Of a stretch of 51,505 nt of DNA, positions 1 to 51,505 are shown piece after piece. The DNA is taken from the NCBI GenBank assembly GCA_027021615.1, contig JALUTY010000033.1:1-51505 (forward strand). Direction: 5' to 3'. Source of the DNA: a bacterium (GTDB taxonomy: Bacteria > Desulfobacterota > Deferrisomatia > Deferrisomatales > Deferrisomataceae). The notes beneath the pieces were generated by a model. That model made no database searches, had not been told where the DNA came from, and saw nothing but the letters and a program-made list of their open reading frames with translations. The translations under genes were made by a program, and so were the position numbers. How positions within the stretch are numbered: position 1 is the first letter of the stretch; the number at the start of each line of letters is the position of its first letter.

Positions 1-10
1 GAAGAGGGAG

Positions 11-102
<92 letters not shown>

Positions 103-121
103 GTTATTCCCGGAAAAGCAT

Positions 122-212
<91 letters not shown>

Positions 213-229
213 GACCCGCGAAGAGGCGC

Positions 230-258
230 ATTCTACTGACCCGGCCCGGCCCGGTCAA
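230..258 (-). promoter_or_regulatory. sigma-70 promoter of the tRNA-Ser pair
   Basis: On the minus strand TTGACC (plus 253-258) is followed after exactly 17 bases by TAGAAT (plus 230-235), close to the TTGACA/TATAAT consensus. The first base of the tRNA lies about 18 bases downstream of the -10 element, leaving a short leader. The spacer is GC-rich (GGGCC repeats), a pattern compatible with a discriminator-controlled stable-RNA promoter, but that is inference. Confidence 0.75.
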
Positions 259-339
259 GCGGTTTGGGAGGTTGGGGACCTGCCCCCTTGCGGGAGACGG
301 GTGCCGTGGTATCCATAGAACGATAAAGGAGAATCTTTG

Positions 340-882
340 ATGAGACCACGCTTTGGGCTCTTTCCACTTCTGGGGTTGCTGCCATGGCTGGCCCTGGCCT
401 TTGCCGGAGCGAGCAGGGCTGGGGTCGGAACCGAGCGGATCCTGCGCGAGAGGGAGCCTGCCCCCCGGTTCCGGTTCGCGCAGATCCCCGGCGGCGAGGT
501 CCGGTCCCTCGATGAAGTGGCACCGGGCCGGCCGGTGCTGGTGGTGTTCCTCCAAACCGCATGCCGCTCATGTGTGCGGGAGATGTTGGCGATTAAGAAA
601 CTGAGGGCAGAGGTCGGTAGGTTCGGGGTAGTGGGCGTGTTCGTGGACGTGAAGGACAGGGACTTCGATGGGTACATCCGCGACTACGATCTGCCGTTCC
701 ACTTCACCTGGGACCCGGACCTTACCCTGGCCAACGCCTTCGGAGTCACGTTCACGCCGGCGAGCTTCCTGCTCGGGCCCGACGGCACGGTGGAGGCCGT
801 GTATCGAGGGTTCACGGTGGGGCTGGAAGAGACCATGGGCCGGGACATCCGTCGGTTGCTGCGACGAATCGGGGGACGTTGA
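340..882 (+). CDS. Exported thioredoxin-fold (TlpA/peroxiredoxin-like) protein
   Basis: 180 aa. ATG at 340 is chosen over the in-frame TTG at 337 because AAAGGAG (325-331) is then 8 bases away. Residues 1-27 form a signal peptide (basic start, Leu/Ala-rich core, ASRAG cleavage-like end), so the protein should be outside the cytoplasm. The mature part has a thioredoxin fold: VLVVFLQTACRSC with the redox pair Cys75/Cys78, then a V(F)VDVKD strand, and TFTPASFLLGPDGTV containing the cis-Pro region. Families with this shape reduce disulfides or mature cytochromes; the substrate here is unknown. It is followed 64 bases later by prkA but has no obvious functional link to it. Confidence 0.8.
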   Translation: MRPRFGLFPLLGLLPWLALAFAGASRAGVGTERILREREPAPRFRFAQIPGGEVRSLDEVAPGRPVLVVFLQTACRSCVREMLAIKKLRAEVGRFGVVGVFVDVKDRDFDGYIRDYDLPFHFTWDPDLTLANAFGVTFTPASFLLGPDGTVEAVYRGFTVGLEETMGRDIRRLLRRIGGR

Positions 883-946
883 CCCGACGACCCGTTGTAC
901 GCCGCGAGGCCGGTAGCTGCCGTGCGCGGCGAAAGAGAGGACCAAT

Positions 947-3166
947 ATGTGGGAGAAGCTGCAGACCCTGCTGGACCGGGCCGGCACCCGGGCGCCCGAC
1001 GAGGAGATTCTCTCGTTCCCCGAGTACCTCGACCTGGTACGGCGCGAGCCGTGGATCACACGAAACACGTTCCAGATCCTTCACGACATGCTGCTGAGTT
1101 CGGGCGTGGAGTACCAGGTGATCCCTGGCAAACCGATTCGGCATCGGTACGCGTTCTTCGAGGACGAGTCCCTGGTGGGGCCGTTTGCGGTGTTCGGCCA
1201 GCAGAAGGCCAAAGAAAATCTGGTGGAAAAGATCTCCAACGCCAGCCGGGGCCTCGAGGCGGCCAAGCGCCTGTGGATCCTGCTCGGGCCTCCCGGGGCG
1301 GCCAAGTCCCGGTCGATGGACGGGATCAAGCTCGCGTTGAACGCATACTCCCGCACCGACGACGGCAAGACCTACACCCTGCTCCTGCCTACCGTGGACG
1401 AGCGCCTCCGGGAGAAGGCCCTGTTCGAGGAGGGCGGCATCTGGTACCTGCAGGCCCCGATCTACGAGCGGCCCCTGCAGGTGGTGCCGCCCACCCTGCG
1501 GCCCATGTTCCTCCGGGAGCTCAACGCCACCCTCGACCCAGAGGACATGGACGCGTTCTTCGAGAAGCACCCCCACTATGATGGGGTGTTCCGGGTGGAG
1601 ATCGACGGGTTGGTCTCCCCCTACACCGACCACGTGCTGCGGGAGTTCATGCGTGCCAAGGACCTCAGCTTTGGGGCCCTGCTTCCCTACCTCAAGGTGC
1701 GCCGCATGATCTACGACGCCCGTACAAAGACCGGCATCGGGTCCTACACCCCGCGGGACGAGAAGAGCCAGGAGGCCGGTTCGCTCGTGGGCAACATCGA
1801 CTACAGCCTGCTGCCCCGGTTCGGCAGCGAGTCCCACCCCCTGGTCCACGACTACAAGGGGGAGCTGTGCGTGGGCGCCAACGGATTCGTGGAGATCCAC
1901 GAGATCCTGAAGCTGTCCGACCGGTTCCTGTACGAGCTGCTGTTCGCCACCCAGGACCGGTTTTTCAAGCCCGAGGGTCAGCCCCCGATCCCGTTCAACG
2001 GGGTGATCATCGGACACACGAACTTCCACGAGTACAACATGTTCTTGGCCAACGAGGCGTTCGAGGCCCTGCGGTCCCGGACCACCTTCATCGAGATGCC
2101 GCTGTCGGTGCACTTCAAGGACGAGGAGCGGATCTACGCGTACACTTACTCCAACGAGCGCCGGGGGTGGTCACCGGAGAAGAAGTTTGTGGCCCACACC
2201 GCCCCCCACAGCCTGGAGTTCCTGAGCCTGGTGGCCGTGATGACCCGGCTGTACGAGTCAAAGCAAAACCCGAACCTCACCCTGCTCCAAAAGGCCCTGA
2301 TCTACGCGGGCCGTGCCGACAGCGGGGTGGACAACAACATGGCCCGGACGATCCTGGAGGAGTTCGAGTACGTGCGGCCCTCCGAGGGCACCTTCGGGCT
2401 CGACCCCCGGTTCATCCAGAACGTGTTCGAGCGCACCGAGCACTTCCAGATCAACGAGTACCAGGCGAACCTCCGGCGGCTCCGGGAGGAGGAGGGAGAG
2501 CCGGCCCTGCTCACCTCCATCGCCCTCCGAAACCCCTGCGTGACCCCTTTGGACCTGTACCTGCGCACGGAGAACTCCATCAAAGAGACCTTTGCCTCCA
2601 ACAAGACCCGGCTCCGCCACTACGTGGAGAAGGTGCTGCCCCAGGCCAAGCGGTGGATTTTCGCCCAGATCGCCAGCGACGTGTACACGGCCGTGCTCCG
2701 GGACGAGACCGTGGTGGAGACCACGTGGAAGCGCTATACGGATCACGTGCGTGCCTACGTTCACAACACCACCGTGAAGCACGAGGTGACCCAGGCCGAC
2801 GTGCAGCCCGACGAGAAGTTCATGCAGGCCATCGAGCAGTACCTGGGCATCCCGGACAAGGAGGTGTTCCGCAAGGAGCTCTCCGACGCCATCGCGAGCG
2901 TGGGCTACCAGGTGCTGCTCTCCGACGAGCCCTCGTACCAGAGCGCGATCCGCCGCTACGTGTTCGAGAACGAGTTCAAGGCTACCGAGAACGTGAAGCT
3001 GCTGGGGTGGATCAAAAGCGGGTCGAGCGCGGCCGGGGTCCACTCCAAGGAGCAGGAGGAGCTGGACGCCACGGTGCGCTACCTGATGGAGCGGCTTGGG
3101 TACTGTGGCAAGTGTGCGTACCAGGCCCTAACGATCACGGCGAACGCTTCGAGCATCGCGGAGTGA
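947..3166 (+). CDS. prkA: PrkA/YeaG-type AAA+ serine protein kinase (first copy)
   Basis: 739 aa, longer than E. coli YeaG (about 640 aa). Start ATG has GAGAGG about 7 bases upstream. An N-terminal segment (WITRNTFQILHDML, residues about 36-50) precedes the AAA+ module; Walker A is GPPGAAKS (residues 114-121), replacing the GxxGGGKS form common in this family. The long middle part (NGFVEIHEILK, GVIIGHTNFHEYN) and the C-terminal part (VLRDETVVETTWKRYTDHVRAYV) match the PrkA architecture. Known family members phosphorylate cytoplasmic proteins and act with YeaH in starvation or sporulation responses; the target here is unknown. It is first in a run with yeaH, spoVR and a second prkA-like gene. 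Confidence 0.88.
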   Translation: MWEKLQTLLDRAGTRAPDEEILSFPEYLDLVRREPWITRNTFQILHDMLLSSGVEYQVIPGKPIRHRYAFFEDESLVGPFAVFGQQKAKENLVEKISNASRGLEAAKRLWILLGPPGAAKSRSMDGIKLALNAYSRTDDGKTYTLLLPTVDERLREKALFEEGGIWYLQAPIYERPLQVVPPTLRPMFLRELNATLDPEDMDAFFEKHPHYDGVFRVEIDGLVSPYTDHVLREFMRAKDLSFGALLPYLKVRRMIYDARTKTGIGSYTPRDEKSQEAGSLVGNIDYSLLPRFGSESHPLVHDYKGELCVGANGFVEIHEILKLSDRFLYELLFATQDRFFKPEGQPPIPFNGVIIGHTNFHEYNMFLANEAFEALRSRTTFIEMPLSVHFKDEERIYAYTYSNERRGWSPEKKFVAHTAPHSLEFLSLVAVMTRLYESKQNPNLTLLQKALIYAGRADSGVDNNMARTILEEFEYVRPSEGTFGLDPRFIQNVFERTEHFQINEYQANLRRLREEEGEPALLTSIALRNPCVTPLDLYLRTENSIKETFASNKTRLRHYVEKVLPQAKRWIFAQIASDVYTAVLRDETVVETTWKRYTDHVRAYVHNTTVKHEVTQADVQPDEKFMQAIEQYLGIPDKEVFRKELSDAIASVGYQVLLSDEPSYQSAIRRYVFENEFKATENVKLLGWIKSGSSAAGVHSKEQEELDATVRYLMERLGYCGKCAYQALTITANASSIAE

Positions 3167-3179
3167 CCCGAGGCTGCCC

Positions 3180-4247
3180 ATGGCCGAAGACGTCATCGAG
3201 TCCAACGAGTCCGAGGGGCTGTTCAACGACTTCATCGAGAACCAGCTCGAGGACCTGGTGGAGCATGTCGTGAACGAGGGAGACCTCGATCGCCTGGGGG
3301 ACGCGGGGTCTGACATCGTGATCGAGATGGACGACATCGTGCCCCCCACCTTCGTGTACGACGACGAGGGAGCCGGGGCGGGGGGCCGGGGCCGCGGGCC
3401 GGGGCGAGAGAAGGACCGGCTGCGCTTCAGCCTTCCCTACGAGCGGTTCATGGAGCTGGTGGCCCGGAAGCTGGGCCTGCCGAACCTGACCAAGACCGGC
3501 CAGGGCCGGATCAAGGAGCTGTCGTACACCTTTCGGACCTTCGGGCCGGTGGGCGTGATCCTGGACAAGCGCCGCACGTTCCGACGGGCCCTGCGCTCCA
3601 GCATCGGGCTCGGGGTGTACGACCCGGCCGCGGGAAGGTTCGAGGTGCAGTTCCGACGCCGCGACCGGCGTTACCGGGTACCCCAGCGGGTGGAGCGCCC
3701 GCGGTTCAAGGCCGTGGTGTTCTACATGGGCGACATCTCCTACTCCACCTGGGGCGAGCGGCTCGAGATGGAGAAGCGGCTGGTGGGGTTCATTCATCAC
3801 TGGCTCGACTTCAACTACGGCGCGGGCAACGTGGACCACCGGTTCTTCGTCCACGACGTGGAGGCCTACGAGGTGGACCCCGACGCGTTCTACCGGGTGA
3901 GCACCGCCGGAGGCACCCGGGCCGCGCCGGTGTTCGAGCTGGTGGGCCAGGTGGCGGTGAACGAGTACGACGTGGGCTCCACCAACTTCTACGCCTTCTA
4001 CTTCGGGGACGGCGAGCTGTTCGAGGACGACGCCTCCCACATCGTGGGGGTGCTGGAGGACACGCTGAAGCCGCTGTTCAACCGGGTAGGGCTGGTGGAG
4101 GTGAAGCCCAGCCGGTTCAGCTACCTGAACCGCGAGGTGGAAAAGGCGTTTCCGGCTGACCCGGTGATCCGGCTCGCCCAGATCAAGGACAAGAAACAGA
4201 CCGTGGCCACGATCCAGGCCCTGTTCGGGGAGGCCCCTCATGCGTAG
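3180..4247 (+). CDS. YeaH/YhbH family protein (DUF444, vWA-like)
   Basis: 355 aa. The central part carries a von Willebrand A-like metal site: FYMGDISYSTWG, with DxSxS at residues 185-189, followed by FIHHWLDFNYG and the STAGGTRAAPVFEL segment, which aligns with the ETGGT block of E. coli YeaH. The N-terminus is acidic and the stretch AGAGGRGRGPGREKDR around residues 65-80 is a flexible linker. The gene lies 13 bases after prkA and overlaps spoVR by 8 bases, so the three are almost certainly co-translated. In known systems YeaH works with the YeaG/PrkA kinase; the biochemical role is not settled. Confidence 0.88.
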   Translation: MAEDVIESNESEGLFNDFIENQLEDLVEHVVNEGDLDRLGDAGSDIVIEMDDIVPPTFVYDDEGAGAGGRGRGPGREKDRLRFSLPYERFMELVARKLGLPNLTKTGQGRIKELSYTFRTFGPVGVILDKRRTFRRALRSSIGLGVYDPAAGRFEVQFRRRDRRYRVPQRVERPRFKAVVFYMGDISYSTWGERLEMEKRLVGFIHHWLDFNYGAGNVDHRFFVHDVEAYEVDPDAFYRVSTAGGTRAAPVFELVGQVAVNEYDVGSTNFYAFYFGDGELFEDDASHIVGVLEDTLKPLFNRVGLVEVKPSRFSYLNREVEKAFPADPVIRLAQIKDKKQTVATIQALFGEAPHA

Positions 4248-5853
4248 CGTGCGGACCGACCCCTTGCTGTCCCGCCTGGTGAAGCGGGTGCTGGAGATCG
4301 CCCGGGACCTGGGCCGTACCGTGCCGGAGATCCGGTTCTTCCTGCTAGACGGGTTGGAGTTCGCGGCCCTCCTGGAGAAGAACGTGTACCCCGCGAGCCC
4401 CCTGAACCTGTGGGAGGGCAAGCGAATGGCCCACCGACGCCACCGGATCGAGACCGGTGAGGAGACCACCCTCTATTACGAGGTGGTCCAGACGGGCGAC
4501 CCGGCCTACGCCTATCTGAACAGCGCCAACTCCCCGGTGATCCAGGCCTCGGTCATGGCGCACGTGGTGGGCCACTGCGAGTTCTCGCTCCTCAACGTGC
4601 TCCGGGATGCCGAGCCCGACCGCACGGAACGGGTCCTGCATCTGGTGCGCAAGGCGGAGCTGGCCCGGCAGCAGATGGGTCAGAAGGACTACGTGGAGTT
4701 CTGGAACGCGTGCGAGTCGGCCACCAGCCTGGCCGCTCCTCGCTCTCAGTACAACCTGGACCGAACGGTCGAGACCGAGTCCCGCCCCTCTCCCGGGATG
4801 GCAACCGAGGAGACCTCCTCACGAAGGAGGCCGATCCTGCCGGTGTTCGACACGCTCACCGAGCTCCTCCACCCGGCCGAGGAGCCCCCGTTCGAGCGGG
4901 AGATCCGGGTGCGCCGGAGGCAGCAGGCCCTGGGCCGGCGGGGGTATGTGTTGCGGGCTCCCTGCCAGGACGTGCTGGGGTTCCTGCGGCTCTATGCCCC
5001 CCTGAGCCCGGCGGAGCGTCGGGTGCTGGACTACCTCTATGAAACCCGAGCCCCCCAGGAGTTCGTGATGCGCACCCAGATCATGAACGAGGGGTGGGCG
5101 ATGTACTGGGAAAAGCAGATCATGCTCGAGCTGTTCCGCGAGCGGATGATCCCAGGGGTCATCGAGTACGCCCGGGTGTTCTCGGGGGTTTGCGCCCCCC
5201 GGCCCTACTTCCAGCGCAACCCTTACCACGTGGGGTACAACCTGTGGTGCCGGATCGAAGAGGATCTCCGCCACGGCCGGCTCACCTTGGAGTACCAGGA
5301 GGAGACAGACTTAGAGCGGAGAGAGGCCTGGGATCGCCCCGTCCCGGTCGATCCCATCGAGGCCATGGGCCGGATCGTCCGAACCACCACCGATGCCGAG
5401 TTCCTCCGACGGTACCTGACCAAGGAGGCGGTGGAGGCCCTGCACCTCAACCGCCTGCCTCGGCCCCTGGCCGAGCGGATGGGGATCCGACCGGCCGACG
5501 CTCACCGGGCCGACGACCGGTGGGTATGGCTCGAGCCCGAGGCCGTGCGGCAGGAGATGCTCCGGTTCTACGTGCACTTTCATCGGCCCCGGATCTACGT
5601 GGTGGACACCGAGTTTCGGGACGGGGGTCTGCTGCTCTACCACCGCGACGATGGGCGCACCCTGCGGCAGGACTGGATTCGGCCGACCCTACGCAACCTG
5701 AACCGGATCTGGAAGGGCCCCGTGGCCCTGGTGACCCGATCCTCCCTCCACGCCTACGCGGGTGGGCGGTACGTGCAGGAGGAGGTGGAAGCGGTGGAGT
5801 TCGAGGAGGTCCGGGAGCGGATGCTGAGGGGAGAGAAAGCGCTGGCCGCGTGA
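4240..5853 (+). CDS. spoVR: SpoVR/YcgB family protein
   Basis: 537 aa, close to the family's usual size of about 470-510. The start ATG lies inside the end of yeaH (ATGCGTAG overlap). Conserved blocks visible are HVVGHCEFS (residues 108-116), FLRLYAPLSPAERRVLDYL, and QIMNEGWAMYWEKQIM (Asn283-Glu-Gly-Trp). In the last block the position after WAMYW is Glu, where my memory of the family has a His; this should be checked by alignment. SpoVR is needed for spore cortex in Bacillus and is linked with prkA and yeaH in stress regulons, but no enzyme activity is established. Confidence 0.88.
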   Translation: MRSVRTDPLLSRLVKRVLEIARDLGRTVPEIRFFLLDGLEFAALLEKNVYPASPLNLWEGKRMAHRRHRIETGEETTLYYEVVQTGDPAYAYLNSANSPVIQASVMAHVVGHCEFSLLNVLRDAEPDRTERVLHLVRKAELARQQMGQKDYVEFWNACESATSLAAPRSQYNLDRTVETESRPSPGMATEETSSRRRPILPVFDTLTELLHPAEEPPFEREIRVRRRQQALGRRGYVLRAPCQDVLGFLRLYAPLSPAERRVLDYLYETRAPQEFVMRTQIMNEGWAMYWEKQIMLELFRERMIPGVIEYARVFSGVCAPRPYFQRNPYHVGYNLWCRIEEDLRHGRLTLEYQEETDLERREAWDRPVPVDPIEAMGRIVRTTTDAEFLRRYLTKEAVEALHLNRLPRPLAERMGIRPADAHRADDRWVWLEPEAVRQEMLRFYVHFHRPRIYVVDTEFRDGGLLLYHRDDGRTLRQDWIRPTLRNLNRIWKGPVALVTRSSLHAYAGGRYVQEEVEAVEFEEVRERMLRGEKALAA

Positions 5854-5890
5854 ACACCGAGGGGAAGCCTCGTCAGGCCCTTGCGGGGCC

Positions 5891-5926
5891 GTCTAGAGAC
5901 TAGAAACTAGAGACTGGAAACTAGAC
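5891..5926. repeat. Degenerate heptamer array, CTAG type
   Basis: Tandem seven-base units AGACTAG, AAACTAG, AGACTGG, AAACTAG run from 5897 to 5924, flanked by GTCTAG and ACC. The reverse complement of the same units occurs at 42456-42483. The array is 37 bases past the spoVR stop. It has no coding potential. Confidence 0.8.
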
Positions 5927-5961
5927 CCTGCTTCCCGGACTGTGAGGTGGAGGCAAAGAGG

Positions 5962-5989
5962 CGTGGTAATGCCTAGAACACGTGGTAAT
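5962..5989. repeat. Short direct repeat CGTGGTAAT x2
   Basis: CGTGGTAAT occurs at 5962-5970 and again at 5981-5989, start to start 19 bases, in the 234-base spacer between spoVR and the second prkA. Two near-helical-turn-spaced copies could be an operator, but nothing else supports that. Confidence 0.4.
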
Positions 5990-6000
5990 CCGGGAGGTTT

Positions 6001-6078
6001 TCAGGCCTTCTGGCCTCCCTGCCTTCCAGCCTTCTAGCGGGCCGAAGGCCCAGACCGTCGACCGACGAGCGTCGTCAC
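6001..6078 (+). repeat. Leader module: octamers, GGGCCGAAGGCCC hairpin, heptamers (upstream of second prkA)
   Basis: Five eight-base units TCAGGCCT, TCTGGCCT, CCCTGCCT, TCCAGCCT, TCTAGCGG fill 6001-6040. They are followed by the self-complementary GGGCCGAAGGCCC (6039-6051) and then seven-base units CAGACCG, TCGACCG, ACGAGCG, TCGTCAC (6051-6078), ending 9 bases before the ATG at 6088. The same parts in the same order, read in the sense of the downstream gene, lie upstream of several minus-strand genes (mqnP, secF, yajC, tgt). Confidence 0.8.
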
Positions 6079-6087
6079 GAGGTGTCC

Positions 6088-8580
6088 ATGCATCACGAAG
6101 AGTTCCGACGTCTGCTCGGCCGGCTCCGCAAGCGCAGCCTGCGGTTCTCGGAGTTCGTAGACTACCTGATGGAGAAGCCGGAGGAGGCCCTGCGCACCAG
6201 CTCCACGCTGGTGTGGGAGGCCATCGAGCACTTCGGGTTCGAGATCGTGGTCCGCAGCGGCGAGCCCACACTGAGCTACTCCATCTTCAAGGACCCGTTC
6301 TCGGGGGGCACCAACGCGGTGTTCGGCCAGGAGTTCTGCATCAAGCAGGTAGTGGACGTGATCGAGGCCATGGGCAAGGAGTCCGGGCCCAACCGGGGCA
6401 TCGTGCTGGTGGGGCCGCCCGCCTCGGGCAAGACCAACATCGTGGACCTGATCAGCCTGGCCCTGGAGGAGTACACCAAGGAGCACCACACCTCGATCTT
6501 TACCTTTTTCTTTCGGTTCGAAGGTCGCAACGGCAGGGTGGTGGAGGTCCGACCCCAGTTCCTCCACAACCCGGTGCTGCTGTTCCCCACGAGCATCCAG
6601 GAAGACTCCACGATCCGCCACCCCCGGCAGGAGCTGTTCGAGCTGATCAACGCCCGCCGGGGCAAACACGAGAAGATCCTGGTGCCCACCTACTTCCAGC
6701 ACGCCAACCTGGACAAGCGCAGCCTTGACATCCTGGAGTCCCTGCTCGTCCATCCCCGCAACATCGGCAAGACCCTGTTCGACGTGATCGAGGAGTACGT
6801 GCGGGTGGAGGAGGTGGAGTTTTCCAACGCCCAGGCCAAGGGCATCGCCAACATCGACGACATGCGCGAGCTGCGGATCACCGTGCATCCCCTAGAGCTT
6901 GGGGAGGACGACCGGGCCGTGTTGGCCGAGCACCTGCCCGGCACCCGGCTGCGGGAGTACCAGGGCGCCCTGGTGGCGGCCAACCGGGGGCTCCTGCACA
7001 TCCACGACGCGTTCGGGGGCATCGGCCCGGACGGGCCGTCCGAGCGGGACTACAAGCCCCTTCTCATGCTGCTGGGGAGCGGCCGGGCCTCGGTGGAGGC
7101 CACCCAAACCGCGGTGGACACCACGGTGGTGCTGACCACCAATCTGGAGGAGATGGCCCAGCTCGAGCGGCAGCTCACGTCCTCCAAGCTGCTCGACCGG
7201 ATCGAGAAGATCCCGGTCAACTACCTCCTGGATGCCCAGTCCGAGATGGAGATCCTCCGGCGCGACCTAGCCAACATGCGCCAGAAGTTCGACGTGGACC
7301 CGAATCTGCTCCGCGTGGCCGCGTACTTCGCCGTGCTCACCCGTCTTCTGCCGCCCCGAAAGCCCCCGGCCGACTGGGACGAGGACCGCAAACGCCTGTT
7401 CTGCTCGACCACCCCCGAGCAGAAGATGTTCGTCTACGCCTGCCGCTCCGAGGACCCGGTGTCCACCATCCGCAAGCTGCCCCACTGGCATCCGTTTCGG
7501 AGCGAGATGATCAAGCGCAACATCAACATCCACGACACCGAGGCCCTTTCACGGCTGATCGAGCGGGACGAGGGCCGGATCAGCCTGGAGCAGAGCGGGG
7601 TGTTCACGGCCGAGGAGCTCAAGAGGATCGACGACGCGTTCATGCGGGCCCTGATCCAGGAGCATTACCCCAACGAGGGCCGCCACGGGATCTCGGTGCG
7701 CCAGCTGCAGAACATCATGCGCGACACCATCGCCCACTCGGACGGCCTCCGGGTGCACGTGGGCACCTTCTTCGCACAGCTCCGCCGGATCTTCACCGGC
7801 GGCGCGGACCTGCACCACTGGCTGGCCATCGACCCCGCGTATCACAAAGGCCGCAAGCCCATACCGCCCCGCCAGGTGGGGTTCGTGAGCTTCGGAGAGG
7901 GAGAGGGCGACTACGGGGACTTCGAGGGGTTGGCGCGGGTGACCCAGGCCCTTTACTGGTCGATCATCCGCCACGAGATCACGGTGGCCACGGTCAACCG
8001 GGACCCCAACGAGATCGCCTTGGACCTGCGCCGCTACCTCCAGCACGCTCTCCTGGCCAAGGCCCATGCCAACCGGGCCTTCGCCCACGTGATGGTGCCC
8101 CGGTACACCTACGTGGACCCGCACACCGGCGAGAAGGTGGACCGGCCCGACGAGTCGTTCCTTGAAGCGATCGAGGAGATTCTGGCCCCGGGCCGCAGCG
8201 GCATCGCCCTGCGCAACGAGATCGCCCAACGGTTCCTGGACCTGCAGGCCTCGGGCGAGCTCGTGCTCGAGCCGGGCAAGCCGGTGATCGCCTCGCGCGC
8301 GGACAACGTGCTTGCGGTGTTCGCGGCGGAGTACGAGCGGCTTCTGGGCCACCGCCGGGCTGCTGGCGAGGTGGACGCCACCCGCCTGACCGAGGCTTTT
8401 TTCAAGAAGAAGCGTGAACCAGAAGACTACGCCGGGCTGGACGCCCGGATCACCGAGTTCGCGGAGAACGTTCTTCGGAACATGTCGAGGAGGTTTGGGT
8501 ACTCGAAGCAGGGTGCGCTCGACACCGTGCTGTACGCCGTGCGCAAAGGAGTGGTGGACTTTCGGGAGATCATCACCTAG
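6088..8580 (+). CDS. PrkA-like AAA+ protein (second, diverged copy)
   Basis: 830 aa from ATG 6088, preferred over the in-frame GTG 6082 because GAGG (6079-6082) gives a 5-base spacing. Walker A is GPPASGKT (residues 109-116), after VFGQEFCIKQVVDVIEAMG, and the central block contains GKHEKILVPTYFQHANLDKRSLDILESLLVHP and VVLTTNLEEMAQLERQL (sensor-like). C-terminal blocks ISVRQLQNIMRDTIAHSDG and ALDTVLYAVRKGVVDF resemble PrkA family ends. It is about 90 aa longer than the first copy and only distantly similar, so a separate substrate or a non-kinase AAA+ role is possible. It is separated from spoVR by 234 bases of repeats, so may have its own transcript. Confidence 0.8.
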   Translation: MHHEEFRRLLGRLRKRSLRFSEFVDYLMEKPEEALRTSSTLVWEAIEHFGFEIVVRSGEPTLSYSIFKDPFSGGTNAVFGQEFCIKQVVDVIEAMGKESGPNRGIVLVGPPASGKTNIVDLISLALEEYTKEHHTSIFTFFFRFEGRNGRVVEVRPQFLHNPVLLFPTSIQEDSTIRHPRQELFELINARRGKHEKILVPTYFQHANLDKRSLDILESLLVHPRNIGKTLFDVIEEYVRVEEVEFSNAQAKGIANIDDMRELRITVHPLELGEDDRAVLAEHLPGTRLREYQGALVAANRGLLHIHDAFGGIGPDGPSERDYKPLLMLLGSGRASVEATQTAVDTTVVLTTNLEEMAQLERQLTSSKLLDRIEKIPVNYLLDAQSEMEILRRDLANMRQKFDVDPNLLRVAAYFAVLTRLLPPRKPPADWDEDRKRLFCSTTPEQKMFVYACRSEDPVSTIRKLPHWHPFRSEMIKRNINIHDTEALSRLIERDEGRISLEQSGVFTAEELKRIDDAFMRALIQEHYPNEGRHGISVRQLQNIMRDTIAHSDGLRVHVGTFFAQLRRIFTGGADLHHWLAIDPAYHKGRKPIPPRQVGFVSFGEGEGDYGDFEGLARVTQALYWSIIRHEITVATVNRDPNEIALDLRRYLQHALLAKAHANRAFAHVMVPRYTYVDPHTGEKVDRPDESFLEAIEEILAPGRSGIALRNEIAQRFLDLQASGELVLEPGKPVIASRADNVLAVFAAEYERLLGHRRAAGEVDATRLTEAFFKKKREPEDYAGLDARITEFAENVLRNMSRRFGYSKQGALDTVLYAVRKGVVDFREIIT

Positions 8581-8619
8581 TCCGGACCTAGTCCGGCGGA
8601 GTCGTCCGGACCGGGCCGG

Positions 8620-8991
8620 TCAGTTCTGGGTGGAGTCGAGGAACGCCTCGATGATCTGGGCTCCCTGGGGGCCTAGGTTCAGGAAGTAAATGGCCAAGCG
8701 GTACTCCGCGACGCCGGGCAACTCGGCCTCGGGCTCCACCCGAACCACCACCCCGTCGCACTCCACGGTGCGATGGTCGCCGTGGTCGAAGGGCAGGTCC
8801 AACGACACCCGGAGCTTGGAGAATGGCTTCACGTGCCGAGGCACCTTGCAGTAGAGGCCTCGGGTCGAGATGTTGATGGACTCGGCCCGCACCCCCTCGC
8901 CGTCCCCGCCCACGCGCAGCGGAAAGCTGGCGTCGTAACGGGGGTCCCTGCGCCGCTCGTTGGTCTCGCCCGGACCTTTCGCCTGTGCCAT
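8620..8991 (-). CDS. Stand-alone PilZ domain protein
   Basis: 123 aa. Start ATG at 8991 has GGGAGGAA 6 bases upstream; longer in-frame openings only add a non-conserved proline/arginine-rich stretch. The c-di-GMP-binding signature is complete: RRDPR (Arg14xxxArg18) and NISTRG (Asn40xSerxxGly45), followed by the beta-barrel strands (KLRVSLDLPF, GVVVRVEPE, YRLAIYFLNL). It should be a cytoplasmic c-di-GMP receptor. It is convergent with the second prkA (38-base gap) and has its own promoter at 9083-9111. Confidence 0.9.
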   Translation of the reverse strand: MAQAKGPGETNERRRDPRYDASFPLRVGGDGEGVRAESINISTRGLYCKVPRHVKPFSKLRVSLDLPFDHGDHRTVECDGVVVRVEPEAELPGVAEYRLAIYFLNLGPQGAQIIEAFLDSTQN

Positions 8992-9082
8992 CGCCGTTCC
9001 TCCCGGACCTCCATGCCATCCCGTTCGTGTGCGGTTTCGGTGGCCGGGGACGAACCGCCTCCCCGCGCCTCGGCCCTTTTGA

Positions 9083-9111
9083 ATAATAGGGCAAACCCCT
9101 CGAAAACACAA
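9083..9111 (-). promoter_or_regulatory. sigma-70 promoter of the PilZ gene
   Basis: On the minus strand TTGTGT (plus 9106-9111) and TATTAT (plus 9083-9088) are separated by exactly 17 bases. This AT-rich patch stands out in GC-rich surroundings. It would give a leader of about 85 bases before the ATG at 8991. Confidence 0.65.
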
Positions 9112-9146
9112 CGGCAAGACATCCCAGCGTAGGGGTGCGCCCAAGA

Positions 9147-10196
9147 TCAGGGGGAAAACACCTTGAGGACCTCGTAGGTGGTCGTCCGCTGGGCCGGCAC
9201 GAACCCCGCGTCACGGATCAGGGTGACGAGCCGGTCCCGGTCCAACCGGAACCGAACACCGGTGGCGGCCACCACATTCTCTTCGAGCATGGTGCCTCCC
9301 ATGTCGTTGGCCCCGAACCGCAGGGCCACCTGAGCGATCTTGTCGCCCTGGGTCACCCACGATGCCTGGAGGTTCGGCACGTTGTCCAACACGATCCGTG
9401 CTAGGGCCAACACCCGTAGGTACCGCACCGCTCCGGTCTTGCGGATCCCCTCGGCCCGGCCCAGCTCGGTGCGGTCGGGCTGGAACGTCCAGGGGATGAA
9501 CGCCGTGAACCCCGCCGTTCGGTCCTGAAGAGCCCGGATCCGCAGTAGATGATCCACCAGATCCTCGTCGGTCTCGGTGGCGCCGAACATCAGGGTGGCC
9601 GTGGTGGGCATGCCCTGGTGGTGGGCCTCCTCCATCACCTCCATCCACCGGCGCCACCCGATCTTGTTGGGGCTGATCTCCCGCCGGACCCGGTCCACCA
9701 GCACCTCGGCGCCACCGCCAGGCACCGAGTCGAGACCCGCGTCCCGCAGGCGTTTCAAGGTTTCGGCCACCGTGCGGCCGGAGATCCGGGCCAGGTGGGT
9801 GATCTCGGCGGGTGAGAGGCTGTGGTTCTGCACCTGGGGGAACCGGGCCTTGATCTTTCGGAACAGGTCCTCAAACCACTCCAGGGGCAGGTCCGGGTGG
9901 AGCCCGCCCTGCATCAGCACCTGGGTGCCCCCGCACGCCACGAGCTCTTCGATCTTCGCGAGCACCTCGTCGTGGGTGAGCACGTACCCGTCCGGGTCCT
10001 CGGGCCTGCGGTAGAACGCGCAGAACCGGCACTGGCAGGTACAGACGTTCGTGAAGTTGATGTTCCGGTCCACCACGAACGTGACGAGCCCGTCCGGGTG
10101 CAACCGCTGGCGCGCCCCGTCGGCCCGCCGTCCCAGCTCGAGCAGCGGCGCCTCCCGCAGGAGCTCCAGGGCCTCGGAGCGCCCCACCCGGCTCAT
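9147..10196 (-). CDS. mqnC: Cyclic dehypoxanthine futalosine synthase MqnC
   Basis: 349 aa radical SAM enzyme. The cluster motif is NVCTCQCRFCAFYR, with Cys52-x3-Cys56-x2-Cys59; further family blocks are MQGGLHPDLPLEWFEDLF, GLDSVPGGGAEVLVDRVRREISPNKI and ALARIVLDNVPNLQASWVTQG. MqnC cyclises dehypoxanthine futalosine in the futalosine branch of menaquinone synthesis. The start ATG overlaps the end of mqnE by four bases, so the two are translationally coupled, and mqnP precedes them in the same transcript. Confidence 0.93.
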   Translation of the reverse strand: MSRVGRSEALELLREAPLLELGRRADGARQRLHPDGLVTFVVDRNINFTNVCTCQCRFCAFYRRPEDPDGYVLTHDEVLAKIEELVACGGTQVLMQGGLHPDLPLEWFEDLFRKIKARFPQVQNHSLSPAEITHLARISGRTVAETLKRLRDAGLDSVPGGGAEVLVDRVRREISPNKIGWRRWMEVMEEAHHQGMPTTATLMFGATETDEDLVDHLLRIRALQDRTAGFTAFIPWTFQPDRTELGRAEGIRKTGAVRYLRVLALARIVLDNVPNLQASWVTQGDKIAQVALRFGANDMGGTMLEENVVAATGVRFRLDRDRLVTLIRDAGFVPAQRTTTYEVLKVFSP

Positions 10197-11308
10197 GCCC
10201 TCCCCTCCGCCACCGTCCAGTGGGTGCCTCGGCGCACCACGGGCCGGTACAGGGTGTCCCGTTCCACCGGGACCCGGCCGGCCTCCTCGATCAGGGCCAT
10301 CAGCTCGTCTCGAGTCAGAGCGCCCCGGCTCGTGGCGCCGGCCTCGTGGGCGATCTTCTCCTCCACCACGGTCCCGTCCAGGTCGTTCACCCCAAAGTGC
10401 AGGCTCACCTGGGCCACCTTCTCGCCCAGCATGACCCAGTAGGCCTTGATATGCCGGAAGTTGTCCAGATAGAGGCGGGCCGTGGCCAGGGCACGCAGGT
10501 CGTCGAACCCGGTGGTACCCCGGCCCCGCCCCAGATCGGAGTGGAGCGGCTGGAACGCGAGTGGGATGAACGCCTGGAACCCACCGGTACGGTCCTGGAG
10601 GTTCCGGAGCATCCTCAGGTGCTCCACCCGGTCCTCGGGCCGCTCCACGTGGCCGTAGAGCATGGTGGCGTTGCTTCGGAGGCCCAGGCCGTGGGCGATC
10701 TCCATGATCTCGAGCCACCGGGCCCCCGGGATCTTCTCGGGGCAGATCCGGCTTCGCACCGGCTCGGGCAGGAGCTCTGCCCCGCCCCCGGGCAGGCTGC
10801 CCAAACCCGCGTCCCGCAGCTCAAGAAGCACCCGTTCGGCCGAGCCCCCGCCCATCCGGGCGAGGTGGTCGATCTCCACCGCGGTGAACCCCTTGATGTG
10901 GAGCCGGGGAAACCGCTCGTGGATCTCGGCCACCAGGTCCCGGTACCACCCGAACGGGAGGTCCGGGTGGAGCCCCCCCACGATGTGGAGCTCGGTGGCC
11001 CCGGCCCGGTCGGCCTCGGCCGCCCGGGCCAGAACCTCGTCGCGGCCCAAGGTGTAGGCGCCCTCTTGGCCGGGGCTCCGGCTGAACGCGCAGAACCGGC
11101 ACCGGTTCACGCACACGTTGGTGGGGTTGATGTGGCGGTTCACGTTGAAGAACACCCGGTCCCCGTTCCGCCGGCGGTTCGTCCGGTCGGCCAGCTCGCC
11201 CAGGCCGATGAGATCGTCCGCGGTCAGGAGCGCCAGGGCGTCCGCCTCGTCCAGGCGGTCGCCGGCCTCCAGCTTGGCCGCGATCTCCGGCAGCGTCCGG
11301 GAGGCCAT
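10193..11308 (-). CDS. mqnE: Aminofutalosine synthase MqnE
   Basis: 371 aa radical SAM enzyme paralogous to MqnC. The motif is NPTNVCVNRCRFCAFSR, with Cys66-x3-Cys70-x2-Cys73, followed by LHIVGGLHPDLPFGWY, LGSLPGGGAELLPEPVRSRICPEK and YLDNFRHIKAYWVMLGEK. MqnE joins SAM's adenosyl group to the enolpyruvyl product of MqnA. Its ATG shares a TGATG junction with the end of the prenyltransferase gene. Order of the unit is mqnP - mqnE - mqnC. Confidence 0.93.
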   Translation of the reverse strand: MASRTLPEIAAKLEAGDRLDEADALALLTADDLIGLGELADRTNRRRNGDRVFFNVNRHINPTNVCVNRCRFCAFSRSPGQEGAYTLGRDEVLARAAEADRAGATELHIVGGLHPDLPFGWYRDLVAEIHERFPRLHIKGFTAVEIDHLARMGGGSAERVLLELRDAGLGSLPGGGAELLPEPVRSRICPEKIPGARWLEIMEIAHGLGLRSNATMLYGHVERPEDRVEHLRMLRNLQDRTGGFQAFIPLAFQPLHSDLGRGRGTTGFDDLRALATARLYLDNFRHIKAYWVMLGEKVAQVSLHFGVNDLDGTVVEEKIAHEAGATSRGALTRDELMALIEEAGRVPVERDTLYRPVVRRGTHWTVAEGRA

Positions 11309-12171
11309 CACAGCACCACGTCCAGGAAGGTGGCCAGGAACACCACGACGCTCACCACCCCGTTCATGGTGAAGAACGCCACGTCCAGGCGGCTGAGGTC
11401 GTAGGGGGTGACCAGGGCGTGCTCGTACAGAAGGAGCCCGCCCGCCACGGCGAGCCCGGCCACGTACCACCATCCCAGCCCGAACAGGGGGATCTGAAGC
11501 ACCAGAAGGGCCATCATGGTCAGGTGGAGCCGGGCCGCCCACCGCAGCGCCCGGCCCCGGCCCCAGCGCTGGGGGATGCTGTGGAGCCCCTCGGTCCGGT
11601 CGAAATCCAGGTCCTGCAAGGCGTAGAGCACGTCAAACCCGGCGGTCCACAGGAGAACGGCCAGCCCCAGGGGCACGATGCGCCAGCTCCACGACCCGGT
11701 CACCGCGATCCACGCTCCCAGCGGCGCGGCTGCCAGGGCCAAGCCCAGGAGGTAGTGGCACAGCCAGGTGAACCGTTTCGTGTAGGGATACAGGAAGATA
11801 ACCGCTAGGGCCAAGGGTGAGAGCTTCAGACACAGGGGGTTCAGGAACCAGGCCGCCGCCTCCAGCAGCAGCACGCCCCCGACCACCAGAGCCCACGCCT
11901 CCCCCCGGCCCACGGTGCCGGCCGGGATGTGTCGGCCGGCGGTGCGGGGGTTTCTGGCATCGATGTCCGCGTCGGCCAGCCGGTTCCATGCCATGGCCGC
12001 GGTGCGCGCTCCCACCATGGCTACCACGATCCCCAGCACGGTGCCGGCCGACGGCACGCCCCGGGCCGCCAGCACCATGCCGGTCAGGGCGAACGGCAGC
12101 GCGAACAGGGTGTGGCTGAACTTGATCATTTCCAGCAGGTCCGAGACCCGCCTGAGCGTATGGGTCGTCAT
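11308..12171 (-). CDS. mqnP: UbiA-family prenyltransferase, likely MqnP
   Basis: 287 aa integral membrane protein with about eight hydrophobic segments. The first Asp-rich motif is NRLADADIDARNPRT (Asn63xxxAsp67xxxAsp71), the metal-diphosphate site of UbiA enzymes; the second is in ALQDLDFDRTEGLHSIPQRWG. Its place directly before mqnE/mqnC makes the futalosine-pathway prenyltransferase the likely identity rather than a ubiquinone UbiA, by context. The start codon is preceded by GGGAAG and then by a heptamer leader module (12194-12221). Confidence 0.88.
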   Translation of the reverse strand: MTTHTLRRVSDLLEMIKFSHTLFALPFALTGMVLAARGVPSAGTVLGIVVAMVGARTAAMAWNRLADADIDARNPRTAGRHIPAGTVGRGEAWALVVGGVLLLEAAAWFLNPLCLKLSPLALAVIFLYPYTKRFTWLCHYLLGLALAAAPLGAWIAVTGSWSWRIVPLGLAVLLWTAGFDVLYALQDLDFDRTEGLHSIPQRWGRGRALRWAARLHLTMMALLVLQIPLFGLGWWYVAGLAVAGGLLLYEHALVTPYDLSRLDVAFFTMNGVVSVVVFLATFLDVVL

Positions 12172-12193
12172 GGAATGTGCTTCCCAGTAATTT

Positions 12194-12221
12194 CGGTCGA
12201 CGGTCTACGGTCGTCGGTCTG
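12194..12221. repeat. Heptamer array upstream of mqnP
   Basis: Four seven-base units CGGTCGA, CGGTCTA, CGGTCGT, CGGTCTG on the plus strand (GACCGNN in the sense of mqnP), followed by GGGGCCTTCGG. The array ends at the start-proximal junction ACCGAAATTACTGGGAAG, 22 bases before the mqnP ATG. Confidence 0.8.
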
Positions 12222-12273
12222 GGGCCTTCGGTCCCCTGGGCGGCTAGGCGGCTCTCGAACCGCGCCAAAGCCC

Positions 12274-12512
12274 GGGGGGCATGGGGGCTGCTGGAGAGCC
12301 GCGCGCGGCTCCTTGGCTCGCCGCGCAGCGCCTCCAACGTTCGCACCGTGAGTTCGTTCGTGCACCCACGAACGGTCATGAAGCCACCGCCGGTGCCCCG
12401 TGCCTGCGCGGCGAATCTCCATGCCCGGCTTCGCGCGCGGCCGGAAGCAGGCCCCATGCCCCGCCGCCGGCAATGGCCCCGGACCAACGCACGTTACCCT
12501 TCTCCGTTGTAG
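12274..12512. repeat. Foldback repeat element, copy A, with tail
   Basis: The left arm begins GGGGGCATGGGGGCTGCT at about 12275. The right arm ends AAGCAGGCCCCATGCCCC at about 12462, its inverted counterpart. Further in, TCGCCGCGCAG on the left pairs with CTGCGCGGCGAA on the right, and the centre pairs ACCGT..TTCGT with ACGAACGGT. The left arm itself contains the perfect palindrome GAGCCGCGCGCGGCTC. A tail to 12512 (CCAACGCACGTTACCC) is shared with 13396-13455. Copies with the same arm logic are at 44851, 46374 and 51289. Confidence 0.75.
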
Positions 12513-12549
12513 GGTCGCGCAGCGGCCAAAGGGGGCTGCCCAGTAATTT

Positions 12550-12627
12550 CGGTCGACGGTCTACGGTCGGGGGCCTTCGGCCCGCTTGAAGGCTGGAAAG
12601 CTAGAAAGCTAGGAGGCCAAAAGGCTG
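12550..12627. repeat. Heptamer plus octamer module in the mqnP-GNAT spacer
   Basis: Heptamers CGGTCGA, CGGTCTA, CGGTCGG (12550-12570), GGGGGCCTTCGGCCC, then octamers GAAGGCTG, GAAAGCTA, GAAAGCTA, GGAGGCCA, AAAGGCTG (12588-12627). From 12588 to about 12670 the sequence matches 42275-42358 with about five differences. The whole spacer 12172-12700 (529 bases) consists of such repeats and holds no gene. Confidence 0.8.
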
Positions 12628-12700
12628 AAAACCTCTTTCATCACTGAGCGCTGCGCCGGCACCACAACTCGGGGGCAAGGGGCCTGGGACAGCTTCCGGC

Positions 12701-13144
12701 TCACCCGATCCGTTTCTCCATCTCCACATGGGGGATGCCCGCCTCCTCGAACACCGGGCCCCGGGCCCGGTAGCCCAGCTTTTCGTAAAACCCCTGGGCC
12801 GACACCTGGGCGTGGAGCCGCACCCGGGACATGCTGCGACGGCCGGCCTCCGCCTCCAACGCCTCGAGGATCCCACGCCCCACGCCCCGGCCGCGCCAGC
12901 CCGGCAACACCGCCATTCGGCCGATTCGGCCGTCGGGCATAAGCCTTCCGGTCCCCACCGGCTCGCCGCCGGGCCCCACGGCCAACGCGTGAACGCAGGT
13001 CGGATCCAGCCCGTCCACCTCGATGGACATGGGGACCCCCTGCTCCTCCACGAACACGCGGGTGCGGATCCCCAGGCACGCCTCGCCCGCCTCGGCCCAC
13101 CCCACGATCCGGACCCGTACCCCGCCCTCGCGCCGCCCTTCCAT
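12701..13144 (-). CDS. GNAT-family N-acetyltransferase (ElaA-like)
   Basis: 147 aa. The acetyl-CoA-binding motif A is seen in RIGRMAVLPGWRGRGVGRGILEALE (V-x-x-x-x-RGxG-x-G), followed by VRLHAQVSAQGFYEKLGYRARGPVFEEAGIPHVEME, which is typical of the ElaA/YjcF branch. The N-terminal part contains IRTRVFVEEQGVP, a signature of that branch. ATG 13144 is preferred; an upstream in-frame ATG at 13165 would add MTNDRSY, residues encoded entirely by a heptamer repeat. The substrate cannot be inferred. Confidence 0.85.
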   Translation of the reverse strand: MEGRREGGVRVRIVGWAEAGEACLGIRTRVFVEEQGVPMSIEVDGLDPTCVHALAVGPGGEPVGTGRLMPDGRIGRMAVLPGWRGRGVGRGILEALEAEAGRRSMSRVRLHAQVSAQGFYEKLGYRARGPVFEEAGIPHVEMEKRIG

Positions 13145-13151
13145 GTAACTT

Positions 13152-13186
13152 CGGTCGTTGGTCATCAGTCGTTGGTCGTCGCTCTG
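13152..13186. repeat. Heptamer array upstream of the GNAT gene
   Basis: Five units CGGTCGT, TGGTCAT, CAGTCGT, TGGTCGT, CGCTCTG, with the GNAT start codon only 8 bases away. In gene sense the array ends GACCGAAGTTAC directly before ATG. Confidence 0.8.
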
Positions 13187-13257
13187 GGACCTGCGGCCCG
13201 CTGGGCTGCTAGGCCGCTAGGCGGCCGGGCCGCTTCCCCGAACCGCCGCCAAACCCT

Positions 13258-13511
13258 CGATGGGGCATGGGGTCTGCAAATCAGGGGGCAGAAGACAGAT
13301 TTCAGTGGACAGGTTGTGACCGCACGCCGTTGGACGCCGGATCAAGCCTGTCGTTCCTTCCCCGTCTCCTGCCCGCTGAATTCCGGTTCCTGAAACCCAT
13401 GCCCCGCCGCCGGCAATGGGCCCCGGGCCAACGAACGTTACCCTTCCCGTTGTGCGTCCCCGAAGGGCCTGAGGGGCTTCCACGCAACTTCGGTCGTTGG
13501 TCGTCGGTCGA
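13258..13511. repeat. Foldback element with TCAG-rich core plus heptamers
   Basis: GGGGCATGGGG at about 13262 is inverted in CCCATGCCCC at about 13398. Inside, TCAGGGGGCAGAAGACAG (13280 onward) is inverted in the stretch before 13394 that ends GGTTCCTGA. The tail 13396-13455 repeats 12453-12512 with few differences. Heptamers CGGTCGT, TGGTCGT, CGGTCGA follow at 13491-13511. The spacer 13145-13575 holds no gene. Confidence 0.65.
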
Positions 13512-13575
13512 GAGCTCATCTCGACATTGGAACCAAGCCCGACCCGGAGGAGCTCGGTCTGAACGCAATTTGGTA

Positions 13576-14340
13576 TCAGATCCTGCCCGTGACCCAGTAC
13601 ACCGCGTATCCCACGTACTCGTGGATGGCCTCCCGGGCCAACGCCAGCGTGGCCACCTGCGGCATCCACCGCCGCCATCCCCGGCCCGGCGGGGTTACCC
13701 GGTAGTCCACCGGGAACGGGATCGGGTCGGCTCCCAGCTTTCGAAAGCACCCCACGGCCCGGGGCATGTCCATGGCCGTGGTCACCAGGAAGAACCGGCG
13801 GATCCCCCTCTTCCGGAGCAACGGCACGGTGTAGACCGCGTCCTCCGCCGTGGTGCGGCTGCGCGGTTGGAGCCAGATCGCGTCAGCCGGCACGCCCATC
13901 TGGCGGGCCACGACGGCCATGAGCTCGGCCTCGCTGGCGTCCGGCAGGTCGGGGTCCCCGCTTCCGCCCGAGAACACGATCACCCGCACCCGCCCCTCAC
14001 GCCACAGCCGAATCCCTTCGAGCACCCGCTCGGCTCGGTGGTACAGCTCGACCCGCTCGGCGGTGGAGTGCTGCAGATCCACCGCCCCCCCCAGCACCAC
14101 GGCGGCCTCGGCCCGGGTTTCCGGGGTGGGACGCGGGTAGGCCCGCTCCAGGGGTGCCACTAGCCGCTCGACCACCGGGCCGGATCCCAGCGCCCCGAGC
14201 CCGACCGCCACAAGAAACAGCAGGGTCCGGCTCAGGCGCGGCCGACGGCGGAACGCCGCCCAGGCCACGAGCAGCAAGGCCAGGCCCGTTGTGAACGGAT
14301 CCAAGGGCAGCGAAAGCGTCTTAACCAGTGAAAACCCCAT
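13576..14340 (-). CDS. DUF218/YdcF-ElyC family membrane protein
   Basis: 254 aa. Two hydrophobic segments in residues 10-55 anchor the protein. The DUF218 domain follows: AAVVLGGAVDL, a VIVFSGGSGDPDLPDASEAELMAVVARQMGVPADAIWLQPRSRTTAEDAV block, and FFLVTTAMDMPRAVGCFRKLGADPIPFPVDY. ElyC and SanA of this family affect envelope polysaccharide metabolism, but the chemistry is undefined. ATG 14340 opens exactly before the transmembrane part; a longer frame upstream overlaps the PPC gene and is rejected. The stop codon TGA is the start of a TGATACCAA repeat motif. Confidence 0.85.
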   Translation of the reverse strand: MGFSLVKTLSLPLDPFTTGLALLLVAWAAFRRRPRLSRTLLFLVAVGLGALGSGPVVERLVAPLERAYPRPTPETRAEAAVVLGGAVDLQHSTAERVELYHRAERVLEGIRLWREGRVRVIVFSGGSGDPDLPDASEAELMAVVARQMGVPADAIWLQPRSRTTAEDAVYTVPLLRKRGIRRFFLVTTAMDMPRAVGCFRKLGADPIPFPVDYRVTPPGRGWRRWMPQVATLALAREAIHEYVGYAVYWVTGRI

Positions 14341-14344
14341 CGTT

Positions 14345-14782
14345 TCAAGCAGGATGCTTTCGGACCCACAATGGCAGGCCGGTGGGCTCGTGGGCTCCCC
14401 GGTGAAGCTCCCCCCCTTCCAAAATCTCCACCGAGTACTCGCACGCGAACACCCGGGTACCGGGGGCCAAATGCCCCCCCAACGCTCGACCTTCGGCGTC
14501 CCCCAGCACCACATGAGCGTGGACCGTGGGTTGGCCGTCCCTGAGGGAGACGTTTCCCACCAGCACCAGGATCTCCAACGGTTCGTCCAGCTCGTGGTAG
14601 CGGTACCCCAGACCGTCCTGATCGTAAAACCCCACCACGGCCCTCTCCACAGCCCCCAAGGCCTCCAGGCGGCCCAGGCGGACGCCCTCGGCCCGGCACA
14701 CCGCGGTCAGGGCCTCCAGCAGATCGTCCCCCCGCTCCAGGCGCCCCATGACCACCTCACCCGTCGCCACCCGAACCCTCAT
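14345..14782 (-). CDS. PPC/DUF296 domain protein
   Basis: 145 aa, a single PPC (plant and prokaryote conserved) domain. The characteristic GDDLLEALTAVCRAEGVRLGRLEALGAVERAVVGFY, the LVLVGNVSL strand and HAHVVLGDAEGRALGGHL with its histidines are all present. In plants this domain is fused to AT-hooks; in bacteria it stands alone as a trimer of unknown role, sometimes called DNA-binding without proof. The ATG has GAGGAGGGTG just upstream. It is 4 bases before the DUF218 gene, so the two share a transcript. Confidence 0.88.
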   Translation of the reverse strand: MRVRVATGEVVMGRLERGDDLLEALTAVCRAEGVRLGRLEALGAVERAVVGFYDQDGLGYRYHELDEPLEILVLVGNVSLRDGQPTVHAHVVLGDAEGRALGGHLAPGTRVFACEYSVEILEGGELHRGAHEPTGLPLWVRKHPA

Positions 14783-14910
14783 GGCTCACCCTCCTCACGA
14801 TGCATCCCCCCGCCGCCGGGCATTCTGCCACAGGCCCCTGTCGGCTTGCACCCTGGGCTTGGGTTCCCCTCCCTTTCAGCCGATAAGAAGCGAAAAGTGC
14901 ACTGCCTTTC

Positions 14911-14922
14911 GGGAAGCTTCCC
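14911..14922. promoter_or_regulatory. Perfect palindrome GGGAAGCTTCCC before the PilZ membrane gene
   Basis: A 12-base perfect palindrome lies just upstream of the ribosome-binding site GGGAGG of the gene at 14939. It could be an operator for the divergent pair at 14782/14939, but there is no second copy in the window. Confidence 0.35.
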
Positions 14923-14938
14923 AACGGGAGGAACGAAC

Positions 14939-15511
14939 GTGCTCAGACGCGCCGCCCTGGTCGTGTTGGTCGTGGGCATCGGATTCGCCGCCTGGTTCAA
15001 GGCGACCCAACTGCAGGACCCGTCGCCCACCGCCACCCGGTACTTCGCCGCGCTGTTCTTCCTCGGGGTCGCGGGAATCGCTCTGCTGCTGACGGGGATG
15101 GCCCGGGAGCGCACCCGAAAGCACCAGGGGTTCGACCTGGAGCGCCACCTGGCAGGCAACCGGCGGGAAACGTTCCGAATCCCCTATCCCGAAGGGGAGC
15201 GCCCCCGCCTCGGCTTGCTCCCCCGCGAGCAGGCGGGAGCGGAGCCCCGATGGTTCGAGGTTCTGGATGCCTCGGAGGAAGGCCTCCGGTTCCGGTCCGA
15301 AGGGGGGTTCGACCTTGGCCAGGCCGTGGAGGCTCGGGTGGAGTTCCCAACCGGCCGGTGGGCCCGGGTGAAAGGAGAGGTGGTGCGGGTGAACGGCGAC
15401 GAGGTGGGCCTGCGGCTCACCCGGCCGATCCCGGCGGGGATCATTGTGGAGGAGACCCGCCGGCTCCGGGACCACCTCCGGCCGCCGGCTCCTCGCCCCC
15501 CGGAGCCTTGA
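14939..15511 (+). CDS. Membrane-anchored PilZ domain protein
   Basis: 190 aa. GTG 14939 is preceded by GGGAGG with a 7-base gap. Two transmembrane helices lie at about residues 5-20 and 35-53. The cytoplasmic part has the c-di-GMP motif RETFR (Arg76xxxArg80) and DASEEG (Asp110xSerxxGly115), then barrel strands AVEARVEFP, ARVKGEVVRV, EVGLRLTRP. It would sense c-di-GMP at the inner membrane. The C-terminus is proline-rich. It is the second PilZ protein within 6.5 kb. Confidence 0.85.
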   Translation: MLRRAALVVLVVGIGFAAWFKATQLQDPSPTATRYFAALFFLGVAGIALLLTGMARERTRKHQGFDLERHLAGNRRETFRIPYPEGERPRLGLLPREQAGAEPRWFEVLDASEEGLRFRSEGGFDLGQAVEARVEFPTGRWARVKGEVVRVNGDEVGLRLTRPIPAGIIVEETRRLRDHLRPPAPRPPEP

Positions 15512-15689
15512 GCCCCGCCCCCCTCTGGGACCCCATTTATCAGCCGAAACCGCGCCCCCCCGCCCTGGCACCGCTTTTCCAGGTTCTAGTATCCTGTTTT
15601 TATGAGGCCGTGGGCCCTCTACGTGGGGTTCATCCCGAAGTCTCCGCCCCCCAAGACCCCAGCGACGCCGACCAACGGGGAAGTGTAAA

Positions 15690-16910
15690 ATGCCTGACCC
15701 GAACCGGATCCACGAAGCCATGGAGGTGGTGGGACATCGGCTCTCGCCCACGCCCCTCATCCGCTCCGAGCAGCTCAGCCGCCAGACCGGGGCAGAGGTG
15801 TTTCTCAAGCTCGAGAACCTGCAGCGCACTGGGTCGTTCAAGGTACGCGGAGCGGTCCACAAGCTCTGGCGGATTCGAAGCGAGGTGGGGCCCCAAGGAG
15901 TGGTGGCGGCCTCGGCCGGAAACCACGCCCAAGGGGTGGCCCTGGCCGCCTCCGACCTGGGAATCCCCGCCACGGTAATCATGCCGGAGGGATCGTCCAT
16001 CTCCAAGCAGGTGGCCACCCGCGAGTACGGCGCCCGGGTCCTCCTCCACGGAGGGACCGTGGCCGAGGCGCTGGACCGGGCCCGGGAGCTGGAGCAGGGG
16101 GGGTACACCTTCCTGCACCCCTTCGACGATGACGATGTGATCGCAGGCCAGGCCACCGTGGGGATGGAGCTAGTGGAGCAGCTCGATCGGTTCGACGAGG
16201 TGTGGGTGCCGGTGGGCGGCGGCGGTCTTGCGGCTGGGGTGGCCCTGGCCCTGGCGGAGCGCCGGCCGGCCGCGCGGGTGGTGGGAGTTCAGACCCGGGC
16301 CTGCCCCTCTGCCCTCGAGGCCCTTCGCCAGGGGCATCCTGTGGAGGTCGAGGCCGAGCGCACCCTGGCGGATGGCATCCGCGTCCCCCGGATCGGAGAG
16401 CGGCCCTTCCGGGTGCTGCGTCAGGTCATGGACGAGGTGCTCCTGGTGGAGGAGAGCCGGATCGCCATGGCGGTGGTGGCCCTTCTCGAACGCAAGAAGC
16501 TCCTCGCCGAGGGTGCCGGAGCCGTGCCGGTGGCCGCCCTGCTCGAGGCCCAGGCCGAGCGGGTGCGGGGCCGAAGGATCGTGCTGGTAGTGAGCGGGGG
16601 AAACCTGGACCTCAACGTGCTCGACCGGATCCTCGAGCAGGGCCTCATGCGCACCGGCCGGATCCTTCGGTTCCGCGTGATCCTCGACGACGCCCCGGGC
16701 GCGCTCCACGGTTTGCTCTCCATCGTATCGAAGGAGGAGGGCAACATCCTTCACATCTTCCACGACCGGCTCAGCGTGGATCTTCCCCTGGGCCGCACCC
16801 GGGTGGAGGTGGAGGTGGAGACGCGGGGCTTCGACCACATCGGCCGGCTGACCGCTGCCCTGCTCCAGGGGGGGTACCGGATCGAGGTGAGTCCGGTCTC
16901 TGCTCTTTGA
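15690..16910 (+). CDS. ilvA: Threonine ammonia-lyase with C-terminal ACT domain
   Basis: 406 aa PLP enzyme. The Schiff-base lysine is Lys51 in RTGSFKVRGA; SAGNHAQGVALAA binds the substrate carboxylate and VPVGGGGLAAG the PLP phosphate. Residues about 325-406 (RFRVILDDAPGALHGLLSIV...) form an ACT regulatory domain. This length and domain set is the TdcB/IlvA1 type, not the long two-ACT IlvA. It deaminates threonine to 2-oxobutyrate, feeding isoleucine synthesis or catabolism; the sequence does not decide which. GGGGAAG precedes the ATG. Confidence 0.92.
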   Translation: MPDPNRIHEAMEVVGHRLSPTPLIRSEQLSRQTGAEVFLKLENLQRTGSFKVRGAVHKLWRIRSEVGPQGVVAASAGNHAQGVALAASDLGIPATVIMPEGSSISKQVATREYGARVLLHGGTVAEALDRARELEQGGYTFLHPFDDDDVIAGQATVGMELVEQLDRFDEVWVPVGGGGLAAGVALALAERRPAARVVGVQTRACPSALEALRQGHPVEVEAERTLADGIRVPRIGERPFRVLRQVMDEVLLVEESRIAMAVVALLERKKLLAEGAGAVPVAALLEAQAERVRGRRIVLVVSGGNLDLNVLDRILEQGLMRTGRILRFRVILDDAPGALHGLLSIVSKEEGNILHIFHDRLSVDLPLGRTRVEVEVETRGFDHIGRLTAALLQGGYRIEVSPVSAL

Positions 16911-16945
16911 CCGGGGCGGATCGAGGCAAAATGGGGGGCAGATGA

Positions 16946-17104
16946 GTAGAGGGTGAAGGGGTACCACCCTCCGCTGACAACCGGCTCTGGGCCCAGCCTG
17001 CTCTGGGCGGCAAGGTGCTCCAGGGAGGGAAAGTGGCCGGGTGCATCATCTGTCATGCCAAGGCCGCTGCCAACGACTGTCTGCTCGCCGGCTCCCTGCT
17101 CTGA
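16946..17104 (+). pseudogene. C-terminal remnant of a small c-type cytochrome (P460-like?)
   Basis: After an in-frame TGA at 16943, a 52-codon open stretch reads EGVPPSADNRLWAQPAL, then GGKVLQGGKVAGCIICHAKA, then AANDCLLAGSLL and a stop. CIICH is a CxxCH haem-binding motif, and its place about 15 residues from the C-terminus fits the tail of cytochrome P460-type or similar monohaem proteins. There is no start codon with a ribosome-binding site and no signal peptide, so it is most likely a decayed 3' end. The family assignment is tentative. Confidence 0.45.
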
Positions 17105-17467
17105 TGGCCTGGGGCCACCCCGCCAGGCTCCGAACCCCGGCCGATCCTCTCCGGAGCTACCCCCTGCCAGCAGCTTCGGCCGTCCGCCGAAAGCCGCGGG
17201 GCGCCGCGTACCCGAGCCTCGTCAACGCCCCGGTGCGCACGGGGCCCGTGCCCCTTCGGCCCCCAGACCCGGCACAGCTCCTTTCTCCCTTGCCCGAGCC
17301 CACAGGGTCCTGGAGGGGCTTTCCGGCAGGTCCCCAGACAGACCCGGGCAGCCTCTTTTTGGGCTTTGGAGGACGCCCATTTTCCGTTTTTTGCCAAACT
17401 TTTACCCACCTGCCTCCATCCTGCCTACACCACCCCGAAAACATGACACGAATTTTCCCCTCATATC
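17105..17467. other. Non-coding stretch without recognised feature
   Basis: Between the cytochrome remnant and the sigma-54 promoter I see no convincing gene, repeat-family member or terminator. Long open frames crossing it have no domain similarity and are low-complexity Pro/Arg translations. It may be further decayed DNA or an upstream control region for the PEP-CTERM gene. Confidence 0.4.
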
Positions 17468-17483
17468 TGGTCCAAATCTTGCT
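17468..17483 (+). promoter_or_regulatory. sigma-54 (-24/-12) promoter of the PEP-CTERM gene
   Basis: TGGTCCAAATCTTGCT has the GG (-24) and GC (-12) doublets exactly 12 bases apart, with TTGCT matching the -12 consensus. It predicts a start near 17494 and a leader of about 57 bases. Sigma-54 control with the PrsK/PrsR pair is established for PEP-CTERM/exosortase A regulons, so this fits the downstream gene. Confidence 0.65.
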
Positions 17484-17550
17484 TTACAGCTTACCCCAAA
17501 CGCTGGCAAACCCGGTCGTCGGGCCACTCCAGGAACAGAAGGAGGCAGTG

Positions 17551-18312
17551 ATGAGACGAAAAGGGGCGGTGGTACTCTTGGCAACGGTACTCTGGGCCTG
17601 GGCCGGAGCAGCGCCGGCCGCCACTTTCCTGTACGCAGACTCCGCGCCCAACGTGTACGGGTCCCCCGACTGGGGGCCGTGGTGGACCCAAACGAAGGCG
17701 GACGTCGCGGCAGGGACGTTCACCAACATGCGCACCGGCACCTACCCGGGAACCACCTGGATGGACCCTTACGACGAGATCGTGTATAGCACCGGGGACA
17801 TGGGAAAACGTCTCCATTGGATCTACTGGATCCCGGGTGAGACCACAGCGTCCCTGGATGGGTTGTTCCAAGTGCGATGGGTGGTCGACTGGGACGGGGA
17901 CGAGTGGACCTACGACTGGACAACCTACCAACTCGTCCCTGCCACACCGGACGCAGGCTGGGTCCAGCCCGGCAGCTGGGAGGATTTCAACAACGGGGTC
18001 ATCGGGTCGTTCGGGTTCGCTTGGTGGGCCTATGACGATTTAGCACTTCCGTACGACACGGGGGGCTCCCCCTATGACGAAACCGACCAGGCCGACATCG
18101 ATGCCCTGCGACAAGACGTGTTCCAGTACCAGACGTTCGCCTTGGGGCAGGTGAGAATGAGAGACAGCGCGAATGATCCCTGGCAGGTCACGAACCAGCT
18201 CCGTATCCAAGTGGTACCGGAACCGGGTACCGTGCTCCTGCTGGGCTCCGGCCTGTTGGGCTTAGCCGCCGAGGCACGCAGGCGGCGCAAGGCTCCGCCG
18301 ACCGGGCCCTAA
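17551..18312 (+). CDS. PEP-CTERM sorting-signal protein
   Basis: 253 aa. AAGGAGG lies 5 bases before the ATG. A signal peptide covers residues 1-23 (cut near AAPAA). The mature domain is rich in Trp, Tyr and Asp and has no family I recognise. The end is a textbook PEP-CTERM signal: VPEPGT at residues 222-227, a hydrophobic stretch LLLGSGLLGLAA and the basic cluster EARRRRK. Exosortase should cleave it at the membrane for delivery to the surface or biofilm matrix; no exosortase gene is in this window. The gene is bounded by a sigma-54 promoter and a strong terminator, so it is monocistronic. Confidence 0.9.
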   Translation: MRRKGAVVLLATVLWAWAGAAPAATFLYADSAPNVYGSPDWGPWWTQTKADVAAGTFTNMRTGTYPGTTWMDPYDEIVYSTGDMGKRLHWIYWIPGETTASLDGLFQVRWVVDWDGDEWTYDWTTYQLVPATPDAGWVQPGSWEDFNNGVIGSFGFAWWAYDDLALPYDTGGSPYDETDQADIDALRQDVFQYQTFALGQVRMRDSANDPWQVTNQLRIQVVPEPGTVLLLGSGLLGLAAEARRRRKAPPTGP

Positions 18313-18326
18313 ACCTTGTTCGCCTG

Positions 18327-18353
18327 GCCCGCCCCCTGGGCGGGCTTTTTTTT
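18327..18353 (+). terminator. Rho-independent terminator after the PEP-CTERM gene
   Basis: GCCCGCC (18327-18333), a short CCCT loop and GGGCGGGC are followed by eight T residues (18346-18353). The hairpin starts 14 bases after the stop codon. Confidence 0.9.
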
Positions 18354-18650
18354 CGCGCAACGCCGATCGTTCCTGCCCCCAAACCGGTTCTCTAACCTGC
18401 ATTATTCATGAGCGTTCGTCGCGAAACCGTCGAGTGTGCGTCAGATCGGGGCAAGCGCAGCAACGAGGGGCGCAGGCGTACGGGACGGTACGTCGAGCCC
18501 CGAGGCGCGAGCACACCTCGAGATGGCGTACAATCGACGGTTGCAGCAGAAGGCGTCATGGATAATGCGGGCCAGGCTCCCCCCTCCCAACGGTGGCGGC
18601 AACGCCGCTCCTGGGGTATGCTCGCCCCGAACATGCTCGGGAGGTGTGTT
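18354..18650. other. Spacer upstream of the molybdopterin oxidoreductase
   Basis: About 300 bases without a recognised gene. TTGCAG (18540) and TAATGC, 16 bases apart, could be a weak sigma-70 promoter. CCCGA-ACATGC-TCGGG (18626-18641) can form a hairpin immediately before the GGAGGTG ribosome-binding site. No molybdenum-cofactor riboswitch pattern was recognised. Confidence 0.3.
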
Positions 18651-20540
18651 TTGACGGTCGTGACCACGTGTACCTTGGACTGCCCCGACCGGTGCTCGAT
18701 CGTGTGCCGGGTGGAGGCCGGGGGCATCCGGCTCCGGGGGAACCCCGACCACCCCTACACCCGGGGGTTCACCTGCGCCAAGATCCGACGGTACCCGGGT
18801 CGACTCGCCAGCCCCCACCGGATCCGGGAGCCGTGGATCCGCTCAGGCGAGGGGTTCCGACCGGCCTCGTGGGACGAGGCCCTGGACGTGGTGTGCGGGG
18901 AGCTGGATCGGGTCCGCCGGGACGATCCCCAGGGGATTCTTTGGGTGCGGGGTGCGGGTTCCATGGGGGTGTCCAAGGGCGCTCTGGACTACCTGATGGC
19001 CTCTCTGGGCGCCCGAGGCACCCGGGGAGCCCTGTGCGACGGCGCTGGCATCGCCGCGGTGGAAGCCGACGCCGGGCGGCTCGACATGAACGATCCCCTC
19101 CAGATCGAGCGAGCCGAAGCGATCGTGCTGTGGGGCAAGAACCCCAAGGCCAGCTCGGTCCACACGGCCGCCCAGGTGAGCCGGGCCCGGAGCCGGGGTG
19201 TGCCGGTGGTGGCGATCACGCCGGACCCCTCGCCGGTGCAGGACCTGGCCGATCGGGTCGTCCGGGTTCGTCCCGGCACCGACCGGTTCCTGGCCCTGGG
19301 GTGCTGCCGGCTGCTCCTGGATTCGGGGGCACCGTTCTTCGCCAGGGACCAGGCGGCCAACTCGGGGGCGTTCGAGGCGCTGGTGCGGTCCCGTCCCGCA
19401 GAGGAGTGGCTGGAAGCGTGCGACGTGGCCCCGGCCGACGCCCAGGCGGTAGCCGCCCTGTACGGCCGGACCCGCCGAACGGCCACGATCGTGGGCTGGG
19501 GGGTGCAACGCCATCCCTACGGGGCGGAGAACGTCCGCGCTATCCACGCGCTGGCGCTTGTGGCCGGCACCCTTGGCGTGGAAGGCGGAGGGGTGTACTT
19601 CAACATCCCCTCCTCCCGCCATCTGACCCGGCCCAGGCCTCCCACATCGGCCGCTCCTCCCCTCCTTCTCCCCGCTCTGGCCCAGGAGCTACCCCGGGCC
19701 CGGCCGCCGGTGCGGTTCGTGTGGGTGGCCGGATCCAACGTGCTCAATCAGGCGCCCGACGCCAAGGGTCTGGCCAAAGCCTTCCTCCGGGTGGAGACCC
19801 GAGTGGTCGTGGACGGGTTCTGGACCGAGACGGCCCGGCATGCCACGGTGGTGCTGCCGCCGGCCCTGTGGCTGGAGGAAGAGGACCTGGTGGGGTCGTA
19901 CTGGGCCAACGTGGTCGGCGTCGTGCGCCAGGTGGTGGACCCCCCCGAAGGCTGCCGGGGAGACTTCGAGATCGTGACCGAGGTGGCCCGAAGGATCGGG
20001 GTGGAGTTCCCGTTCGCCGACCGGGACACATGGCTCTCGGCCTGCCTTCCACCCCAGTGCCCGGATCTGGAGACCCTTCGGGTCCGAGGCTGGGCCCCCC
20101 TCCCCTGGCCTGAGGTGGCGTGGACCGGGGGGTTCGCCCACCCGGACGGCCGGTTCCGGTTCCTGGAGGCGGTGCACGACGAACCCTCCGGCCCCCTCCC
20201 CTTGCGGTTCCTGACCCTGATCCGGCCCTCGGTCCTCCACTCCCAGATGCTGCCCGAGGAGCAGCCTCGGCCCCTGGAGGTGCGCTTGGCCCCCTCCACG
20301 GCCGAAGGCCTCGGCCTCGCCGCCGGTGACCCGGTGCGGGTCGCTGGCACCGTGGGGGAGCTGGAGGCGGTGGTGCGGATCGACCCCCTGCTTCACCCCG
20401 GCTGCGTGGCCGTGCCCCGGGGCGGGTGGGTGAGCCTGGGCCTGGGGGTCAACGAGGCCGTGCCGGTGCTGGTGACCGACCATGGAGAGACCGCGGCCTA
20501 CTATGGGGCCACCGTCCGGCTGGAGCTCGGGGGGAGCTGA
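18651..20540 (+). CDS. Molybdopterin (bis-MGD) oxidoreductase, cytoplasmic DMSO-reductase family
   Basis: 629 aa from TTG 18651, chosen for the GGAGGTG site (18640-18646); an in-frame ATG at 18633 lacks one. The N-terminal cluster motif is CTLDCPDRCSIVC...GNPDHPYTRGFTCAK, binding one 4Fe-4S. There is no Tat signal, so it is cytoplasmic. The Mo-site region reads TRGALCDGAGIAAVEADAG, with a Cys as possible metal ligand. Next come AIVLWGKNPKASSVH and, in the C-terminal domain, ATVVLPPALWLEEEDLVGSYWANV. The substrate is unknown: no partner ferredoxin or membrane subunit is adjacent, only a UPF0104 gene overlapping its stop. Confidence 0.85.
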   Translation: MTVVTTCTLDCPDRCSIVCRVEAGGIRLRGNPDHPYTRGFTCAKIRRYPGRLASPHRIREPWIRSGEGFRPASWDEALDVVCGELDRVRRDDPQGILWVRGAGSMGVSKGALDYLMASLGARGTRGALCDGAGIAAVEADAGRLDMNDPLQIERAEAIVLWGKNPKASSVHTAAQVSRARSRGVPVVAITPDPSPVQDLADRVVRVRPGTDRFLALGCCRLLLDSGAPFFARDQAANSGAFEALVRSRPAEEWLEACDVAPADAQAVAALYGRTRRTATIVGWGVQRHPYGAENVRAIHALALVAGTLGVEGGGVYFNIPSSRHLTRPRPPTSAAPPLLLPALAQELPRARPPVRFVWVAGSNVLNQAPDAKGLAKAFLRVETRVVVDGFWTETARHATVVLPPALWLEEEDLVGSYWANVVGVVRQVVDPPEGCRGDFEIVTEVARRIGVEFPFADRDTWLSACLPPQCPDLETLRVRGWAPLPWPEVAWTGGFAHPDGRFRFLEAVHDEPSGPLPLRFLTLIRPSVLHSQMLPEEQPRPLEVRLAPSTAEGLGLAAGDPVRVAGTVGELEAVVRIDPLLHPGCVAVPRGGWVSLGLGVNEAVPVLVTDHGETAAYYGATVRLELGGS

Positions 20541-21565
20541 TGGTGCGGCGGGCAGCCGCTTCGCTGCTGGTTCTCGGGATCCTCGTTCTGGCGGCCCTTC
20601 TTTTCCTCGGCGACCTCGAGCGGATCGGGCTCCACCTCTCGTCTCTCAGCCCCCTGCCGCTCACTCTGGCCCTGGTCGTCACGGCCTTCAGCTACCTGTG
20701 TGGGGGGTTCAGCCTTGCCGCCCTCCTTCAGGCGCTGGGCATCCGGCTTCCCCTGGGGCGGACACTCCGGGTCGCCTTCTTTGCCACGGCCCTGAACTAC
20801 CTGGTGTCGTTCGGGGGGATCGGGGGGGTGGGGTTGCGGCTTGCCTTGTTCCACAGAGAGGGCCTTCACCCGTCGGACAACGCCCTGGTGTCCCTGATCC
20901 ATACGGCCCTGATGAACGCCGTTCTGCTGGTGTTCGTGGCCGTGGGGTTCGGGGTGCCCGTGGCCACCGGTGAGCTGCCGTGGCGACGCGCCGGGCCCCA
21001 CCTGGCTCTGGCGGGATTCAGCCTGGCGGCCCTGGGGATGCTGGTCGGTGCGTTCCTGAACCCGTCGCTTCGACACCGCGTCCTCGAGATGGGCTTCCGG
21101 GCGTACCGATGGCTCGGCCGGCGCCTGCGCCTGCCCCCCCTCTCCGACCGGATACGGGAGGAGACCGTGCTGCGGTTCGATCGGACGGCCCGTTGGGTTC
21201 GATCCCACCCCGCCGGTGTGTTGGGGGCGTTCGTGTGGGTGGCCGGGGAGTGGGGCGCGGCGCTCGGATGCCTGGCGTTCTGCTTCCGTGCGGTGGGCCA
21301 GTCGGTGGATGCCTCGCCCCTGCTCGCGGGCTACGCCATCGGCATCTTCGCCGGTGCGGCCGCGTTCACCCCGGGCGGCATCGGGTTCGTGGAAGGCGGG
21401 ATGACCGCCGTGTTCGTCTCGATGGGGGTGCCTCTGGAGGCTGCCTTGGCAGCGGTGTTGGTCTACCGTTTCATCTACTACGTGCTTCCCCTGGCCCTGG
21501 CCTTGGCGTGGCTCGGCCCAGCCACCGTGCGCCACCTGGTCCGCGTGGCCCGCGCACGCCCTTGA
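20540..21565 (+). CDS. UPF0104/YbhN-type integral membrane protein
   Basis: 341 aa, seven to eight hydrophobic helices. Family blocks include FSYLCGGFSLAALLQALG, FATALNYLVSFGGIGGVGLRLALF and the late GAAAFTPGGIGFVEGGMTAVFVSMGVP followed by YRFIYYVLPLALAL, as in the flippase half of MprF. The lysyltransferase half of MprF is absent. The family is thought to move lipids or be involved in envelope lipid handling. The start ATG overlaps the previous stop (TGATG) so it is translated with the oxidoreductase. Confidence 0.85.
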   Translation: MVRRAAASLLVLGILVLAALLFLGDLERIGLHLSSLSPLPLTLALVVTAFSYLCGGFSLAALLQALGIRLPLGRTLRVAFFATALNYLVSFGGIGGVGLRLALFHREGLHPSDNALVSLIHTALMNAVLLVFVAVGFGVPVATGELPWRRAGPHLALAGFSLAALGMLVGAFLNPSLRHRVLEMGFRAYRWLGRRLRLPPLSDRIREETVLRFDRTARWVRSHPAGVLGAFVWVAGEWGAALGCLAFCFRAVGQSVDASPLLAGYAIGIFAGAAAFTPGGIGFVEGGMTAVFVSMGVPLEAALAAVLVYRFIYYVLPLALALAWLGPATVRHLVRVARARP

Positions 21566-21585
21566 TCCCCCCTCCCGGAGGAGCG

Positions 21586-23004
21586 ATGAACGGCCCACCC
21601 CGTTCCCCTTCGGCCTCGGACCGCCAGCTCCGAACCGTGTTCGACATCAGCCACGACGGGCTGTGGATCATCGACGGCCGGGGGGTCATCATGAACCTGA
21701 ACCGGGCCGCCGAGCGGCTAAACGGGGTGGCTGCAACCGAGGTGATCGGTCGCAACATCGACGAGCTGGTAGCCGAGGGCGTGATCGACGCGTCGGTGAC
21801 CCGAGCCGTGCTGGCGTCGGGCGAAACCGTCAGCATGGTGCAGACCGCTCGGCGCACCGGTCGCCAGCTCATCGTCACGGGCACCCCTTCGGTGGGAGCG
21901 GACGGCACGGTGGAGTACGTGGTGGTCAACGACCGGGATGTGACCGAGACCAGCGAGCTCAGCCGTCAACTCGAAGAGCTGCGCAGGGCCAACGAGCGGC
22001 TCCGGGACGAGATGGCCACGTTGAGCCTGAAAAAGGCAGCCGAGCGGGGGCTGGTGGCTGAGAGCCCCCAGATGCGCGAGGTAGTCCGGGTGGCCGTGCG
22101 GCTGGCCCGTAAGAACGTCACCAACATTCTGCTGCTGGGCGAGTCCGGAACGGGCAAAGGGGTGCTGGCGCGGTTCATCCACAGCGAGAGCCCCAGGGCA
22201 CGGCGACCGTTTGTGCAGATCAACTGTGCAGCCCTTCCCGAAACCCTGCTCGAGGCCGAGCTGTTCGGCTACGAGAGAGGGGCGTTCACCGGCGCCTCCG
22301 ACGCGGGCAAGCCGGGCCTGCTGGAGGTGGCCGATGGGGGCACCCTGTTCCTGGACGAAGTGGGAGACATGCCGTTTTCCATCCAGGCGAAGATCCTCAA
22401 GTACCTGGACGACCACGAGATCCGGAGGCTGGGGAGCACCCGGGTGTGCCGATCGTGGTGTGCCGTGATCGCAGCCACCAATCAGGACCTGGAAAGCCTG
22501 GTCAAGGAGCGGCGGTTCCGGCAGGACCTGTTCTACCGCCTCAACACCTTCACGGTACACCTCCCCCCCTTGAGGGAGCGGAGAAGTGACGTGCTGCCGC
22601 TCGCGTTGCACTTCCTCGCGCGGTACGGCCAGCAGTTCGGGTGCAGGAAACGCTTTGGGCGCCGGGCCGTGGGGTGGCTCGAACGCTACCCGTTCCCCGG
22701 CAACGTACGTGAGCTGGAGGGCATCCTCAAGAACGCCGTGGTGATGTGCGAGGACGAGATCATCGACGAGTACCTCGTGCGGGACTGGGGATCGTGGGAC
22801 TCCCAGCCCCCACCGACCATGGGCCCGGGACGCACCCTGACCGAGCTGTTGGAAGCGACCGAGCGGCAAGCCCTCCTGCGCGCGGCGGCTGAGTGCCCCA
22901 ACACCCGGGAGATGGCCCGACGCCTCGGCGTGAGCCAGCCCACCGTAGTGCGCAAGCTCCGACGCCACGGCATTTCCCCGCCGGGCAGCAGTCCCCGCCA
23001 TTGA
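21586..23004 (+). CDS. PAS-AAA+-HTH sigma-54-dependent transcriptional activator
   Basis: 472 aa. Residues about 12-125 are a PAS sensor (TVFDISHDGLWIIDGRGVI...), followed by a coiled coil (SRQLEELRRANERLRDEMATL). The AAA+ domain has Walker A GESGTGKG (185-192), the sigma-54-contact loop GAFTGA (232-237), Walker B LFLDEVGDM, and PFPGNVRELEG. The end, NTREMARRLGVSQPTVVRKLRRHGIS, is a TyrR/Fis-like HTH. There is no receiver domain, so it likely senses a small ligand by PAS. CGGAGGAG precedes the ATG. Three matching 18-bp sites begin at its own stop codon and lead to a sigma-54 promoter, making the downstream catabolic operon the probable target. Confidence 0.93.
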   Translation: MNGPPRSPSASDRQLRTVFDISHDGLWIIDGRGVIMNLNRAAERLNGVAATEVIGRNIDELVAEGVIDASVTRAVLASGETVSMVQTARRTGRQLIVTGTPSVGADGTVEYVVVNDRDVTETSELSRQLEELRRANERLRDEMATLSLKKAAERGLVAESPQMREVVRVAVRLARKNVTNILLLGESGTGKGVLARFIHSESPRARRPFVQINCAALPETLLEAELFGYERGAFTGASDAGKPGLLEVADGGTLFLDEVGDMPFSIQAKILKYLDDHEIRRLGSTRVCRSWCAVIAATNQDLESLVKERRFRQDLFYRLNTFTVHLPPLRERRSDVLPLALHFLARYGQQFGCRKRFGRRAVGWLERYPFPGNVRELEGILKNAVVMCEDEIIDEYLVRDWGSWDSQPPPTMGPGRTLTELLEATERQALLRAAAECPNTREMARRLGVSQPTVVRKLRRHGISPPGSSPRH

Positions 23005-23019
23005 TTCACCTTCGCATCA
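23002..23019 (+). promoter_or_regulatory. Activator-binding site 1 (upstream activating sequence)
   Basis: TGATTCACCTTCGCATCA, first of three copies of TGATYCAC-N6-ATCR, with TGAT/ATCA dyad ends. It overlaps the TGA stop of the activator gene and lies about 200 bases before the predicted sigma-54 start. Confidence 0.65.
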
Positions 23020-23052
23020 CAACGCCGGCCGCTCCCCGGTCGTCTCCCGGCA

Positions 23053-23070
23053 TGATTCACAACTGTATCG
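23053..23070 (+). promoter_or_regulatory. Activator-binding site 2
   Basis: TGATTCACAACTGTATCG, second copy of the motif, 51 bases after the first; the last base departs from the dyad. It is centred about 150 bases before the predicted start. Confidence 0.65.
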
Positions 23071-23096
23071 AAACCGCGGAGCGCGTTCCCTCTTTC

Positions 23097-23114
23097 TGAT
23101 CCACAGAGGCATCA
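23097..23114 (+). promoter_or_regulatory. Activator-binding site 3
   Basis: TGATCCACAGAGGCATCA, third copy, 44 bases after the second and centred about 105 bases before the predicted sigma-54 start, a usual enhancer distance. Confidence 0.65.
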
Positions 23115-23184
23115 AAAACTTACCCTTTCCTGCACCCCCTCCCTAACACCATGTTTTTATTTCACTTTTTTGCAAGACCTCCGC

Positions 23185-23200
23185 TGGCATCTCCATTGCA
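23185..23200 (+). promoter_or_regulatory. sigma-54 promoter of the aminotransferase-ABC-AOR operon
   Basis: TGGCATCTCCATTGCA matches the TGGCAC-N5-TTGCA consensus at all key positions, with GG and GC 12 bases apart. The predicted start is about 23211, 49 bases before the ATG at 23260. Confidence 0.85.
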
Positions 23201-23259
23201 TATCGGGACCCTTGTCGTCTCGATGGCCATGGGAACTTTTTCTTTGAGAGGAGGGGTTG

Positions 23260-24567
23260 ATGACCCGCGTCAACCAGCAGCTCATGGAGCGCCGTCAAAA
23301 GGCAGTCCCCCGAGGTCCCTTTCACGTAACCGACCGGTTCGCGGTCCACGCCAAGGGCGCCCGGGTCGTCGACGCCGACGGCACCGAGTACATCGACCTT
23401 ACCGGCGGGATCGGTGTGGTAGGCACCGCTCACTCTCACCCCTACGTCGTCGAAGCCGCAAGACGGCAGCTCGACCGCCTGATCCATACCTGTTTCCACG
23501 TGATGCCTTACGAGCCTTACGTCCGGCTGGCCGAGGAGCTCAACCGCCGCACGCCGGGAAGCCACGCCAAGAAGACGTTTTTTTGCAACAGCGGGGCCGA
23601 GGCCGTGGAGAACGCCATCAAGGTGGCCCGGGCCCACACCGGCAGAACTGCGATCGTGTGCTTCCAGAACGCCTTCCACGGCCGGACCCTCCTGGGCATG
23701 AGCCTCACCAGCAAGATCGTCCCCTACAAGAAGGGGTTCGGCCCCTTTGCTCCCGAGGTGTACCGAGTGCCCTATGCGTACTGCTACCGCTGCCCCTTCG
23801 GGGCGCCGGGCCCGGAGGCCTGCTCCCTGGAGTGCGCCGAGAACCTGCGACAGCTGTTCACCACCGGCGTGGACCCGGACTCGGTTGCGGCACTGGTGGT
23901 GGAACCGGTGCTCGGCGAGGGCGGCTTCGTGGTTCCCCCCGCCCGGTTCCTCTCCCGCATTTTCGAGATCTGCCAGGAGCACGGCATCGTTGTGGTGGCC
24001 GACGAGGTGCAGACCGGGTTCGGGCGAACCGGGGCGTTGTTCGCGTGCGAGGTGATGGGGGTCGTGCCCGATCTCATCACCACGGCGAAGGCCATGGCCT
24101 CGGGCTTTCCCCTGAGCGGGGTAACCGGGCGGGCCGAGGTGATGGATGCGCCCCAGGTGGGCGGGCTCGGGGGCACGTACGGGGGGAACCCCGTCTCCTG
24201 CGCCGCGGCCCTGGCCACCCTGAAAGTGATCGATCAGGAGGACCTGTGCGGCCGGGCGAAACTCCTGGGCGAGCGAATCCGGCAGCGGTTCCTGCGGCTC
24301 CGGGATGAACTGCCGGTTGTCGGCGAGGTGCGGGGTCTCGGTGCCATGATGGCCATGGAGCTGGTGACCGACCGGTCGACCAAGGAGCCTGCCACGGACC
24401 TCACGCAACGCCTGGGGCAGTATGCCCTGGGCCACGGCGTGGTCACAATCAAGGCCGGTACGGGGGGGAACGTGGTGCGTCTCCTTCCGCCGCTGTGCAT
24501 CGAGGAAGCGGATCTCGAGCGGGGGCTCGACGTTCTGGAGGCAGGACTCAGGGAACTGAGCGGCTGA
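23260..24567 (+). CDS. gabT: Class III aminotransferase, 4-aminobutyrate (omega-amino acid) type
   Basis: 435 aa. GAGAGGAGGGG precedes ATG 23260. Fold-type I PLP enzyme: FFCNSGAEAVENAIKVARAHTGR, NAFHGRTLLGMSLTSK, VVVADEVQTGFGRTG with the PLP Asp, and the Schiff-base Lys277 in TTAKAMASGFPLSG; GGTYGGNPVSCAAALATL closes the site. The YCYRCPF...CSLEC cysteine cluster is typical of bacterial GabT. It transfers an omega-amino group to 2-oxoglutarate, giving a semialdehyde and glutamate. GABA is the default, but 5-aminovalerate or beta-alanine are possible, given the CoA-transferase and aldehyde oxidoreductase downstream. Confidence 0.88.
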   Translation: MTRVNQQLMERRQKAVPRGPFHVTDRFAVHAKGARVVDADGTEYIDLTGGIGVVGTAHSHPYVVEAARRQLDRLIHTCFHVMPYEPYVRLAEELNRRTPGSHAKKTFFCNSGAEAVENAIKVARAHTGRTAIVCFQNAFHGRTLLGMSLTSKIVPYKKGFGPFAPEVYRVPYAYCYRCPFGAPGPEACSLECAENLRQLFTTGVDPDSVAALVVEPVLGEGGFVVPPARFLSRIFEICQEHGIVVVADEVQTGFGRTGALFACEVMGVVPDLITTAKAMASGFPLSGVTGRAEVMDAPQVGGLGGTYGGNPVSCAAALATLKVIDQEDLCGRAKLLGERIRQRFLRLRDELPVVGEVRGLGAMMAMELVTDRSTKEPATDLTQRLGQYALGHGVVTIKAGTGGNVVRLLPPLCIEEADLERGLDVLEAGLRELSG

Positions 24568-24612
24568 ACAGGCGGCACCCCGCCGCCGGCTCTCGAAGAG
24601 AGGAGGAAGACG

Positions 24613-25851
24613 ATGAGAAGAGTCGTGGCGTTCACACTCTGTGCCGTTCTCGGCACGAGCCCGGCGTGGGCCCAGGCCGACCGGAACTACTTCAAGGTCG
24701 GCGTGATCACCTCGCTTTCCGGAGACCTCGCCACCGGTGGAAACGTGACCAAGCGAGGGTACGACCTCTGGGCGAAGGCCGTGAACGAGGCGGGGGGCAT
24801 CGAGGTGAACGGCAAGCGTTACCCCGTCAAACTCTACTACGCCGACGCCCAGTCCGAGCCTTCCCAGGGGGCCAGCGGTGCCGAGCGGCTCGCCACCCAG
24901 CAGGAGGTGGACTTCGTGCTCGGTCCCTACTCCTCCGGGGTGACCCTGGCCGTGGCACCGGTTCTCGAGAAGTACAAGATCCCCATGATCACCGGCTCTG
25001 CCGAGTCGCCGCTGATCTGGCGTCAGAAGTTCGCCTACACCTTCGGCACGATCCCGCCCGTGAACTACACCGGCTCCCAGCCCGTGGGGGCCCTGGCCGG
25101 TCTGGCCCCGAAACCCCGCACCGCCATCGTGTTGGGATCGAACGACGCGTTCTCCAAGGCCACGGCTGAGGCGTTCAAGACAGCCGCCGAGGCCCACGGC
25201 ATCAAAGTCCTCAAGTTCAACATCGTGCCGAGCGGCCAGGACCTGATCCCCTTGCTCTCCGCGGCCAAGGTCCTGAGGCCCGACGTGATCGCGTTCGGCG
25301 GCCACGACGAGGAGCTCATCAACCTGGTCAAGGCCCTCCGGCAGATCAACTACACCCCCAAGGCCCTGCTGATGCACTACGGAGTCACCGAGCCCGCTTT
25401 CGTGGAGGCCCTCGGCAAAGACGCCGAGGAGGTGTTCGGCGCCTCGGTCTGGACCCCCACCCTGCCAACCCGGGGGGACCTGTTGTGGGCCGACGCCCGT
25501 GCCTATGCCGAGGCGGCCCAGAAAGAGTACGGGGTGCCGGCCGACTACACCCAGGCGGGATGCTCTGCCGCGGGAATCGCCTTCCAGGCCGCCGCGGCCC
25601 GCGCAGGGGTCACCCCGCCCCTCGACGAAGGCGAGAAGAGGGCGTTGCGCGACGCGCTCGAGGCGCTGGACATCGAGACCTTCTACGGCCGCATCGACTT
25701 CGCGGACCGAGGGGAGTTCTATCACGCCAATACCGGCCTGGAGGCCCTGACCGTGCAGATCCAAGGGAGACGCCCCGTCATCACGGCGCCCGCCGAGTTT
25801 GCCGAGGCCCCGGCCCGGTATCCCACGACGCCGTGGAACGACCGACGGTGA
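24613..25851 (+). CDS. livK: Periplasmic amino-acid-binding protein of a Liv-type ABC importer
   Basis: 412 aa with signal peptide 1-20 (TSPAWA cut). The type I periplasmic fold of LivK/amide-binding proteins is clear: KVGVITSLSGDLATGGNVTKRGYDLWAKAVNEAGGIEV, a DFVLGPYSSGVTLAVAPVLEKYKIPMITG block and TAIVLGSNDAFSKATAEAFKTAAEAHGI. It is first among the transporter genes and separated from the permease by a stable hairpin, as often seen when the binding protein is made in excess. The ligand is probably the amino compound handled by the aminotransferase, but this is inferred from context. Confidence 0.88.
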   Translation: MRRVVAFTLCAVLGTSPAWAQADRNYFKVGVITSLSGDLATGGNVTKRGYDLWAKAVNEAGGIEVNGKRYPVKLYYADAQSEPSQGASGAERLATQQEVDFVLGPYSSGVTLAVAPVLEKYKIPMITGSAESPLIWRQKFAYTFGTIPPVNYTGSQPVGALAGLAPKPRTAIVLGSNDAFSKATAEAFKTAAEAHGIKVLKFNIVPSGQDLIPLLSAAKVLRPDVIAFGGHDEELINLVKALRQINYTPKALLMHYGVTEPAFVEALGKDAEEVFGASVWTPTLPTRGDLLWADARAYAEAAQKEYGVPADYTQAGCSAAGIAFQAAAARAGVTPPLDEGEKRALRDALEALDIETFYGRIDFADRGEFYHANTGLEALTVQIQGRRPVITAPAEFAEAPARYPTTPWNDRR

Positions 25852-25877
25852 GTTGTCCGTAGCGGCAGAAGAGGATG

Positions 25878-25903
25878 GGGGCCGCGAGAGGCAACGCGGC
25901 CCC
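25878..25903 (+). promoter_or_regulatory. Intercistronic hairpin between livK and livH
   Basis: GGGGCCGCG (25878-25886) and CGCGGCCCC (25895-25903) form a perfect 9-bp stem with an 8-base loop and no T-run. Such hairpins stabilise the upstream mRNA or reduce read-through. A direct repeat TGTCCGTAGCG flanks it (25855 and 25934), and a second hairpin GGGCCGAG/CTCGGGCCC is at 25973-25994. Confidence 0.55.
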
Positions 25904-26017
25904 TCGCCTCCGGATGGCGCCCGGGCGAAGCGCTGTCCGTAGCGCCAAACTTTCGGTCAAAAAAGGTCTCCTGGGCCGAGCCTTTCTCGGGCCCGGCTCC
26001 CCTTCACGGAGGTTCCC

Positions 26018-26908
26018 GTGCTCTGGCAGCTCCTTCCCCAGGCCGTCCTGGACGGTCTTCTGATCGGCGGTGTCTACATCACAGTGGCCCTGGGGTTCTC
26101 GCTCGCGTTCGGGGTGAAGCACATCATCGACTTCGCGGTGGGCGAGTGGATCATGCTGGGCGCGTTCCTGGGCTACTACCTGCAGGGGTGGACCGGCCTC
26201 GACCCGTTGCTCCTCCTGCCCGTTGTGTTCGCCGTGTTCACGGCCGTGGGATACGCCATCCAGCCGGTGATCCACCGGGCCGTGAGCGGCCGTCGGGGCA
26301 ACCCGGTGCTCATGGGACTCGTGTTCACCTTCGGACTCATGCTGGCCATCCGGGGCGCAGGCCTGACCGTGTTCGGGTTCTTCAGCCACTCGATCCCGTC
26401 GGTGATGAGCGCGCGTTCCTGGTTTCTGGAGGCCGGGGGCCTGTTCGTGACCGTACCGGCCATCCGGCTCGTAGGGTTCGTGTACGCCATCGGGATCACG
26501 GCCGTTCTCCACTGGGTGCTGCGCCACACCGACTTCGGGCTGGCGGTGCGGGCCCTGGCTCAGAATCGGGATGCGGCCGGACTCATGGGTATCAACGCAC
26601 GCCGAATCAGCTCGTGGGTGTACGGGATCCACGTGGGCGTGAGCGCCATGACCGGCGTGGTGATCGGCTCGATCTTCTCGATCAGCGCCCAGATGGGAGG
26701 CGACTACACGATCCTGGCGTTTTTCGTGGTCGTCCTGGCCGGCATGGGTTACCTGGCGGGTGTACCGTGGGCCGCGTTCCTGTTGGGGCTCGTACAGTCG
26801 CTCTTCCTGGTCTACGGCAACCCCAGCTACACCCTGCTCGCGGTGTTCGCCATCCTGTACCTGATTCTCCTCGTCTCGCCCAGGGGGCTTTTCGCGAAGG
26901 GAGTGTGA
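26018..26908 (+). CDS. livH: LivH-type ABC permease
   Basis: 296 aa, eight or so hydrophobic helices. GTG 26018 has GGAGG 5 bases upstream. Family blocks: DGLLIGGVYITVALGFSLAFGVKHIIDFAVGEWIMLGA, the cytoplasmic loop RALAQNRDAAGLMGINARRISSWVYGI, and VVLAGMGYLAGVPWAAFLLGL. It forms the membrane channel with LivM and is energised by LivG/LivF. Confidence 0.92.
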   Translation: MLWQLLPQAVLDGLLIGGVYITVALGFSLAFGVKHIIDFAVGEWIMLGAFLGYYLQGWTGLDPLLLLPVVFAVFTAVGYAIQPVIHRAVSGRRGNPVLMGLVFTFGLMLAIRGAGLTVFGFFSHSIPSVMSARSWFLEAGGLFVTVPAIRLVGFVYAIGITAVLHWVLRHTDFGLAVRALAQNRDAAGLMGINARRISSWVYGIHVGVSAMTGVVIGSIFSISAQMGGDYTILAFFVVVLAGMGYLAGVPWAAFLLGLVQSLFLVYGNPSYTLLAVFAILYLILLVSPRGLFAKGV

Positions 26909-26911
26909 CGG

Positions 26912-27895
26912 ATGCGACGATCTAGGGCCCTGTGGGCCGGGATCACGGCCGTGGTGTTCGCCGTGATCCCCCTTCTCACCCGGGACACGTTTGCCCTTCG
27001 GGTGGTCACCGAAGCCATGATGTGGATCGGGCTGGCCGTGGCATGGGACGTGCTCGGCGGTTACACCGGGTATCTCAACTTCGGGCACGGGGCCTTTTTC
27101 GGCCTCGGCGCCTACACCACGGCCGTGCTGATGATGCGCGGTCACTGGCCGTTCGCCCTGGCGCTGGCCGCCGGAGGAGTACTGGCCGGAGCTGCCGCGG
27201 TCGTGGCAGGGCTCCCTACCCTGAGGTTGAAAGGGGCTTACTTCGCCATCGCCACCTGGGCCTTGGCCAGGGCCGTGCAACAGCTCGCACTGGTGTTGGA
27301 GTTCACCGGCGGCCCCGACGGGATGCGGCTTCCCCCTTTCCTGAACCCCCAGTTCTTCTACTATTTGATGTGGGCCCTGGTGAGCGTGATTTTCGTCGTC
27401 CTGTGGATCCTCCTGGAACACTCGGCCTTCGGGCTCAAGCTCCAGGCGATCCGGGAGGACGAAGAGGGTGCCATGGCCCTGGGGCTGAAGCCCACCACCA
27501 TCAAGATCCAGGCCTTCGTGCTCTCCACGGTGCCGGCCGGAATCCTCGGCGGGGTGTACGCCTACTGGATCACGTTCATCGACCCGGCATCGGTCCTGGG
27601 CGACCTGGTCACCGACCAGTCGGTGGTGATGGCCGTGTTCGGAGGGCTGGGCACCTTGGTGGGGCCGGCCGTGGGCGCGGTGCTGATCTACGCCTTCAAG
27701 ACCTTTTTCTGGGCCTACCTGTCCGAGTACCAGGTGCTGTACCTCATCATCCTCGGGACCGTGATCGCCCTGAGCGTGGTGTTCCTGCCCGACGGCCTGA
27801 TCGGTCTGCTGACCGGCCGCGGCCGGGCCGAAGCCCCCAGGTCGCCGGAACCGGCGGACGAAAATCCTCCAGAACTCCGGGAGGCAGCCCCATGA
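26912..27895 (+). CDS. livM: LivM-type ABC permease
   Basis: 327 aa. Family blocks are GGYTGYLNFGHGAFFGLGAYTTAVLMMR, GLPTLRLKGAYFAIATWALARAVQQ and the ABC-contact loop LKLQAIREDEEGAMALGLKPTTIKIQAFVLSTVPAGILGGVYAY. It starts 3 bases after livH and its stop overlaps livG (ATGA). The last 25 residues are a polar tail. Confidence 0.92.
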   Translation: MRRSRALWAGITAVVFAVIPLLTRDTFALRVVTEAMMWIGLAVAWDVLGGYTGYLNFGHGAFFGLGAYTTAVLMMRGHWPFALALAAGGVLAGAAAVVAGLPTLRLKGAYFAIATWALARAVQQLALVLEFTGGPDGMRLPPFLNPQFFYYLMWALVSVIFVVLWILLEHSAFGLKLQAIREDEEGAMALGLKPTTIKIQAFVLSTVPAGILGGVYAYWITFIDPASVLGDLVTDQSVVMAVFGGLGTLVGPAVGAVLIYAFKTFFWAYLSEYQVLYLIILGTVIALSVVFLPDGLIGLLTGRGRAEAPRSPEPADENPPELREAAP

Positions 27896-28617
27896 GCCGT
27901 GAACTTCTGGCCGTGGACCAGGTGTCCATGATTTTCGGCGGCCTGCGTGCCCTCGACGACGTCTCGTTTTCGGTGGGATCCGGCGAGATCGTGGGGCTCA
28001 TCGGCCCCAACGGCGCGGGCAAGACCACCTTGTTCAACGTGGTGAGCGGGTACTGCCGCCCCAGCCGGGGCCGGGTGCGGTTCGACGGCAAGGACGTCAC
28101 CGGCCAGCGGCCGTTTCATTTGGCCCGTCTCGGCATCGCCCGCACCTTCCAGATCGTCAAGCCCTTCGCGGGCCTGACGGTGCTGGAGAACGTGACCGTG
28201 GCATGCCTGCTCCACCACCCCCGTCGCCGGCATGCACGGCAAAAGGCCTGGGAGATCCTCGAGTTCACCGGATTGGCCGAGCGGGCCGGCCGACCGGCCT
28301 CGGGCCTGACCCTGGCCGGGAGGAAACGGCTCGAGATCGCCAAGGCCCTGAGCCTCAACCCCCGACTCCTGCTGCTCGACGAGGTGGTGGCCGGCCTGAA
28401 CCCCACCGAGGCCGACCGCACGATCGAACTGATTCTGAACATCCACCGCAGCGGGGTGAGCATCCTGATCGTGGAGCACATCATGCGGGTGATCATGAAC
28501 ATCAGTGACCGGGTGGCGGTGCTCAACTACGGGGCGAAGATCGCCGAGGGGCCGCCTCAACAGGTGGCCCAGGACCCCGGAGTGATCGAGGCCTACCTCG
28601 GGGAGGCGGCGGCATGA
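27892..28617 (+). CDS. livG: LivG-type ABC ATPase
   Basis: 241 aa. Walker A GPNGAGKTT, the LivG-specific ARTFQIVKPFAGLTVLENV segment, signature variant TLAGRKRLEIAKAL, where LSGGQ is replaced by TLAGR, and Walker B LLLLDEVVAGLNPTE, then VEHIMRVIMNISDRVAVLNYG. The altered signature (no LSGGQ) occurs in some LivG proteins, and LivF carries the canonical LSGGEQ. Confidence 0.92.
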   Translation: MSRELLAVDQVSMIFGGLRALDDVSFSVGSGEIVGLIGPNGAGKTTLFNVVSGYCRPSRGRVRFDGKDVTGQRPFHLARLGIARTFQIVKPFAGLTVLENVTVACLLHHPRRRHARQKAWEILEFTGLAERAGRPASGLTLAGRKRLEIAKALSLNPRLLLLDEVVAGLNPTEADRTIELILNIHRSGVSILIVEHIMRVIMNISDRVAVLNYGAKIAEGPPQQVAQDPGVIEAYLGEAAA

Positions 28618-29324
28618 GCGAGCTGGTCCTCGAGGCGGTGTCCGCCCACTACGGCGACGTGCAGGCATTGTGGGACGTCTCTCTCTCGGTGGCCCCGGGT
28701 CAACTCGTTACCCTGCTGGGCGCCAACGGCGCGGGCAAGACCACCACCCTCCGGACCATCTGCGGCCAGATCAAAGCATCGTCTGGAACGGTGCGATACG
28801 CAGGTCGGGAGATCACCCGCTGCGAGGCCCACGAGGTGGCGGACCTGGGGATCACGTTGGTGCCCGAGGGCCGGCAGTTGTTCCCCCAGATGACCGTGGA
28901 GGAGAACCTGATCGTGGGGTCGTACCTACCCAGGACCCGGGCAAACCGCAAACGCAACCTCTCCCGGGTGTACGAACTGTTCCCCCGCCTGGCGGAACGG
29001 CGCTCCCAACCGGCCGAAACCCTGTCGGGCGGCGAACAGCAGATGCTGGCGATCGGCCGGGGCTTGATGCAGGAACCCCAACTCATCATGTTCGACGAAC
29101 CCAGCCTGGGGCTGGCCCCGATTCTCGTCCGGGAGATCTTTGGTATTATTCGTGAGCTGCACCGCCAGGGGCTTACGATCTTCCTGGTGGAGCAAAACGT
29201 CCACCACGCGATCCGGGTGGCCGATTACTGCTACGTGATCGAAAACGGCCGGGTGGTGCGCGAAGACTCGGCGGCGGACCTGGAGGCCGACCCGGCCATC
29301 CGACAGGCGTACCTGGGCCTGTGA
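28614..29324 (+). CDS. livF: LivF-type ABC ATPase
   Basis: 236 aa. Walker A GANGAGKTTT, TLVPEGRQLFPQMTVEENL (LivF hallmark), signature LSGGEQQMLAIGRGLM, Walker B LIMFDEPSLGLAP and the switch His in VEQNVHHAI. It overlaps livG by four bases and leads into the oxidoreductase gene. Confidence 0.93.
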   Translation: MSELVLEAVSAHYGDVQALWDVSLSVAPGQLVTLLGANGAGKTTTLRTICGQIKASSGTVRYAGREITRCEAHEVADLGITLVPEGRQLFPQMTVEENLIVGSYLPRTRANRKRNLSRVYELFPRLAERRSQPAETLSGGEQQMLAIGRGLMQEPQLIMFDEPSLGLAPILVREIFGIIRELHRQGLTIFLVEQNVHHAIRVADYCYVIENGRVVREDSAADLEADPAIRQAYLGL

Positions 29325-29338
29325 AACGGAGGAGCGTC

Positions 29339-31105
29339 ATGAACGGCTTCTATGGACGCGTGCTCGTGGCCGATGCCACCCACCGGACCTGCCGGATCGA
29401 GGAGCTGCCCGAGGAGGTGGCCCGGGGCATGTGGGGGGGGAAGGGGCTGGGGGTGTGGCTGTTGAAACGGTACGGTCTGGTGGGCGTGGATCCCCTGGCC
29501 CCGGAGAACCCCCTGATCCTCTTGGCCGGCCCGGTGGCCGGCACGCCGATCCCGGGCTCGTGCCGCCACGCCCTGGTGACCAAGAGCCCCCAGACCGGGT
29601 TCTTCTCCGAGTCGTACTCCGGCGGGAAGCTGGCCGAGAAGATCGCCAAGGCAGGGGTGGACGCCGTGGTCCTCCTGGGCCGGGCGGATGACCCGGTGGT
29701 GCTGGAGGTGGGGGACGGCCAGGGTCGGTTCCACGACGCCCCGGACCTGTGGGGCCAGGACACCTTTGCCGCCGAGGCCGCCCTGGTGGAACGGTTCGGC
29801 GGGAGCGGCCGCGCCGGCGCGTGCGTGATCGGCCCGGCCGGCGAGAACGGGGTGGTCCTTTCCATCGTGGCCAACGACAAGTGGCGGTGCGCGGGGCGCA
29901 CCGGCGCCGGCGCGGTGATGGGCTCGAAGCGGGTGAAGGGCGTGGTGTTCCACGGGTCGGCCTCCCGGCCCCTGGCCGACCCCGACGGGGTGCGGGCGTT
30001 CGCCCGGCGCACCGTGGCCGAGCGGCGCGGCAGCCCGGCGGCCCAGACCTACCGGAACTACGGCACCCCCAACATGGTGGCCCTGCTCAACACCGTGGGC
30101 GCGTTCCCCAACCGCTACTGGCACCGGGGCCGGTCGGGGCGGGTGGACGAGATCTCGGCCGAGGCGCTCCTGACCCGGTGCGAGGTCAAGCCCAAGGCCT
30201 GCGCCCGGTGCTTCATGGCCTGCGGCAAGCTGACCCGGGTGACCTCGGGGCCGTACGAGGGCTTGGTGATCGAGGGCCCGGAGTACGAGACCATCTACGC
30301 GTTCGGAGGCCTGTGCGAGATTGCCCCGATCGAGGCCGTGGCCCACCTGAACGATGTGTGCGACCGGCTCGGCCTGGACACGATCAGCGCGGGCAACCTG
30401 GTGGCCTTTGCCATGGAGGCGTCGGAACGCGGCGCCGTGGACGAGACGGTGGCGTTCGGGGACCTGGAGGCGGCCGAGCGGCTCCTGGGCCAGATCGCCC
30501 GGCGCGAGGGCCTGGGCGAGGTGCTCGCCCGGGGCATCGCGGCCGCGGCCCAGCAGTGGGGGCTCGAGGACGTGGCGATCCACGTGAAGGGGCTGGAGCC
30601 GGCCGGGTACGACCCCCGGGTCCTGCCGGGCATGGGGCTGGCCTACGCCACCTCGGACCGGGGAGCCTGCCACCTGCGGACCACCTTCTACAAGGCCGAG
30701 CTCTCGGGCCAGATCCCGCCTGAGCAGGTGGAGGGCAAGGCCGCTCTCCTCATGGACTACGAGGACCGGCTCGCCCTCATGGACGCCTTGATCCTGTGCC
30801 GGTTCTACCGGGACTTCTACGGCTGGGACGAGCTGGTCGAGATCGCCCGGGGCACCCTGGGCGTGGAAGGGGGCCCGGACGAGCTGCGGGCCACGGCCCG
30901 CCGGATCGCGGACGCGGTCCGGCGGTTCAACATGAATGAGGGCCTCACCGCGGACGACGACCGGCTGCCCGCCCGGTTTTTCGACGAGCCCCTGCCCGAG
31001 ACCGGGGCCGTGCTGCGGCGGGACGACTTCGAGCGGATGCGCCGGGAGTACTACGCCCTGCGGGGCTGGGACCCGGCCGGCCGGCCCGGGCCGGGGAACG
31101 ATTGA
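29339..31105 (+). CDS. aor: Aldehyde:ferredoxin oxidoreductase (tungstopterin AOR family)
   Basis: 588 aa. ATG 29339 follows CGGAGGA by 6 bases; an in-frame GTG at 29321 overlaps livF and is less likely. The N-terminal AOR domain (GFYGRVLVADATHRTC, GKGLGVWLLKRYG, GSCRHALVTKSPQTGFFSESYSGG) binds the bis-pterin cofactor. The 4Fe-4S ligands are Cys288, Cys291, Cys295 (CARCFMAC) and Cys487 (ILCRFY). Such enzymes oxidise aldehydes to acids and reduce ferredoxin. Between an aminotransferase operon and a CoA-transferase, a semialdehyde is a likely substrate, taking the place of an NAD(P) semialdehyde dehydrogenase. Confidence 0.9.
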   Translation: MNGFYGRVLVADATHRTCRIEELPEEVARGMWGGKGLGVWLLKRYGLVGVDPLAPENPLILLAGPVAGTPIPGSCRHALVTKSPQTGFFSESYSGGKLAEKIAKAGVDAVVLLGRADDPVVLEVGDGQGRFHDAPDLWGQDTFAAEAALVERFGGSGRAGACVIGPAGENGVVLSIVANDKWRCAGRTGAGAVMGSKRVKGVVFHGSASRPLADPDGVRAFARRTVAERRGSPAAQTYRNYGTPNMVALLNTVGAFPNRYWHRGRSGRVDEISAEALLTRCEVKPKACARCFMACGKLTRVTSGPYEGLVIEGPEYETIYAFGGLCEIAPIEAVAHLNDVCDRLGLDTISAGNLVAFAMEASERGAVDETVAFGDLEAAERLLGQIARREGLGEVLARGIAAAAQQWGLEDVAIHVKGLEPAGYDPRVLPGMGLAYATSDRGACHLRTTFYKAELSGQIPPEQVEGKAALLMDYEDRLALMDALILCRFYRDFYGWDELVEIARGTLGVEGGPDELRATARRIADAVRRFNMNEGLTADDDRLPARFFDEPLPETGAVLRRDDFERMRREYYALRGWDPAGRPGPGND

Positions 31106-32085
31106 GAGTGGATGGGACCGGCTCCGTGATCGACAAGGTGATCTCCCTGGAGGAGGCTGCGGCCCTCGTGCCGTCGGGGGCCACGGTGTCCATCGGCGGG
31201 TTCACGAGTCAGAGGCACCCCACGGCGCTGCTGCGGGCCCTCGTCCGGCACGGCGTCAGGGACCTGGTGGTGTACTGCCACTCGGCCGGCAGCGACGTGG
31301 ACCTCTTGATCGGTGCCGGGTGCGTACGCCGGGTGGAGGCCGCCTACCTGGCCGACGGCGTGTTCGCCCCCATCGCGCCCAACTGGCGTCGGTTCGTGGA
31401 GGCCGGCCGGCTGGAGTTCGAGGACTACTCCAACGCCGCCATGATGGCCCGGTTCTCCGCCGGCGCCATGGGTCTGCCGTTCTTCCCGGTGCGCTCGATG
31501 CTCGGCACCGACCTGTTGGAGAAGGAGGGGCTGTCGGCCGAGGTCCGCCGGACCGATCCCACGGCCGCTCCGAAGAAGGCGGCGGTGGTCAACTGCCCCT
31601 TTACCGGCGAGTCGGTGGTGCTCGTGCCCGCGATCCGCACCGACCTGTGCCTGCTCCACGTCCAGCGGGCCAGCCCCCAGGGCCTGGTGCGGATCGAGGG
31701 GCAGGAGTTCCTGGACGTGCAGCAGGCTCTCGCGGCCGACCGGGTCATTGTGACCTGCGAGGAGCTGGTGGACGACGAGGAGCTCCGGCGGGAGCCCGAA
31801 CGCAACCGCATTCCCCCATTTGCCGTGCACGCCGTGGTGCCCGTGCCGTTCGGGGCCCACCCCCACAGCGTGCACAACTGCTATGACTACGACCCCGGAC
31901 ACCTGGCCCTGTACGCCGAGGCGGCCCGCTCCGACGACGCCTTTCGGGCCTACCTGGAGCGGTTTGTGTTCGGGCCGTCCGACCACGCCGCCTATCTGGA
32001 GGCCGTGGGCGGACCCGAGCACCTGGAGACCCTGCGGGCCCGTTCCGGCCTGGGGTACAACCCCGAGCTGCGGAGGAGACCGTGA
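31102..32085 (+). CDS. CoA-transferase alpha subunit (glutaconate-CoA-transferase type)
   Basis: 327 aa if read from TTG 31102, which overlaps the AOR stop; GTG 31108 is an alternative. Family I CoA-transferase features: the early GATVSIGGFTSQRHPTALLRALVRHG and the late FGAHPHSVHNCYDYDPGHLALYAEAARSD, as in glutaconate CoA-transferase subunit A. It binds the CoA ester with the beta subunit encoded next. It probably activates the acid made by AOR, with succinate, glutarate or a related dicarboxylate as candidates. Confidence 0.85.
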   Translation: MRVDGTGSVIDKVISLEEAAALVPSGATVSIGGFTSQRHPTALLRALVRHGVRDLVVYCHSAGSDVDLLIGAGCVRRVEAAYLADGVFAPIAPNWRRFVEAGRLEFEDYSNAAMMARFSAGAMGLPFFPVRSMLGTDLLEKEGLSAEVRRTDPTAAPKKAAVVNCPFTGESVVLVPAIRTDLCLLHVQRASPQGLVRIEGQEFLDVQQALAADRVIVTCEELVDDEELRREPERNRIPPFAVHAVVPVPFGAHPHSVHNCYDYDPGHLALYAEAARSDDAFRAYLERFVFGPSDHAAYLEAVGGPEHLETLRARSGLGYNPELRRRP

Positions 32086-32852
32086 GCGCCCCGTTCTCCA
32101 CCTTCGAGCTGATGACCGTGGCCGCAGCCCGGGAGATCCGGGACGGCGAGGTGGTGTTCGCCGGCACGGGCCTGCCCATGCTGGCCGCCATGCTGGCCCA
32201 ACGCACCCATGCGCCGGGATGCGTCCTGGTGTTCGAGGCCGGAGGCGTGGACCCCCGCATGCTCCACCTGCCCATGAGCGTAGGCGACTCGCGCACCCTG
32301 ACCGGCGCGGCCATGGCCGCCGGTCTGATGGAGGCGTTCACCTACCTTCTGCAAGGAGGCCGGATCGACGTGGGGTTCCTGGGCGGGGCCCAGGTGGACC
32401 GGTATGGGAACATCAACTCCACCGCCGTGGGGAACTACCTCCAGCCCTCGGTGCGGTTCTCGGGTAGCGGGGGCGCGGCCGACGTGGCGGCCCTGGCCGG
32501 CCGCACGGTGATCATCGCCCGCCACGAGCGCCGCCGGTTCCCGGAACGGGTGGACTACCGCACCAGCCCCGGCTGGATCGAGGGGGGCGACTCCCGCGCC
32601 CGGGCCGGGATCCGGGGCGGCGGCCCGGCCGCGGTGGTCACCACCCTGGGCGTCATCCGGTTCCGGCCCGGCACCAAGGAGCCCTACCTGGCCTCCGCCC
32701 ACCCCGGCATCTCCCCGGAACACGTGCAGGCCGAGACCGGGTTTCCCCTGGACCTCTCCGAGGCCGGGGAGACCCCGCCTCCCACCCGGGAGGAGCTTGA
32801 GATCCTGCGTACCACGGTCGATCCTGAGGGGGTGTTTCTGAAGCGGCATTAA
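32082..32852 (+). CDS. CoA-transferase beta subunit
   Basis: 256 aa from GTG 32082, overlapping the alpha gene by four bases. The likely catalytic glutamate is Glu52 in LVFEAGGVDPR. LPMSVGDSRTLTGAA and VGFLGGAQVDRYGNINSTAVG are standard for GctB-type subunits. It is the last gene of the sigma-54 operon before the separate glutamate dehydrogenase. Confidence 0.86.
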   Translation: MSAPFSTFELMTVAAAREIRDGEVVFAGTGLPMLAAMLAQRTHAPGCVLVFEAGGVDPRMLHLPMSVGDSRTLTGAAMAAGLMEAFTYLLQGGRIDVGFLGGAQVDRYGNINSTAVGNYLQPSVRFSGSGGAADVAALAGRTVIIARHERRRFPERVDYRTSPGWIEGGDSRARAGIRGGGPAAVVTTLGVIRFRPGTKEPYLASAHPGISPEHVQAETGFPLDLSEAGETPPPTREELEILRTTVDPEGVFLKRH

Positions 32853-32887
32853 CCCGCCGTTTCGTTCTGGACACGACCGCCCGCCTC

Positions 32888-32922
32888 TGGTACACATCGG
32901 GCAGTGTTTGATATCACCAAAC
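32888..32922 (+). promoter_or_regulatory. Possible sigma-54 promoter and inverted repeat before glutamate dehydrogenase
   Basis: TGGTACACATCGGGCA (32888-32903) has GG and GC 12 bases apart, but the -12 box reads GGGCA instead of TTGCA, so it is a weak match. GTTTG-N7-CAAAC (32906-32922) directly follows and could be an operator. The start codon is at 32938. Confidence 0.4.
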
Positions 32923-32937
32923 GAAATGGAGGTATCC

Positions 32938-35931
32938 ATGTATCCCGACGCCGCCAAACCGGTCTACCGTCGCCTTCGCCAGACCCTGAAGGGGTACCAG
33001 GAGCAGGCCCGCCGAAACCTGGAGTGGCTACGCGACCACATGCACCCCTACTTCTTCATCACCATGAAGGAGGAGACCGAGGCGCTGGTCCAGCTGGCGT
33101 CGGGGCTCCACGCCCTCACCCACAGCCGTCGGATGATCCTGACCGATCAGGAGAAGAAGCTGATCCTGGCGTGCCTGAACCTGCCCGGCACGGTGTACGC
33201 CTCGTTCCGGGAGCTGGCTGAGAGGGAGATCTCGTACGCCGAGATCACCCACTCCTACGAGCCCATCCCCGAGCTGTGCTGCGAGCTGGAGATTCAGCGG
33301 TTCGAGTTCTCCCCCAAGGACCATGCCGAGATCGCCCAGGCCGCCCCCCCCGAGGTGCCGGTCGCCGTGCGCCGGGGCGTGGCCCGGGCCATGCGCCGGA
33401 TGTACCCAGAGTTTGATTTCGCGGAACTCGATCGGGTGCTGGGGCTCCTGTGGCTCAACAACGAGCACTACGTGCGGATCTCGCCGCCGGAGCGGGTGGC
33501 GCGGGTCCTGTGGCTGTACCAGACGGCCCGACGCCACGACGGTCTGTACCTGGACGTGGAGAACACCGAGGATGTGGTGCACCACCGGGAGTCACGGGTG
33601 CTGTTCGCCGTGGGCAACCCCCCCCAACCCGGGTTCCTGGCCCAGACCATGGAGGTGTTCAACCGCCTGGATCTGGGCGTGCGCCGGGCCTACTGCCTGA
33701 CCATCAGCACCGGGGTCCACCCTTACTTCCTGGGCACCTTCTACGTGATCACCCGCAGCGGGGAGCTGCTGCAGAAGGACTCGCCCCTGTTCCGGACCCT
33801 CCAGAGCGAGCTGTACAACACCCAGATCCTGTCGCCGGCGGGTCCCCTGTACACCGAACACGTGGCCCAGGGCACCATGACCGGTGAGGACGCCACCCTT
33901 ACCAACGCGTTCATCGCCTTCTGCCACACCAACCTGGCCCACAACCAGCCCGACCGGTTCGACCTGGGCGAGGTGAAGCGGGCGTTCTACGCGAACCCGA
34001 ACGTGGCCCTGGCCCTGATCCGGCTGTTCCGGGCCCGATTCGATCCGGACAGAACCGACCGCGAACAGGCCTACGCAGCCGCGAGGGAGGAGGTGGAGAC
34101 CCTGGTAGCCAACTACAACACCGGCCACCGCCACCTGGACGAGGTACGCCGCACGGTCTTCCGCACCGCGCTGCTCCTGATCGAGCACACCCTGAAGACC
34201 AACTTCTTCGTGCCCGAGAAGCACGCCCTGGCCTTCCGGCTCGACCCGGCGTATCTGAGGCAGCTGGGCGACGAGTTCACGTCCGACCTGCCCAAGGGCG
34301 AGCCGTTCCGGATCACGTTCTTTTTCGGCCGCCACGGCGCGGGCTACCACGTGGGGTTCTCCGACATCGCCCGGGGCGGATGGCGCACCATCGTCTGCCG
34401 CAGCAGCGACGACTTCGTCACGAACGCCAACACCCTGCTGCGTGAGGTGTACGTGCTGGCCCACACCCAGCACCTCAAGAACAAGGACATCTACGAGGGC
34501 GGGTCCAAGATGACCGTGGTGATGGACGCCTCGGACCTGGCCGATCCGACCCTGGTGACCCAGCGGCTCTACAAGCTCCAGTACGGGTTCCTCAACGCGT
34601 TCCTCGATCTGTTCGTGACCCGGGACGGCCGGGCCGCCCACCCCCGGGTGGTGGACTACTACGGCGAGGACGAGCCGATCGAGCTGGGGCCCGACGAGAA
34701 CATGCACGACGGCATGATCGAGCTGATCGCCCGCCAAGCCGTAAAGCGCGGCTACGTGCTGGGCAAGGGGATCATCTCGTCCAAACGGGTGGGCATCAAC
34801 CACAAGGAGTACGGGGTGACCTCCCTGGGTGTGATCCGGTTCGCCGAGATCACCATGGAGGAGCTCGGGATCGACATGGCCCGGGACCCCTTTACCGTGA
34901 AGATCACCGGCGGCACCAACGGCGACGTGGCCGGCAACGCCATGCGGCTGCTGCTGGAGCGGTGCCCCAACGTGGCGATCCGGCTGATCGTGGCCGGCTC
35001 CGGGGTGCTGTACGACCCTGAGGGCATCGACCGGGAGGAGCTGGGCCGGCTGATCCTGAAGGACAACATCGACGCGTTCCGGCCCGAGCGGCTCCACCCC
35101 GGGGGGTACCTGCTGCTGCGGCGCCAGCGCAAGCGCGAGGGGCTCCGGGAGCTGTACCGCAGGTGGGTGCGGACGGCCGACGGGGTGGAGGAGCAGTGGG
35201 TGACCACCGACGAGTTTCACCGGGAGTTCGACGGTGCCATCTTCCACGTGCCCGCCGACCTGTTCATCCCGGCGGGCGGCCGGCCCGAGACGATCGACGA
35301 CCAGACCTGGGAGAGCCTGCTGGGGCCGGACGGCGCCCCCACCTGCCGGGCCATCGTGGAGGGCGCCAACTCTTACCTCACCCCTAGGGCGCGGGAAGAG
35401 CTTCAGCGCCGGGGGGTGGTGGTGATCCGGGACGCCTCGGCGAACAAGTGCGGCGTGATCAGCTCGTCGTACGAGATCCTGGCGAACCTCCTCATGAGCG
35501 ACGAGGAGTTCCTCACCCTCAAAGCCACCTACGTGGGCCAGGTGCTGGAGATCCTGGAGCGCCGGGCCGCGGACGAGGCCCGCCTGCTCCTGCGGCGGTG
35601 GAAGGAGGCCGGCCGGGCTCGGCTATTCACCGAGATCTCGGCCGAGGTCAGCAGGGAGATCAACGCCCGGTACGCCGAGCTGTTCGACCTGTTCCGCAGG
35701 CGCCCGGAGCTCCTGACCCAGCCGGTGTACCGACGGGTGGTGCTGGCCCACATGCCCCCGCTCGTGGCCGAGACCCCCAAGTTCCGGCGGAGACTCGGTA
35801 GCCTCCCGGCCAAGATCCTCGCGGCCATCACGGCGGTGGAGATCGCCACCCGCACGGTGTACCACCGGGACTGGCAGGAGGATCTGGAGGACACGGTACG
35901 GCGGTACGTGAAGCGGGAGTTCGGGGCATAG
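32938..35931 (+). CDS. gdh: NAD-specific glutamate dehydrogenase, large (about 115 kDa) class
   Basis: 997 aa; TGGAGG sits 5 bases before ATG. This size and the long N-terminal regulatory half place it with the roughly 1000-residue NAD-GDHs, not the 420-aa hexameric ones. The catalytic half shows RGGWRTIVCRSSDDF, EGGSKMTVVMD with the active Lys region, KRGYVLGKGIISSKRVGINHKEYGVTSLGV, the nucleotide-binding KITGGTNGDVAGNAMRLL and CRAIVEGANSYLTP. It deaminates glutamate to 2-oxoglutarate, which would regenerate the amino acceptor for the aminotransferase. Confidence 0.92.
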   Translation: MYPDAAKPVYRRLRQTLKGYQEQARRNLEWLRDHMHPYFFITMKEETEALVQLASGLHALTHSRRMILTDQEKKLILACLNLPGTVYASFRELAEREISYAEITHSYEPIPELCCELEIQRFEFSPKDHAEIAQAAPPEVPVAVRRGVARAMRRMYPEFDFAELDRVLGLLWLNNEHYVRISPPERVARVLWLYQTARRHDGLYLDVENTEDVVHHRESRVLFAVGNPPQPGFLAQTMEVFNRLDLGVRRAYCLTISTGVHPYFLGTFYVITRSGELLQKDSPLFRTLQSELYNTQILSPAGPLYTEHVAQGTMTGEDATLTNAFIAFCHTNLAHNQPDRFDLGEVKRAFYANPNVALALIRLFRARFDPDRTDREQAYAAAREEVETLVANYNTGHRHLDEVRRTVFRTALLLIEHTLKTNFFVPEKHALAFRLDPAYLRQLGDEFTSDLPKGEPFRITFFFGRHGAGYHVGFSDIARGGWRTIVCRSSDDFVTNANTLLREVYVLAHTQHLKNKDIYEGGSKMTVVMDASDLADPTLVTQRLYKLQYGFLNAFLDLFVTRDGRAAHPRVVDYYGEDEPIELGPDENMHDGMIELIARQAVKRGYVLGKGIISSKRVGINHKEYGVTSLGVIRFAEITMEELGIDMARDPFTVKITGGTNGDVAGNAMRLLLERCPNVAIRLIVAGSGVLYDPEGIDREELGRLILKDNIDAFRPERLHPGGYLLLRRQRKREGLRELYRRWVRTADGVEEQWVTTDEFHREFDGAIFHVPADLFIPAGGRPETIDDQTWESLLGPDGAPTCRAIVEGANSYLTPRAREELQRRGVVVIRDASANKCGVISSSYEILANLLMSDEEFLTLKATYVGQVLEILERRAADEARLLLRRWKEAGRARLFTEISAEVSREINARYAELFDLFRRRPELLTQPVYRRVVLAHMPPLVAETPKFRRRLGSLPAKILAAITAVEIATRTVYHRDWQEDLEDTVRRYVKREFGA

Positions 35932-35942
35932 GCCCTGCCATG

Positions 35943-35973
35943 TTCCGGGACGGGGGAGAAACCCGTCCCGGAA
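35943..35973 (+). terminator. Strong hairpin after glutamate dehydrogenase
   Basis: TTCCGGGACGGG (35943-35954) and CCCGTCCCGGAA (35962-35973) form a perfect 12-bp stem with a 7-base loop, starting 11 bases past the stop. No T-run follows on this strand, so termination would need Rho or the hairpin may just protect the mRNA end. Confidence 0.5.
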
Positions 35974-36201
35974 CCGCTCCGTGGACAAAAAAATCCCCGA
36001 CCCCAGGAGGAAAGGGCCGGGGCAAACGGGGGAACGTTCCGATTCGAATCTAGAACCATTCCATGACCATGTCAATCCCCTTTTCGGAAAAAACGCGAAA
36101 CATCCATACTTTCTTGCAAAGGCAGTGACGCCTTTTGCGGTTCTGGCGAGGGGGGCCACACCGGGCTCCCCCTGGCCGGGCCAGTGCCTTTCGGAGGGTC
36201 G
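35974..36201. other. Spacer before the Gate-domain pair
   Basis: AT-richer than its surroundings (around 36050-36140), with no gene, repeat-family member or clear promoter that I can identify. Confidence 0.3.
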
Positions 36202-36648
36202 ATGGAGGCAACCCCCGACGCGCCTCGGTCCCTCGGGGAATCGGTCCGCGAGGGGCTGGCCAAGAGCCTGGTTTCCCTGGGCATCCTGGCCCGGATTCTC
36301 GTCCCCTCGTACCTGATCGTCGATCTGCTGCGCCAGACGCCGGTGATCCCCTGGATCGCCGACGCCCTCGCACCCGCCATGGGGGTGTTCGGCCTGCCTG
36401 GGGAGGCCGCGGTTGCGCTGGTGGCCGGGCTCACGGTGAACCTGTATGCGGCCCTCGGGGCGATGGCGCCCCTGGGGCTCGCGCCCCGGCAGGTGACGAT
36501 CCTGGGGCTGGTCCTGGGCATCGCCCACGCCCTCGTGGTAGAGACGGCGGTCATCCGGCAGGTCTGCCGCCGCTGGCTCGCCCTGGCTGCGGCCCGGCTG
36601 GTCCTCGGCCTCTCGGCCGGCGCCCTCCTCCACCTGGTTCTCCCATGA
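36202..36648 (+). CDS. Gate-domain (nucleoside recognition/SpmA-SpmB-like) membrane protein, first half
   Basis: 148 aa; CGGAGGG precedes ATG 36202. Four hydrophobic segments; LVPSYLIVDLLRQTPVIPWIADALAPAMGVFGLPGEAAVALVAGLTVNLYAALGAM is the typical Gate/nucleoside-recognition region. Overlaps the next gene by four bases (ATGA). Pairs of this kind are thought to form a transporter; the substrate is unknown. Confidence 0.75.
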   Translation: MEATPDAPRSLGESVREGLAKSLVSLGILARILVPSYLIVDLLRQTPVIPWIADALAPAMGVFGLPGEAAVALVAGLTVNLYAALGAMAPLGLAPRQVTILGLVLGIAHALVVETAVIRQVCRRWLALAAARLVLGLSAGALLHLVLP

Positions 36649-37085
36649 TCCTCCTCGACTCCCTGGGACGGGCCTTGATCACCCTGGGCCAAGTGGCCGC
36701 GGTCATCGTCCCCCTGACCGTGGGGTTCCAGGTGCTAAAGGATCGGTCCGGGGTCCGGAGCAGGCTCGGGCCCTACGCCGGCTCTCTGCGGCGGCTCGGG
36801 CTCGGCGAAGGGGCCGGGGTGGGCCTCGCCGCCGGCGTGGTCCTGGGCATCGTCTACGGCGCGGGCATCTTGATCCAAGAGAGTCGGTCGGGCCGGATGA
36901 CCGAGCGGGAGACGTTCCTGCTGGCCTTGTTTCTGTGCACCTGCCACGCCGTGGTGGAGGACACCCTCCTGTTCGTGGCCGTGGGCGGCCACGGCGGCTG
37001 GATCCTGGGTCCCCGGATCCTGCTGGCCCTGCTGGGCACGGCCGTGCTGGCTCGGATCCTCCCCAGGGGGCCTTCGGCCCGCTAG
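36645..37085 (+). CDS. Gate-domain membrane protein, second half
   Basis: 146 aa. Helices at about residues 12-30, 60-78 and 95-135. GVVLGIVYGAGILIQESRSGRMTERETFLLALFLCTCHAVVEDTLLFVAVG is characteristic of the partner half of nucleoside-recognition pairs. It likely forms one unit with the preceding gene. Confidence 0.75.
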   Translation: MILLDSLGRALITLGQVAAVIVPLTVGFQVLKDRSGVRSRLGPYAGSLRRLGLGEGAGVGLAAGVVLGIVYGAGILIQESRSGRMTERETFLLALFLCTCHAVVEDTLLFVAVGGHGGWILGPRILLALLGTAVLARILPRGPSAR

Positions 37086-37104
37086 CCCGACGGATCAACA
37101 GGCT

Positions 37105-37293
37105 CTATCGTTCCCTGCTCGGAGGGGCAAGGAACCTGCCGGAGAGCGGGGTGCAGCCGTGTCCGTGGACAGGCTTCAGAATCCAGTCGTCAGGGGCCTG
37201 GCTATGATGCGGGTTCCTCCTGTCCTCTGTTCGCTGATTCCTGACTCCTGAACCGTAGGTCCCCTGCCCCGCCCTCCGAGGTGACGCGCCTAT
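37105..37293. repeat. Foldback repeat element, copy E, between Gate genes and TRAP
   Basis: TTCCCTGCTCGGAGGGGCAAGG (first 20 bases from 37110) recurs at 42386 and 51157 with few changes. Its right-hand counterpart CCCCTGCCCCGCCCTCCGAG (37261-37280) is the inverted arm. A TCAG-type inner part ends ATTCCTGACTCCTGA. ACGCGCCTATTTTGTCGCC just after is repeated at about 51181. The spacer 37086-37510 holds no gene. Confidence 0.65.
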
Positions 37294-37440
37294 TTTGTCG
37301 CCGAAAGCGAGAACGTTAGAAGGCTCTCGACCCGTTTCGTTTTCTCGAACCCTTTCCCACGGGACCGCATCCAACCCGTGACTGATTTTAGGGGCCCGCT
37401 CGCCTGGAATTCCGAACCCGAACCGTGATAGGGTTTCGCC

Positions 37441-37457
37441 GCGCTTTGCCAAAGCGC
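37441..37457 (+). promoter_or_regulatory. Small perfect hairpin upstream of TRAP gene
   Basis: GCGCTTT-GCC-AAAGCGC, a 7-bp stem ending 53 bases before the TRAP start. It could be an operator; no second copy is seen. Confidence 0.35.
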
Positions 37458-37510
37458 CTCAAATTTTACCCAGATCAAACATCGTCCACCAGGATCGGAA
37501 AGGAGGTCCG

Positions 37511-39484
37511 ATGGGTCTGCTGGACAGCCTCGCCCAGAGAATCGACCGGCTGAACGACGGGGTGGGGAGGGCGGTTTCGTGGCTCACGACGGGGATGGTG
37601 CTCCTCACGGCCTACGATACCATCATGCGCTACGGGTTCCAGCACGGGAACATCGCGCTGCAGGAACTGGAGTGGCACCTTTTCGGGGTGGTGTTCCTGA
37701 TCGGGGCCGCCTACACGCTCAAAGAAGACGCCCATGTCCGGGTGGACATCATCTACGCGCGCTTGGACGAACGGAAACGGGCCTGGATCAACTTGATCGG
37801 CTCGCTGATCGCCCTGATCCCCTTCACGATTTTGGTGATCTGGTGCACGAAGATGTTCGTCATGAACTCCTGGGCGGTTCGGGAGACCTCGCCCGATCCC
37901 GGCGGCCTTCCGGCCCGGTACGCGCTGAAGGCGATGATCCCCCTGGGGTTCGTGCTCCTGCTGCTGCAGGGGGTGTCCGAGGCAGCCAAGAGCTACCGGT
38001 ACCTCCGGGAGCATCCCGCCCCCGACAAGGCCGCGGGCCGCAAATGGGTGTGGTTCTGGATCGCGGCCGCGGTGGCCTTCCTGGTGTTCGGAGCGGTCAT
38101 CAAGGTGAGCCTGGAGGGGTGGGTGACCCTTCCCGAGGGCATGGAGACGTGGCTCGAGCCGGTCCACGAGATCCTGCCGGCCATCATGTTCGGCGTCCTG
38201 TTCGCCGTGCTCCTGTTCGGGTTCCCGGTGGCGTTCACCCTGGGCGGCACCGCGCTCGTGTTCGGGTACATGGCCTTCGGGTTCGACTTCTTCAACCTCT
38301 TGCCCCTACGGATCTGGGGCATCGTGACCAACTTCACCCTTCTGGCCGTGCCCCTGTTCGTGTACATGGGGGTCATGCTCGAGCGCTCGGGCCTGGCCGA
38401 GGAACTGCTGGAGACCATGGCCCTTCTGTTCGGCCGGATGCGGGGCGGGCTGGCCATCTCGGTGGTGGTGGTAGGCGCGCTCCTGGCGGCCTCCACCGGG
38501 ATCGTGGGCGCCACCGTGGTCACCATGGGGCTTCTGTCGCTCCCCACCATGCTCCGCCGGGGGTACCAGAAGGAGCTGGCCACCGGCGTGATCGCGGCAT
38601 CCGGCACCCTCGGCCAGATCATTCCCCCGTCGATCGTGCTCGTGCTCCTGGGCGACATCATGAACGTGCCGATCGGCGACCTGTTCATCGGATCGGTGGT
38701 CCCCGGGTTCATCCTGGTCGGCCTGTACATCATCTGGATCCTCATCGTGGGGTGGATGCGCCCCGAGTGGGCCCCGCCGATCCCGGCCGAGGAGCGGGCC
38801 CAGACCCAGGGATGGGACCTGGTTCGGCGGGTGGTCGTGGCCCTGATCCCGCCGGCGTTCCTGATGTTGGCCGTTCTGGGTTCGATCTTCGCCGGCATCG
38901 CCTCCCCCACCGAGGCGGCCGCCCTCGGCGCGGTGGGCGCCTCGATCCTCACGGCGGCCAAGGGCCGGCTGAACCCGAAGATCGTGCGGGAGGTGATGCA
39001 GGCCACCACCAAGCTCACCTGCATGGTGTTCATCATCCTGGTGGGGGCCGGCTCCTTCGGGCTGGTGTTCCGGGGGATGGGGGGCGACGACGTGGTGCGC
39101 ACGTTCATCGAGTGGCTGCCGTTCGGCAAGTGGGGCATCCTGGTCGTGACCATGTCGATCATCTTCGTCGCCGGGTTCTTCCTGGACTTCATCGAGATCA
39201 CCTTCATCCACGTGCCCGTGCTCGCCCCGATCATGATCAGCATGGGCGTGGACCCGCTGTGGCTGGCGGTGCTGATCGCGGTGAACCTCCAGACCTCGTT
39301 CCTCACCCCCCCGTTCGGGTTCGCGCTGTTCTACTTGAAGGGGGTGGCGCCCAAGGAAGTCACCACGGGGCACATCTACAAAGGCATCATCCCGTTCGTG
39401 GTGATCCAGGTGATCGGCCTGATCGTCGTGGCATTCTGGCCCGAGGCCGTGACCTGGCTGCCCTCGCTGATGCTCAAGCAGTAG
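37511..39484 (+). CDS. dctQM: TRAP transporter, fused small and large membrane subunits (DctQM)
   Basis: 657 aa; AAAGGAGG is 4-5 bases before ATG. Residues about 20-190 are the DctQ part (YDTIMRYGFQHGNIALQELEWHLFG, EDAHVRVDIIYARL). Residues about 225-655 are DctM: LLFGFPVAFTLGGTALVFGYMAFG, LFVYMGVMLERSGLAEELLETM, IIPPSIVLVLLGDIMNVPIGDLFIGSVVPG, ASPTEAAALGAVGA and LTPPFGFALFYLKGVAP. Fusion of Q and M is known (SiaQM type). No DctP binding protein is adjacent, so the substrate cannot be guessed from context. Confidence 0.93.
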   Translation: MGLLDSLAQRIDRLNDGVGRAVSWLTTGMVLLTAYDTIMRYGFQHGNIALQELEWHLFGVVFLIGAAYTLKEDAHVRVDIIYARLDERKRAWINLIGSLIALIPFTILVIWCTKMFVMNSWAVRETSPDPGGLPARYALKAMIPLGFVLLLLQGVSEAAKSYRYLREHPAPDKAAGRKWVWFWIAAAVAFLVFGAVIKVSLEGWVTLPEGMETWLEPVHEILPAIMFGVLFAVLLFGFPVAFTLGGTALVFGYMAFGFDFFNLLPLRIWGIVTNFTLLAVPLFVYMGVMLERSGLAEELLETMALLFGRMRGGLAISVVVVGALLAASTGIVGATVVTMGLLSLPTMLRRGYQKELATGVIAASGTLGQIIPPSIVLVLLGDIMNVPIGDLFIGSVVPGFILVGLYIIWILIVGWMRPEWAPPIPAEERAQTQGWDLVRRVVVALIPPAFLMLAVLGSIFAGIASPTEAAALGAVGASILTAAKGRLNPKIVREVMQATTKLTCMVFIILVGAGSFGLVFRGMGGDDVVRTFIEWLPFGKWGILVVTMSIIFVAGFFLDFIEITFIHVPVLAPIMISMGVDPLWLAVLIAVNLQTSFLTPPFGFALFYLKGVAPKEVTTGHIYKGIIPFVVIQVIGLIVVAFWPEAVTWLPSLMLKQ

Positions 39485-39486
39485 GA

Positions 39487-39529
39487 GCGCACGGGCCCCC
39501 TGCGGATCATCCGCAGGGGGCCCGTGCGC
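39487..39529. terminator. Long perfect hairpin between convergent TRAP and recJ genes
   Basis: A 20-bp perfect stem (GCGCACGGGCCCCCTGCGGA and its complement) with a TCA loop begins just after the TRAP stop. There is no T-run on either side, but the position between convergent genes points to bidirectional transcription stopping. Confidence 0.65.
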
Positions 39530-39530
39530 G

Positions 39531-39554
39531 CTGGAAGGCTGGAAGGCTGAAAGG
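39531..39554. repeat. Octamer array
   Basis: Three eight-base units CTGGAAGG, CTGGAAGG, CTGAAAGG directly after the hairpin and 11 bases before the recJ stop. Same family as the octamers at 12588, 42275 and 46212. Confidence 0.7.
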
Positions 39555-39565
39555 CGGTGGAGCCC

Positions 39566-41290
39566 TCACCCCGCGGCGTGGGCGTCTTTCACCGTGAGGC
39601 GGACGGTCGTGCGGCCGTTCCAGGTGTGGAGCCCCGCGGTGACCACCAGGTCCACCCGAGTCCCCGGCCGCAAAAAACTCCAAGATTCCGGCACGCGCCA
39701 CACGACCGCCTCCCGGCGCGCTTCCCCTTGGGCAACGACCAGGGCCCTGTGGTCTCCCGAGGCTCCGAGGGGCCGCTCCGAGACCACCTCCACTCCCCGC
39801 AGGACAAACACGGGGCGGGGGTTCCCCACGCCGAAGGGCTCGAGGCACCCGAGCTCCGCCACGGTCTGGTCGTTCAGCTCCGAGAGGGCCACCTCGGCGT
39901 CCGCCTCGAGCACCGGCACCAGATCCTCCTCGCCGACCCGGCTCCGCACGGCCTCCTCAAACCGCTCCCGAAACGCCCCCAGCGCGCCGGGCTCCAGCTC
40001 CAGCCCGGCGGCGGCCGCGTGCCCCCCGTAACGCACGAGCAGGTCCCGGCAGTCTTCCAGAGCCTCCACCAGGTGGAGCCCGGGGATCGACCGGGCCGAA
40101 CCCTTCAGGGTCGCCCCCTGGGGCACCAGGACCACGGCGGGCCGATGGAACGCCTCCACCAGCCGGGAGGCCACCAGCCCGACGACCCCCGGGTGCCAGT
40201 CGTCCCCCTCGAGCACGAAGCCGTAACGCCCGGGCCACCAGCCCTCCTTCTCCACCCGCTGCCGCGCCGCGGCCACGGCCGAGCGCTCCTCGGCCTGGCG
40301 TTGGCGGTTGAGGCCCTCGAGGACCCGGGCGTGCTCCACGGCCTCCGCCGAGGATGCCGCGCGCAGAAGGTCCAGGGCTGCCCGGGGCCCCTCCATGCGG
40401 CCGGCCGCGTTGAGGCGCGGCCCGATATGAAACCCCAGATTTCCGGCCGTGAGGGGGGGGCGAAGCCCGGCCACCGAGGCCACGGCCCGGAGTCCGGGCC
40501 GGCGCGGCGGGTTACACAGCCCGAGCCCCGCCGCCACGAACACCCGATTCACTCCGCGCAGGGGCACCATGTCGGCCACGGTTCCCACCGCGACGAGGTC
40601 CAGCCACATCCGAAGGTCCGGCTCGGACCGAGAGGCGAAGTGGCCCTGCGCCCGGAGCACCGAGCGTACAGCCGCGGCCAGGTTCCAGGCCACCCCGACC
40701 CCGGCCGGGGCCGGCTCCGGATACTCCCCTCCGGTAAGCCGGGGATTCACCAAGGCCGTGGCCTGGGGCAGCTCCGGCCCGGGGGCGTGGTGGTCGGTGA
40801 TCACCAGGTCCACCCCCAGCTCCCGTGCCCGCCGGGCCGCCTCCACCGCCCGGACGCCGCAGTCCGCGGTCACCACCACCCGTGCTCCGGCAGCCGCCAT
40901 CTCCTCCAGGGGCTCCACCTTGAGCCCGTAGCCCTCCCGGTCCCTGCGGGGCAGGCGGCAGTGCACCTCGGCGCCGCACGCCTCCAGGAACTCCACCAGG
41001 AGCGCGGCCGAGGTGACCCCGTCCACGTCGTAGTCGGTGTAGAGCCATAGGGGCTCCCGAGTCTCCACCGCCCGGGCCAGCCGGTCGGCTGCCGCGGCCA
41101 TGCCCGGGATCCCGAACGGGTGCGGGAGGGAGGCAAGCCGGGGCTTCAAAAAGGCCTCGGCCTCCGGCCCCGGCATGACCCCCCGGGCCGCCAGCACCCG
41201 CGCCACCAACCCGGAAACACCAAGGGCCCGGGAGAGGTTCTCCCAGGCCCCGGGTTCGGACGCGCGGATCCGCCAGCGACGGTCCGTCAT
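39566..41290 (-). CDS. recJ: Single-stranded-DNA exonuclease RecJ
   Basis: 574 aa, a normal RecJ length. DHH phosphoesterase motifs: LYTDYDVDGVTSAALL (motif I), VVVTADCGV, LVITDHHAPG (the DHH motif) and LVAVGTVADMVPL; the DHHA1 part has FHIGPRLNAAGRM and LLVRYGGHAAAAGLELEP. It degrades ssDNA 5' to 3' in recombination and mismatch repair. The ATG overlaps the secF stop, so it is the last gene of the secretion block. Confidence 0.94.
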   Translation of the reverse strand: MTDRRWRIRASEPGAWENLSRALGVSGLVARVLAARGVMPGPEAEAFLKPRLASLPHPFGIPGMAAAADRLARAVETREPLWLYTDYDVDGVTSAALLVEFLEACGAEVHCRLPRRDREGYGLKVEPLEEMAAAGARVVVTADCGVRAVEAARRARELGVDLVITDHHAPGPELPQATALVNPRLTGGEYPEPAPAGVGVAWNLAAAVRSVLRAQGHFASRSEPDLRMWLDLVAVGTVADMVPLRGVNRVFVAAGLGLCNPPRRPGLRAVASVAGLRPPLTAGNLGFHIGPRLNAAGRMEGPRAALDLLRAASSAEAVEHARVLEGLNRQRQAEERSAVAAARQRVEKEGWWPGRYGFVLEGDDWHPGVVGLVASRLVEAFHRPAVVLVPQGATLKGSARSIPGLHLVEALEDCRDLLVRYGGHAAAAGLELEPGALGAFRERFEEAVRSRVGEEDLVPVLEADAEVALSELNDQTVAELGCLEPFGVGNPRPVFVLRGVEVVSERPLGASGDHRALVVAQGEARREAVVWRVPESWSFLRPGTRVDLVVTAGLHTWNGRTTVRLTVKDAHAAG

Positions 41291-42213
41291 CAGGCCCGCG
41301 ACTCCACCGCCCGGGCCCCTCCGATCCGCTTCTCCAGGGCCAGCACCACCGGGCTTGCGATGTAGATCGAGGAGTAGGTACCCACAATGATGCCGACCAA
41401 CAGGGCGAAGGCGAAGTCGTGGATCACGCCGCCACCGAACACGAACAGGGCCGCCACCACCAGCAGGGTGGTCAACGAGGTCAGAATCGTGCGGCTGAGG
41501 GTCTCGTTGACGCTCCGGTTCATGATGGCCTCCAGGTCCCCCTTCCCGCCGGCGCGCTTCACGTTCTCCCGGATCCGGTCGAACACTACGATCGTGTCGT
41601 TCAGCGAGTACCCCACAATGGTCAGGAGCGCGGCCACCGTGGTGAGGTCGAACTGTTTGTTGAACACCGAGAAGGCGCCGATCGTGATCAGCACGTCGTG
41701 GAACAGGGCGGCCACCGCACCGAGCCCGAACCGCAGCTCGAACCGCCACCAGATGTACAGGAGGATCGCCCCCAGGGAGAACAGCACCGCCAGCAACCCC
41801 TTTTCCCGGAGGTCCCGCCCCACCTTGGGCCCCACCATCTCGACCCGACGGATCTCCACGGCATCGTCCCCCAGCTTCCGTGCCAGGGTGTCGTGGATCC
41901 GCTTGGCCAGTCCCTCCAGCTCCCCGGAGCTTTTCTCGGTCTGGATGATGTACTCGTCCGCCTCCCCGAACGACTGCACCACCACCTGCCCTTTGATCAC
42001 GTCCTTCAGGGCCGATCGGATCTTGCCGACCTCGACCGGCTTATGGAACTTCACCTGAATCAAGGTGCCGCCGGCGAAATCGATGCCGTACCGAGGCCCG
42101 CCCCGGACCGCCAGGCTCGCCAGGCCGACCAGGATCAGCGCCGCGCTCACCGCGAAGAAGACCTTGCGCTTTCCCAGAAAGTCGAAGTTCGTTCCCGAAC
42201 GAATGATTTCCAT
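41290..42213 (-). CDS. secF: Protein translocase subunit SecF
   Basis: 307 aa. TM1 (VFFAVSAALILVGLASLAV), then GGPRYGIDFAGGTLIQVKF and a periplasmic loop. A cluster of five helices follows with DVLITIGAFSVF, VGYSLNDTIVVFDRIRENVKR and NRSVNETLSRTILTSLTTLLVV, all SecF signatures. It works with SecD and YajC at SecYEG using the proton gradient. A repeat-filled spacer of 339 bases separates it from secD. Confidence 0.94.
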   Translation of the reverse strand: MEIIRSGTNFDFLGKRKVFFAVSAALILVGLASLAVRGGPRYGIDFAGGTLIQVKFHKPVEVGKIRSALKDVIKGQVVVQSFGEADEYIIQTEKSSGELEGLAKRIHDTLARKLGDDAVEIRRVEMVGPKVGRDLREKGLLAVLFSLGAILLYIWWRFELRFGLGAVAALFHDVLITIGAFSVFNKQFDLTTVAALLTIVGYSLNDTIVVFDRIRENVKRAGGKGDLEAIMNRSVNETLSRTILTSLTTLLVVAALFVFGGGVIHDFAFALLVGIIVGTYSSIYIASPVVLALEKRIGGARAVESRA

Positions 42214-42236
42214 GGCTGACCTCTTCCCAGTATCTT

Positions 42237-42314
42237 CGGTCTACGGTCGTCGGCCGGGGGCCTTCGGCCCGCTTGAAGGCTGGAAGGCTAGAAAGCTAGG
42301 AGGCCAAAAGGCTA
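42237..42314 (-). repeat. Leader module upstream of secF (heptamers, hairpin, octamers)
   Basis: Heptamers CGGTCTA, CGGTCGT, CGGCCGG (42237-42257), then GGGGGCCTTCGGCCC, then octamers GAAGGCTG, GAAGGCTA, GAAAGCTA, GGAGGCCA, AAAGGCTA (42275-42314). In secF sense the heptamer part ends GACCGAAGATACTGGGAAG before the ribosome-binding site and ATG at 42213. The octamers and following bases to about 42358 copy 12588-12670. Confidence 0.8.
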
Positions 42315-42380
42315 AAAAACCTCTTTCATCTCTGAGCGCTGCGCGGGCACCACAACATTAACCCGGCGGATAAATCGGCG

Positions 42381-42407
42381 CTACCGCTCCCTGTTCGGCG
42401 GGGCAAG
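42381..42407. repeat. 27-base dispersed repeat (foldback left arm)
   Basis: The stretch running from TACCGCTCCCTG to GCGGGGCAAGG matches 37105-37131 and 51152-51178 with about four differences each. It is the outer left arm of the foldback family; here I see no matching full right arm. Confidence 0.7.
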
Positions 42408-42455
42408 GGGCCTGATGGAGCGCCCGCCCAACGGGCCGAGCTACCCGGAATCCAT

Positions 42456-42483
42456 CTAGTTTCTAGTCTCTAGTTTCTAGCCT
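42456..42483. repeat. Heptamer array, CTAG type (inverted relative to 5897)
   Basis: CTAGTTT, CTAGTCT, CTAGTTT, CTAGCCT in tandem; this is the reverse complement of the units at 5897-5924. It lies 70 bases downstream of the secD stop on the secD strand. Confidence 0.8.
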
Positions 42484-42552
42484 CTGCCCCCGCCGCCGAA
42501 GCTGCGCAGGGATCGGTAAACGTTCCGTTTTTGCAAACAGGCCGCCCCGCGG

Positions 42553-44151
42553 CTAGATGCTCAGCCGGCGGATGGTGCGCCGCCGGAGAAACGCGTCGAA
42601 AATAACCCGGGTTCCCACGATGGCCGTAAACATGCTGGCCACGATACCGATGGCCAGGGTCACCGCGAACCCCTTGATCGGCCCCGTGCCGTACTGCCAC
42701 AGCACAGCCGCCGCGATGAACGTGGTCACGTTGGCGTCGAGGATGGTGACGAACGCCTTGGCGTAACCGCTGTCCAGCGCGTTCACCGGCGACTTTCCGA
42801 GCCTCAGCTCCTCGCGCACCCGCTCAAAGATGAGCACGTTGGCGTCCACCGCCATACCGATGGTGAGCACGATACCCGCGATGCCCGGCAGGGTCAGGGT
42901 GGCCTCGAACAGGGCCAGAGCCCCCAGGATCAGGACCACGTTCATGACGAGCGCGAGATCCGCCACCACCCCGGCCCACTTGTAGTAGAACCCCATGAAC
43001 AGCACCACCAGGGCTCCGCCGATGGCCAGGGACATCAGGCCCGCCCGGATCGAGTCGTGCCCCAGGGACGGTCCCACCGTACGCCGCTCCAGGATCTGAA
43101 CCGGCGCGGGCAGGCTCCCCGAGCGAAGGGCGATCGCCAGGTCCCGGGCCTCCTCCAAGCTGAACCGGCCCGTGATCTGAGCCCGCCCGCCCCCGATCCG
43201 CTCCCGGATCACCGGGGCCGACTGCACCACCCCGTCCAACACGATGGCCAGCCGCTTCCCCACGTTCTCGGCCGTGATGCGCTCGAACATCCGGGCGCCC
43301 CGCTTGTCGAAGTTGAGCGTGACGTAGGGCTCGTTGTAGCGCTGGTCGATCTGGACCCGGGCGTCGGTGATCACGTCACCGCCCATGAGCACCCGCTTCT
43401 GCACCACGAGGGGCCGGCGGCCCACCACCCGTCGGGTGACCGGGTCGACCTGGTGCTCGTATAGGATCTCGGTTCCTGGGGGAGGCCCGTTCTTGAGCGC
43501 ATCGTCCACGCTCACGTCCTCGGCCAGGAGGCGGAACTCCAGCTGGGCGGTCTTGCCGATCAGTCGGATCGCCCGCTCCGGATCCTTGATGCCCGGGAGC
43601 TGGATCAAAATCCGGCGTTCGCCTTGGGGCACAATGGTGGGCTCGGTCACCCCGAACTGGTCCACCCGGTTGCGAATGGTCTCGATGGCCTGATCCACCG
43701 CGTACTTTTCGAGCCTCTTGGCCTCGGCCGGATCCAACCCCAGCGTGACCACGACCCGCCCCCCCTCTTCCGCCCGGCCCACGGGCTGGAGCATGGGGTA
43801 GTCGTCGTCCAACAGGGCCTGGAGCCGGTCCGCCGCCTCCGCATCCCGAAGCACCAGCCGGATCGTCTTGCCCTGGGCCTCCACGGCCCGGGCCCGGATC
43901 CGGGCCTCCCGTAGCGCAGCCTTCAGCTCGGCCGCCATGCGCTCCACAGCCTGCTCCACCGCCTTCTCGGCCTGGACCTCCAGCACCAGGTGCATCCCGC
44001 CCTGGAGATCGAGCCCCAGGTGCAGCTTCCGCTCCGCCAGGAACCCGGGCAGCGTGGTGTTCGGCCCGATCAGGCTCGGCAGCAGGAACACGATCCCCAA
44101 AACGGTCACGGCCGCCACAATGGCGGCCCTCCACTTGAGGCTCAAGGACAT
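42553..44151 (-). CDS. secD: Protein translocase subunit SecD
   Basis: 532 aa. ATG 44151 follows GGAGAGG. One N-terminal helix, then HLGLDLQGGMHLVLEV, the large periplasmic P1 region (FGVTEPTIVPQGERRILIQLPGIKDPERAI), LAIVLDGVVQSAPVI, and a five-helix end with GIVLTIGMAVDANVLIFERVREELRLG and YAKAFVTILDANVTTFIAA. Upstream in-frame ATG at 44202 adds a non-conserved 17 residues. Confidence 0.94.
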   Translation of the reverse strand: MSLSLKWRAAIVAAVTVLGIVFLLPSLIGPNTTLPGFLAERKLHLGLDLQGGMHLVLEVQAEKAVEQAVERMAAELKAALREARIRARAVEAQGKTIRLVLRDAEAADRLQALLDDDYPMLQPVGRAEEGGRVVVTLGLDPAEAKRLEKYAVDQAIETIRNRVDQFGVTEPTIVPQGERRILIQLPGIKDPERAIRLIGKTAQLEFRLLAEDVSVDDALKNGPPPGTEILYEHQVDPVTRRVVGRRPLVVQKRVLMGGDVITDARVQIDQRYNEPYVTLNFDKRGARMFERITAENVGKRLAIVLDGVVQSAPVIRERIGGGRAQITGRFSLEEARDLAIALRSGSLPAPVQILERRTVGPSLGHDSIRAGLMSLAIGGALVVLFMGFYYKWAGVVADLALVMNVVLILGALALFEATLTLPGIAGIVLTIGMAVDANVLIFERVREELRLGKSPVNALDSGYAKAFVTILDANVTTFIAAAVLWQYGTGPIKGFAVTLAIGIVASMFTAIVGTRVIFDAFLRRRTIRRLSI

Positions 44152-44241
44152 CGACCTCTCCCTCCTGGCGGTGGGCGGATCCCCGGCACCACGGAACGCC
44201 AAGGCCCGCCGACGGACGCCGCGGGCCTTGGGAGCTCCGGC

Positions 44242-44577
44242 CTAACCGCCCCGCTTCTTCACGGTGGCGATTGCCGGCTTGGACACCTTGATCTTGACGT
44301 TCGGAGCAATCTCCAGGGTCACGGTCTCATCGGTGACCCCGGTCACCTTGGCGTGGATCCCGCCCGAGGTGACCACCTCGTCCCCGCGCTGGAGCGCCTC
44401 AAGCATGGCCTTGTGCTCCTTTTGGCGCTTCTGCTGAGGACGGATCAGGAGCACGTAGAAGATCACGAACATCAGGATCAGCGGAAGCAGGCTGACGATG
44501 GGGTTGCCCTGTGCGCCGGACCCGGCGCCGCCTTGGGCGCCCATGGCGAACGCGGTGGCGGGGAACAGGAAGTCCAT
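44242..44577 (-). CDS. yajC: Preprotein translocase subunit YajC
   Basis: 111 aa. AAGGAG precedes ATG 44577. One helix (IVSLLPLILMFVIFYVLLIRP) followed by QQKRQKEHKAMLEALQRGDEVVTSGGIHAKVTGV is diagnostic for YajC. It forms a complex with SecDF. The GxGxxG-rich N-terminus is short and low-complexity. Confidence 0.93.
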   Translation of the reverse strand: MDFLFPATAFAMGAQGGAGSGAQGNPIVSLLPLILMFVIFYVLLIRPQQKRQKEHKAMLEALQRGDEVVTSGGIHAKVTGVTDETVTLEIAPNVKIKVSKPAIATVKKRGG

Positions 44578-44600
44578 GACTCGGTTTCTCCTTATAGCTT

Positions 44601-44766
44601 CGGTCGTTGGTCGTCGGTCTGGGGCCTTCGGCCGTATCAGGGGCCAGAATTCAGAAGTCAGTGGAAAGGGAGAAGGCTCTTCGGTGCGTCGAGATGATCC
44701 CCCCGGGAAACCGAACTGCTTTTCGGGATTTCCTGTCTTCTGTCCGCTGAAATCTGTCTCCTGACC
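44601..44766 (-). repeat. Leader module upstream of yajC with TCAG foldback
   Basis: Heptamers CGGTCGT, TGGTCGT, CGGTCTG (44601-44621) and GGGGCCTTCGGCC. They are followed by TCAGGGGCCAGAATTCAGAA (about 44638 onward), whose inverted partner ends CTGAAATCTGTCTCCTGA at about 44765. In yajC sense the array runs into GACCGAAGCTATAAGGAG, so its last bases help form the ribosome-binding region. Confidence 0.75.
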
Positions 44767-44812
44767 CGCCGGCCCTGTTGCCCGGCCCAGCAGGGGCCCG
44801 AGGCGAGGCCTC

Positions 44813-45078
44813 ATACCAAGTCGCGTTCAAAGCTATTGCCCCCCTGCCCAGAGGGGCAAGGGTCCTGTCGGAGAGCCGGGCGCGGCCCCTTCGCTCGCCG
44901 CGCAGTGCCTCCGGCGTCTGGACTGCGAAAGGGTGCGGATTCCAACGGGTTGTCATGAAGCCAGCCCCCCGCCCCGTGCCTGCGCGGCGAATCTCAATGC
45001 CTGGCTTCGCGCCCGGCCGGAGGCAGGTCCCTTGCCCCGCCCCCGGCTGGGTATCCTACTGGATGGCAACTTGGTATC
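44813..45078. repeat. Foldback element copy C with ATACCAAG terminal inverted repeats
   Basis: ATACCAAGTCGC at 44813 is inverted as GCAACTTGGTAT ending at 45077. Inside, GAGGGGCAAGGGTCCTGTC (44851) pairs with GGCAGGTCCCTTGCCCC (ending about 45038), and GCTCGCCGCGCAG with CTGCGCGGCGAA. The right end overlaps the tgt stop codon (45077-45079). It fills the yajC-tgt spacer (44578-45076), which holds no gene. Confidence 0.75.
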
Positions 45079-46204
45079 AATCCTTCAACTCCCCGGCCGA
45101 GGCATGTCGGAACTCGGTGACGAACCGTGCGTAGGTCCCCGCCTCGATGGCCGTCCGGATCCGGCGCATCAGCTCCAGGTAGTAGTGCAGGTTGTGCAGG
45201 GTGTTGAGCCGCGAGGCCAGGATCTCGCGCGATTTGTACAGGTGCCTCAGGTAGGCCCGGGAAAAGTTTCGGCAGGTGTAGCAGCCGCACGCCTCGTCGG
45301 GCGGACGCGGATCCCGCTCGAATCGAGCGTGCTTTATAGCAAGCCGCCCTCGTGAAGTAAAGAGCAAACCGTTTCGCGCGGTTCGGGTCGGGAGCACGCA
45401 GTCGAACAGGTCCACCCCCCGGGCCACGGCCTCCACAATGTCCTCGGGCGTGCCCACCCCCATCAGGTAGCGAGGCTTCTCCGGGGGCAGGTGGGGCGTG
45501 GTGGCTTCGACCGTGGCCAGCATAAGCTCCTGCCCCTCCCCCACCGACAGCCCGCCCAGGGCGTACCCATCGAAAGGGTGGTCCCGCAGAAACTCGGCCG
45601 AGCGCCTCCGAAGCGTCGGATCCACCCCGCCCTGGAGGATGGCGAACAGGGCCAACTCCGGCCGGGTTCGAGCCGCCAGGGATCGCACAGCCCAACGGTG
45701 GGTGCGTTCGAGGCTCTCGTTCAGGCACCTCGGCTCGGCCGTGTGGGGGGGGCACTCGTCCAGCACCATCATCACGTCCGAGCCCAGCACCTCCTGGACC
45801 TCCACCACCCGCTCCGGGGTCAGCAGGTGTCGGCTGCCGTCCAGGTGGCTCCGGAACTCCACGCCCTGCTCCCGGATGCGGCGCAGGGGCCCCAGGCTGA
45901 ACACCTGGAAGCCCCCCGAATCCGTGAGGATCGGCCGGTCCCAGTGCATGAACCGGTGGAGCCCGCCGAAAACCCGGATCACGTCGCACCCGGGCCGAAG
46001 GTACAGGTGGTACGTGTTGCCCAAGACAATCTCGGCACCGAGCCCTTCGAGCTCCTCGGGGGTCATCGCCTTCACCGTGCCTTGGGTTCCCACCGGCATG
46101 AAGGCCGGGGTCTCCACCGTGCCATGGGCCAGATGCAGCCGTCCCCTCCGGGCGCCGGTGGGGTCGACCGCGAGCAGAGAAAAAGCTGGGGGCTGTGTGT
46201 CCAT
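45077..46204 (-). CDS. tgt: Queuine tRNA-ribosyltransferase (tRNA-guanine transglycosylase)
   Basis: 375 aa. ATG 46204 gives the usual family start; the frame is open further but that part is repeat DNA. Signatures: TPAFMPVGTQGTVKAM, LGNTYHLYLRPG, RPILTDSGGFQVFSL with the base-binding Asp, FAILQGGVDPTLRR, GGLSVGEG, the nucleophile Asp in GVDLFDCVLPTR, and the zinc site CGCYTC...SRLNTLHNLHYY. It inserts preQ1 into GUN-anticodon tRNAs. Its stop lies within a repeat end. Confidence 0.95.
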   Translation of the reverse strand: MDTQPPAFSLLAVDPTGARRGRLHLAHGTVETPAFMPVGTQGTVKAMTPEELEGLGAEIVLGNTYHLYLRPGCDVIRVFGGLHRFMHWDRPILTDSGGFQVFSLGPLRRIREQGVEFRSHLDGSRHLLTPERVVEVQEVLGSDVMMVLDECPPHTAEPRCLNESLERTHRWAVRSLAARTRPELALFAILQGGVDPTLRRRSAEFLRDHPFDGYALGGLSVGEGQELMLATVEATTPHLPPEKPRYLMGVGTPEDIVEAVARGVDLFDCVLPTRTARNGLLFTSRGRLAIKHARFERDPRPPDEACGCYTCRNFSRAYLRHLYKSREILASRLNTLHNLHYYLELMRRIRTAIEAGTYARFVTEFRHASAGELKD

Positions 46205-46211
46205 GTGCTTC

Positions 46212-46312
46212 GGCTGAAAAGCTAGAAGGATGGAAAGATAGAAAGCCGGGAGGTTGGGAAGCTCTTCCATGTGACTTCGGTCGTCGGTCGCCGGTCAACG
46301 GTCGTCGGTCTG
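46212..46312 (-). repeat. Leader module upstream of tgt (octamers then heptamers)
   Basis: Octamers GGCTGAAA, AGCTAGAA, GGATGGAA, AGATAGAA, AGCCGGGA, GGTTGGGA (46212-46259) lie next to the tgt start. Heptamers CGGTCGT, CGGTCGC, CGGTCAA, CGGTCGT, CGGTCTG (46278-46312) and GGGGCCTTCGGCCC follow further out. The two blocks are in the opposite order to the modules at 42237 and 6001. Confidence 0.8.
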
Positions 46313-46373
46313 GGGCCTTCGGCCCGCTGGGTGACCAGACGGCTGGGCGGCTCACGAACCGCGCCAAGCTCGG

Positions 46374-46561
46374 AGGGCATGGGGGCTGCTGGAGAGCCGC
46401 GCGCGGCTCCTTGGCTCGCCGCCCAGCGCCTCCACATTCGCACCGTGAGCTCGTTCGGGCCCCGCCGAACGGTCATGAAACCACCGACGGTTCCCCGTGC
46501 CTGCGCGGCGAATCTCGATGTCCGGCTTCACGTGCGGCCGGAGGCACACCCCATGCCCCGC
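46374..46561. repeat. Foldback repeat element, copy B
   Basis: GAGGGCATGGGGGCTGCT at 46374 is inverted in GGCACACCCCATGCCCC ending about 46559. GAGCCGCGCGCGGCTC and TTGGCTCGCCGC are shared with copy A (12274), as is the centre CGCACCGTGAGCTCGTTCG. Copies A and B are alike over about 290 bases including the heptamers before them. Confidence 0.75.
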
Positions 46562-46880
46562 ACGCAGCGCTCGGACCGAGACGCACACAAAGTCTGTACC
46601 CCGCAAACAGGCCGCCTTGCGGCCTACGGAGCTGTCCTCTGAGAATTCTGGCCCCTGATACGGCCACGCCCGGCTCTCCGACAGGTCCCTTGCCTCCGCT
46701 TTTGCTCGGTTCGAGAGCCGCCCAGCCGCCCGGCGGGCGAAGGCCCCAGCCCCCTTCGCGCCCAAGCGATCGGCTGGCGGAGCATACCAGGAACCGCGGC
46801 GCCGTGCACGGCTTTGATGCGTCACCAGAGCCGCACGATAAAACCGCGTCTCTCGATGTAGAAGCTCCCCCACCTATCCA
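46562..46880. repeat. Mixed repeat fragments and unassigned spacer
   Basis: GAATTCTGGCCCCTGATACGGC (first 20 bases from about 46641) is the reverse complement of part of 44632-44655, and CGGCTCTCCGACAGG...CCCTTGCC of the arm at 44851-44880. It is thus an inverted fragment of the yajC-tgt repeats. The rest up to 46880 shows no gene. A long open frame through it is repeat translation. Confidence 0.55.
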
Positions 46881-46882
46881 AA

Positions 46883-46896
46883 CGTCACAGATGACG
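46883..46896 (+). promoter_or_regulatory. Palindromic candidate activator site
   Basis: CGTCA-CAGA-TGACG, itself flanked by CAAA and TTTG, is centred about 98 bases upstream of the predicted sigma-54 start, a usual enhancer position. Only one copy is seen. Confidence 0.45.
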
Positions 46897-46961
46897 CATT
46901 TTGTTTGCTTCCATCCGCTGTCTCGCGCCGTTCACCCCCGTTCTTTCCCGCAAACCCGTTT

Positions 46962-46977
46962 TGGCACACCCCCTGCA
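46962..46977 (+). promoter_or_regulatory. sigma-54 promoter of the phenylphosphate-synthase-like operon
   Basis: TGGCACACCCCCTGCA has the consensus TGGCAC -24 box, and GC 12 bases after GG; only the first T of TTGCA differs. Predicted start about 46988, with a 50-base leader to the ATG at 47038. Confidence 0.75.
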
Positions 46978-47037
46978 TTTCTTCGTTCCTACCGTTTTTT
47001 CGTGATTCGGTCCCCCCATGAAAAAAGGAGGCACACC

Positions 47038-48879
47038 ATGGCGAACGGCGGCGGCTTTCCCAGTCCCCACGACGTCTTCACGATCCCCGGAACCGAGGGG
47101 TGGGAGCGGATGTACCCCTACCATTACCGGTTCGGCGCCGACGATCCCGAGCGCAAGCAGTACGAGGCCTCGATGTTCTGGTTCTACGACGGCCTCCACT
47201 ACCCGGAACCGATCTACCCCTTCGACATGATCTGGGACGAGGCGTGGTTCCTGGCCCTGTCCCAGTACAACACCCGGATCTTCATCGTGCCCCCCGCCCT
47301 GGGCGTGGACCACCGCATCATCAACGGCCGTATCTACATCACCCCGGTGCCGGTGAAGGACCCGTCCGAGATCCCCGCCCGGGTCGAGCACTTCATGAAG
47401 CGGGCCGGGTACTACTACGAGAACTGGGACGAGCTCTACGCCAAGTGGGAGACCAAGATGAAGGGGGTGATCGAGGAGCTGGACAAGCTCACGATCCCCA
47501 AGCTGCCCGACATGGAGGAGGACTCGGTGGTGTTCGACGCGGTGGGCCGGAGCAGCGGCTACGAGCTGCTCACCGCCTACGACCGGCTCATCCAGCTCGG
47601 CATCCTAGCCTGGCAGTACCACTTCGAGTTCCTGAACCTGGGCTATGCGGCATACGTGACGCTCCTGGACTTCTGCCAGAAGGCCTTCCCAGGAATCCCC
47701 CTGCAGCGGGTCACCCAGATGGTCAGCGGCATCGACGTGATCCTGTACCAGCCCGACGAAGAGCTCAAGGGCCTGGCCCGCTTGGCGTGCGAGCTGGGCA
47801 TCGAGGACGAGATCCTCAAGGAGCGCTCGGTGGAGGAGCTGTTCGAGGAGCTCAAGAAGACGAACGACGGACGGCTGTGGGAGCAGCGGTTCGAGAAGGC
47901 CAAGTACCCCTGGTTCTACATCTCCACCGGCACGGGCTGGTTCCACCACGACCCGGCCTGGATCGACGAGCTGGAGATCCCCCTGAGCTCGATCCGCATG
48001 TACATCCAGAAGCTCAAGAAGGGCGAGTCCCTGGATCGGCCCCTGGGTGAGCTCAAGCGGGAGCGGGACCGGATCATCTCGGAGTACCGGGATCTTCTGG
48101 CCTCGGACGACGACCGGGAGATGTTCGACAACCTGGTCGGCACGGCCCAGCGGGTGTTCCCGTACGTGGAGAGCCACCTGTTCTATGTGGAGCACTGGTT
48201 CCACTCGATCTTCTGGAACAAGATGCGCGAGGTGTCGCGCCGCTTCGTTACGGCCGGGTTCTGGGACGACGTGGAGGACATCTGGCTCCTGAACCGCCAC
48301 GAGATCAAGCAGGCCATGTGGGACATGGTCACCGCGTGGGCCACCGGCACCCAGCCCATGGGCAGGCTCCACTGGGGACCGGAGATCGCCTGGCGTAAGC
48401 AGGTCATGGAGAAGTTCAAGGAGTGGACGCCCCCGCCGGCCGTGGGCACCCCCCCCGAGACGATCACCGAGCCGTTCACCATCGTGCTGTGGGGCATCAC
48501 GAGCGAGACCATGGCCGCCTGGTCCAAGGGCAAGGAGGCCGGCGAGGGCCCCGTGCGGGAGCTCACCGGGTTCGCCGGAAGCCCCGGCGTGGTGGAGGGT
48601 CCGGCCCGGGTCTGCCGCACCGTGTCCGAGATCTCCACGCTCCAGGACGGCGAGATCCTGGTGTGCCCCACCACGAGCCCCAGCTGGGCGCCGGCGTTCA
48701 CCAAGATCAAGGCCGCGGTCACCGACGTGGGCGGCATCATGTGCCACGCCGCCATCGTTTGCCGGGAGTACGGGCTGCCCGCCGTGGTGGGCACGGGCAA
48801 CGCCACCCAGGCGTTCAAGACCGGTCAGAAGATCCGTGTGGACGGCAACACCGGCGTCGTCTCGATCGTCGAGGAGTAG
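47038..48879 (+). CDS. ppsA: Phenylphosphate-synthase-like PEP-utilising protein, swivelling-His subunit
   Basis: 613 aa, about 70 kDa; AAAGGAGG precedes ATG. The C-terminal 90 residues are the PEP-utilising mobile domain: ELTGFAGSPGVVEGPARV, EILVCPTTSPSWAPAF and GGIMCHAAIVCREYGLPAVVG with the phosphorylatable His570. The N-terminal 500 residues have no catalytic motif I know and resemble protein 1 of Thauera phenylphosphate synthase. With the 40-kDa gene that follows, the split matches that enzyme's proteins 1 and 2, which transfer the beta-phosphate of ATP to phenol. Phenol as substrate is inference: no carboxylase is nearby, and related pairs may act on other compounds. Confidence 0.75.
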   Translation: MANGGGFPSPHDVFTIPGTEGWERMYPYHYRFGADDPERKQYEASMFWFYDGLHYPEPIYPFDMIWDEAWFLALSQYNTRIFIVPPALGVDHRIINGRIYITPVPVKDPSEIPARVEHFMKRAGYYYENWDELYAKWETKMKGVIEELDKLTIPKLPDMEEDSVVFDAVGRSSGYELLTAYDRLIQLGILAWQYHFEFLNLGYAAYVTLLDFCQKAFPGIPLQRVTQMVSGIDVILYQPDEELKGLARLACELGIEDEILKERSVEELFEELKKTNDGRLWEQRFEKAKYPWFYISTGTGWFHHDPAWIDELEIPLSSIRMYIQKLKKGESLDRPLGELKRERDRIISEYRDLLASDDDREMFDNLVGTAQRVFPYVESHLFYVEHWFHSIFWNKMREVSRRFVTAGFWDDVEDIWLLNRHEIKQAMWDMVTAWATGTQPMGRLHWGPEIAWRKQVMEKFKEWTPPPAVGTPPETITEPFTIVLWGITSETMAAWSKGKEAGEGPVRELTGFAGSPGVVEGPARVCRTVSEISTLQDGEILVCPTTSPSWAPAFTKIKAAVTDVGGIMCHAAIVCREYGLPAVVGTGNATQAFKTGQKIRVDGNTGVVSIVEE

Positions 48880-48882
48880 GGA

Positions 48883-49983
48883 ATGAGCCGAAAAGACATC
48901 GCGTGGTTCGAGGAGTGTCGCAAGGACGACACCCCGCTGGTGGGGGGCAAGTGCGCCAGCCTCGGGGAGCTGCTCGCGGCCGACATCCGTGTGCCGCCCG
49001 GGTTCGCCGTGACCACAGAGGCTTACTACCACTTCCTCACCCGGGCCGGTATCAAGGAGCCCATCTGCAAGGTTCTGCGCCGCATCCGTGACGGGGTGCC
49101 GGTGCACGAGGTGGGCGAGGAGACGCGGCGGATGGTGCTGGAAGCCCCGATCCCCGAGGAGGTGGAGACGGCCGTCCGGGCCTCGTACCGGGCCCTGTGC
49201 GAGCGGTGCGGGGTGGAGGACGTGCCGGTGGCGGTGCGCTCCAGCGCCACCCTCGAGGACATGGCGGACGCCTCGTTTGCGGGTCAGCAGGACACCTACC
49301 TCTGGGTCCGGGGCGAGGACGAGGTACTGGACAAGGTCAAGCGCTGCTGGGCCAGCCTGTTCAGCGACCGGGTCATCGCCTACCGGGAGGAGAAGGGGTT
49401 CACCCACGAGAACGTGCGGATCTCGGTGGGCGTCCAGAAGATGGTCCGAGCCCGGACATCGGGGGTCCTGTTTACCTTGAACCCGGTGAACGGCGACCGC
49501 TCCAAGGTGGCCATCAACGCCGCCTGGGGGTTCGGCGAAGGGGTGGTCTCGGGCGACATCACCCCCGACGACTTCCTGGTGGACAAGGTCACCTTCGACA
49601 TCCTTCGGCGCACCGTGGTGCCCAAGCCCGAGGCGTACCTGCTGGACGAGGCCACGGAACGGGTGTGCCGGATGGAGGTACCCGAGGGCGACCGGGCCAA
49701 GGCATCCCTCTCGGACGACGAGATCCAGGAGCTCACCCGGCTCGCCCGTCGGATCGAGAAGCACTACGGCCGGCCCATGGACGTGGAGTGGGCCGTGGAT
49801 GCCGACCTCCCCTTCCCTGAGAGCATCGTGACCCTCCAGGCACGGCCGGAGACGGTGTGGTCCCAGAAACCGGCCCGGACCGTGGCGAAGGAGAAGCCCA
49901 AGTCGGCCCTGGACGCCATCGTGGGCAAGCTGCTGGCCGGGGTGCCGGTCCAGAGCAAGGCCCAGACCGTGGGGGGCGTGTGA
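48883..49983 (+). CDS. ppsB: Phenylphosphate-synthase-like PEP-synthase N-terminal (ATP-grasp) subunit
   Basis: 366 aa, about 40 kDa, 3 bases after the previous gene. It corresponds to the ATP-binding part of PEP synthase: LVGGKCASLGEL, VAVRSSATLEDMADASFAGQQDTYL, MVRARTSGVLFTLNP, AINAAWGFGEGVVSGDITPDDFLVD and FPESIVTLQARPETVW. There is no swivelling or PEP domain, so it needs the first subunit. It would phosphorylate that subunit's histidine with ATP. The CBS-domain third protein of the Thauera enzyme is not found here. Confidence 0.8.
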   Translation: MSRKDIAWFEECRKDDTPLVGGKCASLGELLAADIRVPPGFAVTTEAYYHFLTRAGIKEPICKVLRRIRDGVPVHEVGEETRRMVLEAPIPEEVETAVRASYRALCERCGVEDVPVAVRSSATLEDMADASFAGQQDTYLWVRGEDEVLDKVKRCWASLFSDRVIAYREEKGFTHENVRISVGVQKMVRARTSGVLFTLNPVNGDRSKVAINAAWGFGEGVVSGDITPDDFLVDKVTFDILRRTVVPKPEAYLLDEATERVCRMEVPEGDRAKASLSDDEIQELTRLARRIEKHYGRPMDVEWAVDADLPFPESIVTLQARPETVWSQKPARTVAKEKPKSALDAIVGKLLAGVPVQSKAQTVGGV

Positions 49984-50432
49984 CAACCGGCCCCGCCCCG
50001 GACCGGCCCCACGTCCCCCCCCACGGGGCAACGGTCCGGATCGAAGGGGTGGTCGCCACGGGCAGGGGGGAGGCGGCGGGGTTCGTGGACCTTCCGTGGG
50101 TGGTCGAGCAGGTCCGGGAACGGGCGGGGTTCCGCCCGTTCCCGGGCACCTTGAACCTCCTCCTAAGCGATCCCATCGTTCTAGCCAGGTGGCAGCGGGT
50201 CCGCCGGGTTCCCGGGTTCCTCCTGGAGCCCGGGGACCCCTCCTTTTGCTCGGCCGCCTGCTACCCGGTGCTGGTGGCCGACGGGGTCCCCGGCGTGATC
50301 GTGCGCCCCCACATCCCCTCCTACCCCGAAGGCCTGGTCGAGGTGCTCGCGGCCACGTGCCTCCGACAGGAGCTCGGCCTGCGGGATGGCGACCGGTGCT
50401 CCCTGGTCCTTCTCCCTGCTGCCTCTGGCTGA
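49980..50432 (+). CDS. DUF120 protein, CTP-dependent riboflavin kinase type
   Basis: 150 aa from GTG 49980, overlapping the previous stop (GTGTGA). IEGVVATGRGEAAGFVDLPWVVEQV, the signature FRPFPGTLNLLL and PVLVADGVPGVIVRPHIPSYPEGLVEVLA match the archaeal RibK/DUF120 fold. In archaea this enzyme makes FMN from riboflavin with CTP. Finding it behind the phenylphosphate-synthase-like pair suggests a need for FMN (for example prenylated FMN of UbiD-type carboxylases), but that is inference. Confidence 0.75.
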   Translation: MTTGPAPDRPHVPPHGATVRIEGVVATGRGEAAGFVDLPWVVEQVRERAGFRPFPGTLNLLLSDPIVLARWQRVRRVPGFLLEPGDPSFCSAACYPVLVADGVPGVIVRPHIPSYPEGLVEVLAATCLRQELGLRDGDRCSLVLLPAASG

Positions 50433-50448
50433 CCCGAGGAGGGGCTCC

Positions 50449-51144
50449 ATGATCCGGTGCGTGCTGTTCGACCTGGAGGGGACGCTCGTGGACTTCCAGT
50501 GGAAGCTGGAAGAGGCCGAGGCCGAGCTGCGCCGGGCGGCCGCCGGGGTGCTCGGGGGCGGGCCGGAGCGCTTCGCAGGGCTGAACTATGCGGGCATTTG
50601 GAAGGCGGCGATGGAGGCGGCCGGCCCGGCCCTGGGCCCCCGCATGGAGCAAACCTTGGGGCCCATCTACGACCGGTACGACATGGACGCCGCCACCCGG
50701 TGGTCCCTTCGCGCGGGGGCAGCCCCCACGCTCACCCGGCTGCGGGAGCTGGGAGTCCCCATGGCCCTCGTGACCAACGTGGGCCGCAAGGCCACAACCC
50801 GGATCCTGACCCGGCTAGATATCGACCGGGGGTTCGGTACGGTGGTGACCCGAAACGACGTGCCGCGGATGAAACCCTCCCCCGAAGGAATCCACAAGGC
50901 CCTCTCCGCCCTGGGCGCAACCGCGGCCGAGGCATTGATGGTGGGGGACAGCCTCTCCGACCTCGAGGCCGCCCGGGCCGCCGGGTGCCGGGTGGCCATC
51001 GTGCTGGGGGGCGAGAGCACCGAGGCGGCGATCCGGGCCGCCCGGCCCGACCGCGTCCTTACCGATCTGGGCGAGATCCTGGGCGCGCTCTGCGAGCCGC
51101 TGGAATGCCGGAAAGCCGGAAGGCCAAAAGCCCAAAGCTATTGA
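50449..51144 (+). CDS. HAD-superfamily hydrolase
   Basis: 231 aa. GAGGAGGGG precedes ATG 50449. Motif I is FDLEGTLVD (nucleophile Asp8; the second acid is Glu10 instead of the usual Asp), motif II MALVTNVGR, motif III with Lys in VPRMKPSPEGIHKAL, motif IV VGDSLSDLEAARAAGC. A helical cap lies between residues 15 and 85. It resembles phosphoglycolate/pyrophosphatase-type phosphatases; the substrate is unknown. The last 14 residues (ECRKAGRPKAQSY) are encoded by an octamer repeat array, so the true ancestral end was probably near Leu217. Confidence 0.8.
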   Translation: MIRCVLFDLEGTLVDFQWKLEEAEAELRRAAAGVLGGGPERFAGLNYAGIWKAAMEAAGPALGPRMEQTLGPIYDRYDMDAATRWSLRAGAAPTLTRLRELGVPMALVTNVGRKATTRILTRLDIDRGFGTVVTRNDVPRMKPSPEGIHKALSALGATAAEALMVGDSLSDLEAARAAGCRVAIVLGGESTEAAIRAARPDRVLTDLGEILGALCEPLECRKAGRPKAQSY

Positions 51145-51178
51145 CCCGGCGCTGTCGCTCCCTGCTCGGAGGGGCAAG
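51102..51178. repeat. Octamer array and 27-base dispersed repeat after the HAD gene
   Basis: GGAATGCC, GGAAAGCC, GGAAGGCC, AAAAGCCC (51102-51133) run through the end of the HAD frame. At 51152-51178 lies a copy of the 27-base arm that occurs at 37105 and 42381 (CGCTCCCTGCTCGGAGGGGC within it), followed by ACGCGCCTCTTTTGTCGCC as at about 37282. Confidence 0.75.
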
Positions 51179-51241
51179 GCAACGCGCCTCTTTTGTCGCC
51201 TGATCAATAACCGCGGCCCAGCCGCCCAGCCCGCATTACTA

Positions 51242-51480
51242 ATACCAACGGAACTATTGTCAGATCTCCGGCGTTCACAAGGGAACCAGCGGGTGGGGGG
51301 CTGGTGGAGAGCCGGGCGCGGCCCCTCACGTCGCCGCGCCCTCACCAAGCCGGAATCGCCTTGGAAGTTCAGGAACTCCCGCCACCGGCGCCCCGACCTA
51401 CCGGGCTGACGACGGCATGCGAAGGCGCGGCGAAAGGGGTGCCGCACTCGCGCCCGGCCGGAGCCAGCCCCCCACCCGCG
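51242..51480. repeat. Foldback element copy D
   Basis: Starts ATACCAACGGAAC at 51242. The arm GCGGGTGGGGGGCTGG (51289) is inverted as CCAGCCCCCCACCCGC (ending about 51479). GCCGGGCGCG pairs with CGCGCCCGGC and TCGCCGCGCC with GGCGCGGCGA. Arm sequence differs from copies A-C, yet each arm still matches its own partner. 51145-51505 holds no gene; the element may extend beyond the window. Confidence 0.7.
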
Positions 51481-51505
51481 TCCGGCAATACCTTCGTAGG
51501 CCTTA

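Follow-up and report, generated by a model that had tools for sequence, protein, structure and literature searches.

The genes at 23260–35931, all on the plus strand of the DNA analysed here, are read with moderate confidence as a sigma-54-controlled catabolic operon that imports and oxidizes an omega-amino acid, most likely 5-aminovalerate and possibly GABA too. The window, meaning the whole 51,505-nucleotide stretch that was analysed, corresponds to contig 33 of a Desulfobacterota genome of 4.25 Mb, and the nearest named relative of its aldehyde oxidoreductase (AOR) comes from a Deferrisomatales MAG. Statements about the genome outside the window come from family searches of that genome.

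The proposed pathway would begin with a Liv-type importer bringing in the omega-amino acid, most likely 5-aminovalerate. A GabT-type aminotransferase (AT) would convert 5-aminovalerate and 2-oxoglutarate to glutarate semialdehyde, which AOR would oxidize to glutarate, passing two low-potential electrons to ferredoxin. A GctAB-type CoA-transferase (subunits CtA and CtB) would turn glutarate into glutaryl-CoA, while glutamate dehydrogenase (GDH) would regenerate 2-oxoglutarate and release ammonium. Glutaryl-CoA would go on to crotonyl-CoA through a non-decarboxylating glutaryl-CoA dehydrogenase and a Na+-pumping glutaconyl-CoA decarboxylase, encoded elsewhere in the genome. The genes would be co-induced, and the reactions would run in the oxidative direction. 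The gene content bears out the initial annotation, which had placed AOR at the aldehyde-oxidizing position of an omega-amino acid degradation operon.

Gene set, promoter and conservation

The AT, the importer, AOR, the glutaconate-type CoA-transferase and NAD-type GDH had been described as following each other, and all were found, in that order (Table 1). Their identities and catalytic residues, like the conserved linkage and the presence of a glutaryl-CoA module in the genome, are read from sequence. From LivG through CtB, neighbouring genes overlap by a few bases, an operon-like arrangement.

Table 1. Features of the window that belong to, precede or follow the proposed operon
Feature	Coordinates	Strand	Evidence
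Sigma-54-dependent activator (PAS, AAA+, HTH_50)	20980..23004	+	Pfam Sigma54_activat E 3e-63, PAS, HTH
Sigma-54 (-24/-12) promoter-like site TGGCATCTCCATTGCA	23185..23200	+	10/12 consensus positions
GabT-type class III aminotransferase (AT)	23260..24567	+	TIGR00700 564 bits
Liv/HAAT-type periplasmic substrate-binding protein (SBP)	24613..25851	+	PF13458 E 1e-52
Liv-type permease 1	26018..26908	+	PF02653
Liv-type permease 2 (LivM)	26912..27895	+	PF02653 E 1e-38
LivG-type ATPase	~27892..28617	+	PF00005 and PF12399
LivF-type ATPase	28614..29324	+	PRK11614 LivF E 7e-87
AOR-family aldehyde oxidoreductase (tungsten type)	29321..31105	+	AFOR_N, AFOR_C
CoA-transferase alpha (CtA), GctA type	31102..32085	+	best PDB 1poi_A
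CoA-transferase beta (CtB), GctB type, Glu52	32082..32852	+	best PDB 1poi_B
Large NAD-type glutamate dehydrogenase (GDH)	32908..35931	+	PF05088 and PF00208
Fused DctQM TRAP transporter	37511..39484	+	PF06808 and PF04290

Two readings of open frames were rejected. An apparent fused permease–ATPase at 26932–28617 is an over-long reading of the LivG frame, LivM and LivG being separate genes, and the ORF at 36135–37085, a candidate TRAP binding protein, matches nothing and is overlapped by an ORF for a Gate (nucleoside recognition) domain protein (36184–36648), which lies between the GDH and TRAP transporter genes. The DctQM transporter possibly carries a dicarboxylate such as glutarate, and its link to the operon is uncertain; a DctM 41% identical to the window copy adjoins CtAB in locus L117. 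Elsewhere in the window are a row of PrkA-like kinase, YhbH-like and SpoVR-like genes (947–8580; the second PrkA-like gene is a weak match) and two neighbouring genes with a PEP-utilizer mobile domain and PPDK_N (46195–49983), resembling a split enzyme of the PEP-synthase or phenylphosphate-synthase type.

The sigma-54-dependent activator is likely the regulator of the operon. Such a gene is also found upstream of AT in genomes G001, G002, G004 and G007 and in several Desulfobacteraceae loci. The predicted promoter TGGCATCTCCATTGCA lies ~60 bp 5′ of the AT start codon (ATG 23260, besides which the frame has TTG 23257); it is the sole site scoring at least 10 in the intergenic region, and there are three such sites in the whole window. 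Sites matching at 10–12 of the 12 positions occur at the equivalent place in G002 and in L036, L073, L124, L127, L117 and others, several Desulfobacteraceae loci among them. The pair that marks a sigma-54-dependent operon, a -24/-12 promoter and a dedicated activator, is found here, the promoter as a prediction from its consensus match.

The operon is 93–99% identical in the congener G002, and its gene set recurs, reordered, in other Deferrisomatales. The order in G007 is activator, AT, SBP, GDH, permeases, ATPases, AOR, CtA, CtB; in G004 the genes fall on two contigs (activator-AT-SBP and LivF-GDH-AOR-CtA-CtB). The place of GDH shifts yet remains inside the operon in G002, G004 and G007. Retention of the same set despite changed order in G004 and G007 argues for one shared function rather than chance. 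Among 80 loci picked by AOR similarity alone, 20 have this AT type within 8 kb of AOR, adjacent (32–129 bp) in seven; since there is about one such AT gene per genome, well under one hit would be expected by chance. A quick tree of AORs places the AT-linked ones on many different branches. Homologues of the SBP, 69–74% identical, are found in other AT-AOR loci. A small conserved protein (about 105–130 aa) is encoded between AT and SBP in L124 (3026–3343), L127, L088, L121, L101 and L073; none was seen in the window, and the L124 copy has no Pfam match.

The aldehyde and acid-activation steps

The window AOR has both family domains (PF02730, AFOR_N, E 8e-64; PF01314, AFOR_C, E 6e-116), and its best PDB match is the Pyrococcus AOR 1aor (360 bits), with which it shares the Fe4S4 cysteines (CX2CX3C and the distal Cys). 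By published second-shell criteria (PMC12096430) it keeps all four residues, Thr243, Glu313, Tyr427 and His448 in P. furiosus numbering. It thus has the domains and residues of an AOR sensu stricto, with a predicted tungsten cofactor. In Pyrococcus and Clostridium autoethanogenum, characterized AORs that lack AorA/AorC partners donate their electrons to ferredoxin (PMC12096430). The operon contains no AorA/AorC partner genes, and we infer ferredoxin as the acceptor of the window AOR too. Genes for Rnf/Nqr-type membrane subunits are present in the genome. One AOR match, in G003, had an in-frame stop considered as a possible selenocysteine codon, which proved to be the normal C-terminal stop.

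It had been claimed that AOR is the only aldehyde-oxidizing enzyme here and replaces a semialdehyde dehydrogenase, with a check of the genome for a conventional one suggested. Within the operon both parts stand: it contains no aldehyde dehydrogenase (ALDH). For the source genome they lack support in strict form, since that check found a GabD-like succinate semialdehyde dehydrogenase (SSADH; 587 bits, below the 646 cutoff) on contig 39, and there are nine other AOR-family hits. The GabD-like gene lies in its own cluster (L013, G000:C39:1-12295) with an HpaB-family gene, an AMP-binding acyl-CoA ligase, an NADH-oxidase-like flavoprotein and a Liv-type importer of its own; the HpaB-family protein is possibly of the 4-hydroxybutyryl-CoA dehydratase type. 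Replacement fits G007 better, where the operon is complete and AOR may indeed stand in for SSADH: no match to the SSADH query reached 1e-80 there, and the one ALDH with an E-value of 1e-60 or lower is a P5C dehydrogenase, scoring above its cutoff. Replacement is not universal, given that a Sad-like ALDH (below cutoff) occurs in G004.

CtA and CtB are nearest to the two subunits of glutaconate CoA-transferase. CtA scores 236 bits against 1poi_A (next PDB entry 102) and CtB 205 bits against 1poi_B (next 79), and the catalytic glutamate of the beta subunit, Glu52 in CtB, is aligned and invariant in 11 homologues, which together place CtAB in the GctAB type as far as sequence can assign it. In two other loci CoA-ligases stand beside AT and AOR (with ETF in L043, alone in L111), so CoA-ester formation from the acid product is probable.

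A glutaryl-CoA module is present in the genome. Its non-decarboxylating glutaryl-CoA dehydrogenase (best match 3mpi, 389 bits; next 300) is directly preceded by genes for OAD_beta, the beta subunit of a Na+-pump decarboxylase, and a biotin carrier, and glutaconyl-CoA decarboxylase A (GcdA; 3gf3 738 bits, 1pix 724 bits, next unrelated family 139) is encoded on a different contig. The module is unlinked to the operon, lying on separate contigs here and ~2 Mb away in G002, and it could serve aromatic degradation. Of 50 genomes tested, 42 have glutaryl-CoA dehydrogenase, with or without an AT-AOR pair; co-occurrence with AT-AOR pairs was set aside as uninformative, because nearly all tested genomes have the dehydrogenase.

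One contig of G065 (L212) carries CtB, CtA, an IclR-like regulator, a TAXI-TRAP transporter, glutaryl-CoA dehydrogenase and GcdA (the IclR-like and TAXI names were assigned by reading the sequences). In G046, CtAB come after glutaryl-CoA dehydrogenase, and G004 has a second CtAB copy together with a TAXI-TRAP transporter. In the CtB tree, the AT-AOR-linked CtB of L073 and L082 are sister to the G065 copy (support 97/85). The window's own CtAB clade was not seen beside glutaryl-CoA dehydrogenase, so the link runs via relatives. This clustering favours glutarate, and hence 5-aminovalerate, without proving it, and it supports the route from 5-aminovalerate to glutaryl-CoA for which the initial annotation had invoked the glutaconate-like CoA-transferase.

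Which substrate

GabT-type enzymes accept both GABA and 5-aminovalerate, and nothing in the sequence determines the chain length. The best PDB matches of AT are all GabT, and its score against the GABA transaminase model TIGR00700 (564.2 bits) passes the curated cutoff of 506.7, as it should if the operon serves GABA, with AOR oxidizing succinate semialdehyde to succinate and the CoA-transferase perhaps making succinyl-CoA. Desulfofustis (L094/G062) also fits that account: it has AT, AOR and a small GDH, and a search for glutaryl-CoA dehydrogenase gave no strong match, which makes a C4 substrate likely in this organism, and some AT-AOR pairs probably serve GABA. However, oxidation to succinate requires no CoA-transferase, both Ct subunits score much higher against glutaconate CoA-transferase than against succinyl-CoA-type transferases, and CtAB relatives keep company with glutaryl-CoA genes. 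For the operon of the window we consider a GABA pathway rather unlikely.

The Liv type of the importer, and the many related AOR loci in which a Liv importer occurs but this AT does not, would suit an operon for branched-chain or aromatic alpha-amino acids, in which AOR oxidizes the aldehydes derived from their 2-oxo acids. Such an operon is improbable: its sole aminotransferase is of the class III GabT type, it has no decarboxylase or 2-oxoacid:ferredoxin oxidoreductase, and the SBP is only remotely similar to the E. coli leucine and Leu/Ile/Val binding proteins. (An AlphaFold model of the SBP, with mean pLDDT 61.6, was set aside for ligand inference.) AORs have broad substrate ranges, some reduce acids, and detoxification is commonly proposed for them (PMC12096430); the ten AOR-family hits in the genome, the window AOR included, would agree with general aldehyde detoxification or acid reduction rather than a dedicated catabolic step. 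Against this stand the tight, repeated pairing with the same AT type over many AOR branches and the presence of the operon in G007, which lacks a conventional SSADH, and we judge it the least probable reading. Two of the other AOR-family loci (L164 and L169, at G000:C78 and C113) lie beside ferredoxin-like and HdrA-like genes and recall class II benzoyl-CoA reductase; if of that type, they would partly explain why the genome needs the glutaryl-CoA module.

Relation to known routes

The aerobic DavT–DavD route of Pseudomonas leads from 5-aminovalerate through glutarate semialdehyde and glutarate to glutaryl-CoA. Oxidation of 5-aminovalerate as proposed here would share omega-transamination, semialdehyde oxidation to glutarate and then formation of glutaryl-CoA. 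It would differ in that AOR takes the place of the NAD(P) semialdehyde dehydrogenase of that cluster, and in activation by a CoA-transferase followed by the non-decarboxylating dehydrogenase and Na+-pumping decarboxylase. As in the GABA shunt (GabT–GabD), a GabT-type AT would turn an omega-amino acid into a semialdehyde, whereas the operon has AOR and a CoA-transferase and no GabD. The lone catalytic subunit, second-shell residues and FeS cysteines are those of the Pyrococcus and Clostridium autoethanogenum type of AOR sensu stricto, here set within what would be a dedicated omega-amino acid operon. Acidaminococcus provides the best matches for CtAB (GctA/GctB) and for the decarboxylase of the genome (glutaconyl-CoA decarboxylase A); in contrast to its glutamate fermentation pathway, the CoA-transferase of the window belongs to an AT-AOR operon. 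Anaerobic use of 5-aminovalerate is shared with Clostridium viride, whose fermentation is reductive, through 5-hydroxyvalerate to valerate (PMC8473912), whereas the route proposed here is oxidative, to glutarate.

An open-access literature search found nothing joining 5-aminovalerate with aldehyde ferredoxin oxidoreductase; an earlier description in subscription journals is possible. Tentatively, these loci may represent a widespread Desulfobacterota pathway in which omega-amino acids are oxidized via a dedicated tungsten AOR, electrons are saved at the ferredoxin level and 5-aminovalerate is coupled to the Na+-pumping glutaconyl-CoA decarboxylase. Proline Stickland fermentation yields 5-aminovalerate, and the pathway, if real, would be an oxidative sink for what that fermentation leaves behind. 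The anaerobic fate of 5-aminovalerate found in the open-access literature is the reductive fermentation by Clostridium viride (PMC8473912). If Desulfobacterota have such an oxidative, ferredoxin-conserving route, both 5-aminovalerate and GABA would have a direct sink in anoxic environments, and AORs, for which a physiological role is often hard to name, would gain a defined substrate in catabolism.
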